Part shown: positions 1 through 64,000 of the stretch, piece by piece | Layout: each line of letters starts with the position of its first letter | Position numbering within the stretch: position 1 is the first letter of the stretch | Assembly: GCF_007197995.1 (NCBI RefSeq) | Contig: NZ_VKKH01000002.1 | Span: forward strand, 1 to 64,000 | Reading direction: 5' to 3' | Length of the DNA: 64,000 nucleotides | Source: Aliiglaciecola sp. M165 | Lineage (GTDB): Bacteria > Pseudomonadota > Gammaproteobacteria > Enterobacterales > Alteromonadaceae | Notes under the pieces: model-generated | Databases searched by the model: none | The model's input: the letters and a program-made list of their open reading frames with translations, nothing else | What the model was told of the DNA's origin: nothing | Made by a program: the position numbers and the translations under genes

Positions 1-139
1 TGCTAAGAAGATGGTGGAAGAATCAATACAGATATATAATCAAAGAAGGCCGCATCTGGCCTTAAAATACAAAACGCCCGATGAAGTTCATCGAGCGCTT
101 TAATGTGAAATAAGTGTCAACCTATTTCAGGACTAGTCA
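1..139 (+). mobile_element. Right end of an IS3-family insertion sequence
   Basis: The transposase stop at 103 is followed by a short non-coding stretch and a terminal-repeat-like sequence at about 115-139, beginning TGTCAACC and ending TAGTCA. IS3 elements end in CA and have short 3' non-coding tails of this size, so the element most likely ends at about 139. The left end and the target duplication are outside the window. Confidence 0.65.
2..103 (+). pseudogene. C-terminal end of an IS3-family transposase (OrfB), cut by the window edge
   Basis: Reading frame 2 gives 33 codons ending in TAA. The peptide carries the IS3/IS150-type OrfB tail, with the motif YNQRRPHLAL followed by YKTPDEVHRAL, which is the conserved end of the integrase core. 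The DDE catalytic part lies outside the window, so it cannot be said whether the copy is intact or a relic. Codon use and the tail match the family closely; only the boundary prevents a full call. Confidence 0.8.
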
Positions 140-212
140 CTAACAACTTTAGCTTGAGCCAGCCCATACCAAAATAAATTATAATTGATATTAATCAGCA
201 AAAATTTGCAAC

Positions 213-3200
213 TTAATATTTAGCCGACATTTCCTTTTTAATGTAATAAGAACGTCTATATACCAACAAGAAGATAATTAAAATTACATATAAAGGAGCT
301 AATACTCCTCCGCTCTCACTCTGATTTTGAACGGGGGCTTGTGAAGACGCCCTAGAACTATCTAGTGGAAACGCGTCTTGAACGTCTGGAGTTCCATCAC
401 CATCGTCATCTTCATCTTTATTATTTCCAATACCATCTCTATCGGTATCTGTTGTTTCAGTTGGATCCAATGGAAAAGCGTCTACTGAATCTTCTGATCC
501 GTCTCCATCATCATCCGTATCCGTGTTATTCCCTGTACCATCCCCATCTGTATCCGTCGTTTCTGTTGGATCTAAAGGAAAAGCGTCGACTGAATCCTCT
601 GCCCCATCACCATCATCGTCTGCATCCGAGTTATTACCTATACCATCACCATCTGTATCCGCTGATTCTCTTGAATCTAATGGATAAGCGTCGACGGAAT
701 CCTCAGTACCATCACCATCATCGTCTGCATCCGAATTATTACCAATACCGTCCCCATCCGTATCCGTTGCTTCTGATGGATCATATGGAAAGTCATCTAC
801 CAAATCTTCCGTTCCGTCACCATCATCATCAGTATCGTTACGATTATCCATTCCATCATTATCGGTATCTAATGGGAAAAGGTCTTCGGCATCTAAAATG
901 CCATCACTATCGTCGTCAATATCAGCATGGTTGCCTATTCCATCGGCATCAGAATCTAAACTCTCACTAGGGTTAAATGGAAAACTATCTTCTTCGTCTT
1001 CAACACCATCGTTATCATCGTCACGGTCAGCATTGTCCCCAACACCATCACCATCAAAGTCGGCGCTTTCCGATGGATCTAGTGGAAACAAATCCGAATC
1101 ATCGTTAATACCGTCATTATCATCATCATTGTCTGTGTCGTTGTTAAAACCATCGTTGTCAGTATCAAAGGGAAACGCATCTTCTGCATCTAAAACGCCA
1201 TCGTTGTCGTCGTCAGAATCTGCATTATCGCCTAAACCGTCACGATCAAAGTCTCTACTTTCGTCAGCTAAATAAGGAAAAATATCATTATTGTCATCAA
1301 CGCCGTCATTGTCGTTGTCATGATCATTGCTATCTAATAAACCATCACCATCTGAATCCAGATCCATAAAATAGGAAGTGTTTGACGTCAAAGTAATGCT
1401 ACGTTTTTGCCTATATTGAAGACCAACCTCGATACCAATTTCGTAAACTTCACCTTCAAGATCTGCTGGAAGACTACCAAAATTAAATTGAATAGAGCCC
1501 TCATTCTCCTGGAGTACAATTTGAATGAAATCGCCAAATGCAACGATGATGTTTCGGTTGGGAGCTTCCCCTTTTATCCATTCGCGTTTCGATGCGTATG
1601 AGTCAAGTTTGACTGGAGCAGCATAAATGCGCACCGAATTGAGGTGTTTGTCTACGAATACACTATCGTCATAGTGACTATTTGAATGCTCTACTATCAC
1701 TGGGTTAGAGTTTGCGAGGTCCTTAGCTGCGTTATTTGTTGCTTCTGGTTGTTTAGTTTGTTGCTTTAACCTAGCGTCTTTCTGTTTTAAAGAATCTACA
1801 AGTAAGAAAGGGCTTTCAGATGTCACTAGCCCGTAACGTTGTGTGCCGCTGCTGAAACTGAACGATTTACTGATATCGGTAGTCACCCCACCTAACCTTA
1901 ATTCAACGGGGCTATTTTCCCACTGACCTAATTGTTCATCTACGTTTCTATCAATAACCACCCATTCAGCTGTTATTTCTGAGACAGGTTGATACTCATT
2001 TAAAACAATGAGGTTTAAATCGTAATCAAGAGGATTAGTTAGAGTGATGTCTCTGGGAGTGCTTGAAGAAAAAGTTAGAATTCCCATGCCATCATTCGCG
2101 TGTACGTCAAATTCCAAACCGTCGTCGCGCGATTGGAAAGTATCACCAGTTATAGAATCGGTATAGGTGTACTGCTCCCCTGGTTGCTCACAATTTATAC
2201 TTTTCGTTTTGACTTTAAAAGCCTCGTTCACAACAGCATAGTTAGTATGGTTATTTGATGGCAGTAACCTTCTTTGAATCACTTTATTTTCACAATCAAG
2301 GGCGCCCTGATTGTTTCCGGATAGCGTCAAGAGATCCTTCCCGGCTATATTTATTGGATATCTGTAATTTGGGAAAAATTCTTCGTATGATCCACCAGAA
2401 GCCAATGCATTGGCAATTTTCCAGGCAGGCCAATCATTGTTGTGTGACTTTATCACCGCAGCCATTGCGGTGAGAATTCCTTCTCCCGGATTACCGGGCG
2501 CTACATAATCATAACCATCAACCCAGAGCCCATTGTCCTCTTCCCAAACATGAAATCTATCTACATAGGTCTCGTCGCCTGAAATCACTAATTTTAATTC
2601 GATAACTGAGTCACTTAAAATTGGGGGAAAATAATAATTACTTAGATCGAGCTCGGCGGTATATAGGTCCCAAATCCCGCGCGCTTTGGCAAAACCATTA
2701 GTAAAAATTTGCCATTCTTCAGTACCAACGACCCGGAATTCCAGATTGACAAAACCTACGCTATCGGTATAAATGGGATGTCTGTTAGGGTTTAGGCTAT
2801 TCACCCGCTTAATTCGTTTGAGACTGACATCAATGAGTAGCTTAGATGTATTCAGTTCAGCAAGATTAATAGCAGGGAGAACGATTTCAGAGCGCCCTCC
2901 GTTATTTGCCAATGGTTCAATGTGCCAAGTCATTGCCTCTGAGTCGTCGGGATGTTCTATTATATTTATCCAATCAGAAACCGTGACATTGGAACTAGCT
3001 GGGGTAACTTCTAAAACATAGTCTCCATTAGAAACATACTTTTCAAAAGGTACTGTTGATATCGTGTCTTCAACAACGATGGAAGTCGTAGCAGATCGGC
3101 CGTAGTTGCCATATGTAGACAATCCTCTTTTGAGTCTAGATGCTGATACTATGTTAGGGCTATGCAATGAAAAGGGGAAGATAGGCATGAAATCCAAGTG

Positions 3201-3929
3201 TTCCCCGTCGTAGTCAGGTGTATTTGTCATTCCGCTTATGAATAAAAGGTCATTCGATTCTATTTTGTCCGATAAGCTGAGTAGAAGTTTGACAGCATCT
3301 TCTGTTTCTGGCGTGTAAAAGCCTGGCCCAATGGAAAACGAAATTGAGATTGCAAATAAATTGACGCCGTTGTTTTTTAATTGAATGGCATAATCAACGC
3401 ACTCTTCAATAACAGCGACATTGTCAATTATCGGCTGCGCATTAAAATTATCAGGTACTTTACAGGAAACTATTTTTGTTGCAGGGGAAATACCGCGAAT
3501 CCCCAAGCCATTATTTGATTGAGCGGCAATAATACCCGCCAAGCTTGTTCCCCAACCATCATTGTCGGTCAAGTCTCCATTTTGATCTGCTATATTAATG
3601 CCGCTAACATCATCTATATAGCCATTTGAGTCATTATCAACGCCATCATTTGGTACTTCATTAGCATTGTTCCAAAAGGCTTGCTGTAGGTCTTCGTGAC
3701 TAGTTTGAGACCCAAAGGATATAATCATTACAACGTTTTCTTCCCCTTGGCCAAGTGCATTCTCTGTTTCCAAAACACCAAACCTGTAACCACCTGGATC
3801 TGAGTCAACACTATTTCCTTCGAATTGCCATTGACGAAAATGCAATGGATCGTCCGATGCTACTAGTGAAGCGGAAACAATTGAAAGGGAAAGCACGAAT
3901 GAGATAAGAGGAAATTTAATACAGCTCAA
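213..3929 (-). CDS. Secreted subtilase-fold (S8) protein, probable pseudoprotease, with Asp-rich type 3 repeats and GlyGly-CTERM-like tail
   Basis: A 1238-residue protein starting at TTG with a good AGGA ribosome site. Residues 1-24 are a signal peptide. Residues ~60-290 and 470-510 align by eye with an S8 subtilase: the stretch NDGVDND/GYIDDVSG and AGIIAAQSNN are typical. All catalytic motifs are altered: the DTG aspartate motif reads SFG (71-73), the HGTH histidine motif reads WGTS (126-129), the oxyanion AGN reads SGM (232-234), and the GTSMAAP serine motif is replaced by a Gly/Pro/Glu stretch near 478-491. A beta-rich insert occupies ~290-470. Residues ~854-1195 are thrombospondin type 3-like repeats (DxDxDG plus DAFPLD units), likely calcium binding. 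The end has GG, one membrane segment and an RR pair, a GlyGly-CTERM-like rhombosortase signal. Probable role: cell-surface binding or structural protein; function inferred. Confidence 0.85.
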   Translation of the reverse strand: MSCIKFPLISFVLSLSIVSASLVASDDPLHFRQWQFEGNSVDSDPGGYRFGVLETENALGQGEENVVMIISFGSQTSHEDLQQAFWNNANEVPNDGVDNDSNGYIDDVSGINIADQNGDLTDNDGWGTSLAGIIAAQSNNGLGIRGISPATKIVSCKVPDNFNAQPIIDNVAVIEECVDYAIQLKNNGVNLFAISISFSIGPGFYTPETEDAVKLLLSLSDKIESNDLLFISGMTNTPDYDGEHLDFMPIFPFSLHSPNIVSASRLKRGLSTYGNYGRSATTSIVVEDTISTVPFEKYVSNGDYVLEVTPASSNVTVSDWINIIEHPDDSEAMTWHIEPLANNGGRSEIVLPAINLAELNTSKLLIDVSLKRIKRVNSLNPNRHPIYTDSVGFVNLEFRVVGTEEWQIFTNGFAKARGIWDLYTAELDLSNYYFPPILSDSVIELKLVISGDETYVDRFHVWEEDNGLWVDGYDYVAPGNPGEGILTAMAAVIKSHNNDWPAWKIANALASGGSYEEFFPNYRYPINIAGKDLLTLSGNNQGALDCENKVIQRRLLPSNNHTNYAVVNEAFKVKTKSINCEQPGEQYTYTDSITGDTFQSRDDGLEFDVHANDGMGILTFSSSTPRDITLTNPLDYDLNLIVLNEYQPVSEITAEWVVIDRNVDEQLGQWENSPVELRLGGVTTDISKSFSFSSGTQRYGLVTSESPFLLVDSLKQKDARLKQQTKQPEATNNAAKDLANSNPVIVEHSNSHYDDSVFVDKHLNSVRIYAAPVKLDSYASKREWIKGEAPNRNIIVAFGDFIQIVLQENEGSIQFNFGSLPADLEGEVYEIGIEVGLQYRQKRSITLTSNTSYFMDLDSDGDGLLDSNDHDNDNDGVDDNNDIFPYLADESRDFDRDGLGDNADSDDDNDGVLDAEDAFPFDTDNDGFNNDTDNDDDNDGINDDSDLFPLDPSESADFDGDGVGDNADRDDDNDGVEDEEDSFPFNPSESLDSDADGIGNHADIDDDSDGILDAEDLFPLDTDNDGMDNRNDTDDDGDGTEDLVDDFPYDPSEATDTDGDGIGNNSDADDDGDGTEDSVDAYPLDSRESADTDGDGIGNNSDADDDGDGAEDSVDAFPLDPTETTDTDGDGTGNNTDTDDDGDGSEDSVDAFPLDPTETTDTDRDGIGNNKDEDDDGDGTPDVQDAFPLDSSRASSQAPVQNQSESGGVLAPLYVILIIFLLVYRRSYYIKKEMSAKY

Positions 3930-4116
3930 AATTAAGTCCTTTTAACGATTGTAAACAACAGCTTTAAGCACATCGACTTAAAAGAAGGAAATGGTAACAC
4001 AAACCGCTTGATTCTGGTAAAAGTAAACAAGCTAAAACAGAGCTAAAATCGACGCTTTGACTGACGTTGTTGCTAAGCTAGCTGCTAAAAAAGCCTAAGT
4101 TAACGTTTTAATATTG

Positions 4117-4146
4117 AAAGGGTGCCCATTGGCACCCTTTTTTGTT
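4117..4146. terminator. Intrinsic terminator 3' of the YfcC-type carrier gene
   Basis: A perfect 10-bp stem (4117-4126 with 4131-4140) has a 4-base loop and is bounded by T-rich sequence on the plus strand and an A-tract on its other side. It lies just past the stop of the minus-strand gene at 4164, so it probably ends that transcript; the T run also suits plus-strand transcription. Confidence 0.75.
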
Positions 4147-4163
4147 GTTATCCCACGAAAACA

Positions 4164-5603
4164 TCAGCTAGTTATCAGTTGCATCGGTAAATCTACAGCG
4201 GTAATAACAGGCTGCACATCAGCACCGTAATCGAAGACAACAGCCAGTACTAACACCAAAGACGCGGCCAGCATCAGCTTGATAATTAATGGGAAGCAGA
4301 ACTTAAACCATAAGTGATAAGGCACCCCTGCCATCCCGATGATCCCCATAAGTACTGCATTGGTCGGAATGATCATGTTTGAGAAGCCGTCACCAAATTG
4401 ATAGGCAAGTACCGCAATTTGACGATTAACCCCAATCAGATCCCCTACTGGCGCCATCAATGGCATGGTGACATAGGCTTGGCCACTTCCAGATGGAATA
4501 AACAGGTTAAGAATGGTTTGCATGATAAACATTCCCACAGCCGCCAATTCTGCACCAAGGTGAGACAGTGGCGCTGACATTCCGTAGACCAGCGTGTGCA
4601 GTATTTGTCCATCTTCCATGATTAACGCAATCCCTCGCGCCACACCAATCAAAATCGCGGTAGTAGCGAGATCTTGCACCCCTTCGATAAATTTATTCGC
4701 AGCAGTATCTGCTGCAAGTTGACCGACAATGGCAGTAAACATGCCCCACAAAATGAACATCGCTCCCAGCTCATAGAGATACCAACCTTTTTGCGAAATG
4801 CCCCAAACCGCAGTAGCAATGGTCGCAACCAGACCAAACAAGATTAATTTATGGCGCGTATTGAGAACAGGATAATCCTCTGTTTCTGCTGTGCCTAACG
4901 GACAAGGAAGATTGGCAGTCATTGAATTGGCCGGGTCTTGCTGCACTTTTTTTGCATAACGCCAAACGTGGTGAAAGCCAATCAAGACAAAAGGAACAAA
5001 TATCGCCAGTCGCAATTCGATGCCTGAATACAAGGGTACGTCAGCGACTTGCTGGGCCACCATCACTGTAAAAGGACTAAATGCCGATACGCCGTATCCA
5101 AAGCCATACCCTGTAACAACCATGCCAACGGCTGTCATCGCATCGAGCCGCATGGCTTTGCACAGGCCAACCAAGATCAACACAAAGGGTATGTACTCCC
5201 CTGCAGTACCAATCGCACCTGATGCCATTGCAAAGGTAAAAACCACCATAAAGATAAGCAATTGAGGCTTGTGACCAAAACGTTCCAATAAGCTACCAAT
5301 GAGCGCATCAATGGTTCCGGTTGAACGTGCGATTGCAAGCACGCCGCCTACGATAAATACAAAAAATATCACATCTTGTGCTGCGGCTAATGCTCTTGGT
5401 ATCGCCACCAAAAAGTCCATGGGTGAGAGGCGGATCTGATCGTCTGAAAGTGCATAGGTACCCGCAACGACCGCCTGGCGGCCATTTTCTAAAGTAACCG
5501 TCTCAAAAAAACCTTGTGGAACAAGCCAGGTGGCCAGATAGGCAACTAACATCATCGAAAGTAATAAGATAAGGGTATGGGGAACTTTAAATTTTTCGGT
5601 CAT
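4164..5603 (-). CDS. YfcC/DcuC-family membrane carrier
   Basis: A 479-residue polytopic membrane protein with about 12 hydrophobic segments. It has the features of the YfcC branch of the C4-dicarboxylate anaerobic carrier superfamily: an N-terminal helix followed by a periplasmic loop ending in SPMDFL, a Gly-rich GTAGEYIPF motif near 130-140 and a PSGSGQAYVTMP motif near 365-380. Family members are proposed to carry dicarboxylates, short fatty acids or basic amino acids; substrate cannot be told from sequence. It is a single-gene unit ending at a strong hairpin at 4117-4140. The predicted inner-membrane location is secure, the substrate is not. Confidence 0.85.
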   Translation of the reverse strand: MTEKFKVPHTLILLLSMMLVAYLATWLVPQGFFETVTLENGRQAVVAGTYALSDDQIRLSPMDFLVAIPRALAAAQDVIFFVFIVGGVLAIARSTGTIDALIGSLLERFGHKPQLLIFMVVFTFAMASGAIGTAGEYIPFVLILVGLCKAMRLDAMTAVGMVVTGYGFGYGVSAFSPFTVMVAQQVADVPLYSGIELRLAIFVPFVLIGFHHVWRYAKKVQQDPANSMTANLPCPLGTAETEDYPVLNTRHKLILFGLVATIATAVWGISQKGWYLYELGAMFILWGMFTAIVGQLAADTAANKFIEGVQDLATTAILIGVARGIALIMEDGQILHTLVYGMSAPLSHLGAELAAVGMFIMQTILNLFIPSGSGQAYVTMPLMAPVGDLIGVNRQIAVLAYQFGDGFSNMIIPTNAVLMGIIGMAGVPYHLWFKFCFPLIIKLMLAASLVLVLAVVFDYGADVQPVITAVDLPMQLITS

Positions 5604-5728
5604 TTTTGTGCAGATTCCAAAGAGATTTAAAATATCTTACTCGATAAGACTAAGATATAAAGTGAAATAGAGAGTCGAAAGCTCAGTTGTATAAAGAACA
5701 TACGAAATTTGCACAAATGCCAGGAAGC

Positions 5729-5772
5729 CGTAAAAAAGAAAAACGCGGTGCCGTTCAACCGTCCACCGCGTT
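5729..5772 (-). terminator. Intrinsic terminator for the small membrane gene at 5795-5974
   Basis: On the minus strand a perfect 9-bp GC-rich stem (5764-5772 with 5742-5750) is followed by a T-rich run (complement of 5731-5741). It lies 22 bases past the stop of the 59-codon gene. Confidence 0.85.
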
Positions 5773-5794
5773 CGAATATTTGAAGTAAAGGTAT

Positions 5795-5974
5795 TTACCA
5801 CATGAGCGCTATTAACAATAACAATCCAATCACTAAACCAGTCACACCAAAGAAACTGTATTCAACTTTTTCGCGCATTCCTCCTGCTGGAGAAGGGATA
5901 AATCCCATGATGACGCAGCTTACGCCAATAACAAAAGAAAATACGGTCAACCCAAATAAGATCGCTTCTAACAT
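5795..5974 (-). CDS. Small two-helix membrane protein, unknown function
   Basis: An ORF of 59 residues read from the minus strand. ATG at 5974 has a GGAAAGAG ribosome site close upstream, TAA ends at 5795, and a strong intrinsic terminator follows. The protein has two hydrophobic segments (about residues 4-25 and 41-58) separated by a short polar loop containing PSPAGGMREKVEY, a layout typical of small inner-membrane proteins. The combination of ribosome site, coding composition and its own terminator makes it a genuine gene. I do not recognise the family; a plus-strand ORF over the same bases has no such signals. Confidence 0.8.
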   Translation of the reverse strand: MLEAILFGLTVFSFVIGVSCVIMGFIPSPAGGMREKVEYSFFGVTGLVIGLLLLIALMW

Positions 5975-6272
5975 GCTCTTTCCAATACCAATATAATAGA
6001 CTTGTTATATTATGCACCAAAATCAGTGATTTGGGGAATGATCTAAATCAATCCGTGTAACAATTATCTTTTTCTAATTAGTGGTGAAATTCACTAACTT
6101 TTAGTAAAGAGTCGCAATTATGTCACAAGAAGGTTACGTACTTTTTAAAAGTTATTTATATAACTTACTGTTTAATAAATCTTTTTCGATATTGGTCTAA
6201 GTATTGCTCAGTTTAACAAGTACATTTAACAAGTGATTAAACCAGACCTTTTAGGTCGTAAAGGAATTCAAC

Positions 6273-7070
6273 ATGAAAAAGACTCTGATCGCAGCAAGTA
6301 TCGCCCTTTGTTCCACCACTGCTTTTGCAGGCAATAACCACGACAGTTGCAATATCAACATTGACGGTCAGGTTTCCTTGATTGATGAAGTACTTACCAT
6401 AACCACCGAAGATAAAGATGTGATCCGTATCGAAGCTGGCGAAGTGGTTTACGTGAATGGCGATGAGGTTTTGTTAAACGCCGAACAGCAAAACTGGATG
6501 TCGAGTTACTATGACGGAATATACAGCGCAGTGCCTGCCGTAGCTGATATTGCATTAGATGGTGTGGCAATTGCCAGCACAGCAGTGACTGAGGTATTTG
6601 GTAATTTGTTAGGGACCGATTCAAGTGCAGTGGATAACATCAACGACAAGCTGGACGAAATCAAAGATAAAATTCAATACAACTTTTATGCTGAAGATGG
6701 CAGCATCAGACTAGACTCTACACACTTCAGCGATGGCGAAGTATTTGGTCCGCAATGGGAAAACGAATTTGAAGAAGCGATTGAAGAAGTTGTTATGTCT
6801 TCAATTGGTCATTTGCTCGTTGCCATTGGCACTAAAATGATGTTTAACGGTGGCGATACAGATAGTTTCGAAGCCAATATGGAAGACTTTGCGGCAGATA
6901 TCGAACAACGTATCGAATCACAAGCCGAGGAACTTGAAATAAAAGCGGATGCTTTGTGTTCTCAGTTGGCTGGCGTCGATTATGTAGAAAACAACCTTCA
7001 GGCCTCAGTAAAAGAACTTTCTGGTTTGAATATTATCTCAATTGATTCTCATGGAAAAAAATTGAAATAA
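6273..7070 (+). CDS. DUF2884 (YggN-like) secreted protein
   Basis: A 265-residue protein with a clear signal peptide (cleavage after AFA, residue 19). The mature part begins with a conserved Cys and a region of the type CNINIDGQV, then alternating IRIEAGEVVYVNG strands and an acidic helical C-terminal half with a late Cys, as in the DUF2884/YggN family. These are periplasmic proteins of unknown function in gammaproteobacteria. The start has an AAAGGA ribosome site. The next gene begins 2 bases after the stop, so the two are co-transcribed. Confidence 0.8.
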   Translation: MKKTLIAASIALCSTTAFAGNNHDSCNINIDGQVSLIDEVLTITTEDKDVIRIEAGEVVYVNGDEVLLNAEQQNWMSSYYDGIYSAVPAVADIALDGVAIASTAVTEVFGNLLGTDSSAVDNINDKLDEIKDKIQYNFYAEDGSIRLDSTHFSDGEVFGPQWENEFEEAIEEVVMSSIGHLLVAIGTKMMFNGGDTDSFEANMEDFAADIEQRIESQAEELEIKADALCSQLAGVDYVENNLQASVKELSGLNIISIDSHGKKLK

Positions 7071-7071
7071 A

Positions 7072-7884
7072 ATGAACATAACGATCATTGGCGGTGGCTG
7101 GCTAGGACAGCCACTTGCAAAACGTTTGATAGAAGCTGGCCACGATGTAGTGGCCACAAAGCGTTCAGTCGATGGAGTGAATGCACTGCAAGCGCAAGGC
7201 ATCGAAAGTCAATGTTATCAATTGGGAGACGATTTAGCTTCTCCAGAGGTAGTTTCGCTATTAAGTAGTGACGTCCTGATCATTAATATTCCCCCAGGCA
7301 GAAAATCCTATGAGCCCTTTGTTTTTATTAATAACATGCAGGCGCTAGTTTCTGAGGCACAGATGTGTGGCACGTCTCATGTGATTTTTGTCAGTACCAC
7401 CGCAGTCTATGGCAACCAATCCCGAACGGTTTATGAGTATTCTGAGACTGACGCTGCAACAACCAGCGCTAAAGCCCACGTTGAAATAGAAAAGCATCTG
7501 CGCAAGGTCTTTTCTGATCAAGCTTGCATTTTAAGATTGGCAGGATTGGTTAGTGAAGATAGACACCCTGCGCGCAGTTTATCTGGCAGACAAAACATCG
7601 AAAACGGACAACAGGTAGTTAATTTGGTGCATAGGAAAGACGTTATTAACGCAATACAAGCGATTTGTGAAAACGAAATCTATGGACACACATTGCACCT
7701 GTGCGCTATTGAACACCCTACTCGGGCCAACTATTACTCTGATGCGGCAGAAAAAATGGGGTTACCCCTTCCTAGCTTCAGACCGACAACCAGTGAAGAA
7801 GCAGGTAAGTCAATTAACTGCGAATTTACCTTGAAAACCTTAGGATTGAACCTGGAATTTTCCAGCCCTTACGATATGTTGTAA
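7072..7884 (+). CDS. NAD(P)-dependent epimerase/dehydratase-like SDR (YeeZ-like)
   Basis: A 270-residue Rossmann-fold protein. The N terminus has the nucleotide-binding glycine motif GGGWLGQPLAK (residues 7-17), and the segment FVSTTAVYGNQ near residue 120 resembles the active-site strand of extended SDR enzymes. The classical YxxxK pair is not obvious, as in the short YeeZ-type relatives. The reaction is unknown; relatives are annotated as NAD-dependent epimerase/dehydratases. It is translationally adjacent to the DUF2884 gene. Confidence 0.8.
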   Translation: MNITIIGGGWLGQPLAKRLIEAGHDVVATKRSVDGVNALQAQGIESQCYQLGDDLASPEVVSLLSSDVLIINIPPGRKSYEPFVFINNMQALVSEAQMCGTSHVIFVSTTAVYGNQSRTVYEYSETDAATTSAKAHVEIEKHLRKVFSDQACILRLAGLVSEDRHPARSLSGRQNIENGQQVVNLVHRKDVINAIQAICENEIYGHTLHLCAIEHPTRANYYSDAAEKMGLPLPSFRPTTSEEAGKSINCEFTLKTLGLNLEFSSPYDML

Positions 7885-7893
7885 GCATGAAAA

Positions 7894-7932
7894 TTGCTCA
7901 CCAATGCACAAGTCATTCGCATTGGCGAGCAG
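7894..7932 (-). terminator. Hairpin between convergent genes
   Basis: Arms 7895-7907 and 7919-7931 pair over 13 positions with one mismatch. On the minus strand the stem is followed by AATTTT, so it probably terminates the NSS transporter transcript; on the plus strand it could also limit the 6273-7884 operon. Confidence 0.6.
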
Positions 7933-7950
7933 AAATGATTTCGCAGTAAA

Positions 7951-9372
7951 TTAACCTATTATTGCCTCACCAAAATACTTGAGCGCAACCGTGTTAATGA
8001 ACACCAAAAACAGGATGACTGGGATGAAGGTTCCAACTGAAAAATCTACATATTTTTCAAACAGACTCCCTTCATAACTCGGTGAGCCTTGATCCAGTTC
8101 ATGATTGAAATTCTGCTTTTTCCAACGGTAAATAACAAACAAACATATCAATAGCCCGTTCAGTGGCAATATGGTGTCGTAGAACACATCTACAATCACA
8201 TCAAACAGTGATTTCGTTTGACCAGCGTAATTTACGAAGGCAGTTACAGGGTCCCAAATACCAAAAGACATCGAAGCAATTGCTGAGGTAACCACCAACA
8301 ATAAGCCCATTATACCTAGTGCCTTTTTACGACTGGCCCTTTTAGATTCCATAAAGGCCGAAACCGGTACTTCAAAAATCGAAACCAAAGACGTGATCGC
8401 TGCAAAAAACACCAACAAGAAGAATAAGCTCGCCACTACACTCGCACCGATATAACCGATTGATGCTTGCAGTGCTAAAAATATCTTCGGTAAGAAGGTG
8501 AAAATCATCCCTACTGATGAATCACTCAAATCAGCAGTATTGGTATTTGGATTAAATGAAAATACGGCAGGAAGTATGAGAAGGCCAGCAATAAAGGCTA
8601 CCGCAGTGTCAGCCAATGCGACAAATTTAGCAGACCCTGGAACATCAGTTTTACTGTCCAGATAAGAGCCATAAGTGATCATTATGCCCATACCTAGAGA
8701 CAGTGAGAAGAAGGCCTGAGACAGCGCAGCACTGACCACTGAGGCGTCAATTTTGCTAAAATCTGGCACCAAATAATATTGCACACCAGCAAAGGCGTTA
8801 TCTAAAGTTAGGACAAAAATTACTAAGCCTATGAGCATAATAAACAATGCTGGCATCATCACTTTAGCGGCTTTTTCAATGCCTTGTTTTACGCCACCTT
8901 GCAAAATAAGGTACACCACCGCCAGGACCGCAACCATGTAAATGAACAGTTCAGAGGATTGAATAAAATTGCCAAAGGTTGCTGGATCTGCCAGGGCATC
9001 TAGGTTACCGGTAACAGATTGGAATAAGTATCCAAAGATCCACACAGTAATTACCAGGTAAAATACCGCAATCATAAATGGTGTGATGATCGACAACCAG
9101 CCGGCCAATCGCCAATGGGGCTCTTTGTCCGTCATCGACACATAGGCGTTTAGCGGATCTTTGCGGCTGTGACGGCCAACTGACATTTCTGCCAACATGA
9201 CAGGTAAGCAAATCAGTACAACAAACACGGCGTACATTATTAAAAATGCACCGCCACCGTTTTTGGTTGCGGCAACGGGAAATCCCACCATGTTACCAAT
9301 GCCAACTGCTGAACCTGCAGCGGCAAGAATAAAACCTAAACGAGAACCAAACTGTTCGCGGCTTGCTGCCAT
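7951..9372 (-). CDS. Neurotransmitter:sodium symporter (NSS/SNF) family transporter
   Basis: A 473-residue inner-membrane protein with about 12 hydrophobic segments. The N terminus has the family signature FGSRLGFILAAAGSAVGIGN (residues 7-26) forming the substrate- and sodium-binding first helix. SLGMGIMITYGSYL near residue 225-240 is the conserved helix 6 motif. NSS proteins import amino acids or similar solutes with sodium. The substrate cannot be assigned. Single gene, ending at a hairpin shared with the convergent operon. Confidence 0.9.
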   Translation of the reverse strand: MAASREQFGSRLGFILAAAGSAVGIGNMVGFPVAATKNGGGAFLIMYAVFVVLICLPVMLAEMSVGRHSRKDPLNAYVSMTDKEPHWRLAGWLSIITPFMIAVFYLVITVWIFGYLFQSVTGNLDALADPATFGNFIQSSELFIYMVAVLAVVYLILQGGVKQGIEKAAKVMMPALFIMLIGLVIFVLTLDNAFAGVQYYLVPDFSKIDASVVSAALSQAFFSLSLGMGIMITYGSYLDSKTDVPGSAKFVALADTAVAFIAGLLILPAVFSFNPNTNTADLSDSSVGMIFTFLPKIFLALQASIGYIGASVVASLFFLLVFFAAITSLVSIFEVPVSAFMESKRASRKKALGIMGLLLVVTSAIASMSFGIWDPVTAFVNYAGQTKSLFDVIVDVFYDTILPLNGLLICLFVIYRWKKQNFNHELDQGSPSYEGSLFEKYVDFSVGTFIPVILFLVFINTVALKYFGEAIIG

Positions 9373-9476
9373 AGTATTTTCCTTTTTTTATTATATTTTG
9401 ATTGCGCAAGATGGTATCAGCGAAAAGTAAAAATGTCTTCGCTTGAGACCATAAAGGTTGTTAATAAGCTGTAAAC

Positions 9477-10223
9477 TTACCACTGTATGGGTTGGTTGTT
9501 CCAGTCTATGTAGTGTGGCGATTGCTCTATATTTAGCGTTTGGAGGTGAGTTAATAGCTGCTTGGCAGTAAATTCAGCATTGAATAGTTTTTCTTTGGGT
9601 ACATTTGCCTGAAATGGCTTGGACAGTTTGGTGTCAACCGTTCCTGGATGGTAGCTGACAAACTCAACGTTTTTTGCCCGTCTTTGGTATTCTACTTGGG
9701 CGGTTTTGATCAGCATATTCAATGCTGCTTTGCTGGCACGATAGCCATACCAACCACCCAATTTATTGTCAGAGATACTACCAACCCTTGCGGTAAACAA
9801 TACGATCTGGCTCTTGCTTGCACCTTTTACTAAAGGCATAAGATGTTTAATCCACAACATGGGGCCAATGGTGTTTGTTAACAAATAACTTTGCAATTGC
9901 TCACTAGTGATATCTTCAAGGCGCTTTTCTGGAGACAGTTCGACGCCATTTTGATGGCCTGACAATGCGCCAATACAACAGATCACCAGACCGAAATGGC
10001 CAAATGGGAGGACGTGTTGCACTGCCGCTTGAATGCTTTGCTCTGACTGGCTATCGGCGTATAAGTATTCCACGCCAGCCACATCACCTCTATCGGGCGA
10101 GCGCGTCACGCCAAAGACCTTTTTATAGCGACCACTGGCGATAAGTTGTTCAAGCAATTGCCTGGCAATCCCTCCTGTTGCACCGATGACTAAAGCATGT
10201 GAATGGGTAGTCGATGATTGCAT
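9477..10223 (-). CDS. Short-chain dehydrogenase/reductase
   Basis: A 248-residue SDR. It has the cofactor motif GATGGIA near residues 14-20, the structural NTIGPM region, and the active-site YxxxK as YRASK near residue 162. Relatives are often called C-factor-like or CsgA-like oxidoreductases. The start codon abuts the stop of the upstream DCC-family gene (10224), so both are in one operon. Substrate unknown. Confidence 0.85.
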   Translation of the reverse strand: MQSSTTHSHALVIGATGGIARQLLEQLIASGRYKKVFGVTRSPDRGDVAGVEYLYADSQSEQSIQAAVQHVLPFGHFGLVICCIGALSGHQNGVELSPEKRLEDITSEQLQSYLLTNTIGPMLWIKHLMPLVKGASKSQIVLFTARVGSISDNKLGGWYGYRASKAALNMLIKTAQVEYQRRAKNVEFVSYHPGTVDTKLSKPFQANVPKEKLFNAEFTAKQLLTHLQTLNIEQSPHYIDWNNQPIQW

Positions 10224-10667
10224 TTAAGCCTCTTTTTTCGCTTGTGATTTTAACGATTCAGTAGTGCAAAGAGAGGGATCTTCCGATAAAGGCTGGCAAC
10301 TGCTGCAACGCGGTTTGCCAGTCAACCAGAACGATATTCGATACCGGTGCCTGGCAAAGACGTTATAAACCCGATCAGCAAACCATCGAACGAGCGGCCA
10401 GCGCAGCGGCGCATAGACCCAACCTTTGCCCACTTGTTTCCACACCTCATGTGTTGCATCCAGGCCAGTTACCATTGTGCCATCTGGCAATTGTGCATGT
10501 ATTCGGTCGTTTAACCTTTGCCAGTCTAAGTTAGGATAATCCGTGCTAAATTTTGGAGCCTGTATGTCCACAAATTCAATAGTGGAGTGCACATCCAATG
10601 ACTTTAATTTGCGCATTTCAATCATGCACAAGGGGCAATAGCTGTCATAAAATATTTTGAACTTCAA
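10224..10667 (-). CDS. DCC (DUF393) thiol-disulfide oxidoreductase-like protein
   Basis: A 147-residue protein starting with the diagnostic FYDSYCPLC motif (CxxC at residues 11-14), followed by the FVDIQAP strand and a WPLVRW region typical of DCC proteins. The C terminus carries a second CSSC-type Cys pair, an extension beyond the minimal family. The family is thioredoxin-like and of uncertain substrate. It is first in a two-gene operon with the SDR. Confidence 0.85.
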   Translation of the reverse strand: MKFKIFYDSYCPLCMIEMRKLKSLDVHSTIEFVDIQAPKFSTDYPNLDWQRLNDRIHAQLPDGTMVTGLDATHEVWKQVGKGWVYAPLRWPLVRWFADRVYNVFARHRYRISFWLTGKPRCSSCQPLSEDPSLCTTESLKSQAKKEA

Positions 10668-10864
10668 TTCGGTTCTTTCCGTTCTAATTGAAAAGGGTCA
10701 ATCAAGCGATAAACCATTTGGTAAACACTTTTTTATCTAAGGTTTGCAATGAATACGTAAAAGTTAGCTTGCTGGATGACTTGAACTTTCAACTTTACGC
10801 AACCATGTTGTGTAGTAACGATGTGTACGAATCCCTTTGTGGGTAAAAAAGAAAAGGAAAGAAA

Positions 10865-11404
10865 ATGGCTAATATTCAACATGCAACCCTTGCTGGGGGG
10901 TGCTTTTGGTGCATTGAGTCTGCGTTTAACAGTGTTGAAGGTGTTGAATCGGCGTTTTCTGGATACGCCGGCGGACACACCAATAACCCGTCCTACGAGC
11001 AAGTATGCTCCGGAAACACGGGACATGCGGAAGTAGTACGAGTCAATTTTGACGCAGACAAATTAACTTATCGCGACGTGCTGGAAATCTTTTTTGCGCT
11101 GCATAACCCTACGCAGCTCAACAAACAAGGGAATGACGTTGGCACCCAGTACCGAAGCGCAATATTCTACCATGATGATGCTCAAAAGGCGGAAGCTGAG
11201 AAAATCATTGCAGAAATTGGAGCAGAAAATATCTGGCCTGAACCTGTCGTAACTGAAGTTGTAGAGATTAACAACTACACCCAAGCGGAAGATTATCATC
11301 AGGACTATTTCAGCAACAATCCGCAAAACCAATACTGCAATATGGTTGTGGCACCAAAATTAGCTAAATTTAAAAAGAATTTTGCTAGTCGCTTAAAAAG
11401 TTAA
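10865..11404 (+). CDS. msrA: Peptide-methionine (S)-S-oxide reductase MsrA
   Basis: A 179-residue protein with the catalytic GCFWC motif at residues 12-16 and conserved GYAGG, GHAE, QYRS and AEDYHQDY segments of MsrA. It reduces methionine-S-sulfoxide in oxidised proteins, with thioredoxin recycling. A ribosome site (GGAAAG) precedes the ATG. Length matches single-domain MsrA; no MsrB is fused or adjacent. It is transcribed divergently from the DCC/SDR operon. Confidence 0.95.
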   Translation: MANIQHATLAGGCFWCIESAFNSVEGVESAFSGYAGGHTNNPSYEQVCSGNTGHAEVVRVNFDADKLTYRDVLEIFFALHNPTQLNKQGNDVGTQYRSAIFYHDDAQKAEAEKIIAEIGAENIWPEPVVTEVVEINNYTQAEDYHQDYFSNNPQNQYCNMVVAPKLAKFKKNFASRLKS

Positions 11405-11440
11405 CCCATTGGCCCGTTAATTATCGGCGGGCATGTTTTC

Positions 11441-12556
11441 CTAGTTTAACCAGTTTGGTTGAATGGGCATTGAAAACAACAGTGGTGCAAACTTTTCATA
11501 ACGCGAACGATTCGTTTCACACACCACGTTGTCAAGGTAGTGTCGTTTCCATGGGTCATTCACCATCCAAATCGTATCGCCGTTGATTGCTACACCTTCT
11601 AGAGAAGAATTGTCCATAAGCTCATAGTCTGGGCATGTTTTATCTTGGGAATTTGTTGGTGCTAAAAACTGTAATGGAACAACTTTAGTTGAACGTTGTT
11701 TTTCTATATCAATGATCCAAAGTTGATTGTCATTGCGTGCAGCGGCAACGAGAAACCCTTTATGATTAGGAACTTGCAAATAGTCCATACCATTAATTGG
11801 ATGCGTACCTGAATCGAATTGTGGAATATCAAACTTTTCATCTATGACTTGGGCAAAGTCATCCGTCGACCAAAATTGGTCATTGATGGCCAAAGAGAAA
11901 ATTCTTGCATGATTGGTGATGTCTTTTTCCAGCCCGAGATACAAAGTACCGTCAGGCGAAAAAGCCAATGCTTCCACACCGTCATTAGGGAAGTTACCAA
12001 TACTATATTCTGAAGCGAACTGAAGCGGCCTTGCGTGAGTCATTAACAGAGTATTGTCATCCTGCAGCTCCAGGCGGATCAATACTGTGGGATAATCCGT
12101 TGAGCCGCTGTTGTTAAATCGTAGCTGACATTCTTGTGACATGCCGACACTGCGGGTCGCATCTTCGGTAACGACCAATATCACCCTATCGTCTCTGGGA
12201 TCCACAGCCAAGGCTTCCAAGTCAGGAGAGTCGTTTAAGTAGGGCCCAAAACAACTTTGCCCCACCCTTGCTGACATCTGCATCGGCAACGATTTTGAGG
12301 CCACCCTTGCATCATCTTTAGAAATGACATGCAATTGTAGTTGTTGTGAAACATCGGCACTGGCGTCTGACACACTGAGTAATTTGTCGCGCCAAAGCTT
12401 CAATCCAGAAGTTTGAGGGTTAAGCATGACATCGCCGTTGGTCTCCACCAGCCATTGCCCTTTAACACTGATGTAAGTCGACTCAACTTTATTATTTGAA
12501 CAACCACTAAGGACGGTTAAGGTCAGAACAATCCAACCAAGGTAGTGTTTTTTCAT
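11441..12556 (-). CDS. Lipoprotein with phytase-like (esterase-like) beta-propeller
   Basis: The start at 12556 is chosen over an upstream in-frame codon because it gives a clean lipoprotein signal (lipobox LSGC, Cys at residue 19) and has an AGGA ribosome site. The 371-residue product has repeated propeller-blade motifs, including DLEALAVDPRDD, GVEALAFSPDGTLYLG and SLEGVAINGDTIWMVND, as in the esterase-like phytase family (PF13449 type). It is probably anchored in the outer membrane facing the periplasm or surface. Enzymatic activity in this family is poorly known. Confidence 0.65.
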   Translation of the reverse strand: MKKHYLGWIVLTLTVLSGCSNNKVESTYISVKGQWLVETNGDVMLNPQTSGLKLWRDKLLSVSDASADVSQQLQLHVISKDDARVASKSLPMQMSARVGQSCFGPYLNDSPDLEALAVDPRDDRVILVVTEDATRSVGMSQECQLRFNNSGSTDYPTVLIRLELQDDNTLLMTHARPLQFASEYSIGNFPNDGVEALAFSPDGTLYLGLEKDITNHARIFSLAINDQFWSTDDFAQVIDEKFDIPQFDSGTHPINGMDYLQVPNHKGFLVAAARNDNQLWIIDIEKQRSTKVVPLQFLAPTNSQDKTCPDYELMDNSSLEGVAINGDTIWMVNDPWKRHYLDNVVCETNRSRYEKFAPLLFSMPIQPNWLN

Positions 12557-12693
12557 GAGATTCCTATACACATGACAGACAGGATTTATAAAGTGAAGCT
12601 CGGGCAAGATCAAGTAATTCAGAAAACTATTTGATCACCTTGCCATGCATAGTGCAGACTTGAACTAAGTTTGAACAAAAACAAATTGATATC

Positions 12694-14652
12694 TTGGCTG
12701 ACGAATCTAATAACAAAACTTCTCAATCAACAGAAAAATCCCATGTTCACACCGCCTGTAGTGAAACGCCGATACCTAAAATTATTGCCGGCCCAATTTT
12801 ACGTGCAGTCAATGAGTCAGGGATCACAGTCTGGATTGTCACCTCTGTCTTATCTCCAATCAAATTGGTATTAAAAGACACCCACGGTGCGTGTTTGTTT
12901 GAACAGGAGTTAAACTCAACACAACACCAGTCAGTGCAAGTTGGCGAACGAGCCTTTATTCAAGTTTTACACGTTCAACCTGAATCGAAGTTAATCAACG
13001 GAGATCGTTATTTTTATGATGTTATAACCGTCGACCAATCTGGAAAGGAAACCTCTGCCAGTGTTTCTTTGAAAGACATTTTATATGAACAGCATAGTTG
13101 TATGAGTTTTGTGTTCAAAAGTGAGATATCGAATTTACTACATGGTTCATGTCGAAAACCACACCATCAAAGTGACGATGGTTTACTCGCGGTTGATGAC
13201 ACACTCAAAAACGCCTTCAATAATCCATCTGACCAACCTGACATGCTGATCTTAAGCGGCGACCAAGTGTATATCGATGACGTCGCTGGGCCGACCCTTT
13301 GCGCCATTCATAATGTTATCGACCAGTTAGGTTTGTTCCACGAAGACTTACCGTTAGAAGGGTTGGAAAACAGTGCGAAGCTGACAGAGCACGAGCATGG
13401 CTATTATCAACGCCCTATGTTGTTGCCTGATGATGTTGCCAGCGAAACGGTTATGTCATACTTTTTTGCCGCCAAGAAAAAGCCTATTTTCACGTCGGTT
13501 AATGCCAACAATCATTTGATTAGTCTGGCAGAAGTGATTGCGATGTACATTCTGGTTTGGTCACCTGAAATGTGGCAAACCGCCATAATGTCTGATAAAA
13601 ATATTGCCGACGAGTTTAAAGAAAAATTTGCGCAAGAGAAGGCTGACATAGAAGCATTCAGCCAAGGGCTTTATCGCGTTCGACGCGCATTGGCGCACAT
13701 ACCTGTCTACATGATATTCGATGATCATGATGTGACCGACGACTGGAATCTGACTCGTGGCTGGGAAGACGCTGTATACAACCATCCGTTTGCCAAACGA
13801 ATTGTTGGCAATGCCATACTTGGTTATTGGTTGTGTCAGGGCTGGGGCAATGACGTTGATAAAATCTCTCCTCTGACAGAAAAATTGTCGAGCCATTTCA
13901 CAGATTCAGGGCTTATTAACCACGATGAAACTATTGATGCCATTCTTCATTGGGATCAATGGCATTACACCCTTGATACAGCGCCAAAGATTGTTGTTCT
14001 TGATACACGAACCCAACGCTGGCGTTCAGAGTCCAGTTTAGTTAAACCTTCAGGATTAATGGACTGGGAAGCGTTGTGTGATTTACAACAAGAACTCATC
14101 AACCAACCCTCTGTCATCATGGTCTCGGCTGCACCCATTTTTGGCGTAAAACTGATTGAAACTGTGCAACGAATATTTACGTTTTTTGGCAAAGCTCTTG
14201 TCGTTGACGCTGAAAATTGGATGGCACATAAAGGCACAGCAAGTGTCATTCTCAACATATTCCGCCATTACAAAACACCACCTAACTTTGTCATTTTATC
14301 AGGGGATGTACATTATTCATTCGTATACGACATCACCCTAAAGTTTCGGCGTAATAGTCCACACATTACCCAAATAACCAGTAGCGGGATCAAAAACGAA
14401 TTCCCTGACACCTTGATACGTTGGTTTGATCGGCTCAATCGCATCCTCTATGGGCCAAGATCGCCGTTAAACTGGTTCACTCAACGCAGAAATATGACAA
14501 TCAAACACCGTAAACCGGGGAAGCAAAAAATTCGAACGCTCTATAATGGTTCAGCGATTGGTTTACTTAAAGTAGATAAAAATTGTAAAAATGTAGACGC
14601 TAGCTTGCTTCGCGCGAACGGTGAAACGGTAAAGTTCCATCAACGTGACTAG
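12694..14652 (+). CDS. PhoD-like alkaline phosphatase/metallophosphatase family protein
   Basis: A 652-residue protein. Metal-binding motifs of the PhoD family are visible: LSGDQVYIDD near 189-198, FDDHDVTDDW near 346-355 and LSGDVHYSF near 535-543. An N-terminal beta-sandwich-like region (about 30-130) precedes the catalytic domain, as is common. No ATG lies near the start; TTG at 12694 is the most plausible initiation codon, but there is no strong ribosome site, so the N terminus is uncertain. No signal peptide is evident. Likely a phosphodiesterase or phosphatase; substrate unknown. Confidence 0.8.
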   Translation: MADESNNKTSQSTEKSHVHTACSETPIPKIIAGPILRAVNESGITVWIVTSVLSPIKLVLKDTHGACLFEQELNSTQHQSVQVGERAFIQVLHVQPESKLINGDRYFYDVITVDQSGKETSASVSLKDILYEQHSCMSFVFKSEISNLLHGSCRKPHHQSDDGLLAVDDTLKNAFNNPSDQPDMLILSGDQVYIDDVAGPTLCAIHNVIDQLGLFHEDLPLEGLENSAKLTEHEHGYYQRPMLLPDDVASETVMSYFFAAKKKPIFTSVNANNHLISLAEVIAMYILVWSPEMWQTAIMSDKNIADEFKEKFAQEKADIEAFSQGLYRVRRALAHIPVYMIFDDHDVTDDWNLTRGWEDAVYNHPFAKRIVGNAILGYWLCQGWGNDVDKISPLTEKLSSHFTDSGLINHDETIDAILHWDQWHYTLDTAPKIVVLDTRTQRWRSESSLVKPSGLMDWEALCDLQQELINQPSVIMVSAAPIFGVKLIETVQRIFTFFGKALVVDAENWMAHKGTASVILNIFRHYKTPPNFVILSGDVHYSFVYDITLKFRRNSPHITQITSSGIKNEFPDTLIRWFDRLNRILYGPRSPLNWFTQRRNMTIKHRKPGKQKIRTLYNGSAIGLLKVDKNCKNVDASLLRANGETVKFHQRD

Positions 14653-14744
14653 GGGAAGCTGTTCAAAAAGGTGACATATGAGCATCAGTCCTTGCGAGAT
14701 AACGCCTTAAATGACGCATTACAAAATAGGCGCTCACCTTCATT

Positions 14745-16028
14745 TTACGAATCAACAGACAGTTGACTGTTAGAGGATGTAGAACTCGATTCATTCTCCA
14801 CTGCATACTTGTAAGCCGTTAGCGACGAAAGCAATATGACAAACAGAAAATGGCTGAATTCCTGGTGACGAAGAATAATATGCTGCATGAGTGTCCAGAC
14901 AAAATAAACCGTAACGAACAAAAACAGGCATTTAGAGGTTTTTTCCAATCCTGAATAGTTCATCGCGGTAACGACTAGCCTTACCAACTTAAAATAAACA
15001 AATAGAGCTATCCCAAAGCCGACCATTCCCAATTGCAGCAGCGTTTCAAACCAACCATTGTGCATGCTCATTGGCCCCCACGTCAGAATGTAGCGAATGT
15101 ATTCGCCTCCCATACCACCATCGTATTTCCAAAACGAATTGTAACCAAAACCCAATAGCGGTTTCTGCATCACCGAGTCTAAACCCAACGCCCATAGCTC
15201 AGTTCTTCCGGTTAAGGTCGGGTCTTTACCTAATAACATCAAGAAGTACTCATAGGTAAACATGATGAACACCGTTACCATCAAAATAATCATGACAACA
15301 AAAAAGGAATTAACCATGATTTTATCGCGGTCACCATAAAAAACGGGGGAAAACCGCACGAGTAAGGGCAACAATAAAATGAGCACTAATGCAGTAGCAG
15401 ACCCATTCCCCAACAATAGAATAGTGGCAATAATCAGAGATAAAATGCTCGTCGCTTTTTTCTCAAAAAACGCAAAGTTTAAACAGAAAAAATAGACCAG
15501 AATTTGCCCCAGTCTGTTTTTTTCAGGGAAAACACCTCGAAATGCATTTTCTCCGACGTAAACAGAAATGCCGTATTCTGGCAGTAAAATGACAAACAGA
15601 AAGGACAATATAATGATTAGCCGAAAGACATAAAAAATTTGCTTGAGAATAAATTCGATAGAATAGGTGTATCCCACAACGATGGCAAAACAGCTCAACA
15701 AAACAAGTTGCAAAGAACTATACAGCGACAAGCTTGGGAGTGCCGACCAGCTGAAAGATATTACAGCTAGCCCTAAGAGCGTCAAAAATGCTAAATTTTG
15801 TTCAAAAAAATGTCGGATTTTTCGAAAGTATACAACCGTGATCACCGCGCAAGATAAATATATGGGTAACCACAGTATCATGCGCAGTTGGCTGTTCCCC
15901 TCTTCGAGCTGTTCCCTTACAGAGGCTCCAGATATTAAGAAATCCACAACAGCGCCGGTCGACAAAAAAAGCGACACGACAAAGGTTAAATATATCAGTT
16001 TCCTAAAACTACTGGATAAATCGAGCAT
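14745..16028 (-). CDS. O-antigen ligase/polymerase family membrane protein (Wzy-like)
   Basis: A 427-residue protein with about 10-12 hydrophobic segments and the conserved large-loop motifs of the PF04932 family: FPEKNRLGQ, GRTELWALG and a GFGYNSFW segment followed by HNGW. It is the last gene of the 24605-14745 operon and overlaps the transferase gene upstream by 20 bases. In this context it most likely polymerises the repeat unit delivered by the flippase of the same operon. A ligase role cannot be excluded. A Ser-rich tail ends the protein. Confidence 0.85.
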   Translation of the reverse strand: MLDLSSSFRKLIYLTFVVSLFLSTGAVVDFLISGASVREQLEEGNSQLRMILWLPIYLSCAVITVVYFRKIRHFFEQNLAFLTLLGLAVISFSWSALPSLSLYSSLQLVLLSCFAIVVGYTYSIEFILKQIFYVFRLIIILSFLFVILLPEYGISVYVGENAFRGVFPEKNRLGQILVYFFCLNFAFFEKKATSILSLIIATILLLGNGSATALVLILLLPLLVRFSPVFYGDRDKIMVNSFFVVMIILMVTVFIMFTYEYFLMLLGKDPTLTGRTELWALGLDSVMQKPLLGFGYNSFWKYDGGMGGEYIRYILTWGPMSMHNGWFETLLQLGMVGFGIALFVYFKLVRLVVTAMNYSGLEKTSKCLFLFVTVYFVWTLMQHIILRHQEFSHFLFVILLSSLTAYKYAVENESSSTSSNSQLSVDS

Positions 16029-16719
16029 ATATTACTTTAATAAAAAATATTGGAATTCCTAACACATACCTCTGAAACAAACGTCTAGGTTCATTTATAA
16101 GTCGATAAAACCATTCTAACCCGTTATCACGGAAAAACGCTGGAGCACGATTAAAACGCCCTGCCAAAAAATCGAAAATAGCTCCGCCATTAACGATTAA
16201 GAGATCTTGTTGAAAATTGTCTTTTAAATACATAGCAAACAATTCCTGTTTGGGCATGCCCATCCCAAGAATAACAATATCCGGCGCATGTTTCTCAACA
16301 AATCTTAACATTGTTGGATTGCTGCCAAACCCATCCATATAACCGATAACGTTGATATTTTGATTCTTACACACCTCTACACTTTCAGAAATGTAAGGCT
16401 CTTGGGTACCGATAAATACCACTCGCTTATTTGACAGCCTGGCAAGAATTAGTGGGATTAGGTCTGTGCCATTCAAGTTAGCGCCTGCGGCTCTAGAAAA
16501 ACACTTGAGTAAAATTTTTGTACCGATCCCATCTCTCAAAAGTAGATCTGAATTCAACAGCGCATGCTCAAAATCCGGAGACTTGGTTGACATATTGCAG
16601 GCATGGGCATTGACGAATGACACAATGTTAACGCCGGCGTTTTTAGCCATAGCCTCAATTTCATCAAGTGCCTGAGTCGACGTATCAAATACATGAATAT
16701 TTTGCGCCAAGTCTTTCAT
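16009..16719 (-). CDS. WecG/TagA/CpsF-family glycosyltransferase
   Basis: A 236-residue GT26 enzyme. Family motifs are clear: FVNAHACNMS, a D-R-DG segment (LLLRDGIGT), LGMGMPKQE near 150, and NGGAIFDFLAGRFNRAP near 177-193 followed by GLEWFYRL. These enzymes add N-acetylmannosaminuronic acid, N-acetylmannosamine or glucose to a lipid-linked sugar at the inner membrane. It overlaps the GT2 gene upstream by four bases (ATGA). It probably adds the second sugar of the repeat unit after the VpsL-like priming transferase at 38382; this order is inferred. Confidence 0.9.
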   Translation of the reverse strand: MKDLAQNIHVFDTSTQALDEIEAMAKNAGVNIVSFVNAHACNMSTKSPDFEHALLNSDLLLRDGIGTKILLKCFSRAAGANLNGTDLIPLILARLSNKRVVFIGTQEPYISESVEVCKNQNINVIGYMDGFGSNPTMLRFVEKHAPDIVILGMGMPKQELFAMYLKDNFQQDLLIVNGGAIFDFLAGRFNRAPAFFRDNGLEWFYRLINEPRRLFQRYVLGIPIFFIKVIYARFIQ

Positions 16720-17648
16720 CTCTTCACCGCGCCTCGTATTGCAGTTATAACTTTGTCCCCAATTACACCTTTAAATGTCATCCACAAAATAGCTTTTTTA
16801 GACATTTCACTTTGAATCAATGCGCGATAAACGCAGGCAAGCGCATAACGGATGTCTTGGTAAAAGTAATAAGGTATAACATAGCGTAAATAGAAGCAGG
16901 CCATATCCTTGCGAGCTAAATCAGATGAAACCAGGTCAATAAAAGTAGTAGCTTGGTTGTATGCTTTATTTTGACTCAATCTTCCCTGACTCGACTCATC
17001 ATTCCAAACGACTAGCGTCTCATCCACGAACACGATTTGCTCAGCGCTATTAAACCCATGGATAAAATACAGAAAATCTTCGTATTGACTTAATGATTCA
17101 TCAAATTTAATTGATTTGGCCAAGTCGCTGCTTAGAAAAAACGCACTGACCTGAGCAAAATGCCCATGTACAAACAAATAGTTCTCGCCAGAAGCAAATT
17201 GCTCAATATTTGCTTTAGGCACAATTTCTTCATAACCATCTCTCAAAACTCGCGTTTTGCTCATGCAGAAAGTAGATTTTTGCTGAACTAAACACGCGTC
17301 AACACAACGTTCCAGCTTAGTGTCATACCACTGATCATCTGAGTCGAGAAAGGCTATGAATTGCCCCTTTGCTGCTCGCACGCCTTGATTTCGTGAATAG
17401 GAAACGCCGCTATTTTCTTTGTTGCGTAAAACTTCAAAAGGAAAATTTATAAACAAATCTAATTGGGATAAGGTGTTTGATAAAGGTACGGTAGAATAAT
17501 CATCGACAAATATCACCTCAAAGTGCCGATAAGTCTGCTGATTAAGGCTTTTAATCGCACCTGTAATTTCTTCTTCTCGGTTGTATACAGGAATAACAAC
17601 TGATACTAATGGTAGTTGCTCAGCGTCGGCAGTTACGTGAGAATGCAT
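16716..17648 (-). CDS. Family 2 glycosyltransferase
   Basis: The open frame extends upstream to 17765, but ATG at 17648 is preferred: it has a GGA ribosome site and begins just before the conserved core VSVVIPVYNREE. The 310-residue product has the GT-A signature DDYS and the DXD-like motif LDSDDQW near residue 105-111. No TM segment is clear until the C-terminal amphipathic region. It overlaps the SGNH gene by 29 bases. It likely transfers one sugar of the repeat unit in the cytoplasm. Confidence 0.88.
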   Translation of the reverse strand: MHSHVTADAEQLPLVSVVIPVYNREEEITGAIKSLNQQTYRHFEVIFVDDYSTVPLSNTLSQLDLFINFPFEVLRNKENSGVSYSRNQGVRAAKGQFIAFLDSDDQWYDTKLERCVDACLVQQKSTFCMSKTRVLRDGYEEIVPKANIEQFASGENYLFVHGHFAQVSAFFLSSDLAKSIKFDESLSQYEDFLYFIHGFNSAEQIVFVDETLVVWNDESSQGRLSQNKAYNQATTFIDLVSSDLARKDMACFYLRYVIPYYFYQDIRYALACVYRALIQSEMSKKAILWMTFKGVIGDKVITAIRGAVKR

Positions 17649-18357
17649 AGTGTTTTTCCATTTCTTTAAACCAAACTGATGCCATTTTATTCTGACCTCG
17701 TATGTTAGGATGGACCCAATCAAGGGTGTCAGAATTTTCCAAATTAGGGCGCTCTGTCCATCCAATATTGTGTTGCACTGGAAAGACTCGCATACCTCGC
17801 CCTTGTGCCCAGGTGATTGCTTGTTGCAACGCGCTTCTTACACCATCAATGTTCCCATAGTTTTGGTTAAGTAAAGATACAAATATCAGAATGTTAGGGT
17901 TAAGTGTTCGCAGTTCTTCCATTATCTGTTTCAACGGCGCCACAACGTCAACCTGAAAAGTATCCGATTTTCGATCATTTGTGCCAATATGCAGTAAAAC
18001 AATATCTGCAGCTTTCCATTGATTTTGCTTGTGCTTTATTTTGGTTAACAACCCTTTGGTTGTAATCCCGTAATATCCCTCATGATCTCGATCAAATTTC
18101 AAACCTTTGTATTTGGGCCATATAAACCCAGCTTTATGTGGGTGATTTCGTGTTCCGACAAAATCGAAACAGATATGCTCATCAACTAACAATTGGAACA
18201 AAGAATATCGATAACTGAATTCATTTGGCTTCTTACCTCCTTGAGTGATCGAGTCACCTAGCATCAAGATATTAACGTTATCAGCCCATGCAGGATTGAC
18301 AAAACACAAACAAATGACGCCTAGACCTACAATTTTTGGTAAATGTTTTCTAAACAT
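17620..18357 (-). CDS. Secreted SGNH/GDSL-family esterase
   Basis: A 245-residue protein with a signal peptide (cleavage after AWA, ~residue 25). It has the block I motif LGDSITQGG (Ser nucleophile), block III GTND, and the block V DWVHP with Asp and His of the triad, so it appears catalytically complete. SGNH proteins in polysaccharide operons usually remove or transfer O-acyl groups. With the acyltransferase gene of the same operon it suggests control of O-acylation of the polymer in the periplasm. It overlaps GT4 upstream by 31 bases. Confidence 0.85.
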   Translation of the reverse strand: MFRKHLPKIVGLGVICLCFVNPAWADNVNILMLGDSITQGGKKPNEFSYRYSLFQLLVDEHICFDFVGTRNHPHKAGFIWPKYKGLKFDRDHEGYYGITTKGLLTKIKHKQNQWKAADIVLLHIGTNDRKSDTFQVDVVAPLKQIMEELRTLNPNILIFVSLLNQNYGNIDGVRSALQQAITWAQGRGMRVFPVQHNIGWTERPNLENSDTLDWVHPNIRGQNKMASVWFKEMEKHYAFSRNCRR

Positions 18358-19379
18358 GACATGTAGTTTTCAATTGAGAATTGACGCTCATAGGTCTGGG
18401 TGGCGTTGTCCACAAGTTGCTGCTGCAACTCGCTATCAGACAACAAACGAAGTATTGCTTCAGCAAGAGAATCGGCACTGCCAACATCGACAAACAGGCA
18501 TTCTTTTTCATGAGTAAAAACTTCGCCGATAGAGCCAACAGGAGTGCAAATCACTGGCACACCTTGCGCCATTGCCTCGAGAATGACCATTGGCAACCCC
18601 TCATCATAAGAGGGAAGGACAAGTGCATGAGACTGGTACATGATTGATAGGGCTTTGTCACGGGCCAACCAGCCGTGAAAATGGCACAAGTGGTCAACAC
18701 CGAGAGCCTTAGCCTTCAGGGCATACTTCTCGGTGTCACCGCCACCGAGAAAATCAACACGCACATCCAAGGAGTTCTTAACCTTGGCAATGGCTTCAAG
18801 CATGATCACAACGCCTTTGCGTTCAGACAGGTTAGCAATCATAGACAGCGACATCGCCGAACTTTTTCCGTCGGCCACAACCTTTCGTGGCACGGCGTTA
18901 TACAGAATTTCTATAGGCGCATGATTTGGCACCGACTCAATAATAAATCTACGCCATTTTTCTCCCAACACGAGGTTACAATCAGTACGAGTGATGCAAT
19001 ATTCCGTGATGCGGCGCTTTAGAGGACTAGCGCCTTCGTAAAACGGAATTAACTCAGCCCCATGGTGATGCAGAATAGTCTTTACCTTAAAACCTCTCGC
19101 TAATGCAATAAAAGCAGCCTTGCGCACAAAACTGAATCGCTCAGACACGTTGATATGCAGTAAAGTGGGCTGTTTAGAAAATAATAACTCACTGAATACA
19201 CCCACCAGTGCTTTAAAGAAGAATAAAAATGACAAAGCGAAGCCCACTTCTCCTCTGGAATCAAATACTCTTACCTCATCGGAACTGCTGTTTTCAATGT
19301 AATCTTTAATGTTTTTGGTGACCGTACCCATGCCACCACCAAATTTGTCGCCACCTGGTGAGACTAATAGAATTTTCAC
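18327..19379 (-). CDS. Family 4 glycosyltransferase
   Basis: A 350-residue GT-B enzyme. The N-terminal PGGDKFGGGMG glycine-rich loop, the central LSERKG motif, HFHGW, and the C-terminal EGLPMVILEAMAQGVPV (E-x7-E) nucleotide-sugar site are all present. It likely transfers one sugar of the exopolysaccharide repeat unit using a retaining mechanism; donor unknown. It overlaps the sulfotransferase upstream by four bases, and is embedded in the operon. Confidence 0.9.
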   Translation of the reverse strand: MKILLVSPGGDKFGGGMGTVTKNIKDYIENSSSDEVRVFDSRGEVGFALSFLFFFKALVGVFSELLFSKQPTLLHINVSERFSFVRKAAFIALARGFKVKTILHHHGAELIPFYEGASPLKRRITEYCITRTDCNLVLGEKWRRFIIESVPNHAPIEILYNAVPRKVVADGKSSAMSLSMIANLSERKGVVIMLEAIAKVKNSLDVRVDFLGGGDTEKYALKAKALGVDHLCHFHGWLARDKALSIMYQSHALVLPSYDEGLPMVILEAMAQGVPVICTPVGSIGEVFTHEKECLFVDVGSADSLAEAILRLLSDSELQQQLVDNATQTYERQFSIENYMSCLENIYQKL

Positions 19380-20119
19380 TTTACGTACTCCCTAAACACA
19401 CTATGACTTAGGCGAGAATTGATTTCGTCAAAATTCTTGATCGCACTGTACTTATTAGACCGACTTGTCTTTTTCCATTTGGTAGATTTTGCATCAAAGA
19501 TGACTAGCGAACGTGAAAAATACTGAGTCAGTGCATCTTGAATCAAAGAGATATTGCTCACTAATTCCTCATAACTGAAATAGTAATAGTGTTTGGAATA
19601 CCATTTTACCAACGGTGGGCAAATGATTTGTTTTATCTTCTCTTGCATCATTAAGCGATAGACGGTTTGGTAAGGAAGAGAAAACTCTTTTACCTGACTG
19701 TCTCCTGTGGAGTGGTAAACCCCTGTATAGCGGGCAATTGATTTGGAAAGCGCGATTTCAAAAATGTTGATTCGTTCAACATTGACGACCAATACGTTTG
19801 GGGCACTCAACAATTTACGTAAACGAGGCGCCCTCCTAACTTGATCATACATAAGTTTCAATACGGTCGTTTTATTTGGTTCAGCTAACACCTCGCTAAC
19901 ATAAGACATGGGCGACTTGTCTTGCTTGGCTTCGCAATACTCTAAATAAAACATATTAGGCCGTAGTGCGGGGTCGCCCTTAAACTGATCTGACCGAATC
20001 TCTCTAAACACCTCGCCGTAGACTCGAAAAGTTGGTTCTTGCGACAACACCTGCATTAACCACGTCGTACCGCTGCGCTGAGTTCCGATTATCACGATCG
20101 TATCAATGATATCCTTCAT
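19376..20119 (-). CDS. Sulfotransferase (third of the operon)
   Basis: ATG at 20119 is chosen since it overlaps the preceding stop (ATGA) and begins just before the conserved core. The 247-residue protein carries the 5'-phosphosulfate loop IIGTQRSGTTW near residues 9-19 and a GEVFRE motif shared with carbohydrate sulfotransferases. PAPS-dependent sulfation of a sugar hydroxyl is the expected reaction. The 3'-phosphate-binding segment is less clear. It is cotranscribed with another sulfotransferase immediately upstream. Confidence 0.8.
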   Translation of the reverse strand: MKDIIDTIVIIGTQRSGTTWLMQVLSQEPTFRVYGEVFREIRSDQFKGDPALRPNMFYLEYCEAKQDKSPMSYVSEVLAEPNKTTVLKLMYDQVRRAPRLRKLLSAPNVLVVNVERINIFEIALSKSIARYTGVYHSTGDSQVKEFSLPYQTVYRLMMQEKIKQIICPPLVKWYSKHYYYFSYEELVSNISLIQDALTQYFSRSLVIFDAKSTKWKKTSRSNKYSAIKNFDEINSRLSHSVFREYVK

Positions 20120-20961
20120 TTTAATTCGGTTTCCTTCTCCCAAGGCAGTGCATCGATATTGAGCAAGGCTTTTAGCTCATCCATTTGAGGTGCTAGCGAC
20201 GCTTGTAAATGTGTTCTAGTTTCCTCTTTCATGGGTGCCACAAGTTCACTGATATGTACTTTATTTTTGTTGTACACTGTGCCGACTAGCTTTGATTCCT
20301 TGAGTTGATTAAGTGCTCCTTTTAGTTCCAGTTTTCTCAACACATCACCACCTAATTCAAACGCCTTACCAACCACTTTATTTTTATTCTGTACGCTTGC
20401 GTTGACCGCATTAACCTCGACTAAATCAAGTGGTTCGATTTCAAAAAATTGGCACATCTCATCACTTACCTTTTGCGGGTCGCGTTTCACATCTTCCTGG
20501 AAGACAATGTGCATTTTTTCTTTCGGAAAATATTGCTGCCATTTTTTAATATGGACTGCGTACTGAGACTGTTGCAAGTACAATGGGTTGTTCTCAAACG
20601 CGTTTTCAAACACAGTATTTTTGCCACTTATATTGCCTGCACGTACTTCATGTAAATGATTTGAGTACATTCGCTTAATAGGGTCGCGTAATGACAAGAT
20701 AATTTTAGTTTCAGGGTTATAGGTGTGGACTCGTTCAGGAACATCAGAATTATAAAAATAAGAAGGAGAGATTTCACCTGTCAACGCTCTACTATGATCA
20801 CTGAAATTCGATTCGTACCACTGATATCCTCTGTCATAATAGTAAGAGAAGAAATCAAGCTCTTTGGTCTGAGATACGCATACTTGCTCACTGTTTTTTA
20901 GTACTTCATAAATCCATGAAGACGCGCACTTTTGAGCGCCTATTCCGATAAAATTAATCAT
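20116..20961 (-). CDS. Sulfotransferase, heparan-sulfate-type (second of the operon)
   Basis: ATG at 20961 overlaps the flippase stop (ATGA) and is preferred to a start 15 bases earlier. The 281-residue product has the PAPS 5'-loop GIGAQKCASSW (residues 5-15) and the 3'-phosphate motif LSLRDPIKRMYSNH near 80-95, both typical of the Sulfotransfer_1 fold acting on glycans. Together with two other sulfotransferases in this operon it is strong evidence that the exported polymer is sulfated. Confidence 0.88.
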   Translation of the reverse strand: MINFIGIGAQKCASSWIYEVLKNSEQVCVSQTKELDFFSYYYDRGYQWYESNFSDHSRALTGEISPSYFYNSDVPERVHTYNPETKIILSLRDPIKRMYSNHLHEVRAGNISGKNTVFENAFENNPLYLQQSQYAVHIKKWQQYFPKEKMHIVFQEDVKRDPQKVSDEMCQFFEIEPLDLVEVNAVNASVQNKNKVVGKAFELGGDVLRKLELKGALNQLKESKLVGTVYNKNKVHISELVAPMKEETRTHLQASLAPQMDELKALLNIDALPWEKETELK

Positions 20962-22172
20962 AATGCGTAATCCCATTTCCTACGAAACAATATCATTCCA
21001 ATTACGGTAGCTAGAGCACTTACAAATGCACTACTCGCCACCATTAAAAAAGCGTTTTGGGTTGCGCCAAAATAACCGTATGCGACGATCAAAAGCACCA
21101 ACAAGGCTAAACTGATGAACAAAATCAAAGTTTGCTCACCGATGGCACCTACAAACCTAAAAATGGGTTGATAAACAGCCATCATTAGCTGTCCAAGCCC
21201 GAGAACATAAATGAAATCAAACACAACAGGATCAAGTTTTTCATCAAACCATCCTAACAACGTAGCTTCGAGCAATCTCAAAGATAACAGAATCATCAGA
21301 ACCGGAACCGTTCCCAGCAACATACAACGAAACAACAAAGCCTGATTAAGCCTTTGATGTTGGCTAAATTGGGTAATTAATCGAGGTAAATAAAGTGAAA
21401 TACTCACCTCTTTAAACATAGCCAAATTAGAAACAACTAAGATCGCCATACCTAAATATCCAAGTAATTGTTGCTCGAAATAAAAGCCAAAAATGATCAC
21501 AAGCCCTTGTAACAAAAAAATCGGCAAAAAGCCTGACAGCCACATTGATGATGAAACAGATAACCAATGCCGCACTGGCCACTTCTGCTTAGATGGCCTG
21601 GCATTGCCTGCGTAAGCAATTAGTATCGCCACGGCAGAAGCAAAAGCGATGCCGTTCACCCACATAAACTGAGTCAAAGACGAAGTTAATGTAATCTCGA
21701 AAAATAGGTAGGTGACCCCAACGCTGACAGAAAATCCAAAGACAATAAAGAACGCAAACAGGAACCCTAATAAAGGCTTGCCGATGGCTTTACAATAGAC
21801 GGTAAAAAACACATTCATCAAACCAAAAGCCACCAGATATTGGATAAAGTCCCCTATGGGATGCGTAAACTTTTGTAAGAATGCGGTTCCGAAGAATCCA
21901 AACAATGCATAGAAAACTGCACCACCTATAAGAATAAAAACCACACAAAACCTAGTGTAATGGGATTTAAGCGCATAGGATTGATTGGCGAATTTAAACG
22001 CAGAGGTTTGTAACCCAAATAACAACAGGGTACTGGCAACCAACACAAAACTTCTAACGAAGGTGTACTCACCAAAATCTGCAACAACTAAAGTGGAGGC
22101 CAATAAAATGGACGTAACAAACGCCAACGCCTTAGTGCTCAGTTCAATTAGGTAGGGAGCTGATTTCTTCAT
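20958..22172 (-). CDS. Polysaccharide flippase (Wzx-like, MOP superfamily)
   Basis: A 404-residue membrane protein with about 12 hydrophobic segments. It begins with the MOP pattern (APYLIELSTKALAFVTSILLA) and contains FGEYTFVRSF typical of Wzx proteins near residue 33. It probably flips the undecaprenyl-linked repeat unit across the inner membrane for polymerisation by the Wzy-like protein at 14745. The start overlaps the GH10 stop by four bases. Sequence of flippases diverges fast, so the specificity cannot be inferred. Confidence 0.82.
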   Translation of the reverse strand: MKKSAPYLIELSTKALAFVTSILLASTLVVADFGEYTFVRSFVLVASTLLLFGLQTSAFKFANQSYALKSHYTRFCVVFILIGGAVFYALFGFFGTAFLQKFTHPIGDFIQYLVAFGLMNVFFTVYCKAIGKPLLGFLFAFFIVFGFSVSVGVTYLFFEITLTSSLTQFMWVNGIAFASAVAILIAYAGNARPSKQKWPVRHWLSVSSSMWLSGFLPIFLLQGLVIIFGFYFEQQLLGYLGMAILVVSNLAMFKEVSISLYLPRLITQFSQHQRLNQALLFRCMLLGTVPVLMILLSLRLLEATLLGWFDEKLDPVVFDFIYVLGLGQLMMAVYQPIFRFVGAIGEQTLILFISLALLVLLIVAYGYFGATQNAFLMVASSAFVSALATVIGMILFRRKWDYAL

Positions 22173-23254
22173 AAGCTCGCCGATATACCTTCATAAGCAG
22201 GACAATTATTCAACGCTGAAACGATAGCATGACCCAAAATATCGTGCGAATAGTCGCTCGCAAATGGTGCAGATCCAAAATTTACCTGCTCCCACAAATC
22301 ATCAGACATTGAATAAGAGTACGCGTCAACCAGTCCCCAGCAAACGAGGCTGTTCACATTGGCAAACGACAAGGTATCTTCTAGATACCGCTGCAAGTTT
22401 TTCGCAACATAAGAGGCATCATTATTTAGTTGCTTTTTAGCGCCGTGGGAAACATCCAACTCAGTAATCTTGACTTGAAAACCTAAATCTTTGCAGTTTT
22501 TACAAAACGCTAACCAATCTTTTTGATCATAGTCTTCTTGACTGAATTTTAAGTGACTTTGGATACCGAGAGTCGGTATTGCGATATCTTTTTCGCGCAT
22601 GTGCTCCAACATATTAAGCACAGCCTTTCGTTTTTTCCTAAAAAATCTATCTTTGTACGGGCCTACCCATTCGTTGACCACCCACTCTTTACCAGCACCG
22701 ATACGGTTAGCCATTTCGGTAAAACCTTTAACATAATTGATGCCCATACGTTGACTCAAAGCATCTTTACGCAACCACCCACCTACCCCATCGTCTTCAC
22801 TAATCTCATTAAACAAATCCCAAGATGTTACGTTTTCATAACGAGCAACGAGAGTTTTAATATGCTTATGAATTTGTTTTTCAACATCGCATCCACAAGA
22901 AGCGATCCAGTTAGTCATACTTTTCTCGAATATGAGTGCATGACCTCGCATTTCCAGATGATTAAATCGACAAAAATCGTAAAGTCGATCTGCCGCACGG
23001 AAATTGTAAGACTGATTTGCTTGTACAATGGCCTTCCATTTAAGTTGATTTTCGGGAGTCAATACCTTGCAGTGGTGCAATACAAACCGACGAAACTTAG
23101 CGTTTCGATACAATTCGTTCCCAACAGATGAGCCAAATGAAATTCCCTTTTTTTCTGCCAGTGCTTTTATCCCTTGAGATTCAAAAAGATCTAGGAACGG
23201 CGTGGCCATGAGCCCACCCATCATTTTTAACATCGTTCGGCGATCAATATTCAT
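22169..23254 (-). CDS. GH10-family glycoside hydrolase (xylanase-like) in the polysaccharide operon
   Basis: A 361-residue protein with an N-terminal Tat-like signal (DRRTMLKMMGG). GH10 landmarks are present: LTPENQLKW near 65-73, RGHALIFE near 103-110, acid/base Glu in WDLFNE (E150) and nucleophile Glu in ITELDV (E265). The usual RGHTLVWH motif is changed at its end (IFE for VWH), so the -1 subsite differs from classical xylanases. Embedded by four-base overlaps between the acyltransferase and flippase genes, it probably trims, releases or processes the exported polymer in the periplasm rather than digesting plant xylan. Confidence 0.85.
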   Translation of the reverse strand: MNIDRRTMLKMMGGLMATPFLDLFESQGIKALAEKKGISFGSSVGNELYRNAKFRRFVLHHCKVLTPENQLKWKAIVQANQSYNFRAADRLYDFCRFNHLEMRGHALIFEKSMTNWIASCGCDVEKQIHKHIKTLVARYENVTSWDLFNEISEDDGVGGWLRKDALSQRMGINYVKGFTEMANRIGAGKEWVVNEWVGPYKDRFFRKKRKAVLNMLEHMREKDIAIPTLGIQSHLKFSQEDYDQKDWLAFCKNCKDLGFQVKITELDVSHGAKKQLNNDASYVAKNLQRYLEDTLSFANVNSLVCWGLVDAYSYSMSDDLWEQVNFGSAPFASDYSHDILGHAIVSALNNCPAYEGISASL

Positions 23255-23844
23255 CTCTGCTTAATCTGCCCTTGAGAACCTACTATAAGCACATCTTGTT
23301 CCTCGAATACCTTAGTTATCACAGTACCTGCACCCACTAAGGTTTTGTCAGCAATCTGAGCGCCTGGACAAAAAATTGATGATGTTCCTACGTAGCAATT
23401 GTTTCCAATCGCGATGTCATGATCTTGAACACCATTTCCATGGGTCCAAAATTGGCTACTGATTCCCGCGATTACAGAGTCTTTGCCGATTTGAATTTTC
23501 CCTGCAACGTCAAAATGATGGCCATTTGTGATCAGCACGCCTTGTTCGACGACCAACTCGCGTTTGTAGCCTTCTCGCTTGGCTACCCATTTGCCACAAT
23601 TAAATTTATTTCGAAAGCCAATCTTCACTCCTTTGCCTATCTTCACCTTCATTGGGCCGGTAAAGTAATTAAATTTTCCTAGACGACTGTCTGTGATTTC
23701 AAATTTGTTAATATTTATAATTGCAAGAAATCCTACATGGGAATTTTTAATCTGATACCCCAGAAGGGTGTTGTAAAAAAAACAACGTAACTTATTAAGT
23801 GGTAAAACAGATATTAAACATGCCAAAACCAGTCTCATAATCAT
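23251..23844 (-). CDS. Left-handed beta-helix acyltransferase (hexapeptide repeat)
   Basis: A 197-residue protein. After an N-terminal hydrophobic stretch come hexapeptide-type repeats (VKIGKGVKIG, IGKDSVIAG, IGNNCYVG, IADKTLVGAGTVI) forming a left-handed helix; TNGHHFD and FWTHGNG hold candidate catalytic His residues. These enzymes transfer acetyl or other acyl groups from CoA to sugars. It overlaps both neighbours by four bases, so it is part of the polysaccharide operon and probably O-acetylates the repeat unit. Confidence 0.85.
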   Translation of the reverse strand: MIMRLVLACLISVLPLNKLRCFFYNTLLGYQIKNSHVGFLAIININKFEITDSRLGKFNYFTGPMKVKIGKGVKIGFRNKFNCGKWVAKREGYKRELVVEQGVLITNGHHFDVAGKIQIGKDSVIAGISSQFWTHGNGVQDHDIAIGNNCYVGTSSIFCPGAQIADKTLVGAGTVITKVFEEQDVLIVGSQGQIKQR

Positions 23845-24605
23845 CCCAAATACTTTTCAAACGGTGTGTTTTTCAAAGCCAGTACTAACTCTTTATGGTT
23901 ATCTATCCGGTCAGACAGATCGTTAGATAGGATCTTTTTATGTCGATCTGTAACTTTTATGGTGCCCAAACCTAGAAATTCGAACATACCATCTATCAGC
24001 GCTTGCTTTTGATTGGTCATGAACAAGTCCTCATAGGCGATTGAGTAAACGCGTTCAGCATTTAACTGTGATGCTAGCTGAGTTTGATAGGCCATTTCTT
24101 CTTCGTATACAGATAATGTTCGCAACAAGTCTATACAATCAATTGATAATTTGTTTTTTTGCGCGCCATCTTTTGACATTACCGTTCCAGATTTTTGCAT
24201 TGCACACAATGAGATATAGCGATCAAGTTGATTTCGTCTGTACAAATGAATAACGGCGACGTCGGTGTTGTCTTTGAGCCAACTGCCAAGATTCAAGCGT
24301 TGAAAATTGATTCCAAAGTCTTTGATACCAATGTGGGTAACGTATCGACGTTTTTTTGGTGAGAATGATGCTCTATCTTTAGTTAGATAAAATAGTTGTG
24401 AGATGTAGAAAAAAAAGCGACTTGTGTAAATGAAGTCAAGATAGTTTTCTTCAGTACTGATGTTAAATAGCGTTTTAAATTTGCGTTTTTTACTCCAAGG
24501 CCCAAGCACTTCACCAAAATTGTATACACTTTGATGTTGATTGAGGACATCAACCAAATAATTACTGCCACTTCTTCCATTGGTTAGCACAATAAATTTT
24601 TTCAC
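23841..24605 (-). CDS. Sulfotransferase, first gene of the polysaccharide operon
   Basis: A 254-residue protein with the PAPS-binding 5'-loop LTNGRSGSNYL at residues 7-17 and HLYRRNQLDRYIS near 140-152 as the likely 3'-phosphate segment, close to the Stf0/LPS sulfotransferase type. It begins the 11-gene minus-strand operon. The product is cytoplasmic, acting on nucleotide- or lipid-linked sugars. Its presence with two more sulfotransferases of different subtypes suggests sulfation at several positions. Confidence 0.85.
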   Translation of the reverse strand: MKKFIVLTNGRSGSNYLVDVLNQHQSVYNFGEVLGPWSKKRKFKTLFNISTEENYLDFIYTSRFFFYISQLFYLTKDRASFSPKKRRYVTHIGIKDFGINFQRLNLGSWLKDNTDVAVIHLYRRNQLDRYISLCAMQKSGTVMSKDGAQKNKLSIDCIDLLRTLSVYEEEMAYQTQLASQLNAERVYSIAYEDLFMTNQKQALIDGMFEFLGLGTIKVTDRHKKILSNDLSDRIDNHKELVLALKNTPFEKYLG

Positions 24606-25040
24606 AAATTACCCTATTAATGGTTAGATCCAATAGACGAGCAAAGAAACATATTTACCGTCCTCGACCTGCAATCAAGGTATGAATCAGCGAATCCAAT
24701 TCTCTCCCAATTACTAAGCAAACATCAAACCAAAGTTTTATTTGATTATAGAAAAAAGATTATTTCGTCAAGATTAGGTCAATCCCAACAATTCGTTTTG
24801 TTTTTAAGTCGCTAGTTGATGGAATTGGTATAACAGGTTGTTGTTCAAAAAAACTAAATTAAGTAACACAGAAGTCAATTCGAGGGGTTCACAAGTTCTC
24901 TGTGCGGCAGTTAGAGATATTATTTTTAATCAGTGAAGTTTCTATCACCAAGTAGCCAAGGCGTTATTTTTATGCACCGTTTTATGCCAAGTGCGCACCA
25001 ACATTGCTCAAATCTTTGTAGCAGGGTAAAACGTTATAAA
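24606..25040. other. Intergenic region upstream of the polysaccharide operon
   Basis: About 435 bases without a convincing ORF on either strand, A+T-rich. It holds the promoter region of the minus-strand 24605-14745 operon, including a candidate sigma-54 element at 24717-24732. Beyond that I see no repeat or RNA structure. Confidence 0.6.
24717..24732 (-). promoter_or_regulatory. Candidate sigma-54 -24/-12 element before the polysaccharide operon
   Basis: On the minus strand the sequence TGGTTTGATGTTTGCT has the GG and GC dinucleotides at the exact 12-base offset and a good TTTGCT -12 block, but a weak -24 block (TGGTTT instead of TGGCAC). The predicted start is near 24706, about 100 bases before ATG 24605. 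Confidence 0.4.
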
Positions 25041-25067
25041 AAAGCCCGGTAACTCACCGGGCTTTTG
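25041..25067 (-). terminator. Intrinsic terminator of the PEP-CTERM gene
   Basis: An 11-bp perfect stem (25041-25051 with 25057-25067) with a five-base loop is followed on the minus strand by a T run. It lies about 24 bases past the stop of the gene at 25091. Confidence 0.92.
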
Positions 25068-25090
25068 CAAAAAAAGTGACTTACCTAATT

Positions 25091-25741
25091 TTATCGAGCG
25101 CGACGTCTCATCGCTGCGAATAAACCTAACCCCATAAGCATTAATATGCTTGGCTCAGGGATCGCTCTAGCGAATGATCCGCCAGTAATGTCGAATTGGC
25201 CACTTAATGGCAACAAATCTGTGTAGCTCTGTGAATCAAACGTGCCGTCTGCGAAATCAACAAAGTATGCGCCTTGAACAGTTTGGCGAGAGCTCATCTG
25301 TGCAGAAAGAGAGAAATCAGGAGCAAAACCGCTGAAAATCAAGCCGTCTGTCAAGTTCCCGCCCCAGGCAAAACTGAACGCAGTTCCACCAAAATCCTCT
25401 TTAGGATCATCAACAAACAATACTGAACCGCTAGTAGCGTTTAAGGCAATATCTAGTTTCCCATTAGCTCCACCCGAACGGTATTTGTTGGCGATAGTAT
25501 ATAACGCATATTCGCCGTTTAACTCGGCCAGGAACATAACAACCGCGTCAACGACCTCTAGTCCGGTGTGTGCAGATGAGATATTATAATTGTAAAATTC
25601 CTCAAAGCTTGCGCTGACCCCGTTTAGGTCAAGTGCATTAACTTCCGTTCCGTTGAACTTGAGCAATGTCGCATTTGCAACAGATGAAAAGACTAGCGCA
25701 GCTAGAATGCTCGAAACATATAATGCAAATTTAGATTTCAT
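25091..25741 (-). CDS. PEP-CTERM sorting-domain protein
   Basis: A 216-residue secreted protein: signal peptide to about residue 24 (VANA-T), a mature beta-rich domain with no recognised fold, and a C-terminal PEP-CTERM signal (IPEPSILMLMGLGLFAAMRRRAR): PEP, one hydrophobic helix, basic tail. Such proteins are processed by an exosortase, usually in exopolysaccharide-producing bacteria. A sigma-54-type promoter lies directly upstream and a strong terminator downstream, so it is monocistronic. No exosortase gene is within the window. Confidence 0.9.
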   Translation of the reverse strand: MKSKFALYVSSILAALVFSSVANATLLKFNGTEVNALDLNGVSASFEEFYNYNISSAHTGLEVVDAVVMFLAELNGEYALYTIANKYRSGGANGKLDIALNATSGSVLFVDDPKEDFGGTAFSFAWGGNLTDGLIFSGFAPDFSLSAQMSSRQTVQGAYFVDFADGTFDSQSYTDLLPLSGQFDITGGSFARAIPEPSILMLMGLGLFAAMRRRAR

Positions 25742-26232
25742 TTATACTACCTTAAAAAAATGGTTACCTACCCAAAATAAGCAACATCCATGCCAATCAC
25801 TGGACATTGAATTTCCCCATATATTTCAACAACTTGAGATGTAAATTAGTTGTTAACAGACATTCACAGTTTGCGATCGTAAAAGAATCCGACAGATCTT
25901 TTTGCTCAATTATCAGTCAACATCTATAAAACAAGTACACAAAACGAAGCACTAACCGTGCCAGTATATTCATTTGTGACATATCCAGCAAAGCCAAAAA
26001 CGCTCGATAAATAAGTCACGAAAACTCAAAGCAACTAGAAAAGACGCAGACCAGCAGACACAAAATGAATACTCAATTCTGACGTAAATACAGCTCTGAT
26101 TCAAACTTGTTTGATTATGCTTATTTTTTTGAGGTTTGGCAAAGAAGATAATGATCTGATAGTCTCACGAGCAATCTGGTTTAGCGTTTCACAGCTTCAC
26201 ACATACCAATTTAGGTTCGAGCACAAGCTTTG
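25742..26232. other. Divergent intergenic region, PEP-CTERM gene / lapG
   Basis: About 490 bases with no supported gene. The left edge holds the sigma-54 element for the PEP-CTERM gene (25780-25795). The rest is A+T-rich; I see no clear sigma-54 element for the rightward lapG-lapD genes and no strong repeats. Confidence 0.6.
25780..25795 (-). promoter_or_regulatory. Sigma-54 promoter of the PEP-CTERM gene
   Basis: Minus-strand TGGCATGGATGTTGCT is a near-consensus -24/-12 element (consensus TGGCAC-N5-TTGCW) with GG and GC at the correct offset. The predicted start at about 25769 gives a 27-base leader to ATG 25741. PEP-CTERM genes in other bacteria are known to be under RpoN and the PrsK/PrsR system, so the match is meaningful. 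Confidence 0.8.
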
Positions 26233-26886
26233 ATGGTACGACATTTAACTTTTATTAGCGTTTTATTAGTGGTTATGCTGATTTGTTTTGACTTGTTAGC
26301 TGATATCCCATTTCAAATAAGTGCAAAACAGTATGCAAGAATCGCCGAAGAATATGGCGATTCAGCCGTAGATAGAGTTAAAAGTTGGCAGGAGATTATT
26401 GCAGAATCAAGTAATCTAGATGAAGATGAAAAGCTCTACGAAATCAATAGATTTTTTAACCAATTAGCATTCGTGGACGATATTGAGCACTGGGGAAAAG
26501 AGGATTATTGGGCGACCCCTATCGAATTTCTTGCTACCGATGCCGGTGACTGCGAAGATTTCACCATCGCAAAGTACTACAGCTTAAGAGCACTGGGTAT
26601 ACCAGAAGAAAAAATGCGCTTGATGTACGTTAAAGCACTCAGACTTAACCAAGCGCATATGGTCCTAGCTTACTTCTCTTCACCAGATGCCGTGCCTTTA
26701 ATACTCGATAACTTAAACCCCAGAATTATGCCCGCCCATCGTCGCACAGATTTATTGCCCGTCTATAGTTTCAATGGTGAGGGCTTGTGGCTTGCTAAAG
26801 CGCAGGGAAGAGGCAGGCAAGTGCAATCGGGCGGAAACAATAGCTTGTGGGCCGACTTAACAGAACGCATTGAACAAGGCAGATAA
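26233..26886 (+). CDS. lapG: LapG-type periplasmic cysteine protease (BTLCP family)
   Basis: The 217-residue product (ATG 26233 preferred to the adjacent TTG) has an N-terminal membrane/signal segment and the transglutaminase-like catalytic triad: Cys107 in DAGDCEDF, His142 in NQAHMVL and Asp159 in LILDN. Spacing between these residues is close to that in LapG proteins, and the DCEDF motif is diagnostic. LapG cleaves a surface adhesin near its N terminus unless held by LapD. The lapD-type gene follows 19 bases later, supporting the assignment. No LapA-type adhesin is in the window. Confidence 0.9.
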   Translation: MVRHLTFISVLLVVMLICFDLLADIPFQISAKQYARIAEEYGDSAVDRVKSWQEIIAESSNLDEDEKLYEINRFFNQLAFVDDIEHWGKEDYWATPIEFLATDAGDCEDFTIAKYYSLRALGIPEEKMRLMYVKALRLNQAHMVLAYFSSPDAVPLILDNLNPRIMPAHRRTDLLPVYSFNGEGLWLAKAQGRGRQVQSGGNNSLWADLTERIEQGR

Positions 26887-26905
26887 TATTTTGGAGCGAA
26901 TCACT

Positions 26906-28834
26906 ATGCCACTCTCTCGACAACTTGGATTAAGTTTATTTTTCGTCTTGTTAGTCGTTTTCATAGGAGTGCTATGGCTAAACGTCAGCAGCACTCGGGA
27001 TTATACGCAACAACAACTTGCCTCTCATGCTCAAGACACGGCTACTTCACTCGGTCTGTCAATTACTCCATATATTGGAAATAATGAGGACTTGCCAATT
27101 ATTGAAACTATGGTTAATGCAATTTTCGACCGCGGTTATTATTTGACTATTTCCTTGGTAAATAATGAAGGCAAAGTTCTGTTGGAAAAACATAACCCGA
27201 GCAAGCCTCAAAACATTCCCCAGTGGTTTATTGATATTTTCCCCCTTGAACCACCTAAGTCGACTACTGAAATTAACTCCGGCTGGACCATCGCAGGCGT
27301 ATTGGAAGTGACTAGCCATCCAGGCTTTGGGTACCAGCAATTGTGGCAAAACGCGTTGAGAGCTTTAACCATTATCTCGGCAGTGTTTTTTATCGCATTG
27401 TTAGGCGTATTGCTCGCAGTCAGAGTGATAACTCAGCCGCTGCTGCAAGTTGCACAAAATGCCAAGAGTATTAGTGAAAGAAACTTTGTGACGATTACCG
27501 ACATACCTAAGACACCTGAGCTCAACGTACTCGTTAAGGCCTTCAATAGCATGTCTAGTCGATTAAAACGTTCATTCGACAGTTTAACCGAGCAGGCCGA
27601 GCGTTATGGCGTATACGCCTATCAGGATTCATTAACAGGCGTTGGCAATCGACGTTCATTTTTAATGACCCTGGAAAAGTATTTAGCTGACAAAGAAAAT
27701 CATCCTGATGGTTATCTAATATTGATCAGACTCTCAAGTTTGGGACAAGTTAATAGCGAATTTGGCGCAAGTATCGCAGACCAGTACATCAAAACCACGC
27801 TTCAGGAAATCCAACAACACGTAACCCAATCGGACTTCTCTTTTGACATATTTAGAATAAACGGCGCCGATTTTGTGCTCCTGATAGAAGACATGGATGC
27901 AGAGTGTTGTAAAACCTTTACAAAACAACTCAGTGAAGGATTTGAGGGACAAACTAAGTCGGAATATCAATCGGGTACAGCACATATAGGTGTGTGTCAC
28001 TATTTAGCGTCTGACAACATTGGCGAAATACTCGAACGAGCTGACAGCGCACTTGCCAGCGCACAAGGTAATTCTTCGCGATGGGAGATCGCCAGCAATC
28101 TTGATTTAATTAAAAGCAACTCTGCATGGCGGGCTCAACTGCAGGACATTGTTCAAAAAGGCGACGTTGACTTCGTTGTGCAACCTTTGATGAATTGGCA
28201 GCAAAATGTCGTTTATCAGGAGCTATTTGCCCGATTCAAAGATTCCGATACTCAATCACATATACCCATGGGACAGTTAGTCCCTGCTGCGTTCAGACTA
28301 AATTTTGTGACACAAATCGACAAGTTGGTTATTACATCCGCATTGAGCAGATTAGTAGAATTTGAACACTCAATCGGAATCAATATTTCAAGAAATTCAC
28401 TCAGGGATATTCAGTTTCAAAATTGGTTAGAGTCAGAGCTCCCGAAATCCCCTCAACAATCCGGCAAAATAGTTTTGGAGATCCCGGAGCGCGCCCTAGT
28501 CGACGAAGTGTCTCAAATTAGTGACTTTTTACACAGGCTTCAGCAACGTGGCATTCGAATCACCGTGGAACGTTTTGGTGCACAAATTATAGGCTTTCGG
28601 CATTTACGAGCAATCAAGCCAAACTTCTTGAAGATTGATGGACAATTTGTGCGCAACATTCATAAGGAGCCTGATAATCAGTTGTTCGTTCGCTCTTTGA
28701 TTGGTATCGCTGATGGACTGAATATATCTGTGATTGCAGAAATGGTTGAATCAGAAGAAGAGGCGCAATTTTTGCATAATTTAGGAATTACAATCGTACA
28801 AGGTTTTCATTTAGCTAAACCAAAAGCGATATAA
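26906..28834 (+). CDS. lapD: LapD-type inner-membrane c-di-GMP receptor, degenerate GGDEF-EAL
   Basis: ATG 26906 is chosen because of a GGAG ribosome site nine bases upstream; in-frame TTG 26870 overlaps lapG. The 642-residue protein has TM1 (~9-29), a periplasmic LapD_MoxY_N domain (~30-150) with GWTIAG, TM2 (~153-173), HAMP (~174-227), a GGDEF domain whose active motif reads NGADF (319-323), and an EAL domain whose signature reads ELF (439-441). Both enzymatic motifs are degenerate, as in LapD, which binds c-di-GMP with the EAL domain and sequesters LapG. Likely couples c-di-GMP to adhesin release. Confidence 0.9.
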   Translation: MPLSRQLGLSLFFVLLVVFIGVLWLNVSSTRDYTQQQLASHAQDTATSLGLSITPYIGNNEDLPIIETMVNAIFDRGYYLTISLVNNEGKVLLEKHNPSKPQNIPQWFIDIFPLEPPKSTTEINSGWTIAGVLEVTSHPGFGYQQLWQNALRALTIISAVFFIALLGVLLAVRVITQPLLQVAQNAKSISERNFVTITDIPKTPELNVLVKAFNSMSSRLKRSFDSLTEQAERYGVYAYQDSLTGVGNRRSFLMTLEKYLADKENHPDGYLILIRLSSLGQVNSEFGASIADQYIKTTLQEIQQHVTQSDFSFDIFRINGADFVLLIEDMDAECCKTFTKQLSEGFEGQTKSEYQSGTAHIGVCHYLASDNIGEILERADSALASAQGNSSRWEIASNLDLIKSNSAWRAQLQDIVQKGDVDFVVQPLMNWQQNVVYQELFARFKDSDTQSHIPMGQLVPAAFRLNFVTQIDKLVITSALSRLVEFEHSIGINISRNSLRDIQFQNWLESELPKSPQQSGKIVLEIPERALVDEVSQISDFLHRLQQRGIRITVERFGAQIIGFRHLRAIKPNFLKIDGQFVRNIHKEPDNQLFVRSLIGIADGLNISVIAEMVESEEEAQFLHNLGITIVQGFHLAKPKAI

Positions 28835-28944
28835 TCAGCAAGTAACCAATACCTGTGTATAATCACCGATACGTTAGTTTATTTGTGTATGCATGCAGAC
28901 CTTTTTACAATAGGGCATAACTGATTTTTTTGGAGGCGTTTACC

Positions 28945-30009
28945 ATGCGCAATGTAGCATTAATATCCCTACTCGTGGCTAGCGGGGTGGTAGTTGGCTG
29001 CAGCAAACAACCGTCCACGGTGCAGAATGGACAATCGACGCCTGAGAAAGAAGAGGTTGAAATCGTTGAAGAAAAGACTGAACAAGACCAAGTGTTGCTT
29101 ACTGCAAATACGCTAGAGGTTGCTGAAAACCTGCCTGAAGAGGAGGTTGTTAGCGATGTAGTGGCCCCACCGAGCGCAGTCGCTGAAAAAGCAACTCGTA
29201 CAGCCTCTTTAGGCTCTTTGGCAAATGTGCAAGTAACTGAATCATCTGATAACGCTGAAAACGCAGCTCAGATAAGTCCAGCAAACCAAGCCAAAAGCCA
29301 AGCACTCGTTGCAGAACACAGCACTCTAAACGATGTCAATGAACAAGCTGAGCAAAAGCAACCTGTCAAATTATCAGACACTCATATTGCGGCTTCTAAC
29401 ACTAATACCCAGGATCTCAACGATGCGGTGTCTCAACCTACAGACATTGCTAAGCAAACTGACGTTGATTTAAGTGAATACGGATTTTATGGTGACCCAA
29501 CACAACCTGGCTATCAAATTCAACAGCAGATATTCACTTTGGTAGAGCAAGGTATGTCTATCGTTGACGCGTCTAAAGTTGTAATGAACGAGATTAAAAG
29601 TGATGACAACTCCATCATCGGCGGAGAATCCAGACGTTTACTAATAGAAGTAGGTTCACTATCAGACGCATTTATTGAAGACATAGCTTTAGTCACCAAC
29701 TTATCTGACGCAACCCGTGTCGCCATTGCAGAATTTCCCGACAGCGTAGAAAACATAGTAACGATGGGTGTTACACTTTATCCGGATTATGCTCAAGATG
29801 TGATCAATGCGGCGGCGTTGAGTGGTGAAATTTCTGATGCGGATGCGCTATTACTAGCAATCGCTGCTGGCGCTGATCCTACAACGGTTTCAACTGCAAC
29901 GGCATCAGGAGCTGCAGCAGGGGCGATCGTAGCGACGCCTACACCATTGGGTCCCGGGATAGGAGCAGGTGGTTCAGGTGGCGGAGACACCACTGCATCG
30001 ACGAATTAA
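28945..30009 (+). CDS. Lipoprotein with acidic linker and unrecognised C-terminal domain
   Basis: ATG 28945 has a GGAGG site eight bases upstream. The 354-residue product has a lipobox (VVGC, Cys19), then a long acidic and Ala/Gln-rich low-complexity region (~25-175), then a helical domain ~180-322, and a Gly-rich tail. Residues ~253-322 match residues ~103-174 of the next gene product, sharing patterns such as IAxFP, a central helix pair, AxxAGxDPxxVSxATASG. I do not recognise the domain. A hairpin terminator follows. It lies between lapD and a polymerase gene, so a biofilm or polysaccharide role is possible but unproven. Confidence 0.8.
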   Translation: MRNVALISLLVASGVVVGCSKQPSTVQNGQSTPEKEEVEIVEEKTEQDQVLLTANTLEVAENLPEEEVVSDVVAPPSAVAEKATRTASLGSLANVQVTESSDNAENAAQISPANQAKSQALVAEHSTLNDVNEQAEQKQPVKLSDTHIAASNTNTQDLNDAVSQPTDIAKQTDVDLSEYGFYGDPTQPGYQIQQQIFTLVEQGMSIVDASKVVMNEIKSDDNSIIGGESRRLLIEVGSLSDAFIEDIALVTNLSDATRVAIAEFPDSVENIVTMGVTLYPDYAQDVINAAALSGEISDADALLLAIAAGADPTTVSTATASGAAAGAIVATPTPLGPGIGAGGSGGGDTTASTN

Positions 30010-30037
30010 TAGTGTAAACGCCGCTCTAAACGAATGA

Positions 30038-30066
30038 AAAGCCAAGCATCTGCTTGGCTTTATTGT
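30038..30066 (+). terminator. Intrinsic terminator after the lipoprotein gene
   Basis: Arms 30038-30048 and 30051-30061 form an 11-bp complementarity with a very short centre (so a few central pairs open), then TTTATTGTTTT on the plus strand. It separates the two related genes into different transcription units or attenuates readthrough. Confidence 0.8.
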
Positions 30067-30143
30067 TTTCAACTCTTGAAGCCCTCTAACGAACCATCTA
30101 TGATTCGTCCATTCAAAACGTGTTATTCCTTTGGCAGTGCATA

Positions 30144-30749
30144 ATGGGTAGAAGGTTTATTATTTGGCTCGCAATGGGCTTGATCAATATGGCAGTGATT
30201 GCTAACGCTCAACAGTCAGACTCCGCCGCTGTACGCAAAGATGCAATGGTTCCGTTATTCACTTGGCTTAGCGACAACAATGTACAGGTAAGCGATATTG
30301 ATATGTTGCTCAAAACGATATCAAACGCTCCTGAGCAAACTGAATTTGTTTTCGATGATAACCGAGTGTTTGTCTCAGCCATGCAACGGGAAATACTTGT
30401 GTCTCATCATGAACCATCACACTATGTACTCACTAGCTTGCAGTCAAATGCGATGACTCAAGATGTAATAAAGAACGCAATTGCGAAGTTCCCGCACTAC
30501 GCAGCACCCATTATTCAATTAACACTTTCTATGGCTCCTTCTGACGCACGTAACTTACTAGTCGCTTCAAGTATGACCGGAGTAGTTAGTTATGAAGAAG
30601 CATTAGAACAAGCCATCTTAGCCGGCGTCGACCCTAGCGAAGTTTCTGAGGCAACCGCTTCTGGGAAAAATGATGTAGAGGTATCAGTATTACCCTTAGG
30701 TGCTCAGATCACTAGAGAAGAACTTAAAGACACGTTGTTAAGCAATTAA
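30144..30749 (+). CDS. Secreted protein sharing its C-terminal domain with the preceding lipoprotein
   Basis: Start 30144 (ATG) is preferred to upstream GTG 30120 because it gives a compact signal peptide ending IANA; the ribosome site is weak either way. The 201-residue protein has helices throughout. Residues 103-174 correspond to residues 253-322 of the upstream protein, e.g. NAIAKFP, the ARNLLVASSMTG helix and the shared ATASG end. Not a known family to me. The polymerase gene begins 34 bases after its stop, suggesting co-transcription. Confidence 0.75.
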   Translation: MGRRFIIWLAMGLINMAVIANAQQSDSAAVRKDAMVPLFTWLSDNNVQVSDIDMLLKTISNAPEQTEFVFDDNRVFVSAMQREILVSHHEPSHYVLTSLQSNAMTQDVIKNAIAKFPHYAAPIIQLTLSMAPSDARNLLVASSMTGVVSYEEALEQAILAGVDPSEVSEATASGKNDVEVSVLPLGAQITREELKDTLLSN

Positions 30750-30783
30750 TAGCAGGTCAAAACATTTCAGGCTGTCAAATAGA

Positions 30784-32172
30784 ATGTCAAAACCAAGACA
30801 TATGCATCCCGCATTTTTTTATATATTGCTGTTTATAATCGTTTGGGTACCACTTCCGTTAGGCTCAAATCGCCCCTGGGCCTGGAGCGTGATGGAGTTC
30901 TTCATCTTTGGCTTAGGTGCTTCTCTTTTGGTCATCGGACGGGAACAAATCTGGCATTCGCTCGCTGGTTATAAGCAAATTCTGCTGATTTGGCTCGCCT
31001 TACTTATTGTTTTGACCGTCCAAGTGTTGCCTGTCCCAGGCTCTATTGTTTCATTGCTTTCACCGCACGCCTACGAATTGCAAAATACAACACAAACTAC
31101 AACCTATTATTTTTCCATCGATATAGGACAAAGTCGCATCGCACTGCTAAAAAGTACCAGTTACTTTGTATTTTTTATTTGCTTGTTGCTGCTAATACAC
31201 AACACGCAGCGGTTAAAGGTGTTACTAACCACACTTTTTGCCAGTGCCGTATTCCAAGCATTGTATGGCACATCGGAGCTGCTTTTTGGACTTGACTATA
31301 GCCTAATATTCAATCTCAAAGTCGGCGACGCGGTTACAGGTAGTTTTGTATACAAGAATCACTATGCAAATTTCATCATGCTCGGGTTGGCTGCCGGTAT
31401 TGGTTTAATGGTAGCCAATTTGCAAGAATCAAAACCATATAATTCCCGAGATTTTTTGCGCTCTTTTGTCAATGCATTGCTCGGAAACAAGGCCTTGATT
31501 CGCATCTCAATTGCAATTTTGGTCATTGCTCTGGTGATGTCTAAGTCTCGAATGGGCAATGTTGCCTTCTTTGTTGCCATGACCACTTGCGGAATTTTGG
31601 CACTAATTCTAATTAAGAATCGCACCAAAGGATTGACAATTTTAATCATAAGTATGTTTGTCATTGATCTGTTCATTGTCAGCGCCTACTTTGGATTGGG
31701 GAAAGTGCAAGAAAGATTGACCCAGACTAGCTTGGCACAAGAAAGTCGCGATGAAGTAGTAAGTGATAGCCTGCCAATTATTACCGACTTTCCTGTAATT
31801 GGATCAGGCGCGGGTAGCTACTACAGTATTTTTCCCGGTTACAAGCAAGCAGAGGTGCACTCTTTTTATGATCATGCGCATAACGACTATTTGCAAAGTC
31901 TGATTGAAAATGGAGTGGTAGCGACTTTATTACTTGCCTCAATTGTCTTGTTAACACTGCGTAAAGCCATCTTCGCCATGCGTGATCGTAAAATGTCGAT
32001 CATGAAAGGGGGAGCTTTTTCGTCTGCCATGGCAATCGTTGGAATGTTGATCCATATGCTTGTCGACTTCCCCACACAATCACCCGCAAATGCGTTGTAT
32101 TTTATCAGCTTTTTGGCACTAGGGCTGATAGTCAGCCATATCCGGGCGATACCTATTCCAAAACAGGACTGA
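30784..32172 (+). CDS. O-antigen ligase/polymerase family membrane protein (second copy)
   Basis: A 462-residue protein with about 12 hydrophobic segments. PF04932 motifs are present: FVYKNHYANF near 185, SRMGNVAFF, GSGAGSYYSIFP near 340 and HAHNDYLQSLIENG near 360-373. The latter HNDYLQ motif is diagnostic. It is unlike the Wzy-like protein at 14745 in detail, so the island has two such enzymes: one may polymerise and the other ligate or act on a different glycan. It follows the secreted small protein closely on the same strand. Confidence 0.87.
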   Translation: MSKPRHMHPAFFYILLFIIVWVPLPLGSNRPWAWSVMEFFIFGLGASLLVIGREQIWHSLAGYKQILLIWLALLIVLTVQVLPVPGSIVSLLSPHAYELQNTTQTTTYYFSIDIGQSRIALLKSTSYFVFFICLLLLIHNTQRLKVLLTTLFASAVFQALYGTSELLFGLDYSLIFNLKVGDAVTGSFVYKNHYANFIMLGLAAGIGLMVANLQESKPYNSRDFLRSFVNALLGNKALIRISIAILVIALVMSKSRMGNVAFFVAMTTCGILALILIKNRTKGLTILIISMFVIDLFIVSAYFGLGKVQERLTQTSLAQESRDEVVSDSLPIITDFPVIGSGAGSYYSIFPGYKQAEVHSFYDHAHNDYLQSLIENGVVATLLLASIVLLTLRKAIFAMRDRKMSIMKGGAFSSAMAIVGMLIHMLVDFPTQSPANALYFISFLALGLIVSHIRAIPIPKQD

Positions 32173-32239
32173 ACTCAAACAAGCTATCAGAAAACAGGTC
32201 GATCAACTTGGCAGAAGAATATAGAGACGATTTTGAGTG

Positions 32240-32962
32240 TTAACTCTTTTCTGCTGCAGACACTCTGCAACCTTTGATAAAGTTCAGTGTTTCATCAGGT
32301 TCATCTTTTAACCAACGACATATCAGGCTGCCTACACCACTTTGTTGAATTTGCTGCAACGTTGCAAAGCGAGTGCTTGGATTTCGCAGGCCTAAGGCGA
32401 TTCTGTTCATAAATGTTTGTCGGATATCAAGCAGCATGGGGTGGTTATGCTTATATAAAGCAAAGCCTAGGTTGACAAACAAAATGTGGACCTCGGGTTT
32501 CATTGGGCCATATTTGTCCGCTTGGGACAAATAAAACTGCATTTCCGTATCAAACTCTTGCAAGCGCCACTTAATCATTGCCATTGAAGCCCAAGTGACG
32601 GGCCACGTAGGACGCAAATGTGTTGCTTGCTGGTAAAACCCCTTGGCTTCCATTAAAGAAACGTTCTCGTTGTCTTCGTATCCTGCCAGCGCCCCCCACT
32701 CAAGTATTTGTCCCATCGTATCAATATATAGAGGATTGAAAGGATGTTTGTTTACTGCTCTGGTGACGGCACTCTTAGCGGAAGCGTACTGACGCTTAGT
32801 TTGTTGATTGCCCTCGTTTTGCCACTCTTCAACAATATTCTTAACGCGGTAATAATCTAAACTAGCAGAACCATATTTAAGGGATATAAAAGCAAGCCAA
32901 ATAAGTAAAAGACAAGGAGCAACCCACAACCACTTTTTAATAACTTGTGTATTCAATGCCAT
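32240..32962 (-). CDS. VpsP-like polysaccharide biosynthesis protein
   Basis: A 240-residue protein with one N-terminal membrane helix (~10-30) and a TPR-like helical periplasmic or cytoplasmic region with NPLYIDTMGQILEWGA and ATHLRPTWPVTWASMA. This architecture and its place at the end of a barrel-Wza-Wzc-CpsB operon fit the VpsP family, found after vpsO in Vibrio vps clusters. Exact role unknown; may assist chain export. It overlaps the phosphatase gene upstream by 10 bases. Confidence 0.65.
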   Translation of the reverse strand: MALNTQVIKKWLWVAPCLLLIWLAFISLKYGSASLDYYRVKNIVEEWQNEGNQQTKRQYASAKSAVTRAVNKHPFNPLYIDTMGQILEWGALAGYEDNENVSLMEAKGFYQQATHLRPTWPVTWASMAMIKWRLQEFDTEMQFYLSQADKYGPMKPEVHILFVNLGFALYKHNHPMLLDIRQTFMNRIALGLRNPSTRFATLQQIQQSGVGSLICRWLKDEPDETLNFIKGCRVSAAEKS

Positions 32963-33681
32963 TCCATCAACTGAGTAATTTCTTTAGGTGTCAATAGAGT
33001 CAGCTCATCTGCAACATTTTCACCTTTTAATTCAATAAGTCGCTTTTTACACAACAACATATCATTAGGCCGTCTTTCAATGTCATGAGTATCAGACGCA
33101 ACAAAACTTATTAATGATTCATCTAACATACGTTCAGCAATTTGTTGAGCCACTTCAGAAAATCGCCCGATGAAAGCTCCTGCTGTAACCTGAAAGATAG
33201 CGCCTGCGCGTCGCAGAAACATTATTTTTGAATAGTCTTTCCAAATATCTCGATTCCGTTCAGGGTGCACCACTATCGGTTGAACCTTGTTGGCGATCAT
33301 CCATTTGATCAAATTATCTGTCCCAGCCGGAATGTGGCTATGTGGAAGCTCGAGCATAACTGCCTGTCGAGATTGATAATGTCCGATATATAGAATTTGC
33401 TGCTGCTTTATCCAAACTGGAATGTCAGCACTTAATCTAATTTCAGCTGCAAATGTCACAGATAAAGGAATTTTATTTGTCGCAAGTGCCAGCCGAAATT
33501 CGTTGAAAACTGGGTTGATTGTCTCATAACTATTATCAAAATAATTGGGATGTATATGAGGCGTACAGACCATATGGGTGACGCCAGCCACAACAGCTTG
33601 CCTAGCCATTTCGAGCGATTGTTGCATAGACCGAGCGCCGTCGTCGATTCCCGGCAGTATGTGGCTGTGTAAATCAATCAA
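32953..33681 (-). CDS. CpsB/YwqE-type PHP-domain tyrosine phosphatase
   Basis: A 242-residue PHP protein. It begins IDLHSHILPGIDDGARS, carrying the first metal ligands, with VCTPHIHPNYFDN near 38, VMLELPHSHIP near 108-118, PERNRDIW and the late ASDTHD near 197 completing the metal-binding set. Such phosphatases dephosphorylate Wzc-type autokinases, and the kinase gene lies directly upstream with a four-base overlap. It likely resets the kinase that controls chain length and export. Confidence 0.92.
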   Translation of the reverse strand: MIDLHSHILPGIDDGARSMQQSLEMARQAVVAGVTHMVCTPHIHPNYFDNSYETINPVFNEFRLALATNKIPLSVTFAAEIRLSADIPVWIKQQQILYIGHYQSRQAVMLELPHSHIPAGTDNLIKWMIANKVQPIVVHPERNRDIWKDYSKIMFLRRAGAIFQVTAGAFIGRFSEVAQQIAERMLDESLISFVASDTHDIERRPNDMLLCKKRLIELKGENVADELTLLTPKEITQLMEWH

Positions 33682-35930
33682 GCTTCTTTGCTTTCCTTAC
33701 TGTAACTGTTGTAACCATATTGGTCGTAAAACCCAGCATAGTCCCCACTCTTCTTCGCACGTCGCAAATCAACCTGATTAAGCACGATCCCATCAACCCT
33801 GTGCCCAATTTCCATGAATCGACTCAGGCCATTATTGATAACTTTATAGCTCGTACTATCTGCTTTGACTACATAAACCAGTGAATCACAGGTACTTGAG
33901 ACGACAACCGCATCGCTCACCGCTTGAGTAGGTGCACTATCGACAATAATGTGATCGTATTTATCTTCAAAACTTTTCATCAGATCTTTAAATTTATTCG
34001 ATGCCAGCAATTCCTGCGGGTTGGGCGGAATTGTACCTGCACAAATAACGTCAACGCCAGACTGCTCGTCAGTTACAATACATTCTTCGATAGCGTGTGT
34101 ACCTGCCAGTACGTTTGATATACCTGGCTGAAAACCAGGTAAATCAAACAATTTCGCAATCGCCGGTCGCCTCAAGTCGGTGTCTATCAGTAACACTTTA
34201 TTGAGCTGACCAATCGCAAAGGCAAGATTCACGGCTACAGTACTCTTTCCTTCTTTTGGCACACTTGAGGTAACCAGAATCGTTTTACTTGGTTTATCAA
34301 TGTTCAGTAGCTGTAAACTTGTTCTTAGGGTTCGTACAGCCTCGCTGAACATATGGTGACTGGTATCAAAAAAGTGTCTAACATCTAAATTGTCCTTTTT
34401 CTTGTGGGGCTGCCACGGAATAATTCCCAACAGACGCTGCCCCAACTTACGTTCAACATCATCTACTGAACGAATTCCGCTATCCAATGCATCAAGCACT
34501 AACGCTAAAAACGTCCCAAACCCTAAACTAAGTACGAATGCCGCAACCACAATGATGGTTTTGTTTGGTTTCGCTGGCACAGTTGGTATCTCAGCAGCGT
34601 CCAACAAACGGGCATTAGCCGACTCAAAACCACCTATTTCACTTGTTTCTTTCAAGCGAGTGAAGAACGAGTTATACATTTGTTGGTTAATGTCGACTTC
34701 TCGTTGCAACGATTTTCGTTGATTTTCCAAACTCGACAAACGGCGAAAGTCATCCTTAGCTGTATTCATAGAGCGCTCAAGAATCTTTACTTTATTTTGA
34801 GCAGAAAGATACTCAGTATTAATGCCAGCTATAAGCGAACGTATTTGATTGTTCAAACTTTCTCGTACGGAGCGCAACTCAGCATTGGCTGCGATCATTC
34901 TAGGATGTTTGGGGCCGTACACTTCTCCTAACTCAGATACTTTACTCTCGGCCGTTACTTCTTCGCGTTTCACATTTTGTATCGATGGATGATTAAGCAC
35001 TTCTGGCAAGCTTGCTAACTCTTCCAGACTGGCATTACCACTGTTGATTTGCTCGTACACAGACTCGCTGCGTTTTAATGCATTCTGTGCATTGAGAAGT
35101 TGTCCCGTAAGTTGTTGTAATTCGTCAGAAGCGAGTCCCAATACACCATCAATATTGACTACTTGCTCTCGCTCGTAGAACTCAGTCAAGCGCTGCTCCG
35201 CTTGCACCAAATTTGTTCTTAACCCTTGCAATCTATCCGTCAACCAAGTTGTCGCTTTGGCAGTCATATCGAGTTTTGCTTCGAGATAATTTTCTATGTA
35301 TATCTCACCGACTGTATTGGCGATTAACGCAGCTAGCTCGGGATCTGCAATTTCAACGGAGATGGTCACTACCTGAGTATTCCGAACCGGTGTAATCGTT
35401 ACAGCGCGTCTCAATTGGGTAACCGCAAATCCAAATAATCGCGCTTCTCGCTCAATTTCAGTTTCTAAGACCTGCTCGTTTTGAGGTAAAAAGGGAAACT
35501 GTTCCTTTGCCCACGTTGAAACGTTTTCTTTGATCTGTTGAAGCGGACTTTTTTGTGCTTCTATCATATCCTGATTGAACAATTGATGCTTTTGTAGTGC
35601 CATTTTACGCACTACTTTTTCTGCGATTTTACGAGAACGAAGAATTTCATATTGAGTTTCATAGTACTCTTTTTTGCTAGCATCCAACCCGTAAACTTCT
35701 TCAATTGATAGTACGTTGGCCTGATCAGATTCAATCAATAGTGAAGCTTTGGCAATGTATTTAGGAGTCATTGATAAAACGATTAATGTCACCAAAATGG
35801 TGATCAGGATTGCCAGACTTAAAATTTTCAGTGCATAACGTTTAATGGTGTGTATGTATTGTGAAAAGTCTACAAACTCCGAACTGCTAGCGATCTTCGC
35901 GCCTAGTTCGCTATTTAACGAAGTGGACAT
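33678..35930 (-). CDS. Wzc/VpsO-type polysaccharide co-polymerase and tyrosine autokinase
   Basis: A 750-residue protein: Wzz-type membrane region with TM near 33-55, a periplasmic coiled-coil region (~190-410), a second TM near 470-490, and a C-terminal BY-kinase domain with Walker A SVPKEGKSTVAVN, Walker A' LLIDTDLRRP and Walker B HIIVDSAP. The C terminus has five closely spaced tyrosines (DYAGFYDQYGYNSYSK), the phosphorylated cluster. It controls polymerisation length and couples to the outer-membrane exporter. It sits between the Wza-like and CpsB genes. Confidence 0.95.
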   Translation of the reverse strand: MSTSLNSELGAKIASSSEFVDFSQYIHTIKRYALKILSLAILITILVTLIVLSMTPKYIAKASLLIESDQANVLSIEEVYGLDASKKEYYETQYEILRSRKIAEKVVRKMALQKHQLFNQDMIEAQKSPLQQIKENVSTWAKEQFPFLPQNEQVLETEIEREARLFGFAVTQLRRAVTITPVRNTQVVTISVEIADPELAALIANTVGEIYIENYLEAKLDMTAKATTWLTDRLQGLRTNLVQAEQRLTEFYEREQVVNIDGVLGLASDELQQLTGQLLNAQNALKRSESVYEQINSGNASLEELASLPEVLNHPSIQNVKREEVTAESKVSELGEVYGPKHPRMIAANAELRSVRESLNNQIRSLIAGINTEYLSAQNKVKILERSMNTAKDDFRRLSSLENQRKSLQREVDINQQMYNSFFTRLKETSEIGGFESANARLLDAAEIPTVPAKPNKTIIVVAAFVLSLGFGTFLALVLDALDSGIRSVDDVERKLGQRLLGIIPWQPHKKKDNLDVRHFFDTSHHMFSEAVRTLRTSLQLLNIDKPSKTILVTSSVPKEGKSTVAVNLAFAIGQLNKVLLIDTDLRRPAIAKLFDLPGFQPGISNVLAGTHAIEECIVTDEQSGVDVICAGTIPPNPQELLASNKFKDLMKSFEDKYDHIIVDSAPTQAVSDAVVVSSTCDSLVYVVKADSTSYKVINNGLSRFMEIGHRVDGIVLNQVDLRRAKKSGDYAGFYDQYGYNSYSKESKEA

Positions 35931-35955
35931 AGTAATTCCTTGTATTCGAGGCCTG

Positions 35956-36489
35956 TCAGAAGAAACTCTGTTGAATGGTAATAATGTCGCCAGGTCTTAC
36001 AGTATCGGTGCTTTTACCCGCGATCGTTACTCGCTCTTCGCCTACCTCACGAACCACAGTAATTTTTGATTTAGACGCTCGCTCGGTATAGCCTCCCGCC
36101 AAAGCTGCAGCTTTGTCTATAGACAACCCAGGTTGATAAGGGTACCCACCCGGTTTTTTGACTTCTCCATCGATAAAAAATGGACGATATTCGACGACAG
36201 ACACGGAAACTGACGGAGATATAAGATAATCCCCTTTCAAACCGTCATAAATAAAAGTTTCAAGTTCAGACACGGTTAAACTGACAACTTGAATATCACC
36301 TAAGAACGGATAATTAATTTTACCTGTTTGCGATAAACGGGTTTCAATTGACAAATCGTCTTCGCCAAATACCGAGATTTTGATGACATCTCCTGAGCCC
36401 AATCGATATTGAGACTCATCAAGCTCTTGGGCTGACAAGCCAAAGCAGCTTAACCCCAACCAGATCAAAAGCACTACACGGTTAATCAT
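35956..36489 (-). CDS. Wza/VpsN-type polysaccharide export protein
   Basis: ATG 36489 has a GGAG ribosome site; an in-frame GTG 12 bases earlier is part of that site. The 177-residue product has a signal peptide (cleavage near LSAQ) and the Poly_export domain YRLGSGDVIKISVFGEDDLS followed by a SLBB-like GEVKKPGGYPYQPG segment. It is short compared with full Wza and has no lipobox, so it probably forms only the periplasmic part of the exit channel, with the beta-barrel protein of the next gene as the outer-membrane component. Confidence 0.9.
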   Translation of the reverse strand: MINRVVLLIWLGLSCFGLSAQELDESQYRLGSGDVIKISVFGEDDLSIETRLSQTGKINYPFLGDIQVVSLTVSELETFIYDGLKGDYLISPSVSVSVVEYRPFFIDGEVKKPGGYPYQPGLSIDKAAALAGGYTERASKSKITVVREVGEERVTIAGKSTDTVRPGDIITIQQSFF

Positions 36490-36504
36490 TTCAATCTCCA
36501 CTCA

Positions 36505-37707
36505 TTACAACGTAAATCTCGCATTCAATCCAAATACGTTGCGGTCGTATTGTAAATCAATAAGTGCGTTCACACTTTCACTTTCGCGCTCATCATATTG
36601 ATAATAGAGCTCAAACGAAAGCCATCGCCTAAATTCGTATTCAGTAGTAAAGCGCACAATCGTTAAATCATCTTCCCGACTGTTAGCACTGCCTTCGTAA
36701 ATATCATCAAAAGTCGAATACTGTAGTCTGGTTGAGAGTCTTTCCAACCAATCATGTTGCCAGGTAACACTGTACGACCGACGATTAATAAAATTACCCT
36801 CACCATTAGTTTCATCCGTATCGTTGGAAGTTGCAAAGGTTAACGTTGTTCGATCCAATGGCTGCCAAACCACACCTGCCGACCAATCGAAACCACTAAA
36901 CTTTTCCCTTTCCTGTGCGTCAAAACTTTTTTCTTGGTAACCCACTTTAAAATAGCTAGTTGTGGCGGCGGTTGTTTCCCATTGTATACCCAACAAAGCG
37001 CCACGATTCGTGCTGTCAAAGCTAGCTCCGCCGTCGACTGTAAAATCATAGGAAACTTCGGTGTTATAGGCCTCAATCACTAAATCAGTTAATGCACCAA
37101 GGCGATAAAAAAAGGATGCGCCGAGCGTAATGAAACTTCTATCTCGAACTAAGAAGATTTCTTCTTCTCCATCATAGTCCAATTCTCTATAACCCAAATT
37201 AACGTCAATTCGCCCGTCGGAGGTAAGTGCGCCATAAGAATAGACAACCTCTCCTTGCAACGCTTTGTAAGTATCAACCGTACCAAGTGTTTCACCTAAT
37301 CCGATTGAAAAAGCTGTACCTCTTGCATCATGTCCATCTTCGTATTCCAAAGATGACTTTGTTCTATGACGACTATTCAATTCATAATCTAACTGAACGG
37401 ATACAAAATGATCGGTGTAGTTGTCTTCCTCGCTTGACATATAATCGCCACGCTCGATGCGATAGCCAACTTGGAATTGATTTGCACCAAAACTGTTCAA
37501 TAATATTACCTCTGGAGCGATGGTTCGTTTCCAAGATTCAATTTGATCAGTACTTGAGCGGGTGACGTTGTCGTCTTTTTCCATTCCAATCTCTATTGCT
37601 GGGATCAACTGAAATCCACCGAGACGGATACCTCCAGGTTCTTGTGAATACACCCCTGTACTCATAGAAATCGCAACTGTCGCTACTGCAAAACGTTTAA
37701 TTTGCAT
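36505..37707 (-). CDS. Outer-membrane beta-barrel protein of the export operon (VpsM-like)
   Basis: A 400-residue protein with a signal peptide (to about YSQ, residue 22) and alternating beta-strands throughout, ending in an aromatic C-terminal residue pattern (FGLNARFTL) typical of outer-membrane barrels. FQLIPAIEIGMEKDDNVTRS resembles the start of the BBP2_2 / VpsM-type family. It begins the operon and is followed 16 bases later by the Wza-like gene. It is the likely outer-membrane partner for polymer exit. Confidence 0.85.
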   Translation of the reverse strand: MQIKRFAVATVAISMSTGVYSQEPGGIRLGGFQLIPAIEIGMEKDDNVTRSSTDQIESWKRTIAPEVILLNSFGANQFQVGYRIERGDYMSSEEDNYTDHFVSVQLDYELNSRHRTKSSLEYEDGHDARGTAFSIGLGETLGTVDTYKALQGEVVYSYGALTSDGRIDVNLGYRELDYDGEEEIFLVRDRSFITLGASFFYRLGALTDLVIEAYNTEVSYDFTVDGGASFDSTNRGALLGIQWETTAATTSYFKVGYQEKSFDAQEREKFSGFDWSAGVVWQPLDRTTLTFATSNDTDETNGEGNFINRRSYSVTWQHDWLERLSTRLQYSTFDDIYEGSANSREDDLTIVRFTTEYEFRRWLSFELYYQYDERESESVNALIDLQYDRNVFGLNARFTL

Positions 37708-37847
37708 TCCGTATTCCTCATTTATTTCCTACGACGAATTTGATAAAACAGTCAATCTAAACCAGCGAGATGACGATAATGCGTGCCATTCTTAGCTTAT
37801 TTGTACCTCAAGGACCATTTTAAATATTAACGTGATCAAGCAACCTA

Positions 37848-37863
37848 TGCGATATATGTGCCA
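37848..37863 (-). promoter_or_regulatory. Sigma-54 promoter of the export operon
   Basis: Minus-strand TGGCACATATATCGCA has a perfect -24 block (TGGCAC) and the GC of the -12 block at the exact 12-base offset (TCGCA instead of TTGCA). Predicted start near 37837, about 130 bases before ATG 37707. Confidence 0.6.
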
Positions 37864-38142
37864 CTCAAAATCTTTCGAAAGTTTATCGTTATTCATGAAT
37901 TTGTACCAGCATCAATGATGATGCCTGCAACATCGTTTATATTAGAGAAAATCAACACCTGAAATTATCCCAACGAATAAATACTCATACCTTAATTGTC
38001 TTATTTCTTTCATGCAGTAGCGGTAAAATCACCGTAGTTTGATAGTGTTCTGATAGTTCGGTTTGCTTCCGATGATGTCATCAATCACCTCAGTTACATG
38101 CTTTTTGGGTTCAATTTTCTTGTAATTAGATTAAACACGAAC

Positions 38143-38158
38143 TGGCATGTTTCATGCT
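38143..38158 (+). promoter_or_regulatory. Sigma-54-type promoter of the priming transferase gene
   Basis: Plus-strand TGGCATGTTTCATGCT has a good -24 block and the GC of the -12 block at the exact offset (ATGCT for TTGCT). Predicted start near 38169, giving a ~210-base leader to ATG 38382. Confidence 0.55.
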
Positions 38159-38167
38159 TTGTATTAT

Positions 38168-38187
38168 GTGAACACCCTGGTGTTCAC
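38168..38187. promoter_or_regulatory. 20-bp palindrome at the predicted transcription start
   Basis: GTGAACACC and GGTGTTCAC are perfect 9-base inverted arms around a two-base centre (CT). It coincides with the predicted +1 of the sigma-54 element. It could be an operator for a dimeric regulator or a 5' RNA hairpin; the tiny loop favours a DNA-binding site. Confidence 0.6.
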
Positions 38188-38381
38188 CCAATGCAGGCAT
38201 ATTTGCTATCAATCCGTGTGTTAATGGACCTTTTGTGACCATTTGAACAGCTCTTGAAGGCAATTTTGGTGCAACCTTGGGCAGTTCTAAGCAAAACCGT
38301 GTTCGTCAGCATCCAGTTGATTGTATGTAATTAGAGATACCTAGTAAGTGAGAAAGTGAAACTTTCTGACCGAGGGTGTAG

Positions 38382-39821
38382 ATGGGGAATCAAAGGATGG
38401 CAAAATTCAGAATAAACAACAATCGAAAAGGCGGCATAGTCCAGTCATACACAAGTAGTTTTTCGACCCTGTATCGATTAGTCGATCTTACTTGTATTAC
38501 TGTAATTTACTTCGCCTTGATGTATGTACAGAGCATTCAAATTGGTCCAGATGCGATAGCTATGCTGTTTCTGGCGATTACTTCGTTTCTACTTTTGGCC
38601 GAAGCTGCTGATTTATATCGCTCATGGCGTCTCGAATCGACGACACTTCTAATCCGTCACGCTTTAATATGTTGGGTCATTACCAGCTTTATTGTTGGTA
38701 CATTTGCATATTTCGCACCTTCTTTTGTTTTGCACAACGAAACTAACTTCTTTATTTGGTTATTTTCAACTGGCCCTGCGCTCGCTATTTGGAGAGTAGC
38801 ATTTAGAGAGCTACTCTTCTGGCAACGGAAAAAGGGATTCAACACCAGGTCAGCAATTGTAATTGGTGCAACGCAATCTGGTTATAACCTTGCTCATCAA
38901 ATATTGAATAATGAGCAGCTCGGTATTCGCTTTAAAGGGATCTACGATGACCGAACTGAAGACCGCCTACCTTTTGAGTTTACCAATCAAATAGCAGGGA
39001 AAATAAATGACGCCATTGAGCTGGCCAAACGCAATGAAGTTGACTTTATCTATATTGCACTGCCGATGAGTGCAGAAAAACGCATTATGCAAATACTCAA
39101 CATGTGCTCTGATACGACCTGTACCGTGTCGATTATTCCGAATTTCTTTATTTATAATTTGCTTAATGCTCGCTGGCAAACCTTGGGTTCTATCCAAACA
39201 CTTAGCGTTTTTGATACGCCATTTCAAGGTGCAAACAATGTGCTTAAACGCTTAGAAGACATTGTTTTCTCAATGGGTATTTTGAGCTTAATCGCTATCC
39301 CCATGCTATTTATTGCCCTGGCGGTAAAGTTGACGTCAAAGGGTCCTGCCATATTTAAACAAAAACGTTACGGTTTGGACGGCAAGCAAATTATGGTTTA
39401 TAAATTTCGCTCAATGAAAACCATGGATAACGGCCCAGACGTTAAACAGGCGACGAAGGATGATGATAGGTTTACGCCAATAGGTTCCTTCTTGCGACGC
39501 ACCTCTCTTGATGAATTGCCACAATTCATCAACGTTTTACAAGGACGTATGTCGATAGTTGGGCCGAGGCCCCATGCAATTGCGCATAATGAGCAGTATC
39601 GACAACTTATAGAGGGCTATATGCTCAGGCACAAAGTCAGACCTGGCATTACCGGGTGGGCACAGGTTAATGGCTTCAGAGGTGAAACCGAAACGGTTAA
39701 TAAAATGGTAAAGCGTGTTGAATACGACCTAGATTACATTCATCGCTGGTCTGTGTGGTTAGATGTTAAAATCATTCTTGCTACAGTGTTCAAGGGATTT
39801 ATTAATAAAAACGCATACTAA
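38382..39821 (+). CDS. Undecaprenyl-phosphate sugar phosphotransferase (VpsL/WcaJ-like priming enzyme)
   Basis: A 479-residue polyprenyl glycosylphosphotransferase. The N-terminal half has four to five membrane helices, followed by a CoA-binding-like Rossmann segment (VIGATQSGYNLAHQIL near 161-176) and the C-terminal catalytic domain with KQKRYGLDGKQIMVYKFRSM, LDELPQFINVLQGRMSIVGPRPHA and GITGWAQVNGFRG. It transfers glucose-1-P or galactose-1-P to undecaprenyl phosphate, initiating repeat-unit synthesis. It has a GAGGG ribosome site and is transcribed divergently from the export operon. A short hairpin follows. Confidence 0.92.
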   Translation: MGNQRMAKFRINNNRKGGIVQSYTSSFSTLYRLVDLTCITVIYFALMYVQSIQIGPDAIAMLFLAITSFLLLAEAADLYRSWRLESTTLLIRHALICWVITSFIVGTFAYFAPSFVLHNETNFFIWLFSTGPALAIWRVAFRELLFWQRKKGFNTRSAIVIGATQSGYNLAHQILNNEQLGIRFKGIYDDRTEDRLPFEFTNQIAGKINDAIELAKRNEVDFIYIALPMSAEKRIMQILNMCSDTTCTVSIIPNFFIYNLLNARWQTLGSIQTLSVFDTPFQGANNVLKRLEDIVFSMGILSLIAIPMLFIALAVKLTSKGPAIFKQKRYGLDGKQIMVYKFRSMKTMDNGPDVKQATKDDDRFTPIGSFLRRTSLDELPQFINVLQGRMSIVGPRPHAIAHNEQYRQLIEGYMLRHKVRPGITGWAQVNGFRGETETVNKMVKRVEYDLDYIHRWSVWLDVKIILATVFKGFINKNAY

Positions 39822-39827
39822 AAAATC

Positions 39828-39850
39828 AGGCGTCATATCGACGCCTTTCG
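39828..39850 (+). terminator. Weak hairpin after the priming transferase
   Basis: 7-bp stem (39828-39834 with 39840-39846) seven bases after the stop, followed by TTCGG without a strong T-tract. A possible terminator. Confidence 0.4.
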
Positions 39851-39928
39851 GCGCTATTGTTTTTAGCTGAGTTAGTGCCCAATCTAAGTCATTTGCCGCT
39901 TGAGCGTTTGTTTTTTACAACTAGGTCG

Positions 39929-40657
39929 TTAAGGTTCGATTAGAAAGTAAAGGGTCCTTGTTATCATTAACAGGGCCAATGCCGTCAATAACCATTTGAG
40001 AATGATCAGGAATCGCTGCGGTGAAATCATGCCTCGCAGCTGCTTGCCGAGATAAGAGCCAGCAATTGCTCCGACCACCAGCGCAATGATCTCGTGCAAA
40101 AAGGTGGCAAATGTAAAGCCAGCAAAACCAAATACAACGCACTTGGCAACATGTGATATCAACATAAACAACGCGTTTGTTGCTACGATCTTATCTTTGT
40201 CATCACTACGTTTTTTCAATAAAGTCGTCGTCAATGGGCCGGTAGCACCTACAATCAATCCCAACCCGGTTTGTAAAAATCCTATCAAAGCAAAGGACTC
40301 AAAACGTCTAAGTAGCCGATTAAAGGTTTCACTCCATTGAGAGGCGATGATGTACAGCCCAATCGCAATCGGAAAGATATCTGCTGGTACCGTAAAAACC
40401 ATGCTGCCAACCAATACAATGCCAACGACTGAGCCGACGATAAACCAAGGGAAAAATCGCCACAGAATATCACTCAGTGAGAACAACGCGCGCGAACCAT
40501 TACTGGCAATCTGAGTCACAGCATGAACAGGAATAATTGCTGGTGCGGGTAACATAAAGGGTAAAATAGCAATCAGCAACATGCCTCCGCCAAGCCCAAA
40601 TACGCCCGCAACCGTTGAGGTAAAAAGACTGACAAGAGCAAGAGAAACAATATCCAA
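39929..40657 (-). CDS. TauE/SafE-family sulfite exporter-like membrane permease
   Basis: A 242-residue protein with about eight hydrophobic segments. The N-terminal FGLGGGMLLIAIL and the HAVTQIASNGSR motif are the twin family signatures, and the second half repeats the pattern (GATGPLTTTLL). Family members export sulfite or organosulfonates; the substrate here is unknown. It is the last gene of a three-gene minus-strand unit (gap 12 bases to the DUF1905-like gene). Its nearness to sulfation genes may be coincidental. Confidence 0.88.
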   Translation of the reverse strand: MDIVSLALVSLFTSTVAGVFGLGGGMLLIAILPFMLPAPAIIPVHAVTQIASNGSRALFSLSDILWRFFPWFIVGSVVGIVLVGSMVFTVPADIFPIAIGLYIIASQWSETFNRLLRRFESFALIGFLQTGLGLIVGATGPLTTTLLKKRSDDKDKIVATNALFMLISHVAKCVVFGFAGFTFATFLHEIIALVVGAIAGSYLGKQLRGMISPQRFLIILKWLLTALALLMITRTLYFLIEP

Positions 40658-40669
40658 TACTCTACCTGT

Positions 40670-40951
40670 TTAAGAAACCTTGGGGCTAATCCGGATTGAC
40701 AACAAATCACCAGGGTTAATTTGCACCTTTTGGCAAATGACTTTGGTGATATCGATAAACCAGCAATCTCTGCCCTGCCCCCAGAATTTTAGGTTTCGAC
40801 TTCCCACGTTAACGCCATTAATTACTAACGTGACAGGTGTTTTACCCGAAATATCCCAGTGCTTGAGCAAGGTAGATGGTACTTCAATAAAACAAGGAAG
40901 CGCAGGATCTTTCTGCTTTAATACGGCTTGTAGCGTTGTAACATGAGCCAT
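40670..40951 (-). CDS. Small DUF1905-like protein
   Basis: A 93-residue protein with the pattern CFIEVPSTLL, TPVTLVINGVNVGSRNLKFWGQGRDCWFIDITK and INPGDLLSIRISPK, resembling a short DUF1905-type beta-barrel. Function unknown. Spacing is 14 bases from the upstream and 12 from the downstream gene, so it is co-transcribed with both. Confidence 0.6.
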   Translation of the reverse strand: MAHVTTLQAVLKQKDPALPCFIEVPSTLLKHWDISGKTPVTLVINGVNVGSRNLKFWGQGRDCWFIDITKVICQKVQINPGDLLSIRISPKVS

Positions 40952-40965
40952 GATATTTTAACCAG

Positions 40966-42363
40966 CTAGTAGATCGTAATTTCACTAGAAAACAAACGCA
41001 TCTGATTGTTGTCTTCATAAAAATAAAGTTGCTGGCTAAATGCGTCACCGCTAAATTCAATGAGATCATCAAAGCCAAACGCATCGTCACCCAAAATTTC
41101 GATAACTTCATCGAAACTTTGACCTTGTTTGACACCATTGAATTGCCAACGTAGCGAATTTGACCCGCCTTCGTATACATTTTCGACAAAGGTAAGCTTA
41201 TTCAATGAGTTCCCTTTTTCTTGCAGCACCAGTTGATGACCATACAAATACAAGTTCGACTTGGAGTCTAACCAACCTTTAGCAATCGGCGTGGCTGGCA
41301 GCATTTCTAAGGTTAATTGGTTGCGATCAGAATCCTCTAAATAGTCAGTTATTGCCGTCAACACTTCCGGAGCGCTATCGGTGCGTGGTACTGGCAGTGT
41401 TTGATGATGCTGTGATTGTAGGCTGAATCCGGTTATCACCTGATTAGCATACTCTTCACTTTTGCCATAATAACTGTCTGAAAATAGTGTGATTTGATTG
41501 TCACCTGATGTCAGGATTAAAACCGATTTAGAGGGCTTTGCATTGGGCAATATTTTTTGTGCCTGTTTGAACGAATCACCATTACCGATCAATCCATTGA
41601 CTTGCCACTTGGCTTCTTCGAACCTTTCGTCGAACGCCAATAAGTTAGTAAATTCTTTAGTAAACCAAGGGCTGCGCGAGCTAACTTTGGTCAAATTTCC
41701 GGCGACAAAAGATAACCAATGTTTTCTGCCATAGGCAATGAGTGCGGTCTCGTTGCTGGGCTGCATAACGAAGGTAGGCGTACCAAATTTCGCGATGACA
41801 TCCTTATAAGTCATACCTAATGTCACACCATAGATACCATTTTCAAAGGATACGTTGGCATTGGCAAGAGGAGGTGTGTGACGTTTCTCATTTTGTGGCA
41901 ACGTTAAGATAATTTCTTGCTGCCAGCCGCCAATACTGCCTAACTGCAATTGTTTTTGTGGTCGACCTGACTCATCAAAGGGCGTGGCTTTCTTAGCTAT
42001 GGATGGATCGGGTTGGCACTGGTTGATGATTTCAGCAGTCAATCTCACAATAGTGTGTTTGTCTCGATTTTTTGTCCAACTTTCTTTATCCCTTCCCTCA
42101 ATTCTACGATCGACTAACAATATCCCATCAGCGTTCAAGTCTTTTGCTTTGTTCAACAACTTTTTAATGATTCGGGCTGACGTATCTTGCATGCGAGCTT
42201 CGGTCAAAATGCCCTTTTCCTGTTCGACTTTTTGCGAAAACCTCACAGTATCGAGTAGCTCATAATCACACTGAGGAAAATACTTATAAACCTTGGGTTG
42301 AGCGAGAGTTGTCGCGGAAAACAAACTGATAAAGACAAAAAAACTGCCTGTCTTTGATAGCAT
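40966..42363 (-). CDS. Secreted protein of unknown function
   Basis: ATG 42363 is preferred to an upstream codon (36 bases earlier) because it gives a signal peptide (cleavage near TTLA) and has a GAAGG ribosome site. The 465-residue protein has an N-terminal part (~24-110) with ARIIKKLLNKAKDLNADGILLVDRR, resembling a YbjQ-like oligomerisation fold, then two related halves each containing GVTLGMTYKDVIAKFG- and FNGVKQGQSFDEVIEILG-type segments, a pattern of repeated small domains. No family recognised. Confidence 0.7.
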   Translation of the reverse strand: MLSKTGSFFVFISLFSATTLAQPKVYKYFPQCDYELLDTVRFSQKVEQEKGILTEARMQDTSARIIKKLLNKAKDLNADGILLVDRRIEGRDKESWTKNRDKHTIVRLTAEIINQCQPDPSIAKKATPFDESGRPQKQLQLGSIGGWQQEIILTLPQNEKRHTPPLANANVSFENGIYGVTLGMTYKDVIAKFGTPTFVMQPSNETALIAYGRKHWLSFVAGNLTKVSSRSPWFTKEFTNLLAFDERFEEAKWQVNGLIGNGDSFKQAQKILPNAKPSKSVLILTSGDNQITLFSDSYYGKSEEYANQVITGFSLQSQHHQTLPVPRTDSAPEVLTAITDYLEDSDRNQLTLEMLPATPIAKGWLDSKSNLYLYGHQLVLQEKGNSLNKLTFVENVYEGGSNSLRWQFNGVKQGQSFDEVIEILGDDAFGFDDLIEFSGDAFSQQLYFYEDNNQMRLFSSEITIY

Positions 42364-42422
42364 ACTGACCTTCAAAATGTGTATTGATTGAAGGCACACC
42401 TTAACGCAAGGCCTAGGCAGTT

Positions 42423-45641
<3,219 letters not shown>

Positions 45642-45832
45642 TCACCATGTTTTAAACTTATACTATTTGTAATATTTTTTACAAGGTTGCTTTAAATAAT
45701 GCGGTACATTTTTCTTTTAAGTCATAGGAAAGCCTTTACAATATGTCCGCTTGGGTGATTAACACAAAAAGATTTTCTGATCTTTGTTAGCACTGAAGCA
45801 GTTTAAACTGCAAATTTTATTTGAGGAACTCA

Positions 45833-46375
45833 ATGTCTCAACCCGACTTTTCTATTGGCTTGTTTTACGGATCGACGACCTGCTACACCGAAATGGCCGC
45901 AGAAAAGATCCAGGAAGCGCTAAACACTCTATTTGATTTCCCCATTGTTGAACTGTTCAACATAAAAGATGTGAGTTTACACAAGGCTGAAAAATATGAC
46001 TTGCTCATATTTGGTATCTCCACTTGGGATTTTGGCGAATTGCAAGAAGACTGGGAGTCAAGCTGGGACGATATCAAGCAGCTAAATCTTCAAGGAAAAA
46101 CCGTCGCATTGTTTGGTCTGGGTGATCAAATGGGTTACGCCGACTGGTTTCAAGATGCGCTAGGTATGCTGCATGACGAATTAGCGACTTTGAAATGTGA
46201 TTTTATCGGCTATTGGCCAAACCAAGGATATGAATTCACCCACTCCAGAGGCCTTACTGCAGACAAAAGTCACTTTGTGGGTTTGTCCTTAGACGATGAA
46301 AATCAATACGATTTGACCGAAGAACGCGTGCAAACCTGGTGTGAACAGCTTTTAGCTGAAATAAGCGATTTGTAG
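45833..46375 (+). CDS. Flavodoxin
   Basis: A 180-residue flavodoxin starting at ATG 45833 with a GAGG ribosome site. The FMN phosphate loop [14 protein letters not shown] (residues 13-26), [12 protein letters not shown] in the 50s loop and [17 protein letters not shown] near 95-110 are conserved, with [10 protein letters not shown] resembling long-chain FldA/FldB proteins. It transfers electrons to reductases. The downstream metallopeptidase-like gene begins nine bases later. Confidence 0.93.
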
Positions 46376-46383
46376 AACCCCAA

Positions 46384-47175
46384 GTGGATGCAGATAGACT
46401 TCCCCGAATTCAGCGCCCCTACTATAGAAATGGGATACAACACAGAGGCGGTGCTGATGTCAGTTTCAACGACATCAATAAGGTGTTTGGTTTTAAGACG
46501 GTCCAAATTGGCAAGTGGGTAACTAAGCACGAGCAACAACTAGCCGCCAATCTGTTTTTTGACGCGTTGTGCGATTTGATGGATATCCTTCACGTTCCAG
46601 AGCAGGTTATTTCACTCAATGGAAGCCTTTCTTTGGCCTTTGGTGTGGGCGGTCAAAAACATAGCAGTGCCCATTACCATGTGCAAAAACGCCAGTTGGC
46701 GTTAGCTAAAAACGCTGGAGGTGGTGCCCTGGCTCACGAATGGTTCCATGCATTTGATCACTATATTTGCAACAAGGTTTTTGTTAACCCTGCCCCGTTG
46801 TCATTCGCATCTAACAATTGGTTAGAAAACGATGAAGATGTCGTTCACCCTTTAAATGAGCTGTTGTTTGACTGGTTCAAGTGTCTGTTTTTGGATGAGC
46901 GCGGGAGCGAGCCAAGCGATTATGTGCAGCGCTGCGCATTGGCCGACAAATCGATGCAATTTTACTACTATGCGCAACCTCAAGAATTGGCCGCAAGGGC
47001 ATTTGAAGCTTGTATTCAGGACCATTCGATAAAAAACACCTTTTTGGTACAGGGAACTAAACAGACTGTTGAAGCAAAAGTGGGTATCTATCCCACTGAT
47101 CAACACAGAGATCAGAGCAGTCAGCGAATATTAGAATATTTTAGGCACTTAGGGCGGGCACTTAGTTCAGCTTAA
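46384..47175 (+). CDS. CLCA_X-type protein with HEXXH metallopeptidase-like motif
   Basis: A 263-residue protein starting at GTG 46384 (the only usable start after an upstream in-frame stop). It has FGFKTVQIGKWVTKHEQQ, FGVGGQKHSSAHY and a zinc-site HEWFHAFDHY motif at 118-127 (HEXXH at 118-122), features of the CLCA_X family / large polyvalent LPD1-like domain also found in phage and plasmid proteins. Function unknown, a zinc protease is possible. Close spacing to flavodoxin suggests co-transcription. Confidence 0.7.
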   Translation: MDADRLPRIQRPYYRNGIQHRGGADVSFNDINKVFGFKTVQIGKWVTKHEQQLAANLFFDALCDLMDILHVPEQVISLNGSLSLAFGVGGQKHSSAHYHVQKRQLALAKNAGGGALAHEWFHAFDHYICNKVFVNPAPLSFASNNWLENDEDVVHPLNELLFDWFKCLFLDERGSEPSDYVQRCALADKSMQFYYYAQPQELAARAFEACIQDHSIKNTFLVQGTKQTVEAKVGIYPTDQHRDQSSQRILEYFRHLGRALSSA

Positions 47176-47351
47176 CCAGTACCAGCGCAAGATCGAGAGC
47201 AATCTTAACTGATCCGAAGAACGATCACTGCGCCAACCTAGCCGCAAAAAATGCGAATTTTGTTAACGAATTCAACATAACTCATTTACTCAGGCCCCAA
47301 AGTAATTCTATACTAGGGTAATTGACGATTAATCACTGTGGTTTACTATCT

Positions 47352-47762
47352 ATGAGAAAAAAGAAACACGGCTCTGCTGACGACGAAGCGCAAATTGACA
47401 TGACTCCCATGCTCGACATTGTATTCATCATGTTGATCTTCTTCATTGTGACGACGTCTTTCGTAAAAGAGCAAGGCTTAATGGCAAATCGTCCCAAAAC
47501 ACCCGATGCGCCGCCTCCACCAAGCAATGCAAAAACATTGGCCATACGTATTGACCAGAACGGTACTATCGTTATGGACAACCGTGAGGTGGATATTCGC
47601 CGTGTTGTTGCCAACATTCAGAGCTTCCTGGCTGAAAACAATACAGATTCAGCTGCGATTCAAGCACATCCCAAAACCAAGCACGGTGTTGTGGTTGAAG
47701 TGATGAACCAGGCAAAAGAAGCAGGGATAGACAAAGTTTCGATTCTGGTTAAAGACAGTTAA
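47352..47762 (+). CDS. ExbD/TolR-family biopolymer transport protein
   Basis: ATG 47352 (136 residues) is preferred to an in-frame TTG 30 bases earlier since it gives the canonical short N terminus. One TM helix with IDMTPMLDIVFIMLIFFIVTTSF-type sequence (Asp before the helix and in it), then a periplasmic domain. ExbD and TolR work with an ExbB/TolQ proton channel to energise TonB or TolA; no partner gene lies next to it here. It has its own terminator. Confidence 0.92.
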   Translation: MRKKKHGSADDEAQIDMTPMLDIVFIMLIFFIVTTSFVKEQGLMANRPKTPDAPPPPSNAKTLAIRIDQNGTIVMDNREVDIRRVVANIQSFLAENNTDSAAIQAHPKTKHGVVVEVMNQAKEAGIDKVSILVKDS

Positions 47763-47786
47763 CCACTGCTAACTTTCAGATACTGA

Positions 47787-47815
47787 AAAGCCCCTTTAAA
47801 GGGGCTTTTTTATTT
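47787..47815 (+). terminator. Intrinsic terminator of the exbD-like gene
   Basis: Arms 47787-47797 and 47800-47810 form a GC-rich stem followed by TTTTTT on the plus strand, 25 bases past the stop. Confidence 0.92.
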
Positions 47816-47842
47816 CTGTAACCAGTAACTCGATAAGCTTAT

Positions 47843-48220
47843 TCAAACAAAATCTTTAACGATCCGTTTCACTGACCTGTGATGGATAGGTATATGCACA
47901 TCATCTGCAACGTGGTCAGCTGGGTAGCCGTATAATCCAAAACGATTGTCTTTGCTGTGAGAAATAATGACGAGATTCTCAGGGGGCTGGTCGATATTGC
48001 CGCGGAAGGGATCGATAACAGGCACTTCATATCTTCCCAAACGAACTATCCCAATGCGCCTACCGCTGCGATAAATGTAACGATCAAACACTGGTGACTT
48101 TAAAATGCAATACACAGCAAATTTAGGTAACTGCAATGGGATACCTTGCCAAACTAGCTGCACAACCTGTAATTCGTCCACTAAGTGGGTAATAGACTCA
48201 GGAAGTTCTATATCACTCAT
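47843..48220 (-). CDS. CheW-like protein
   Basis: A 125-residue protein. The core GIVRLGRYEVPVIDPFRG followed by LVIISHSKDNRFGLYGYPADHV resembles the beta-strand pattern of CheW domains, where a hydrophobic VPVID segment leads into VGLxVD. A complete match to CheW cannot be made by eye; it may be an adaptor in signalling. It stands alone on the minus strand between two convergent/divergent genes. Confidence 0.5.
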   Translation of the reverse strand: MSDIELPESITHLVDELQVVQLVWQGIPLQLPKFAVYCILKSPVFDRYIYRSGRRIGIVRLGRYEVPVIDPFRGNIDQPPENLVIISHSKDNRFGLYGYPADHVADDVHIPIHHRSVKRIVKDFV

Positions 48221-48354
48221 AAGTCACCTTATTTCTTCGTCTTCTGTTTAACTATAGCAACTAAACAGGATATCGGAGAATTTTCAGCAAATCAGCATTT
48301 CAGCAATGCAGGCTGACACAACGTTTCCGTACCCCAGTATAGCGTTGTGTATAG

Positions 48355-49101
48355 TCAAAAATTAAGATAATAATCAGCGCATAAATTGCGATACGCCTCA
48401 GTATATTGCCCATTTGCAGTCTGAATAACCAGAGTTTCCCTTTGAATCTCTTTGATCTGCTTGCCTAAGCATAAAAGCTGACGTTTGGCTGGTTTGTGCG
48501 CCACAGAATGTATAGTGGTCTGTTTGTGTATGAACAATTTCGCGGCGTCAACCAGGTCATAAGTATGCTGAAGATCAGCTGCCAAGACACAATAGAACAG
48601 ACCATCGATGGTTAATAAACGATGCACATTGGCTAACAACTCTTCTAAAGTTAACGCGGTGTCATGTCTAGCCAATCGTCGTTGTGGTGTCATCGGATTT
48701 GCGTCGAATTCATGGTCTGAAGAAAACGACTTGTTTGAGCTGAAAAAAGGCGGGTTGCTTACAATCACATCAAACAGGCAATTACCCTTTAGTGCTTGCA
48801 ATGCACAGTGTTGAAAATCGAGCTTTTCTGGCCAAGGACATTGTTTTCCATTTTCAATCGCCTGCTCAACGGCGTTACTTTCTATATCAATACCGAGGAT
48901 TCGACTGCTACCTAAGGTTTTTTGCGCCATCATAATGGCCAATAAGCCACTACCAGTCCCAATATCTAACACACGTTTGTGAGCGCCTTTTGGCACCCAA
49001 CTGCCCAACAAAATTCCATCGGTTCCGACTTTCATGGCACATCGACGATGCTCGATTGAGAATTGTTTGAAGCGGAATCCATCGAGCGACACTGGTTTCA
49101 A
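48355..49101 (-). CDS. trmN6: tRNA1(Val) adenine(37)-N6-methyltransferase TrmN6
   Basis: A 248-residue class I methyltransferase. It starts with FRFKQFSIEHRRCAMKVGTDGILLGSWV-type residues diagnostic of YfiC/TrmN6, followed by the SAM motif LDIGTGSGLLAIMMA and the adenine-N6 motif SNPPFF. It methylates A37 of tRNA-Val. Its start overlaps the stop of the NAD(P)-binding gene upstream by four bases. Confidence 0.92.
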   Translation of the reverse strand: MKPVSLDGFRFKQFSIEHRRCAMKVGTDGILLGSWVPKGAHKRVLDIGTGSGLLAIMMAQKTLGSSRILGIDIESNAVEQAIENGKQCPWPEKLDFQHCALQALKGNCLFDVIVSNPPFFSSNKSFSSDHEFDANPMTPQRRLARHDTALTLEELLANVHRLLTIDGLFYCVLAADLQHTYDLVDAAKLFIHKQTTIHSVAHKPAKRQLLCLGKQIKEIQRETLVIQTANGQYTEAYRNLCADYYLNF

Positions 49102-49724
49102 AAGCGCTGCATTCCAATCATTTGTTTGGCGACTCGCGCTGCTTCAATAGGACGATATTTTTCCAAGGGGCCGATCATCAAAGGCGCTACTAATCCCCCT
49201 AAAACAATGCCAAGTTTTTCCGTAGGACGACTTTCTTTTCTATCTCCTAAGAGTAACGAAGGTTGTATGGCTGAGGCGTCTAAATCGGGAATTTGCAAAA
49301 TTGCATCTTCCAGCTGCCCTTTCACCTGCAAATAAAAGTTGCTCGAACGGGCATCTGCACCAACAGAAGAAACCCAAACAAAGCTTTTTGCTCCTTGTTG
49401 TTTGGCTAACAATGCCGCTTGATAAACCAGATCGAAGTCAATATGTCGAAAGGCTTTTTGGCTACCGGCTTTTTTAATCGTGGTACCCAAACAAACATAG
49501 ATATGATCGGCAGCGAAAGCCTCTTCAGCGCCCACATAAGGCTGTTTGAAATCCTTGAACGGCAATACCTCCTCCACCAGTTTTTTCGAATGAGCCAACA
49601 TAGGTAGGGCCTTTCTGGTTAAACAGGTCACTTTTTCATATCGGGGATCTTCGAGTAACAAGGGCAGAAGCTCACTACCAACCAGTCCTGTTGCGCCAAG
49701 CAGTAAAGCGGTTTTTTTTGTCAT
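49098..49724 (-). CDS. NAD(P)-binding oxidoreductase (HTATIP2/NmrA-like SDR)
   Basis: A 208-residue Rossmann protein beginning with LLGATGLVGSELLPLLL (residues 8-24). CLGTTIKKAGSQKAFRHIDFD near 77-97 and SFVWVSSVGAD near 115-125 match atypical SDRs of the HTATIP2 type. Enzymatic role unknown. It is the first gene of an operon with trmN6. Confidence 0.85.
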   Translation of the reverse strand: MTKKTALLLGATGLVGSELLPLLLEDPRYEKVTCLTRKALPMLAHSKKLVEEVLPFKDFKQPYVGAEEAFAADHIYVCLGTTIKKAGSQKAFRHIDFDLVYQAALLAKQQGAKSFVWVSSVGADARSSNFYLQVKGQLEDAILQIPDLDASAIQPSLLLGDRKESRPTEKLGIVLGGLVAPLMIGPLEKYRPIEAARVAKQMIGMQRF

Positions 49725-50083
49725 GATTGTCGCGATTTCCGTAATAATTTAAGCTAATTATACCGTAACTATTCCCGCAAACTTATACGATAAATCGCTT
49801 TGACTGGCTTTTATCAACCGATTGATATATTTCAAAAATATGTTTGACCTCGAAGTGGTCAACTGGATAAAGAGCCGCAGATTTAATGGCTTTAGGGCCA
49901 GCAGAATGACGAATAAGGTCATACTCTGATAATCCTATACTGAACCATCAGATATCACTTGAGTAGTGTGTGGTCTATCACACTCGCCAAAAGCAGAAGA
50001 AAAGGACGGCGCAAAAGATAAAGAATTTGTCGACAATCAGGGTGTGCAGGTTAATGAAGAGTATCTTTTGTGAAGACAAAAAA
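49725..50083. other. Intergenic stretch with a possible gene relic
   Basis: About 360 bases without a clear gene. A short plus-strand frame (49966-50073, GTG start, 35 codons) encodes a charged peptide after a Cys, resembling the tail of a small lipoprotein, but no signal sequence or ribosome site precedes it, so it is at most a relic. Confidence 0.4.
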
Positions 50084-50112
50084 AGCGCCAGTGCAAAACT
50101 AACATTGGCGCT
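50084..50112 (-). terminator. Intrinsic terminator of the DUF2383/PA2169-type gene
   Basis: On the minus strand 50103-50112 pairs with 50084-50093 (10 bp with a G-T) and is followed by seven Ts. It lies 28 bases past the stop at 50141. Confidence 0.9.
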
Positions 50113-50140
50113 CCTTACAAAAAATATTGACTACGTGGTG

Positions 50141-50587
50141 CTATGACATTGTCTGCTGTAGAGATTTCATTTGACTATGAGTCTCATTAGCAGTGTTGAG
50201 TGTGTACATCAAGGCCATTTTACACTCTTCTGGTTGATCGACTTCGAGTGCTTCTCTGATTACATCGAGCGTCTTATCTTCAACTTCCTCCAACTGTTTG
50301 ACATACGTCAGATCTGAGTCGGTAGAAATTAGAGCCAGGGCTTTGGTAAAATAGTTGCGCGCGTCGACGACAAAGTCAGAGTCCTTTTCATATTCACCGG
50401 ATTCGGCAATTGCAAAAGGCTGGAGCTTTTCAACGGTCTGTTGTTTGGCCGAAACCACTCTACCGAACACCGTTTTGGCACCGTGAGAATCAACCTTTTC
50501 CATCGCATCTTGATAAAATTCTATACCACCGTTTAGTACTTTAACAATGTCTGTAATGCGTTCTACTTTTCTTACTTTGTTACTCAT
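50141..50587 (-). CDS. PA2169-family (DUF2383) four-helix-bundle protein
   Basis: A 148-residue all-helical protein with GGIEFYQDAMEKVD, LISTDSDLTYVKQLEEVEDKTLDVIREAL and a terminal NTANETHSQMKSL helix, matching the PA2169/DUF2383 ferritin-like four-helix family. Members are of unknown function, often in stress responses. A monocistronic gene with its own strong terminator. Confidence 0.8.
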   Translation of the reverse strand: MSNKVRKVERITDIVKVLNGGIEFYQDAMEKVDSHGAKTVFGRVVSAKQQTVEKLQPFAIAESGEYEKDSDFVVDARNYFTKALALISTDSDLTYVKQLEEVEDKTLDVIREALEVDQPEECKMALMYTLNTANETHSQMKSLQQTMS

Positions 50588-50897
50588 TACGATCTCCTTT
50601 AATGTATTGATTCAAAGTCTATACAGCAACTTGTAGGCCAGAAAAGTTTTGGCCACCACAATTCACTCAAAACCAATGTGAGATAAGGGGTGCAGAGCAA
50701 ACGAGCATATTCAGAAAATGAGTACAATGAGATTTAGAAGCGGGTCGTTGTGTAAAAACGAAATGATTTATGCATATTTTTCACATTTCGCTAATTGAGT
50801 GCGAAGCGTTTTCATTCTTGGCGTACGATAAAGGTCGTGATAGACCCCGCCAGCGCGAGGTCAACAAACCAAACGGAGCAATCTCCTTTTGGGCATT
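50588..50897. other. Intergenic stretch, no feature seen
   Basis: 310 bases between two minus-strand genes. I see no coding frame, repeat or clear hairpin; the promoter of the gene at 50141 should be here. Confidence 0.6.
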
Positions 50898-51269
50898 CTA
50901 AAACATCGAATCTGCTAACGTCTTTTGAATCCCAACAACGACATCTTTATTTAACTCTTTTTCAATCGGCTCACTTTGTCCCGAGACCCAAATTTTTATT
51001 TCTGAGTCCATATCAAAACGGCCAGCACTTTCTATTTTAAATTGCGTGATCGCGCGATAAGGAATGGAATGGTATTCGACTTTTTTCCCAGTTAATCCCT
51101 GTTTGTCTATCAGCAAGAGTCTTTTGTTTGTAAATACATACATATCACGTATTTCTTTAAAAACCCGTTCGATCGACTCGTTGGCACCAATAATAGGGTC
51201 AAGCTCGTCTTGCACATCGCTGACATCGATTTCAGAGGCGTTGCCCAACATTTTGTCTAAAAATCCCAT
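50898..51269 (-). CDS. Bacterial PH-domain protein
   Basis: A 123-residue protein of the bPH_1 type (PF08000-like). It has GANESIERVFKEIRDMYVFTNKRLLLIDKQG followed by YHSIPYRAITQFKIE, the conserved strands of bacterial pleckstrin-homology domains. Function unknown. ATG is at 51269; divergent from the PLP enzyme gene. Confidence 0.87.
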   Translation of the reverse strand: MGFLDKMLGNASEIDVSDVQDELDPIIGANESIERVFKEIRDMYVFTNKRLLLIDKQGLTGKKVEYHSIPYRAITQFKIESAGRFDMDSEIKIWVSGQSEPIEKELNKDVVVGIQKTLADSMF

Positions 51270-51391
51270 GAATATTCCTTCTTTGTGTTTGAATTGAGAT
51301 CGTGTTTGTTAAGAATAGGATAGACAGACAAGATATCCAACAGCTAAAAAATATGATTCACTAAGACCAACTATTCTTAAGACACGGCACT

Positions 51392-52375
51392 ATGGTTAAG
51401 TTCTCTGATATTGTTTCTGCAAAAAAGCGCATTGCTTCAATGATCCATCAAACACCGATCTTCGAGTCTAGCTTGCTCAATGAATGGTTGGGGAGTCGGG
51501 TACTCTTCAAAGCCGAATGTTTGCAGCGCACCGGGGCGTTTAAGGTGAGAGGCGCGTTAAACACGGTGTCTAAATTAGCTGAACATAAGAGTTTGCCTAA
51601 ACAAATAGTCGCTAACAGCTCTGGCAACCATGCCCAGGCAGTTGCTTATGCGGCAAACTTATATCAAGTACCTGCCAAAATCTTCAGCACCAAGAATGTG
51701 TCCGCTGTCAAAGCCGCCGCTACACGACATTATGGTGCAAAGCTGGCACTATTTGACACCAGAGTGGAAGCAGATGAAGCCGTGGCACGAGCAGCAGAAG
51801 AACCCGACACAGTTTGGATCCCGCCATTTAACCACCCAGATATCATAGCGGGTCAAGGCACTTTGATGCTCGATACCGTTGATCAAACCGGCGACGTGGA
51901 CGCCGTTTTTACCCCTTGTGGAGGAGGTGGTCTGTTGTCTGGCACTTTGATTGCGACGCGGGAAATTTGCCCAAAAGCAAAAGTTATCGGTGCAGAGCCT
52001 TTGGCCGCCAATGATGCAGCTGAATCCCTGCGACAAGGAAAGATTGTTCCTCTTTCCGGCCCTCCTGTCACACTAGCCGATGGCGCGGCGACCCCTTCTG
52101 TAGGTGAACATACATTTCCTATTTTACAGCAGGTGGATGGATTTTATGAGGTGGATGAAATCCGTATTGCCTATTGGACACAATGGCTACATCACTTGCT
52201 CAAATTGCATATGGAGCCCACATGCGCAATGACCATGGAGGCTGTGTTTCAGTGGCTGAAAACTGTGTCCAGAGGCCAGAAGGTCGTGGTGTTATTGTCA
52301 GGCGGTAATATTGACCAACACAAGATGAGCCAAATTTGGGCTAAAGACTACCTAACAGAGTTGCCCCGTTTATAG
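51392..52375 (+). CDS. PLP-dependent serine/threonine dehydratase-like enzyme
   Basis: A 327-residue fold-type II PLP enzyme. The lysine motif RTGAFKVRGA (Lys51), the substrate loop SSGNHAQA near 75-82, the phosphate loop CGGGGLLSG near 180 and SGGNID near the C terminus are all intact. It lacks the regulatory ACT domain, like catabolic threonine dehydratases and serine racemases. Reaction: dehydration of L-serine/threonine to 2-oxo acids, or racemisation. Confidence 0.92.
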   Translation: MVKFSDIVSAKKRIASMIHQTPIFESSLLNEWLGSRVLFKAECLQRTGAFKVRGALNTVSKLAEHKSLPKQIVANSSGNHAQAVAYAANLYQVPAKIFSTKNVSAVKAAATRHYGAKLALFDTRVEADEAVARAAEEPDTVWIPPFNHPDIIAGQGTLMLDTVDQTGDVDAVFTPCGGGGLLSGTLIATREICPKAKVIGAEPLAANDAAESLRQGKIVPLSGPPVTLADGAATPSVGEHTFPILQQVDGFYEVDEIRIAYWTQWLHHLLKLHMEPTCAMTMEAVFQWLKTVSRGQKVVVLLSGGNIDQHKMSQIWAKDYLTELPRL

Positions 52376-52439
52376 TTGCATTTTGAAGCTATTTGGTTCA
52401 GTTTTAGTGGCAGGATAAAACAACAACAACGAGAACGTT

Positions 52440-54092
52440 ATGACACCCTTGGTTAAGTTGCTACAGGCGGGGATATTGGCCTGTTTTAGTGTTACCTGTT
52501 TGGCGAAACCTACTATTATCAGTAATGCAAAGGGCTATACGCTCACTAATTCAGGCGCTTTGATTCAGTTTAGCCATATTGCCTTCGACAATGGCAAGAT
52601 ACTCGATATCGGTGATCAATCTCTCATCAATCAATTTCCAAATAGTCGAATCATCGATGCCAATCAAAAAACACTGATTCCAGGATTAATAGATGCTCAT
52701 GGACATTTGTTAGGTCTTGGCGCAACCCTTCTTCAGGTAGATGTTCGGGAAGACAAATCGGCCATTGAAACGGCAAAGCATGTTAGCGATTATGCTAAAC
52801 AAAACCCGCAGTTAGCCTGGGTTACGGGCCGTGGTTGGAATCAAGTGTTATGGCCGGGTAAAGCCTTCCCAACAGCACAACAAATTGACGAATACATCAA
52901 CGAAACCCCTGTGTGGCTAGAACGGGTTGACGGGCACGCAGGTTGGGCGAATAGTAAAGCCTTAGAAATTGCCAACATCACCAAAGACACCATTGATCCT
53001 CCTGGCGGAAAAATCCTTCGCGACGAGCAAGGTAATCCAACGGGGGTACTCATCGATACCGCTATGTATATGCTTGAAAAACATTTACCTAAAGCTGACA
53101 AAGTTTTCTATCAGGCAAGTTTGGATGCCGCGACCGAGCACTTGTTATCCTTGGGTATCACTAGCATGCATGACGCTGGGATTAGCCAATCTGTTTACGA
53201 TTTTTATCAACAAAAAGCCTCAGCCAATGAATTGAAGGTGCGCATATATGCAATGTTGGCGGCTACAGACCCTCAATTGTCCAGCATGCTGGAAAAAGGC
53301 TATGTTACCGACCCAAGTGATTTTTTGTCCATTCGAAGCGTAAAAGTCTACGGTGATGGGGCGTTGGGGAGCAGAGGAGCGGCATTGTTCGAGGGCTACG
53401 CTGATGCACCGGGAAATAAAGGTCTACTGGTCACTCAAGAGTCGCAACTCAAGTCGTTATTTGAGTTGATTTTGGGTCATAAATTTCAATTAAATTATCA
53501 TGCTATTGGTGATCGCGCTAACCGCCTTGCTCTTGACCAGTTTGCACAAACGTTCAAATCTATTGGCGGTAAAAACCTACGCAACCGTGTCGAACATGCC
53601 CAAGTCATTAGTCTGGACGATATTCCTCGTTTTAAGCAATTGAGCATTATCCCTGCGATGCAACCCACCCATGCCACTAGCGACATGAACATGGCCGAGG
53701 ATCGAGTAGGCAAAGAACGATTACGGGGGGCCTATGCTTGGCGACGTTTTGTTGAACAGGGCACACCGATTGCGCTGGGATCAGATTTTCCCGTTGAATT
53801 AGCCAACCCATTTTATGGCATTCATGCGGCCGTGACCCGACAAGATCGCAATAATATGCCACAGAATGGCTGGATTCCCAGTCAAGCATTGACTATCGTC
53901 GAAACAATTAAAGGGTTTACCATTGATGCGGCATATGCAGCTCATCAGGAAGATGTTTTAGGTGGATTAACGCCAGGAAAATGGGCGGACTTTATCATTG
54001 TGGATCAGGACATTTTCAACGTTTCCCCTCAAGACCTGTGGAAAACGCAAGTACTTGAAACCTGGGTCGCTGGCGAGCCTGTATTTAAGTAG
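52440..54092 (+). CDS. Secreted amidohydrolase (YtcJ-like)
   Basis: A 550-residue protein with a signal peptide (cleavage near CLAK, residue 22). It has the amidohydrolase-3 landmarks: LIDAHGHLLGLG near 86-97 with metal His pair, HAIGDRAN and HAQVISLDD, and LGSDFPVELANP near 450. The family hydrolyses amide or carbamate bonds in varied small molecules; the substrate is unknown. It lies 64 bases downstream of the dehydratase and may be co-transcribed. A hairpin follows. Confidence 0.9.
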   Translation: MTPLVKLLQAGILACFSVTCLAKPTIISNAKGYTLTNSGALIQFSHIAFDNGKILDIGDQSLINQFPNSRIIDANQKTLIPGLIDAHGHLLGLGATLLQVDVREDKSAIETAKHVSDYAKQNPQLAWVTGRGWNQVLWPGKAFPTAQQIDEYINETPVWLERVDGHAGWANSKALEIANITKDTIDPPGGKILRDEQGNPTGVLIDTAMYMLEKHLPKADKVFYQASLDAATEHLLSLGITSMHDAGISQSVYDFYQQKASANELKVRIYAMLAATDPQLSSMLEKGYVTDPSDFLSIRSVKVYGDGALGSRGAALFEGYADAPGNKGLLVTQESQLKSLFELILGHKFQLNYHAIGDRANRLALDQFAQTFKSIGGKNLRNRVEHAQVISLDDIPRFKQLSIIPAMQPTHATSDMNMAEDRVGKERLRGAYAWRRFVEQGTPIALGSDFPVELANPFYGIHAAVTRQDRNNMPQNGWIPSQALTIVETIKGFTIDAAYAAHQEDVLGGLTPGKWADFIIVDQDIFNVSPQDLWKTQVLETWVAGEPVFK

Positions 54093-54099
54093 TTCATCA

Positions 54100-54128
54100 A
54101 ATAGCCTGGCATAGCTAGGCTATTTTGT
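54100..54128. terminator. Bidirectional terminator between convergent genes
   Basis: 8-bp stem (54100-54107 with 54117-54124) with a 9-base loop and a short T run on the plus strand, shared by the amidohydrolase gene and the minus-strand nitrate transporter operon. Confidence 0.7.
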
Positions 54129-54152
54129 ATGTCTCCTGTTGCTATTATCGTT

Positions 54153-55007
54153 TTATGCAGCATCGCTATTCGGTGACGCTTTTCCAGCTACTTTCCTATT
54201 TTTGTGTGCACTAACCGGCTCGACTTTACGTTGTTTTTCATACAAGAAACTGAGCACTTCATGACGGTAATGGTTGTATTGATTATCGTCTGCCAGTTCA
54301 ATACGATTTCTCGGACGGTTTAGCTCTACCTCTAGGATTTCACCAATCGTAGCCGACGGGCCATTGGTCATCATCACAATTCGGTCAGACAATAAAACCG
54401 CTTCGTCCACATCGTGAGTGATCATGATCACGGTATTACCCAGCTCAGAATGAATTTCCATCAACGAATCTTGCAAATGAGCACGGGTTAGCGCATCAAG
54501 TGCGCCAAAGGGTTCATCCATTAATAGTACTTTAGGCTCCATAGACAAAGCGCGGGCTATTCCTACGCGTTGTTTCATTCCACCGGAAATCTCAGACGGT
54601 AATTTGTCTTTAGCATGGGTCATATGTACAAGGGCGAGATTGTGCTCAACCCAGTCTTTTATTTCCTTTTTGTTTCTGCCATTTCGAGTTTGTTTAACAG
54701 CTAATTCAACGTTTTTGTAAACACTCAGCCAAGGCAATAAGGAATGATTTTGAAACACCACTGCACGCTCTGGTCCAGGCTCATTGACCTCGGCACCATC
54801 GAGTATCACGCCGCCTGTGGTTGCTTGATGCAAACCCGCAACAATATTAAGAACTGTTGATTTACCGCATCCGGAATGCCCGATAAGTGAGATAAACTCG
54901 CCTTCACTAATTTTGAGATTGACGTCAGTTAATGCATTAAACGGTCCTTTGGGAGTAGGAAAATCGATACCAACTTGGGTCAACTCTAGGTGATGTTTGC
55001 GTGACAT
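54153..55007 (-). CDS. Nitrate/taurine-type ABC transporter ATP-binding protein (NrtD/TauB-like)
   Basis: ATG 55007 has an AGGAG site and is preferred to a codon nine bases upstream. The 284-residue ATPase has Walker A GHSGCGKST, Q-loop QNHSLLPWLSV, signature SGGMKQRVGIARAL, Walker B LLMDEPFGALDA and the switch His. The LPWLSVYKNV form is characteristic of the NrtD/NasD/CmpD group. It energises uptake through the permease of the next gene upstream. Confidence 0.9.
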   Translation of the reverse strand: MSRKHHLELTQVGIDFPTPKGPFNALTDVNLKISEGEFISLIGHSGCGKSTVLNIVAGLHQATTGGVILDGAEVNEPGPERAVVFQNHSLLPWLSVYKNVELAVKQTRNGRNKKEIKDWVEHNLALVHMTHAKDKLPSEISGGMKQRVGIARALSMEPKVLLMDEPFGALDALTRAHLQDSLMEIHSELGNTVIMITHDVDEAVLLSDRIVMMTNGPSATIGEILEVELNRPRNRIELADDNQYNHYRHEVLSFLYEKQRKVEPVSAHKNRKVAGKASPNSDAA

Positions 55008-55039
55008 AATGTGCACTCCTTAAGAAATAATTGATCGCC

Positions 55040-56032
55040 CTAGCGAGTGACCGCGTTTTTGTCCCAGCTAACCTGCTTTTGCAAAAGCAACATCAGGCGA
55101 TCTAAAACAAAACCTATTAAGCCGATAGTCAATACCGCTACCATTATCCGAGCCAATGACTCTGAGCTACCGTTTTGGAATTCATCCCAAACAAATTTCC
55201 CTAATCCGGGATTTTGCGCCAGCATTTCTGCTGCGATCAACACCATCCAGCCGATACCAAGAGACAGCCGTAGACCCGTAAAAATCATCGGGATCGAAGA
55301 TGGCAAAACAATTTTGATAATGTGTGTAACAGCATTGAGTCGCAGCACACGACTAACGTTTACCAAATCTTTGTCAATGGAAGATACACCTACCGCAGTA
55401 TTGATAAGTGTTGGCCACAAACAGCACAAGGAAACAGTAAAGGCTGAGGTAACAAATGACTTGGAAAACATTGGATCGTCGCTGACATAGGCCGCACTGA
55501 CTACCATTGTCACCAGGGGCAACCAAGCTAATGGTGAAACAGGTTTAAAAAGTTGAATTAATGGATTGATAGCCGCATAAGCCGATTTACTTAACCCACA
55601 AATAATTCCAACAGGAACGGCTATCACCGATGCAATGAGAAAACCCACCATTACCGTGTATAAACTAGTCCAGATCTGTTCGAAGAATGTAGGCGCGCCA
55701 GTAAACCCGCGTATTTTGGGAACATAGGTAGGATCTTTTGCTACCCGTGCGGCGTTTCGCTCTTCCTGGCGTTGATAAAAGGCTTCTGCTTTTTGTTGCT
55801 GGGCGTAATGTTCATCAACCAAAGTGATTGCCTGTTCCCACACTTGAGTTGGACCAGGAAACTGTCCTAAAGAAGTGTCGATGTTTTTTGCTACCATGCT
55901 CCAGATCGACAAGAACAGCATAAAACCCAGAATCGGTAGTACTAGGCTTGCGGCAATATTACCTACGACCGTTTTTTCAACGTTGTTTTTAACATTGTTA
56001 AAAACGGTAGGAATTGTGGTTGATTTAAACAT
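55040..56032 (-). CDS. Nitrate-type ABC transporter permease (NrtB-like)
   Basis: ATG 56032 is preferred to one 12 bases earlier because the upstream codons supply its GGAAAAG ribosome site. The 330-residue permease has one N-terminal and five C-terminal hydrophobic segments; the BPD_transp_1 coupling motif is around EMLAQNPGLGKFVWDEFQ. A charged ~50-residue insert follows the first helix (KAEAFYQRQEERNAA), as found in NrtB-type permeases. Middle gene of the operon. Confidence 0.88.
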   Translation of the reverse strand: MFKSTTIPTVFNNVKNNVEKTVVGNIAASLVLPILGFMLFLSIWSMVAKNIDTSLGQFPGPTQVWEQAITLVDEHYAQQQKAEAFYQRQEERNAARVAKDPTYVPKIRGFTGAPTFFEQIWTSLYTVMVGFLIASVIAVPVGIICGLSKSAYAAINPLIQLFKPVSPLAWLPLVTMVVSAAYVSDDPMFSKSFVTSAFTVSLCCLWPTLINTAVGVSSIDKDLVNVSRVLRLNAVTHIIKIVLPSSIPMIFTGLRLSLGIGWMVLIAAEMLAQNPGLGKFVWDEFQNGSSESLARIMVAVLTIGLIGFVLDRLMLLLQKQVSWDKNAVTR

Positions 56033-56101
56033 AAACTTTTCCATTTAGTGTATATGACGCAAGAACATTTGCAGAACCCGCGTCATACGGCCTTTGTCGC
56101 G

Positions 56102-57499
56102 CTAAATTTTGGTATCGCCTTTGAGACCAATCTTCAATTTTTCTAAATAGGCATTGGGCTTCGTGCCGTCATAGGTAACATTGTCGATAAACTCAGTTTG
56201 CGGCGGTTTAAAGCCCGATTCTGTAGCAAAATCCGGGAAATCTGCTGCATTGGCTTTACCCTCTGCAATCAATGATTTAGCCGCAAGCGCATATATATCT
56301 GGACGATAAACATTTTTCGCAGTCTGCATAAACCATTCGTCAGATTTTGCTTCAGAGATTTGTCCCCAACGACGCATTTGAGTTAGATACCAAATTGCAT
56401 CACTGTAATACGGATAGGTTGCGTTGTAGCGGAAGAACACGTTGAAATCTGGGACAGAACGTTTGTCACCTTTTTCGTACTCAAAAGTACCTGTCATACT
56501 GTTGGCGATAACTTCTTCATCTGCGCCAACATATTGAGATTTGGCCAGAATTTTCACCGCCTCAGCACGGTTAGCATTGTTGTTCGCATCTAACCACATC
56601 GCCGCGCGGATCATTGCTTTCACCACTCGAATATGGGTATTGGGGTTTTTCTTCGCCCACTCACTGCTAACACCAAACACTTTTTCAGGATTGTTTTTCC
56701 ATATTTCGTAGTCGGTTATTACTGGTACACCAATTCCTTTAAATACGGCTTGTTGATTCCAGGGTTCACCTACGCAATACCCGTAAATGGTGCCAGCTTC
56801 CATGGTCGCTGGCATTTGCGGTGGAGGTGTTACAGACAGCAGCGCGTCTGCTTGCAGTTGACCACTGGTATCGCCTTTGTGTGGCGCGTAATAGCCCGGG
56901 TGAATGCCGCCCGCGGCCAACCAATAACGCAATTCATAATTGTGGGTCGAAACAGGAAACACCATGCCCATGTTGAACGGCTTGCCTTCGCTACGATATT
57001 TTTCAACCACAGGTTTTAATGCATCCGCTTTTATGGGATGAACAGGCTTTCCATTTTCATGAGGAATATTCGCTTTCATCTGTTCCCAGATTTCATTTGA
57101 TACGGTAATGCCATTGCCGTTTAGGTCCATGCTGAACGCAGTGATGATGTGCGCTTGGGTACCAAACCCAATGGTGGCGCCAAGGGGTTGGCCGGCGAGC
57201 ATGTGAGCACCATCCAACTGACCATCAATAACGCGGTCAAGTAGCACTTTCCAGTTTGCTTGCGCTTCCAACGTAACGTACAAGCCTTCGTCTTCGAAGT
57301 AACCTTTTTCATAGGCTACTGCCAGCGGTGCCATATCTGTTAGTTTGATAAATCCAAACTTTAACTCTTCTTTTTCTGGCCACCCTAGCTCTTGTGCCTG
57401 GGCGTTTATAGTGGTGATTGTGAGTGTCGCTGCCATAGCAACTTTTCCGCTTAAAAGTCGGACTGTTTTGATAAGCTTGTTTAAGCCACCCTGTCTCAT
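56102..57499 (-). CDS. Nitrate/bicarbonate-type ABC transporter substrate-binding protein (NrtA-like)
   Basis: A 465-residue protein with a signal peptide (cleavage near AQAQ, residue ~36). [42 protein letters not shown] and [11 protein letters not shown] are conserved in the NrtA/CmpA family, which bind nitrate or bicarbonate. With its permease and ATPase it forms a nitrate-type importer. A GAGGAG site precedes the ATG, immediately after a leader terminator. The promoter is a sigma-54 element at 57690, as expected for nitrogen control. Confidence 0.9.
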
Positions 57500-57519
57500 G
57501 ATTTATGCTCCTCGTTGCC

Positions 57520-57564
57520 AAAAAAAAACCCGTACAAACCACAGGACACGAAGGTTTGTACGGG
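57520..57564 (-). terminator. Leader terminator (attenuator) before nrtA
   Basis: On the minus strand a perfect 12-bp stem (57553-57564 with 57529-57540) with a 12-base loop is followed by nine Ts. It ends about 20 bases before the nrtA start codon, so it would stop transcription before the operon unless opened by an antiterminator. This is a classical attenuator position. Confidence 0.85.
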
Positions 57565-57569
57565 CTACT

Positions 57570-57606
57570 TTGCCTTTGGGCAACAGATACCGGAGTGTCT
57601 GTTACC
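57570..57606 (-). promoter_or_regulatory. Mutually exclusive leader hairpins before the nrtA attenuator
   Basis: In the leader RNA (57679 to 57500, minus strand) GGTAACAGA pairs with TCTGTTGCC (57606-57598 with 57587-57579), and TTGCC/GGCAA around 57583-57570 form a second hairpin that competes for the same bases. Such paired hairpins upstream of a terminator are used by ANTAR antiterminators (NasR/NasT type). Confidence 0.45.
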
Positions 57607-57689
57607 GTTTTTTAACTTTTAATATTGTTATTATTATAAGTGTTACACATGATAACTTTCTATCGTTGATGCGTAATCGGTGATGATTT

Positions 57690-57705
57690 TGCATCTTTGG
57701 TGCCA
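57690..57705 (-). promoter_or_regulatory. Sigma-54 promoter of the nitrate transporter operon
   Basis: Minus-strand TGGCACCAAAGATGCA has a perfect -24 block and the -12 GC at the right offset (ATGCA for TTGCA). Predicted start near 57679, giving a ~180-base leader. Nitrate assimilation operons in other gammaproteobacteria also use NtrC and sigma-54. Confidence 0.65.
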
Positions 57706-57890
57706 ACTTTATTATTTAATAAATTCATACACTTAACATTTAATTTACATGGTAATTCTCGACTAAATAGACCACCTTGGTGCGCTTTGCACAAGCTTGG
57801 GGCGAAGGATTGAAGTGAATTGAAAAAGGAGTGCTAAATTGGCTAATACTGATCAGCTAAATCGGTTCTGGAGCGTAACCAATGCAGTGA

Positions 57891-57990
57891 GGGAAATAAT
57901 AAATTTTTTACTTCACGCCGTAAACCCGTCCATGGGGGCTCGGCTTCGGCATCCATGCCTTAGACGGAAGTAAAAAACATAAAATTTCCC
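57891..57990. repeat. ~100-bp palindromic intergenic element
   Basis: Outer arms GGGAAAT...TTTTTTACTTC (57891-57914) and GAAGTAAAAAAC...ATTTCCC (57968-57990) are inverted repeats. Inside are nested pairs, such as CATGG (57931-57935) with CCATG (57953-57957) and a CGGCTTCGG core near 57941-57949. The GC-rich core with A/T outer arms is the layout of dispersed REP/MITE-like palindromes in Alteromonadales; only one copy is in the window. Confidence 0.65.
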
Positions 57991-58054
57991 TTTTTCAACC
58001 CAACGAATTTCTTAACTGATTGGCATAAGTTTTAAATTGGCAGCGTTTTAGACT

Positions 58055-58543
58055 TCAGTGGCGATAAAGCATGTAATCGCAGTTCGCTAACATACCATTC
58101 ATGGGTTCTGGATAGGCAGCCACCTCAAAACCTAATGATTGATATAGCATTTTAGCGGCCAAATTGTCACGCATGACAAAAAGCGAACATTCACGTTGAC
58201 CAAATTCTTTGCGGCCTTGCACGATTAGTCTTTGCATGAGATCACGGCCGAAACCTTTACCTCGATGTAAAGGAGACACGGCTATACGACCAAAATGGAT
58301 ACGTTCGAGACGCAAATAATACTGACCAAAGCCTAAAATGGAAAAACAGCTATCAGTTAATTTAAAGGAGGGGATATGGTTGATACGTGTCACGTCAACC
58401 AATTCTTCTGAGGTCATAGGGAATTCCATACCAGGCCCTCCCCAATCTGTAATCGATTTAAGCGAGTCAAACCAACGATAGATTGTTGCTAAATCTAACT
58501 CGCTCGCATTGACTAATTCTATCGATAAAGGGTTTTGATCCAT
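58055..58543 (-). CDS. GNAT-family N-acetyltransferase
   Basis: A 162-residue protein with the acetyl-CoA motif VSPLHRGKGFGRDLMQRLI (Q/RxxGxG/A, near 94-112) and the closing strand AAKMLYQSLGFEVAAYPEP. Overlaps the upstream MBL gene by 25 bases, so the two are translationally coupled. Acetyl acceptor unknown. Confidence 0.88.
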   Translation of the reverse strand: MDQNPLSIELVNASELDLATIYRWFDSLKSITDWGGPGMEFPMTSEELVDVTRINHIPSFKLTDSCFSILGFGQYYLRLERIHFGRIAVSPLHRGKGFGRDLMQRLIVQGRKEFGQRECSLFVMRDNLAAKMLYQSLGFEVAAYPEPMNGMLANCDYMLYRH

Positions 58544-59376
58544 CGTTCTTCATTAATAAACTGCCAAGACCAGGATTGCCATTCTTCGCCTAACCCTGCC
58601 TCAACGATATCTTCGACAGGCATACCATTAATTTTTAACTCTTTGACCTGTGCAGAAGTCGCTTTGATCATATCCACAAATCGCTGTAGGTCCGCTTTAT
58701 TTGCAAGAGTACCATGACCAGGAATGACTTTGGTCTCATCGTCTATCATCGCTATTAGCGTTTCAACTGCGGCAATATACCCTGCCACTGAGCCCCCAGC
58801 GTCAATATCAATATACGGGAACCAGTCTTTAAAGAACAAGTCTCCAGTATGCAGCACATTCACGTCACTAAAAAACACCGCGCTATCACCATCAGTGTGT
58901 GCGTTAGCTAGGTGCATCACTTTCATGGTTTCACCATTAAAGTGGAAAGTTACACCCTGCTCATAGGTCACAACAGGTAATTCTGCATGTTTGTGATCAT
59001 CTTTGGCTGCCAAGCGAACTCGTACATTGTCGTGAGCAAACACAGTCGCGTCACGCACTTCACGCATGTAAGCATTACTACCTGTGTGATCGCCGTGATA
59101 GTGGGTATTAATAACGTAACGTAATTTTCCTTTTAGAATTTCGTCCAAAGCTGCGGAGATTTTTTCTGCCAGAGGTTCAAATTGATCATCGATGATCAAT
59201 AGTCCTTCCTCGCCGGCAGAAACACCAATATTTCCACCTGCACCTGTCATCATGTATACAGAGCCGCCTAAGTGCTCAGACTTCATTTCAACATTTGCAA
59301 AGCGGTCTTGAGCAAATAAATTAGATGTAAATAAGCCACATGAAACGACGATGGCAGCAATCGTACTTTTACGCAT
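58519..59376 (-). CDS. Secreted MBL-fold metallo-hydrolase
   Basis: A 285-residue metallo-beta-lactamase-fold protein with a signal peptide (cleavage near LFAQ, residue 23). The zinc site THYHGDH (His92, His94, Asp96, His97) and HTGDLFF, IPGHG are intact. Periplasmic members may be lactamases, lactonases or other hydrolases; no substrate can be assigned. Co-transcribed with the GNAT gene. Confidence 0.9.
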   Translation of the reverse strand: MRKSTIAAIVVSCGLFTSNLFAQDRFANVEMKSEHLGGSVYMMTGAGGNIGVSAGEEGLLIIDDQFEPLAEKISAALDEILKGKLRYVINTHYHGDHTGSNAYMREVRDATVFAHDNVRVRLAAKDDHKHAELPVVTYEQGVTFHFNGETMKVMHLANAHTDGDSAVFFSDVNVLHTGDLFFKDWFPYIDIDAGGSVAGYIAAVETLIAMIDDETKVIPGHGTLANKADLQRFVDMIKATSAQVKELKINGMPVEDIVEAGLGEEWQSWSWQFINEERWIKTLYR

Positions 59377-59496
59377 TTTCCTATCCTATTATTTTTAGGG
59401 GTAATGCTAAGTACCCCAATATTGAGATTTACAGATTATAAAGAGCCGCATCTGTGATAGTTTATTTCAACAATAACAATATAGAGTGTTTGCGCA

Positions 59497-61227
59497 ATGA
59501 TTAAAATGCAAAATTTGTTGACCATTTTGTGCATTATTTTTGGTTTGGGTGGCGCATTATATGTAAATTATTCCGTACCCGAAACCTGGGTAGAGTCGCA
59601 ACTTCAGTATCAAACCTTCATCAATGATCAGGGAGAACTGGTTTACGTTAGCCGGGGGCAGGAGCAAATTGTGCCTGAACAGACGCCTTATGAACTATCT
59701 CCTTTAAATCAAAAAAACTTGGACAACAGCGCGGCAGCACCAAAAATCAAACAACAATGGGTGCACTTCACAGGAACAGATTCCGGTCCGATACTGCTTA
59801 AAGCTGATTTCCACTATGGGGTCTGGTCGTTGTTACCCGCTTTTATTGCCATTGCATTGTGTTTGATTACCCGCGAACCTTTACTGGCACTGTTCAGTGG
59901 CATCGTAGTTGGCGCCTTTATGCTTGGTAAATTTGATATCAGCTCCGATGTGCTCATTCCAAACATGGCCACCGCTGATGCTGCATCAATACTTATTCTT
60001 TATCTTTGGTTACTAGGCGGGCTCATGGGTATTTGGGCAAAAACCGGTGCCGCACAAGCATTTGCCCAAATGATGAGCACACATTTTGTCAAAGGCCCGA
60101 GATCCGCCAAATTAATCACTTGGATGCTAGGTGTGTTGTTTTTTCAAGGCGGGACAATGAGCACGGTGTTAGTGGGCACAACCGTGAAGCCCATGGCTGA
60201 TAAGGCCAATGTTAGTCATGAAGAGTTGAGTTACGTGGTTGACTCAACCGCCTCTCCTATCGCCTCAGTAATTGCTTTTAATGCCTGGCCAGCGTACGTT
60301 CAGGCTTTTTTGTTTGTGCCAGGAGTGGCATTTCTCGCCACTGAAGCGGATCGCTTAGCATTTTTCTTTTCCAGTATTCCTTTTAGTTTTTACGGTATTT
60401 TTGCGGTCATAGGCACCCTGCTTTTGAGCTTAGAAATCACACGATTTTCTGGTGGACCGATGAAAAAAGCCATAAACCGCGCTAGGTTGACCGGACAGCT
60501 GGATGCACCTGATGCATCGCCAATCAGTGCAAAAGAAATGCATGAAGTTACCGTACCCAAGCACTACTCATCCCATTGGTTAGAGTTTGTCTTACCGCTT
60601 ATCGCGCTAATTGTTATTGCCGTGATCACCTTCGTTACCAGCGGGTCACCACAAATTCATTGGGCCTTTGGTGGTGCTTTGTTGTTAGCAATCACCATTG
60701 CATTGGGCAAAGGTATGCAAGTAAGAGACATGCTCGAAGGTTTAGGGACAGGTTGGAAAGGTGTGGTTGTTGCGTCGGTGATCCTCATGCTGGCAATTAC
60801 TATTGGTGCGATTAGCAAACAATTGGGTGGCGGTATTTATTTAGTTGAGCTTTTAGGCGCTCAATTACCATTTTGGGCAATGCCAGTCATTTTGCAATTG
60901 ATGACCATGGTCATTGCGTTTTCAACGGGAACAAGCTGGGGTACTTATGCTATAGCCTTCCCGTTAGCAATGCCTTTAGTTTGGGTAATCGCACAAAATG
61001 AAATGCTTGCGAACCCTGAGGTTTTCATGATGATTTGTTTTGCCGCAGTGTTAAATGGCAGCGTTTTTGGTGATCAGTGTTCACCAATTTCAGATACCAC
61101 CATCCTCAGTTCAATGACCACGGGTTGTGACCTCATGGACCATGTTAAAACACAGATAGTACCCGCCAGCTACGCAGCGTCGTTGGCCGGGATACTTTGG
61201 ACACTATGCGCAATACTGTTGAGCTGA
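59497..61227 (+). CDS. NhaC-type Na+/H+ antiporter
   Basis: A 576-residue membrane protein with about 12 hydrophobic segments and an unusual ~75-residue hydrophilic loop after the first helix. [35 protein letters not shown] near 250-265 and [16 protein letters not shown] plus [15 protein letters not shown] near 525-540 are the NhaC family signatures. It exchanges sodium for protons across the inner membrane, fitting a marine organism. Confidence 0.9.
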
Positions 61228-61242
61228 GCGCACCCATTTGGA

Positions 61243-61998
61243 TCAGCTCGTTAGTTCATCCAATTTGGCACGGTTGCGCCTTGAAAGCGTAAGCGTTTCT
61301 CCGCTTTGCAGCACAACAGTGTAATCGCCTTTATCATTAGGTCGTAATTCGCTTATTGAACTGCGCCGCACAATGGAAGAGCGGTGGATCCTGACAAAGT
61401 GATGAGGGTCGAGTTGCTCCTCTAACGCTGACAGAGTTTCTCGATGCAATACCTGTTTACCGTCAATAAGGTGAATTTCAGCATAATTCCCTGCGCCTGT
61501 GATGAAATTGATTTGTTCAACATCAATCAACCTAATTCGACCAGGATCACGGATCACCAATCGTTCACGATAACTTTTTGGTTGATCACCCATCATCTTC
61601 TGAATGATATCGCCTAACTTGGAATAATCATCGTGCTGTTTGTCGTTTATTTTTTCCCTGACTTTAGAAATGGCTTTAGCGAATCGCTCATCGTCAAAGG
61701 GTTTAAGAATGTAATCAATGGCATTTAATTCAAATGCTTCAACGGCATGTTCATTGTAAGCGGTAGCAAAGATAATAATGCACTCTTTAGGAATGTGCTT
61801 TGCAACTTGAATACCTGAGATTCCAGGCATTTCAATATCTAAAAAAATCACATCAGGTTTGTATTCCGTTGCCATCGTGAGCGCCTGATTACCGTCTTCA
61901 GCTTCACGAATTTCGCCAATATCGTCCTGTTCGCGCAACAACAATTTGATGGTTTCGCGAGCCAAATGCTCATCATCAGCGATCAAAACTTTAAGCAT
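61243..61998 (-). CDS. LytTR-family response regulator
   Basis: A 251-residue regulator. Receiver domain with phospho-acceptor Asp54 in IFLDIEMPGISG and Lys in LKPFDD near 105; LytTR DNA-binding domain (~150-250) with GAGNYAEIHLIDG and FVRIHRSSIVRRSSI. It overlaps the kinase gene stop by 8 bases, so it is translated from the same message. Likely binds direct repeats; target genes unknown. Confidence 0.93.
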   Translation of the reverse strand: MLKVLIADDEHLARETIKLLLREQDDIGEIREAEDGNQALTMATEYKPDVIFLDIEMPGISGIQVAKHIPKECIIIFATAYNEHAVEAFELNAIDYILKPFDDERFAKAISKVREKINDKQHDDYSKLGDIIQKMMGDQPKSYRERLVIRDPGRIRLIDVEQINFITGAGNYAEIHLIDGKQVLHRETLSALEEQLDPHHFVRIHRSSIVRRSSISELRPNDKGDYTVVLQSGETLTLSRRNRAKLDELTS

Positions 61999-63073
61999 CC
62001 TTTTCTCCTATTGGTATTGCTAACAGGGTTTCAAATAGATCATCTTGCAAAGGGTGTAGCTCTAGCCTGAAATGTCCATAAATACGGCTTAAGCGTTCCC
62101 GCGTATTGGTCAAACCAATTCCAAAGCCACTGTGCTGGTCATTTTTCGCGATCTTGTTAGTCAATACAACTTTTAGTTCATCCTTGTCACGGGTGATTTT
62201 TAAATTAAGTAGATTTTTATTCGATTCCAGTTGCGAGCCGTGCTGAACGGCATTTTCTACCAAAGGGTGCAATAACATATTTGGAATGGCCAATTCTAAA
62301 CATTCAGGCTGAACAAATATGGTGGTATCTAGTTTATCTGCAAAACGCATTTTCTGAATAGCCAAATAACTGTTTATAAAAGCAATTTCATCCCTAATTT
62401 TGATGTCGTTATGATTTTTATTTTCAAGAATCTTGCGTAACATTAAGCTTAATTCAGACAACGCCGAAACCGCATCTTTTTCACGTTTTAGCCTGACAAG
62501 GCTTGCGATGGTATTTAGTGCATTGAATAAAAAATGCGGATTCAGCTGTGAACGAAGGGTTTTGAGTTGTTCCTGGGTCAGTGCATGATGCATGCGTTTA
62601 AGTTCAATGCCTTCTTGAATTGCATTATGATAGAAACGAATTCCCATTCCACTAGCCAGTACACCCAAGTAGATGAAAATATCCAATTGTGAGCTTGTGG
62701 TTAACGTTCTAAGGACTGCGGAACCATATTCATCTAAGCTATTTCCACTGAGTAGCAAGCGAATAAAAGTAGCTATAAACCAGTAGGATAGCAACAATAC
62801 GACCATCCAGAAAAGATGACTTAACACTTTGTTTGTCAATGGTTTTTCAGGTCGATCATTATGTTTTACTACAGCAAATATTGCCCCTGTAATAGGGATC
62901 CAGTTCAAAAACCAAGGGCTTAATAGCACCCAGGTCCAAATCCAACTCAACTCCTTAGGCGTTCCTAATGCAGCACCATGCTGAATATGCGTAAAAAAGG
63001 CGTGCACAGCCAACCAAAAGAAAATGTTGGCAAACCAGAAATAGCGATTTAAAAACTCGCTGTGTAGTCCCAT
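61991..63073 (-). CDS. LytS-type sensor histidine kinase
   Basis: A 360-residue kinase of the His_kinase (PF06580) type. Four membrane helices lie in the first ~140 residues. The phosphorylated His is in QLNPHFLFNALNTI (His180). The ATP site HPLVENAVQHG and GFGIGLTNTRERL are clear. It lacks the N-terminal 5TMR domain of LytS, so the signal is unknown. Operon with the response regulator. Confidence 0.92.
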   Translation of the reverse strand: MGLHSEFLNRYFWFANIFFWLAVHAFFTHIQHGAALGTPKELSWIWTWVLLSPWFLNWIPITGAIFAVVKHNDRPEKPLTNKVLSHLFWMVVLLLSYWFIATFIRLLLSGNSLDEYGSAVLRTLTTSSQLDIFIYLGVLASGMGIRFYHNAIQEGIELKRMHHALTQEQLKTLRSQLNPHFLFNALNTIASLVRLKREKDAVSALSELSLMLRKILENKNHNDIKIRDEIAFINSYLAIQKMRFADKLDTTIFVQPECLELAIPNMLLHPLVENAVQHGSQLESNKNLLNLKITRDKDELKVVLTNKIAKNDQHSGFGIGLTNTRERLSRIYGHFRLELHPLQDDLFETLLAIPIGEKDA

Positions 63074-63514
63074 TACGATTTTAATGTGTCCTAATGTGTT
63101 GTCGTTTTTTTAACATATCGGTGTTTTACAGAATAATCCACTGTTTAACCTTGCCATTTAAATAATCGCATTTCATCCCTGCATTTCCCCGTTCAACCCA
63201 GGATTTAAAGGTGTCATTTATTTACCGCATTTAACCTGAAAATGAATAATATTAATATTTTTCAGTTAGTTAGCATTATTCTGAGTAACCCTGTGCATCA
63301 TACCACTGTAATTTTGATAATTAACCCGCAAAAAGTTCCCCCGATTGGCCCCCATTTTTCAGCCGTTGGTCACACAGACGAGGCAACTGGTGTATAGCGT
63401 CTAGAGCAATCTCTGAAATGGCCTTAGCTTAGGCTCAGGCAAGTGTATTGCCGAATAATAAAATCACATTGAAGCGGAGTGCGAGGTTCTGCACACCGCA
63501 CAGGGGAGAAAATA
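63074..63514. other. Divergent intergenic region with CATTT-type repeats
   Basis: 440 bases between the kinase gene and the receptor gene. It includes a cluster of ATTT-centred repeats (at ~63156, 63170, 63183, 63203, 63216, 63229) with 13-14 base spacing, and no other gene. Promoters for both genes should be here. Confidence 0.5.
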
Positions 63515-64000
63515 ATGTTTACTAACTCCAAACTGTCATTTGCAATTCGTTGCGCACTTTGTGCAAGTGCTTTGACAGCAACAAGTGTTACTCATGTTGT
63601 TGCACAAGAGGCAGCTGCCGACAATGAGGTCGAAAAGATTTCAGTGACTGGTAGCCGTATTCGTGCGCCAGGTGTCGAATCTTCAAGTCCAATCTTTTCG
63701 TTAGACGCTGAAGAGATCGCCTATCTAAAACAACCAGAATTTGAAAAAATCGTACGTTCTTTGCCTTCAACGATCCCGGCAGATGGTGGCAACGTGAATA
63801 ATGGTACAGCTGGTGCTGCAACCATCGATTTAAGAGGTTTGGGCGCACAGCGTAACTTAGTGCTCCTCAATGGCAAACGCATGGTGCCATTTAACTTCAA
63901 TGGTCAGGTGGATACGGCGAACATACCAACCGCACTCATTGACCGAATTGATGTAGTGACAGGTGGTGCGTCTGCAGTATATGGTTCAGACGCAATCTCT
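63515..64000 (+). CDS. TonB-dependent outer-membrane receptor, 5' part
   Basis: ATG 63515 with a GGAG site; 162 codons remain open to the window edge. A signal peptide ends near VVAQE (residue ~29). A TonB-box-like EVEKISVTGSRIRAP precedes the plug domain: EFEKIVRSLPSTIP, AATIDLRGLGAQRNLVLLNGKRMVP, and DRIDVVTGGASAVYGSDAIS, matching the receptor plug. The ligand cannot be told because the barrel is outside the window. Confidence 0.93.
   Translation, partial: MFTNSKLSFAIRCALCASALTATSVTHVVAQEAAADNEVEKISVTGSRIRAPGVESSSPIFSLDAEEIAYLKQPEFEKIVRSLPSTIPADGGNVNNGTAGAATIDLRGLGAQRNLVLLNGKRMVPFNFNGQVDTANIPTALIDRIDVVTGGASAVYGSDAIS

Follow-up and report, generated by a model that had tools for sequence, protein, structure and literature searches.

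The window analysed here, meaning the whole 64,000-nucleotide stretch of Aliiglaciecola sp. M165 (contig NZ_VKKH01000002.1, positions 1 to 64,000), contains a minus-strand run of 11 open reading frames extending from 24605 to 14745, where an earlier note on this DNA had placed an eleven-gene overlapping operon. That description is borne out, in that all eleven frames are intact and neighbouring genes overlap at 10 of 10 junctions. So is its statement that almost every junction is a 4-base ATGA overlap or longer: an exactly 4-base overlap is possible at seven (six ATGA and one GTGA, those of the second and third sulfotransferases needing an internal ATG at 20961 or 20119), and the others span 20 bases (WecG/Wzy), 29 bases (SGNH/GT2 with an ATG at 17648, or 146 if the longest frame, opening at a TTG, is used) and 31 bases (GT4/SGNH). 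The operon promoter is expected in the intergenic region at 24606..25090 on the minus strand. Promoter and terminator scans gave matches not above chance, so that the operon structure rests on the overlaps, and a search for a common promoter motif or an ops element upstream of the window operon and 26 sister cassettes from related genomes revealed nothing convincing. A terminator-like hairpin was seen by eye at 25038-25066, after a PEP-CTERM gene, and is absent from the terminator-scan listing.

Pfam families above curated cut-offs were recovered for 10 of the 11 genes. All on the minus strand, the operon begins with a GTG-started sulfotransferase, ST1 (23841..24605; PF00685 at 23.2 bits against a cut-off of 22), a hexapeptide (LbH) acyl/acetyltransferase (23251..23844; PF00132 Hexapep, 33.3 bits, cut-off 27, E 3e-8), a GH10 glycosidase (22169..23254; PF00331, 184.8 bits, cut-off 22.1) and a candidate Wzx flippase (20958..22172). 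Two more sulfotransferases follow, namely ST2 of the heparan 3-O-sulfotransferase type (20116..20976; PF00685, 58.5 bits) and ST3 with a likely ATG start at 20119 (19376..20143; PF13469, 32.6 bits against 27). The operon continues with a GT4 glycosyltransferase (18327..19379; PF00534, 115.3 bits, cut-off 26.4, E 3e-33), an SGNH/GDSL hydrolase (17620..18357; PF13472, 48 bits, cut-off 32.9), a GT2 glycosyltransferase likely starting at the ATG at 17648 (16716..17765; PF00535, 105.9 bits, cut-off 23.3, E 3e-30), a WecG/TagA/CpsF-type glycosyltransferase (16009..16719; PF03808, 140.2 bits, cut-off 27.4; TIGR00696, 89 against 69) and a Wzy_C polymerase with 9 hydrophobic segments (14745..16028; PF04932, 51.1 bits, cut-off 31.7). 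The gene identities proposed in the earlier note therefore stand for ten families, including the three sulfotransferases, and are less secure for the flippase, which had no Pfam match. For that protein, two features point weakly to a Wzx flippase: 12 hydrophobic segments, and a colinear match (E 0.002, with an hhalign probability of only 13%) to a profile of 7 Wzx proteins from sister cassettes.

Initiator and exporter genes were located elsewhere in the window, 6-15 kb upstream of the operon and beyond LapG-LapD, and a self-contained operon was ruled out on that ground. These comprise a WcaJ-type undecaprenyl-phosphate glucose phosphotransferase, the initiator (38382..39821, plus strand; TIGR03023, 537 bits against an equivalog cut-off of 411), and on the minus strand a BBP2_2 outer-membrane beta-barrel (36505..37707; PF10082, 109 bits), a Wza-type OPX exporter (35956..36501; PF02563, 76 bits), a Wzc-type co-polymerase/BY-kinase (33678..35930; Wzz, GNVR and AAA_31), a CpsB/CapC phosphatase (32953..33681; PF19567, 152.8 bits) and a VpsP family protein (32240..32962; NF038257, 183.6 bits against 125). 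Between these and the operon, on the plus strand, lie a LapG-type periplasmic protease (26230..26886; PF06035, 56 bits; NF045674, 244 bits, under the equivalog cut-off of 320) and a LapD-type c-di-GMP receptor (26870..28834) with PF16448, GGDEF and EAL over cut-off and HAMP slightly under it (24 bits, cut-off 25), so that a LapD with LapD_MoxY_N/GGDEF/EAL domains adjoins a BTLCP protease. The hallmarks of a Wzx/Wzy locus found here are thus a WcaJ initiator (in the window, outside the operon), Wzy_C, and a PCP together with an OPX.

A second Wzy_C protein, either polymerase or ligase, is encoded on the plus strand at 30784..32172 (PF04932, 71.7 bits) and is 43-58% identical in 3 of the 3 syntenic loci compared. 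Because the Pfam name of the Wzy_C family is O-antigen ligase, the cassette Wzy_C could likewise be polymerase or ligase, and with the conserved second protein also present the polymerising protein may be either one. The presence of two Wzy_C proteins, of which one varies and the other is conserved next to differing cassettes, would fit a polymerase/ligase pair, and the best match of ST1 among PDB sequences, at only E 0.38, is the entry for the LPS sulfotransferase NodH; both would suit a sulfated O-antigen or an LPS-linked capsule with the protein at 30784 as ligase. We consider such a product unlikely, however, as the block combines Wza (OPX) with a kinase co-polymerase of the Wzc type, a BBP2 porin and VpsP, genes that serve to export secreted polymers and capsules, not LPS.

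Comparison with relatives revealed which parts of the locus are kept. The WcaJ/BBP2/Wza/Wzc/VpsP-like/Wzy2/LapD/LapG genes are syntenic in three relatives at 40-71% identity, and Wzc orthologues (E<=1e-220) occur in 61 of 395 family genomes, that of the window among them. The slot beside lapG, by contrast, holds different glycan operons, whose GT, WecG or Wzy genes share at most 23-32% identity. As the export block is syntenic while the lapG-side operon differs, the operon would be the exchangeable part of a Wzx/Wzy locus resembling VPS, and we think it quite probable, from these sequence comparisons, that it is a glycan cassette varying between species within an EPS locus conserved in Alteromonadaceae. 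Among 37 loci anchored at lapG, 26 had five or more genes in a run, and these form the sister cassettes.

A local search found sulfotransferases in 6 of the 26 sister cassettes, and a Pfam scan of 10 further proteins showed that it had missed some, placing two more cassettes above the Pfam cut-off (L112 and L115) and one below it (L119); L099 is one of the cassettes with a sulfotransferase. At least 8 of the 26, the window not being counted, therefore carry one, and none was found in 17 or 18, so that sulfation is not general at this locus. In the window, ST1 carries GRSGS at 10 and R123..S132, which we take to be PAPS motifs, ST2 carries KCASS at 16 and RDPIKRMYS at 97, and ST3 carries RSGTT at 23 and R124..S133. 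ST2 matched PDB entry 1zrh (E 8e-17) and resembles heparan 3-O-sulfotransferases; ST3 had no match among PDB sequences at E<=1, ST1 had no match in the plasmids searched, and a single-sequence structure model of ST1 (pLDDT 35) was discarded. That ST1 and ST3 are weak profile matches, though over Pfam cut-offs, and lack close solved relatives, and that further PF00685/PF13469 genes are present elsewhere in the genome, could mean that these enzymes act on lipids, small molecules or proteins and share the operon by accident or to be co-regulated. We regard this as very improbable given three sulfotransferases in one overlapping operon, the resemblance of ST2 to polysaccharide sulfotransferases, and their recurrence in sister cassettes. 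No PAPS synthesis gene is in the cluster, the strong APS kinase match being on another contig (C29) of the same genome, whereas the presence of such genes in the same cluster is described as a hallmark of sulfated polysaccharide clusters (PMC11641403).

GH10 and SGNH retain their motifs. In the GH10 protein, WDLFNE (145-150) and TELD (264-267) align with Xys1 (1nq6), so that both catalytic glutamate motifs are present, and the SGNH protein has GDS34, GTND125 and DWVH213 and matches 2vpt (E 7e-10). By eye, the former begins with an RR motif resembling a Tat-type signal and the latter with a Sec-type signal peptide; a hydropathy scan flagged neither. The acyltransferase is WbbJ/WcaF-like, yet far under NCBIfam cut-offs. 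No GH family is among the 25 commonest of the 59 families found in 120 sister-cassette proteins, and blastp of the window GH10, flippase, SGNH and ST1 against cassette-region proteins gave no match at E<=1e-3.

Close relatives of the GH10 were sought more widely. A pattern scan of genome contigs found none, GH10 matches occurred in 11 of 60 kin genomes (one being that of the window, the rest at 22-32% identity), and 369 class genomes had one other at E<=1e-26 (30% identity); on the tree the window GH10 sits on a very long branch, its identity to the sequences compared never exceeding 29%. Elsewhere, GH10 genes lay with polysaccharide loci in 9 of the 19 plasmid regions examined; six regions annotated for polysaccharides, all from other bacteria, contain one. 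A single clade of EPS-context GH10 proteins was ruled out (p-AU 1.5e-5); the EPS-context label is nevertheless clustered on the tree (4 changes, with 1 of 500 shuffles as low), L018 having been removed beforehand and the unannotated EPS-marker regions L206, L207 and L210 lying outside the tested group. The long branch and the lack of a close relative among the kin and class genomes might suggest an acquired, silent cassette whose polymer is no longer made, an idea we find barely credible beside eleven intact, tightly overlapping frames and the motifs kept in GH10, SGNH and the sulfotransferases.

Beside lapD, the plus-strand gene at 28930..30009 encodes a member of a secreted/lipoprotein family with a LapG-like site, AAAG, at 328-331. 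Its paralogue at 30120..30749, also on the plus strand, lacks [TAP]AA[GV] and weakly matches the retention module of LapA around the cleavage region (NF033682, 22.2 bits against a cut-off of 50). The 28930 family is present at 27 of the 28 loci that have both lapD and lapG and at 0 of the 8 that lack lapG, and its LapG-type site separates a helical domain from a conserved Gly-rich tail. Members beside lapD mostly carry a LapG-type site, and the proteins in which a site of this kind was noticed are small ones, unlike the giant T1SS adhesin of a LapD-LapG system. A model of one relative (L145) had a mean pLDDT of 84, near 97 across the helical domain; it had no Foldseek match at E<=0.001 and a best Z of 4.6 in a second search, too little to assign it a known fold or to set one aside.

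Taken together, we hold with reasonable confidence that the eleven genes are the variable glycan cassette of a VPS-like EPS locus, through which the polymer would be made, sulfated and exported. The product is likely a sulfated, acylated Wzx/Wzy polymer as judged from gene families, so that the dedicated sulfated polymer of the earlier note survives as the best reading, given three sulfotransferases in an overlapping operon, a nearby OPX/PCP block and an APS kinase elsewhere, while the operon proves not to be the complete locus, initiator and export lying outside it. WcaJ (38382), named from its equivalog match, would load glucose-1-P onto undecaprenyl phosphate, and the WecG-type, GT4 and GT2 enzymes would build this up into a unit of roughly four sugars. 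The lipid-linked unit could then be sulfated and acylated by the three probably cytoplasmic PAPS-dependent sulfotransferases and the hexapeptide enzyme, whose targets and place of action are proposed from their families, before Wzx would flip it, the cassette Wzy polymerise it and Wzc/Wza/BBP2 export it, as family and synteny suggest. More speculatively, GH10 and SGNH, with their by-eye export signals, might act in the periplasm as cognate enzymes that trim and de-acylate the polymer, with GH10 perhaps cutting beta-1,4 links formed by the WecG-type enzyme. The adjacent LapD-LapG suggests c-di-GMP control of matrix retention at the surface. A more tentative extension, which we would not yet favour, is a plug-in system in which one VPS-like export block takes whole cassettes (sulfated, pyruvylated or other) and c-di-GMP-fed LapD-LapG acts via its own small secreted substrate, the 28930-30009 family, proteolysis deciding whether the polymer, and not a giant adhesin, is retained or released.

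Dozens of related marine genomes that combine one export block with differing polymer cassettes, some of them predicted to give sulfated products, make this a comparative system. The operon itself supplies three sulfotransferases of different types, its GH10 may be the cognate polymer-cutting enzyme, and a candidate LapG substrate lies within an EPS locus.

The Vibrio cholerae VPS locus, which makes a c-di-GMP-linked biofilm polymer, has Wza, Wzc, a VpsP family protein and Wzx/Wzy logic. The window is linked to it through the NF038257 match of VpsP and differs in its sulfotransferases, in a cassette that can be swapped and in having LapD-LapG within the locus. Promonan prm of Sphingomonas sp. 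LM7 shares with the window WcaJ, a beta-barrel porin, Wza, Wzz, a kinase, a WecG-type GT, Wzx (putative in the window), Wzy, GT2, GH10 (prmN) and an acyltransferase, and differs in an extra GH16 and, in the parts of its gene table covered, in having no sulfotransferase; deletion of prmN is described there as giving no colony phenotype (PMC11340318). Gene sets for sulfated polymers, which the earlier note calls rarely described, have been published for synechan xss (PMC8205485), Vibrio KMM 8419 (PMC11641403) and Cobetia KMM 1449 (PMC11766843). Synechan xss of Synechocystis PCC 6803 is, like the locus in the window, an EPS cluster of the Wzx/Wzy type in which sulfotransferases from distinct subfamilies accompany GTs, Wzx (putative in the window), Wzy and PCP; it is a cyanobacterial plasmid cluster with two sulfotransferases against three, eight GTs and XssS/R/Q regulators, and the passages on it mention no GH10 or LapD/LapG (PMC8205485). 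Two marine Gammaproteobacteria, Vibrio sp. KMM 8419 (PMC11641403) and, as a second case, Cobetia marina KMM 1449 (PMC11766843), have sulfotransferases in a polysaccharide cluster, as in the window, and their polymer chemistry is known; their capsules depend on ABC transporters and are encoded by about 80 and 70 genes, PAPS genes among them, whereas the window follows Wzx/Wzy logic and would draw its PAPS supply from elsewhere.

The eleven-gene operon on the minus strand, running from 24605 to 14745, is real, and its interpretation in the earlier note is good in broad terms. All eleven genes are intact and overlap at all ten junctions (seven overlaps can be exactly 4 bases, the rest being 31, 29 and 20), which bears out the overlapping, single-strand arrangement that had been proposed. 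The gene identities stood for the ten that scored above curated Pfam cut-offs, whereas the flippase had no match in Pfam; this tentative assignment, the least supported of the eleven, draws on 12 hydrophobic segments and on a profile match, colinear but low in probability, to Wzx proteins from sister cassettes (same-strand gene runs beside lapG in relatives).

Evaluating the three sulfotransferases revealed different affinities: ST2 (20116-20976) matches heparan sulfate 3-O-sulfotransferases in sequence (1zrh, E 8e-17), ST3 (19376-20143) belongs with PF13469, and ST1 (23841-24605) barely passes the PF00685 cut-off and at best resembles a NodH entry (E 0.38). Near its N-terminus each shows a P-loop-like motif, followed further on by R-x8-S or RDP..S; we take these, as for the family, to be PAPS sites. 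Hydropathy scanning gave no membrane segment for any of the three, so sulfation probably takes place on the lipid-linked unit at the cytoplasmic side. The organism's own genome has no PF03567 match, and its APS kinase lies on contig C29, outside the window's contig. Another contig, C26, which holds the exosortase, has a stretch of about 30 kb (C26:267976-297625) combining that gene with a second tyrosine-kinase EPS-type match and a PF00685 sulfotransferase (81 bits), possibly another polysaccharide locus with sulfation.

That the operon is dedicated to a sulfated polymer, as previously claimed, agrees with its sulfotransferase, glycosyltransferase and polymerase families, but it contains neither initiator nor exporter, both of which lie outside it, at 30.8-39.8 kb of the window. 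Alongside a second Wzy_C, this block encodes a member of the VpsP family (183.6 bits, the cut-off being 125), CpsB, a Wzc-type kinase, Wza, a BBP2 porin and a WcaJ equivalog, and is separated from the operon by a PEP-CTERM gene, LapG (26230-26886), LapD (26870-28834) and two related secreted proteins. The second Wzy_C (30784-32172) is conserved, whereas the cassette Wzy differs between relatives; it may be a ligase or a partner polymerase. The PEP-CTERM protein (25091-25741), whose gene separates lapG from the operon, had no match at E<=1e-5 in the 45 relatives' loci scanned, with distant matches near some cassettes. Elsewhere in the window, a protein at 46384-47175 has an LPD1 domain (PF18796), a domain often tied to mobile elements.

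In three relatives (G006, G012 and G002), synteny with the block extends from WcaJ through LapG, at 40-71% identity, apart from CpsB, which had no match in G002; beyond lapG the operon differs in all three, with only 23-32% identity in some glycosyltransferase, WecG or Wzy genes. The G006 cassette carries genes of the pyruvyltransferase, MBOAT and beta-helix types, and none of the 10 proteins scanned there is a sulfotransferase; that of G012 has PF03567 and PF13469 sulfotransferases with a hexapeptide gene, and that of G002 a PF03567 gene. Of 395 family genomes, 61, the window's own among them, have strong Wzc orthologues, and Glaciecola, Paraglaciecola and Alteromonas are among the genera that carry the block. 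From the 61 flanking loci fetched, 37 were anchored at lapG (L058 and L060 through the gene lists of the three-relative comparison), and 26 of these have five or more genes in a row on one strand. Local search placed a sulfotransferase in 6 of the 26, and scanning another 10 cassette proteins with Pfam put L112 and L115 above cut-off and left L119 below, giving at least 8 of 26 (9 counting the weak L119), a lower bound in that runs were ended at any opposite-strand ORF of at least 150 aa and genes were only partly scanned singly. PF03567 has 93 matches summed over the 61 genomes, of which 35, selected visually and transcribed manually, are within the fetched flanks (1.12 Mb, roughly 0.4% of the DNA). 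This excess is not independent evidence: 12 of the 35 are one orthologous gene, and several of the 35 are on the opposite strand. That gene lies outside the counted runs (L110, L113, L116-L118, L122, L123, L126-L130). Two sister cassettes hold, inside the EPS run, a protein with FAD_binding_4 and MurB_C (L091:10824-11792 and L101:5623-6612), the domains of the peptidoglycan enzyme MurB; set A2 has three such members overall.

The GH10 of the operon (22169-23254) keeps both catalytic motifs, and no close relatives of it were found in the genomes searched. By tblastn, 61 plasmid records had GH10 matches, and we inspected 19 of these regions, a non-random set drawn largely from the highest-ranked records and from rhizobia. 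Among the 15 annotated regions, 6 place GH10 among flippase, Wzy, glycosyltransferase or export genes and 9 in sugar-use or unclear settings; 3 of the 4 unannotated regions have at least three EPS marker matches nearby, in a scan that overlooked one annotated case (L211). These polysaccharide-assembly regions come from Rhizobium, Neorhizobium, Methylosinus and Nostoc plasmids (L196, L198, L200, L201, L206-L208, L210, L211), with GH10 annotated, where at all, as endo-1,4-beta-xylanase. As the tree clusters EPS-context GH10 genes without uniting them, repeated recruitment appears more likely than a single EPS clade. Hydropathy flagged no membrane segments in GH10 or SGNH (17620-18357); their export signals are read by eye, and any substrate for GH10 is speculative.

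Beside lapD, the window encodes a small, apparently secreted protein (28930-30009; relatives in L145-L189) and a paralogue (30120-30749). The family has a helical domain (pLDDT near 97 in the model of L145) and a disordered tail, Gly-rich and conserved, that terminates in GGGDTTASTN or similar. It occurs in 27 of 28 loci having lapD and lapG and in none of 8 without lapG (36 full-length loci). Within the last 60 residues, [TAP]AA[GV] is present in 26 of 33 members (32 relatives and the window copy, excluding one unrelated 694-aa row), against a mean of 5.2 and a maximum of 11 in shuffled tails with the last 18 residues removed, kinship being ignored. The NCBIfam LapA retention-module model was matched by 20 of 27 members at E<=0.1 (next models, one each), over the region of the site, the listed scores of 18-22 bits being under the cut-off of 50. 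According to passages of one study, Pseudomonas fluorescens LapA is cleaved just before AGPSAAGTGG, and altering both alanines abolishes cleavage (PMC3032545); according to passages on Vibrio cholerae, a di-alanine motif is where its LapG cleaves two adhesins, FrhA and CraA (PMC6890996). The family's proteins are candidate LapG substrates. Several features speak against this: the window copy has its AAAG displaced by three residues and has a lipobox, the motif is absent from the paralogue at 30120 and from the tail region of 7 of 33 members, and most members start with Sec-type signals as judged by eye. LapA, by contrast, is not known to have such a start. Retention modules are named in adhesins only, in the parts of PMC12153261 consulted, and HvyA, a BTLCP protease that restrains the Caulobacter capsule according to passages of PMC4241560, is a precedent for such proteases in control of polysaccharide.

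Gene families, synteny and motifs are the observed basis for a mechanism, from which we infer step order, sugar number, linkage and the sulfate itself. In the likeliest reading, a repeat unit would be primed with glucose, extended by three glycosyltransferases and given its sulfate and acyl groups in the cytoplasm, after which it would be flipped and polymerised; the polymer would be trimmed in the periplasm by GH10 and SGNH and exported by the shared block. Among the titles and abstract openings searched, with few subscription journals covered, none deals with this locus of the Alteromonadaceae, with its cassettes that carry sulfotransferases, or with small substrates of LapG within EPS loci. 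An Alteromonadaceae paper treats Wza/Wzb/Wzc capsule loci (PMC12844025) and another describes EPS composition differing between two A. stellipolaris strains (PMC6361997), and the passages checked of each make no mention of a sulfotransferase. The kind of operon, a Wzx/Wzy system for sulfated EPS, is already known; what is new is its arrangement as an exchangeable cassette next to a VPS-like block with LapD-LapG.
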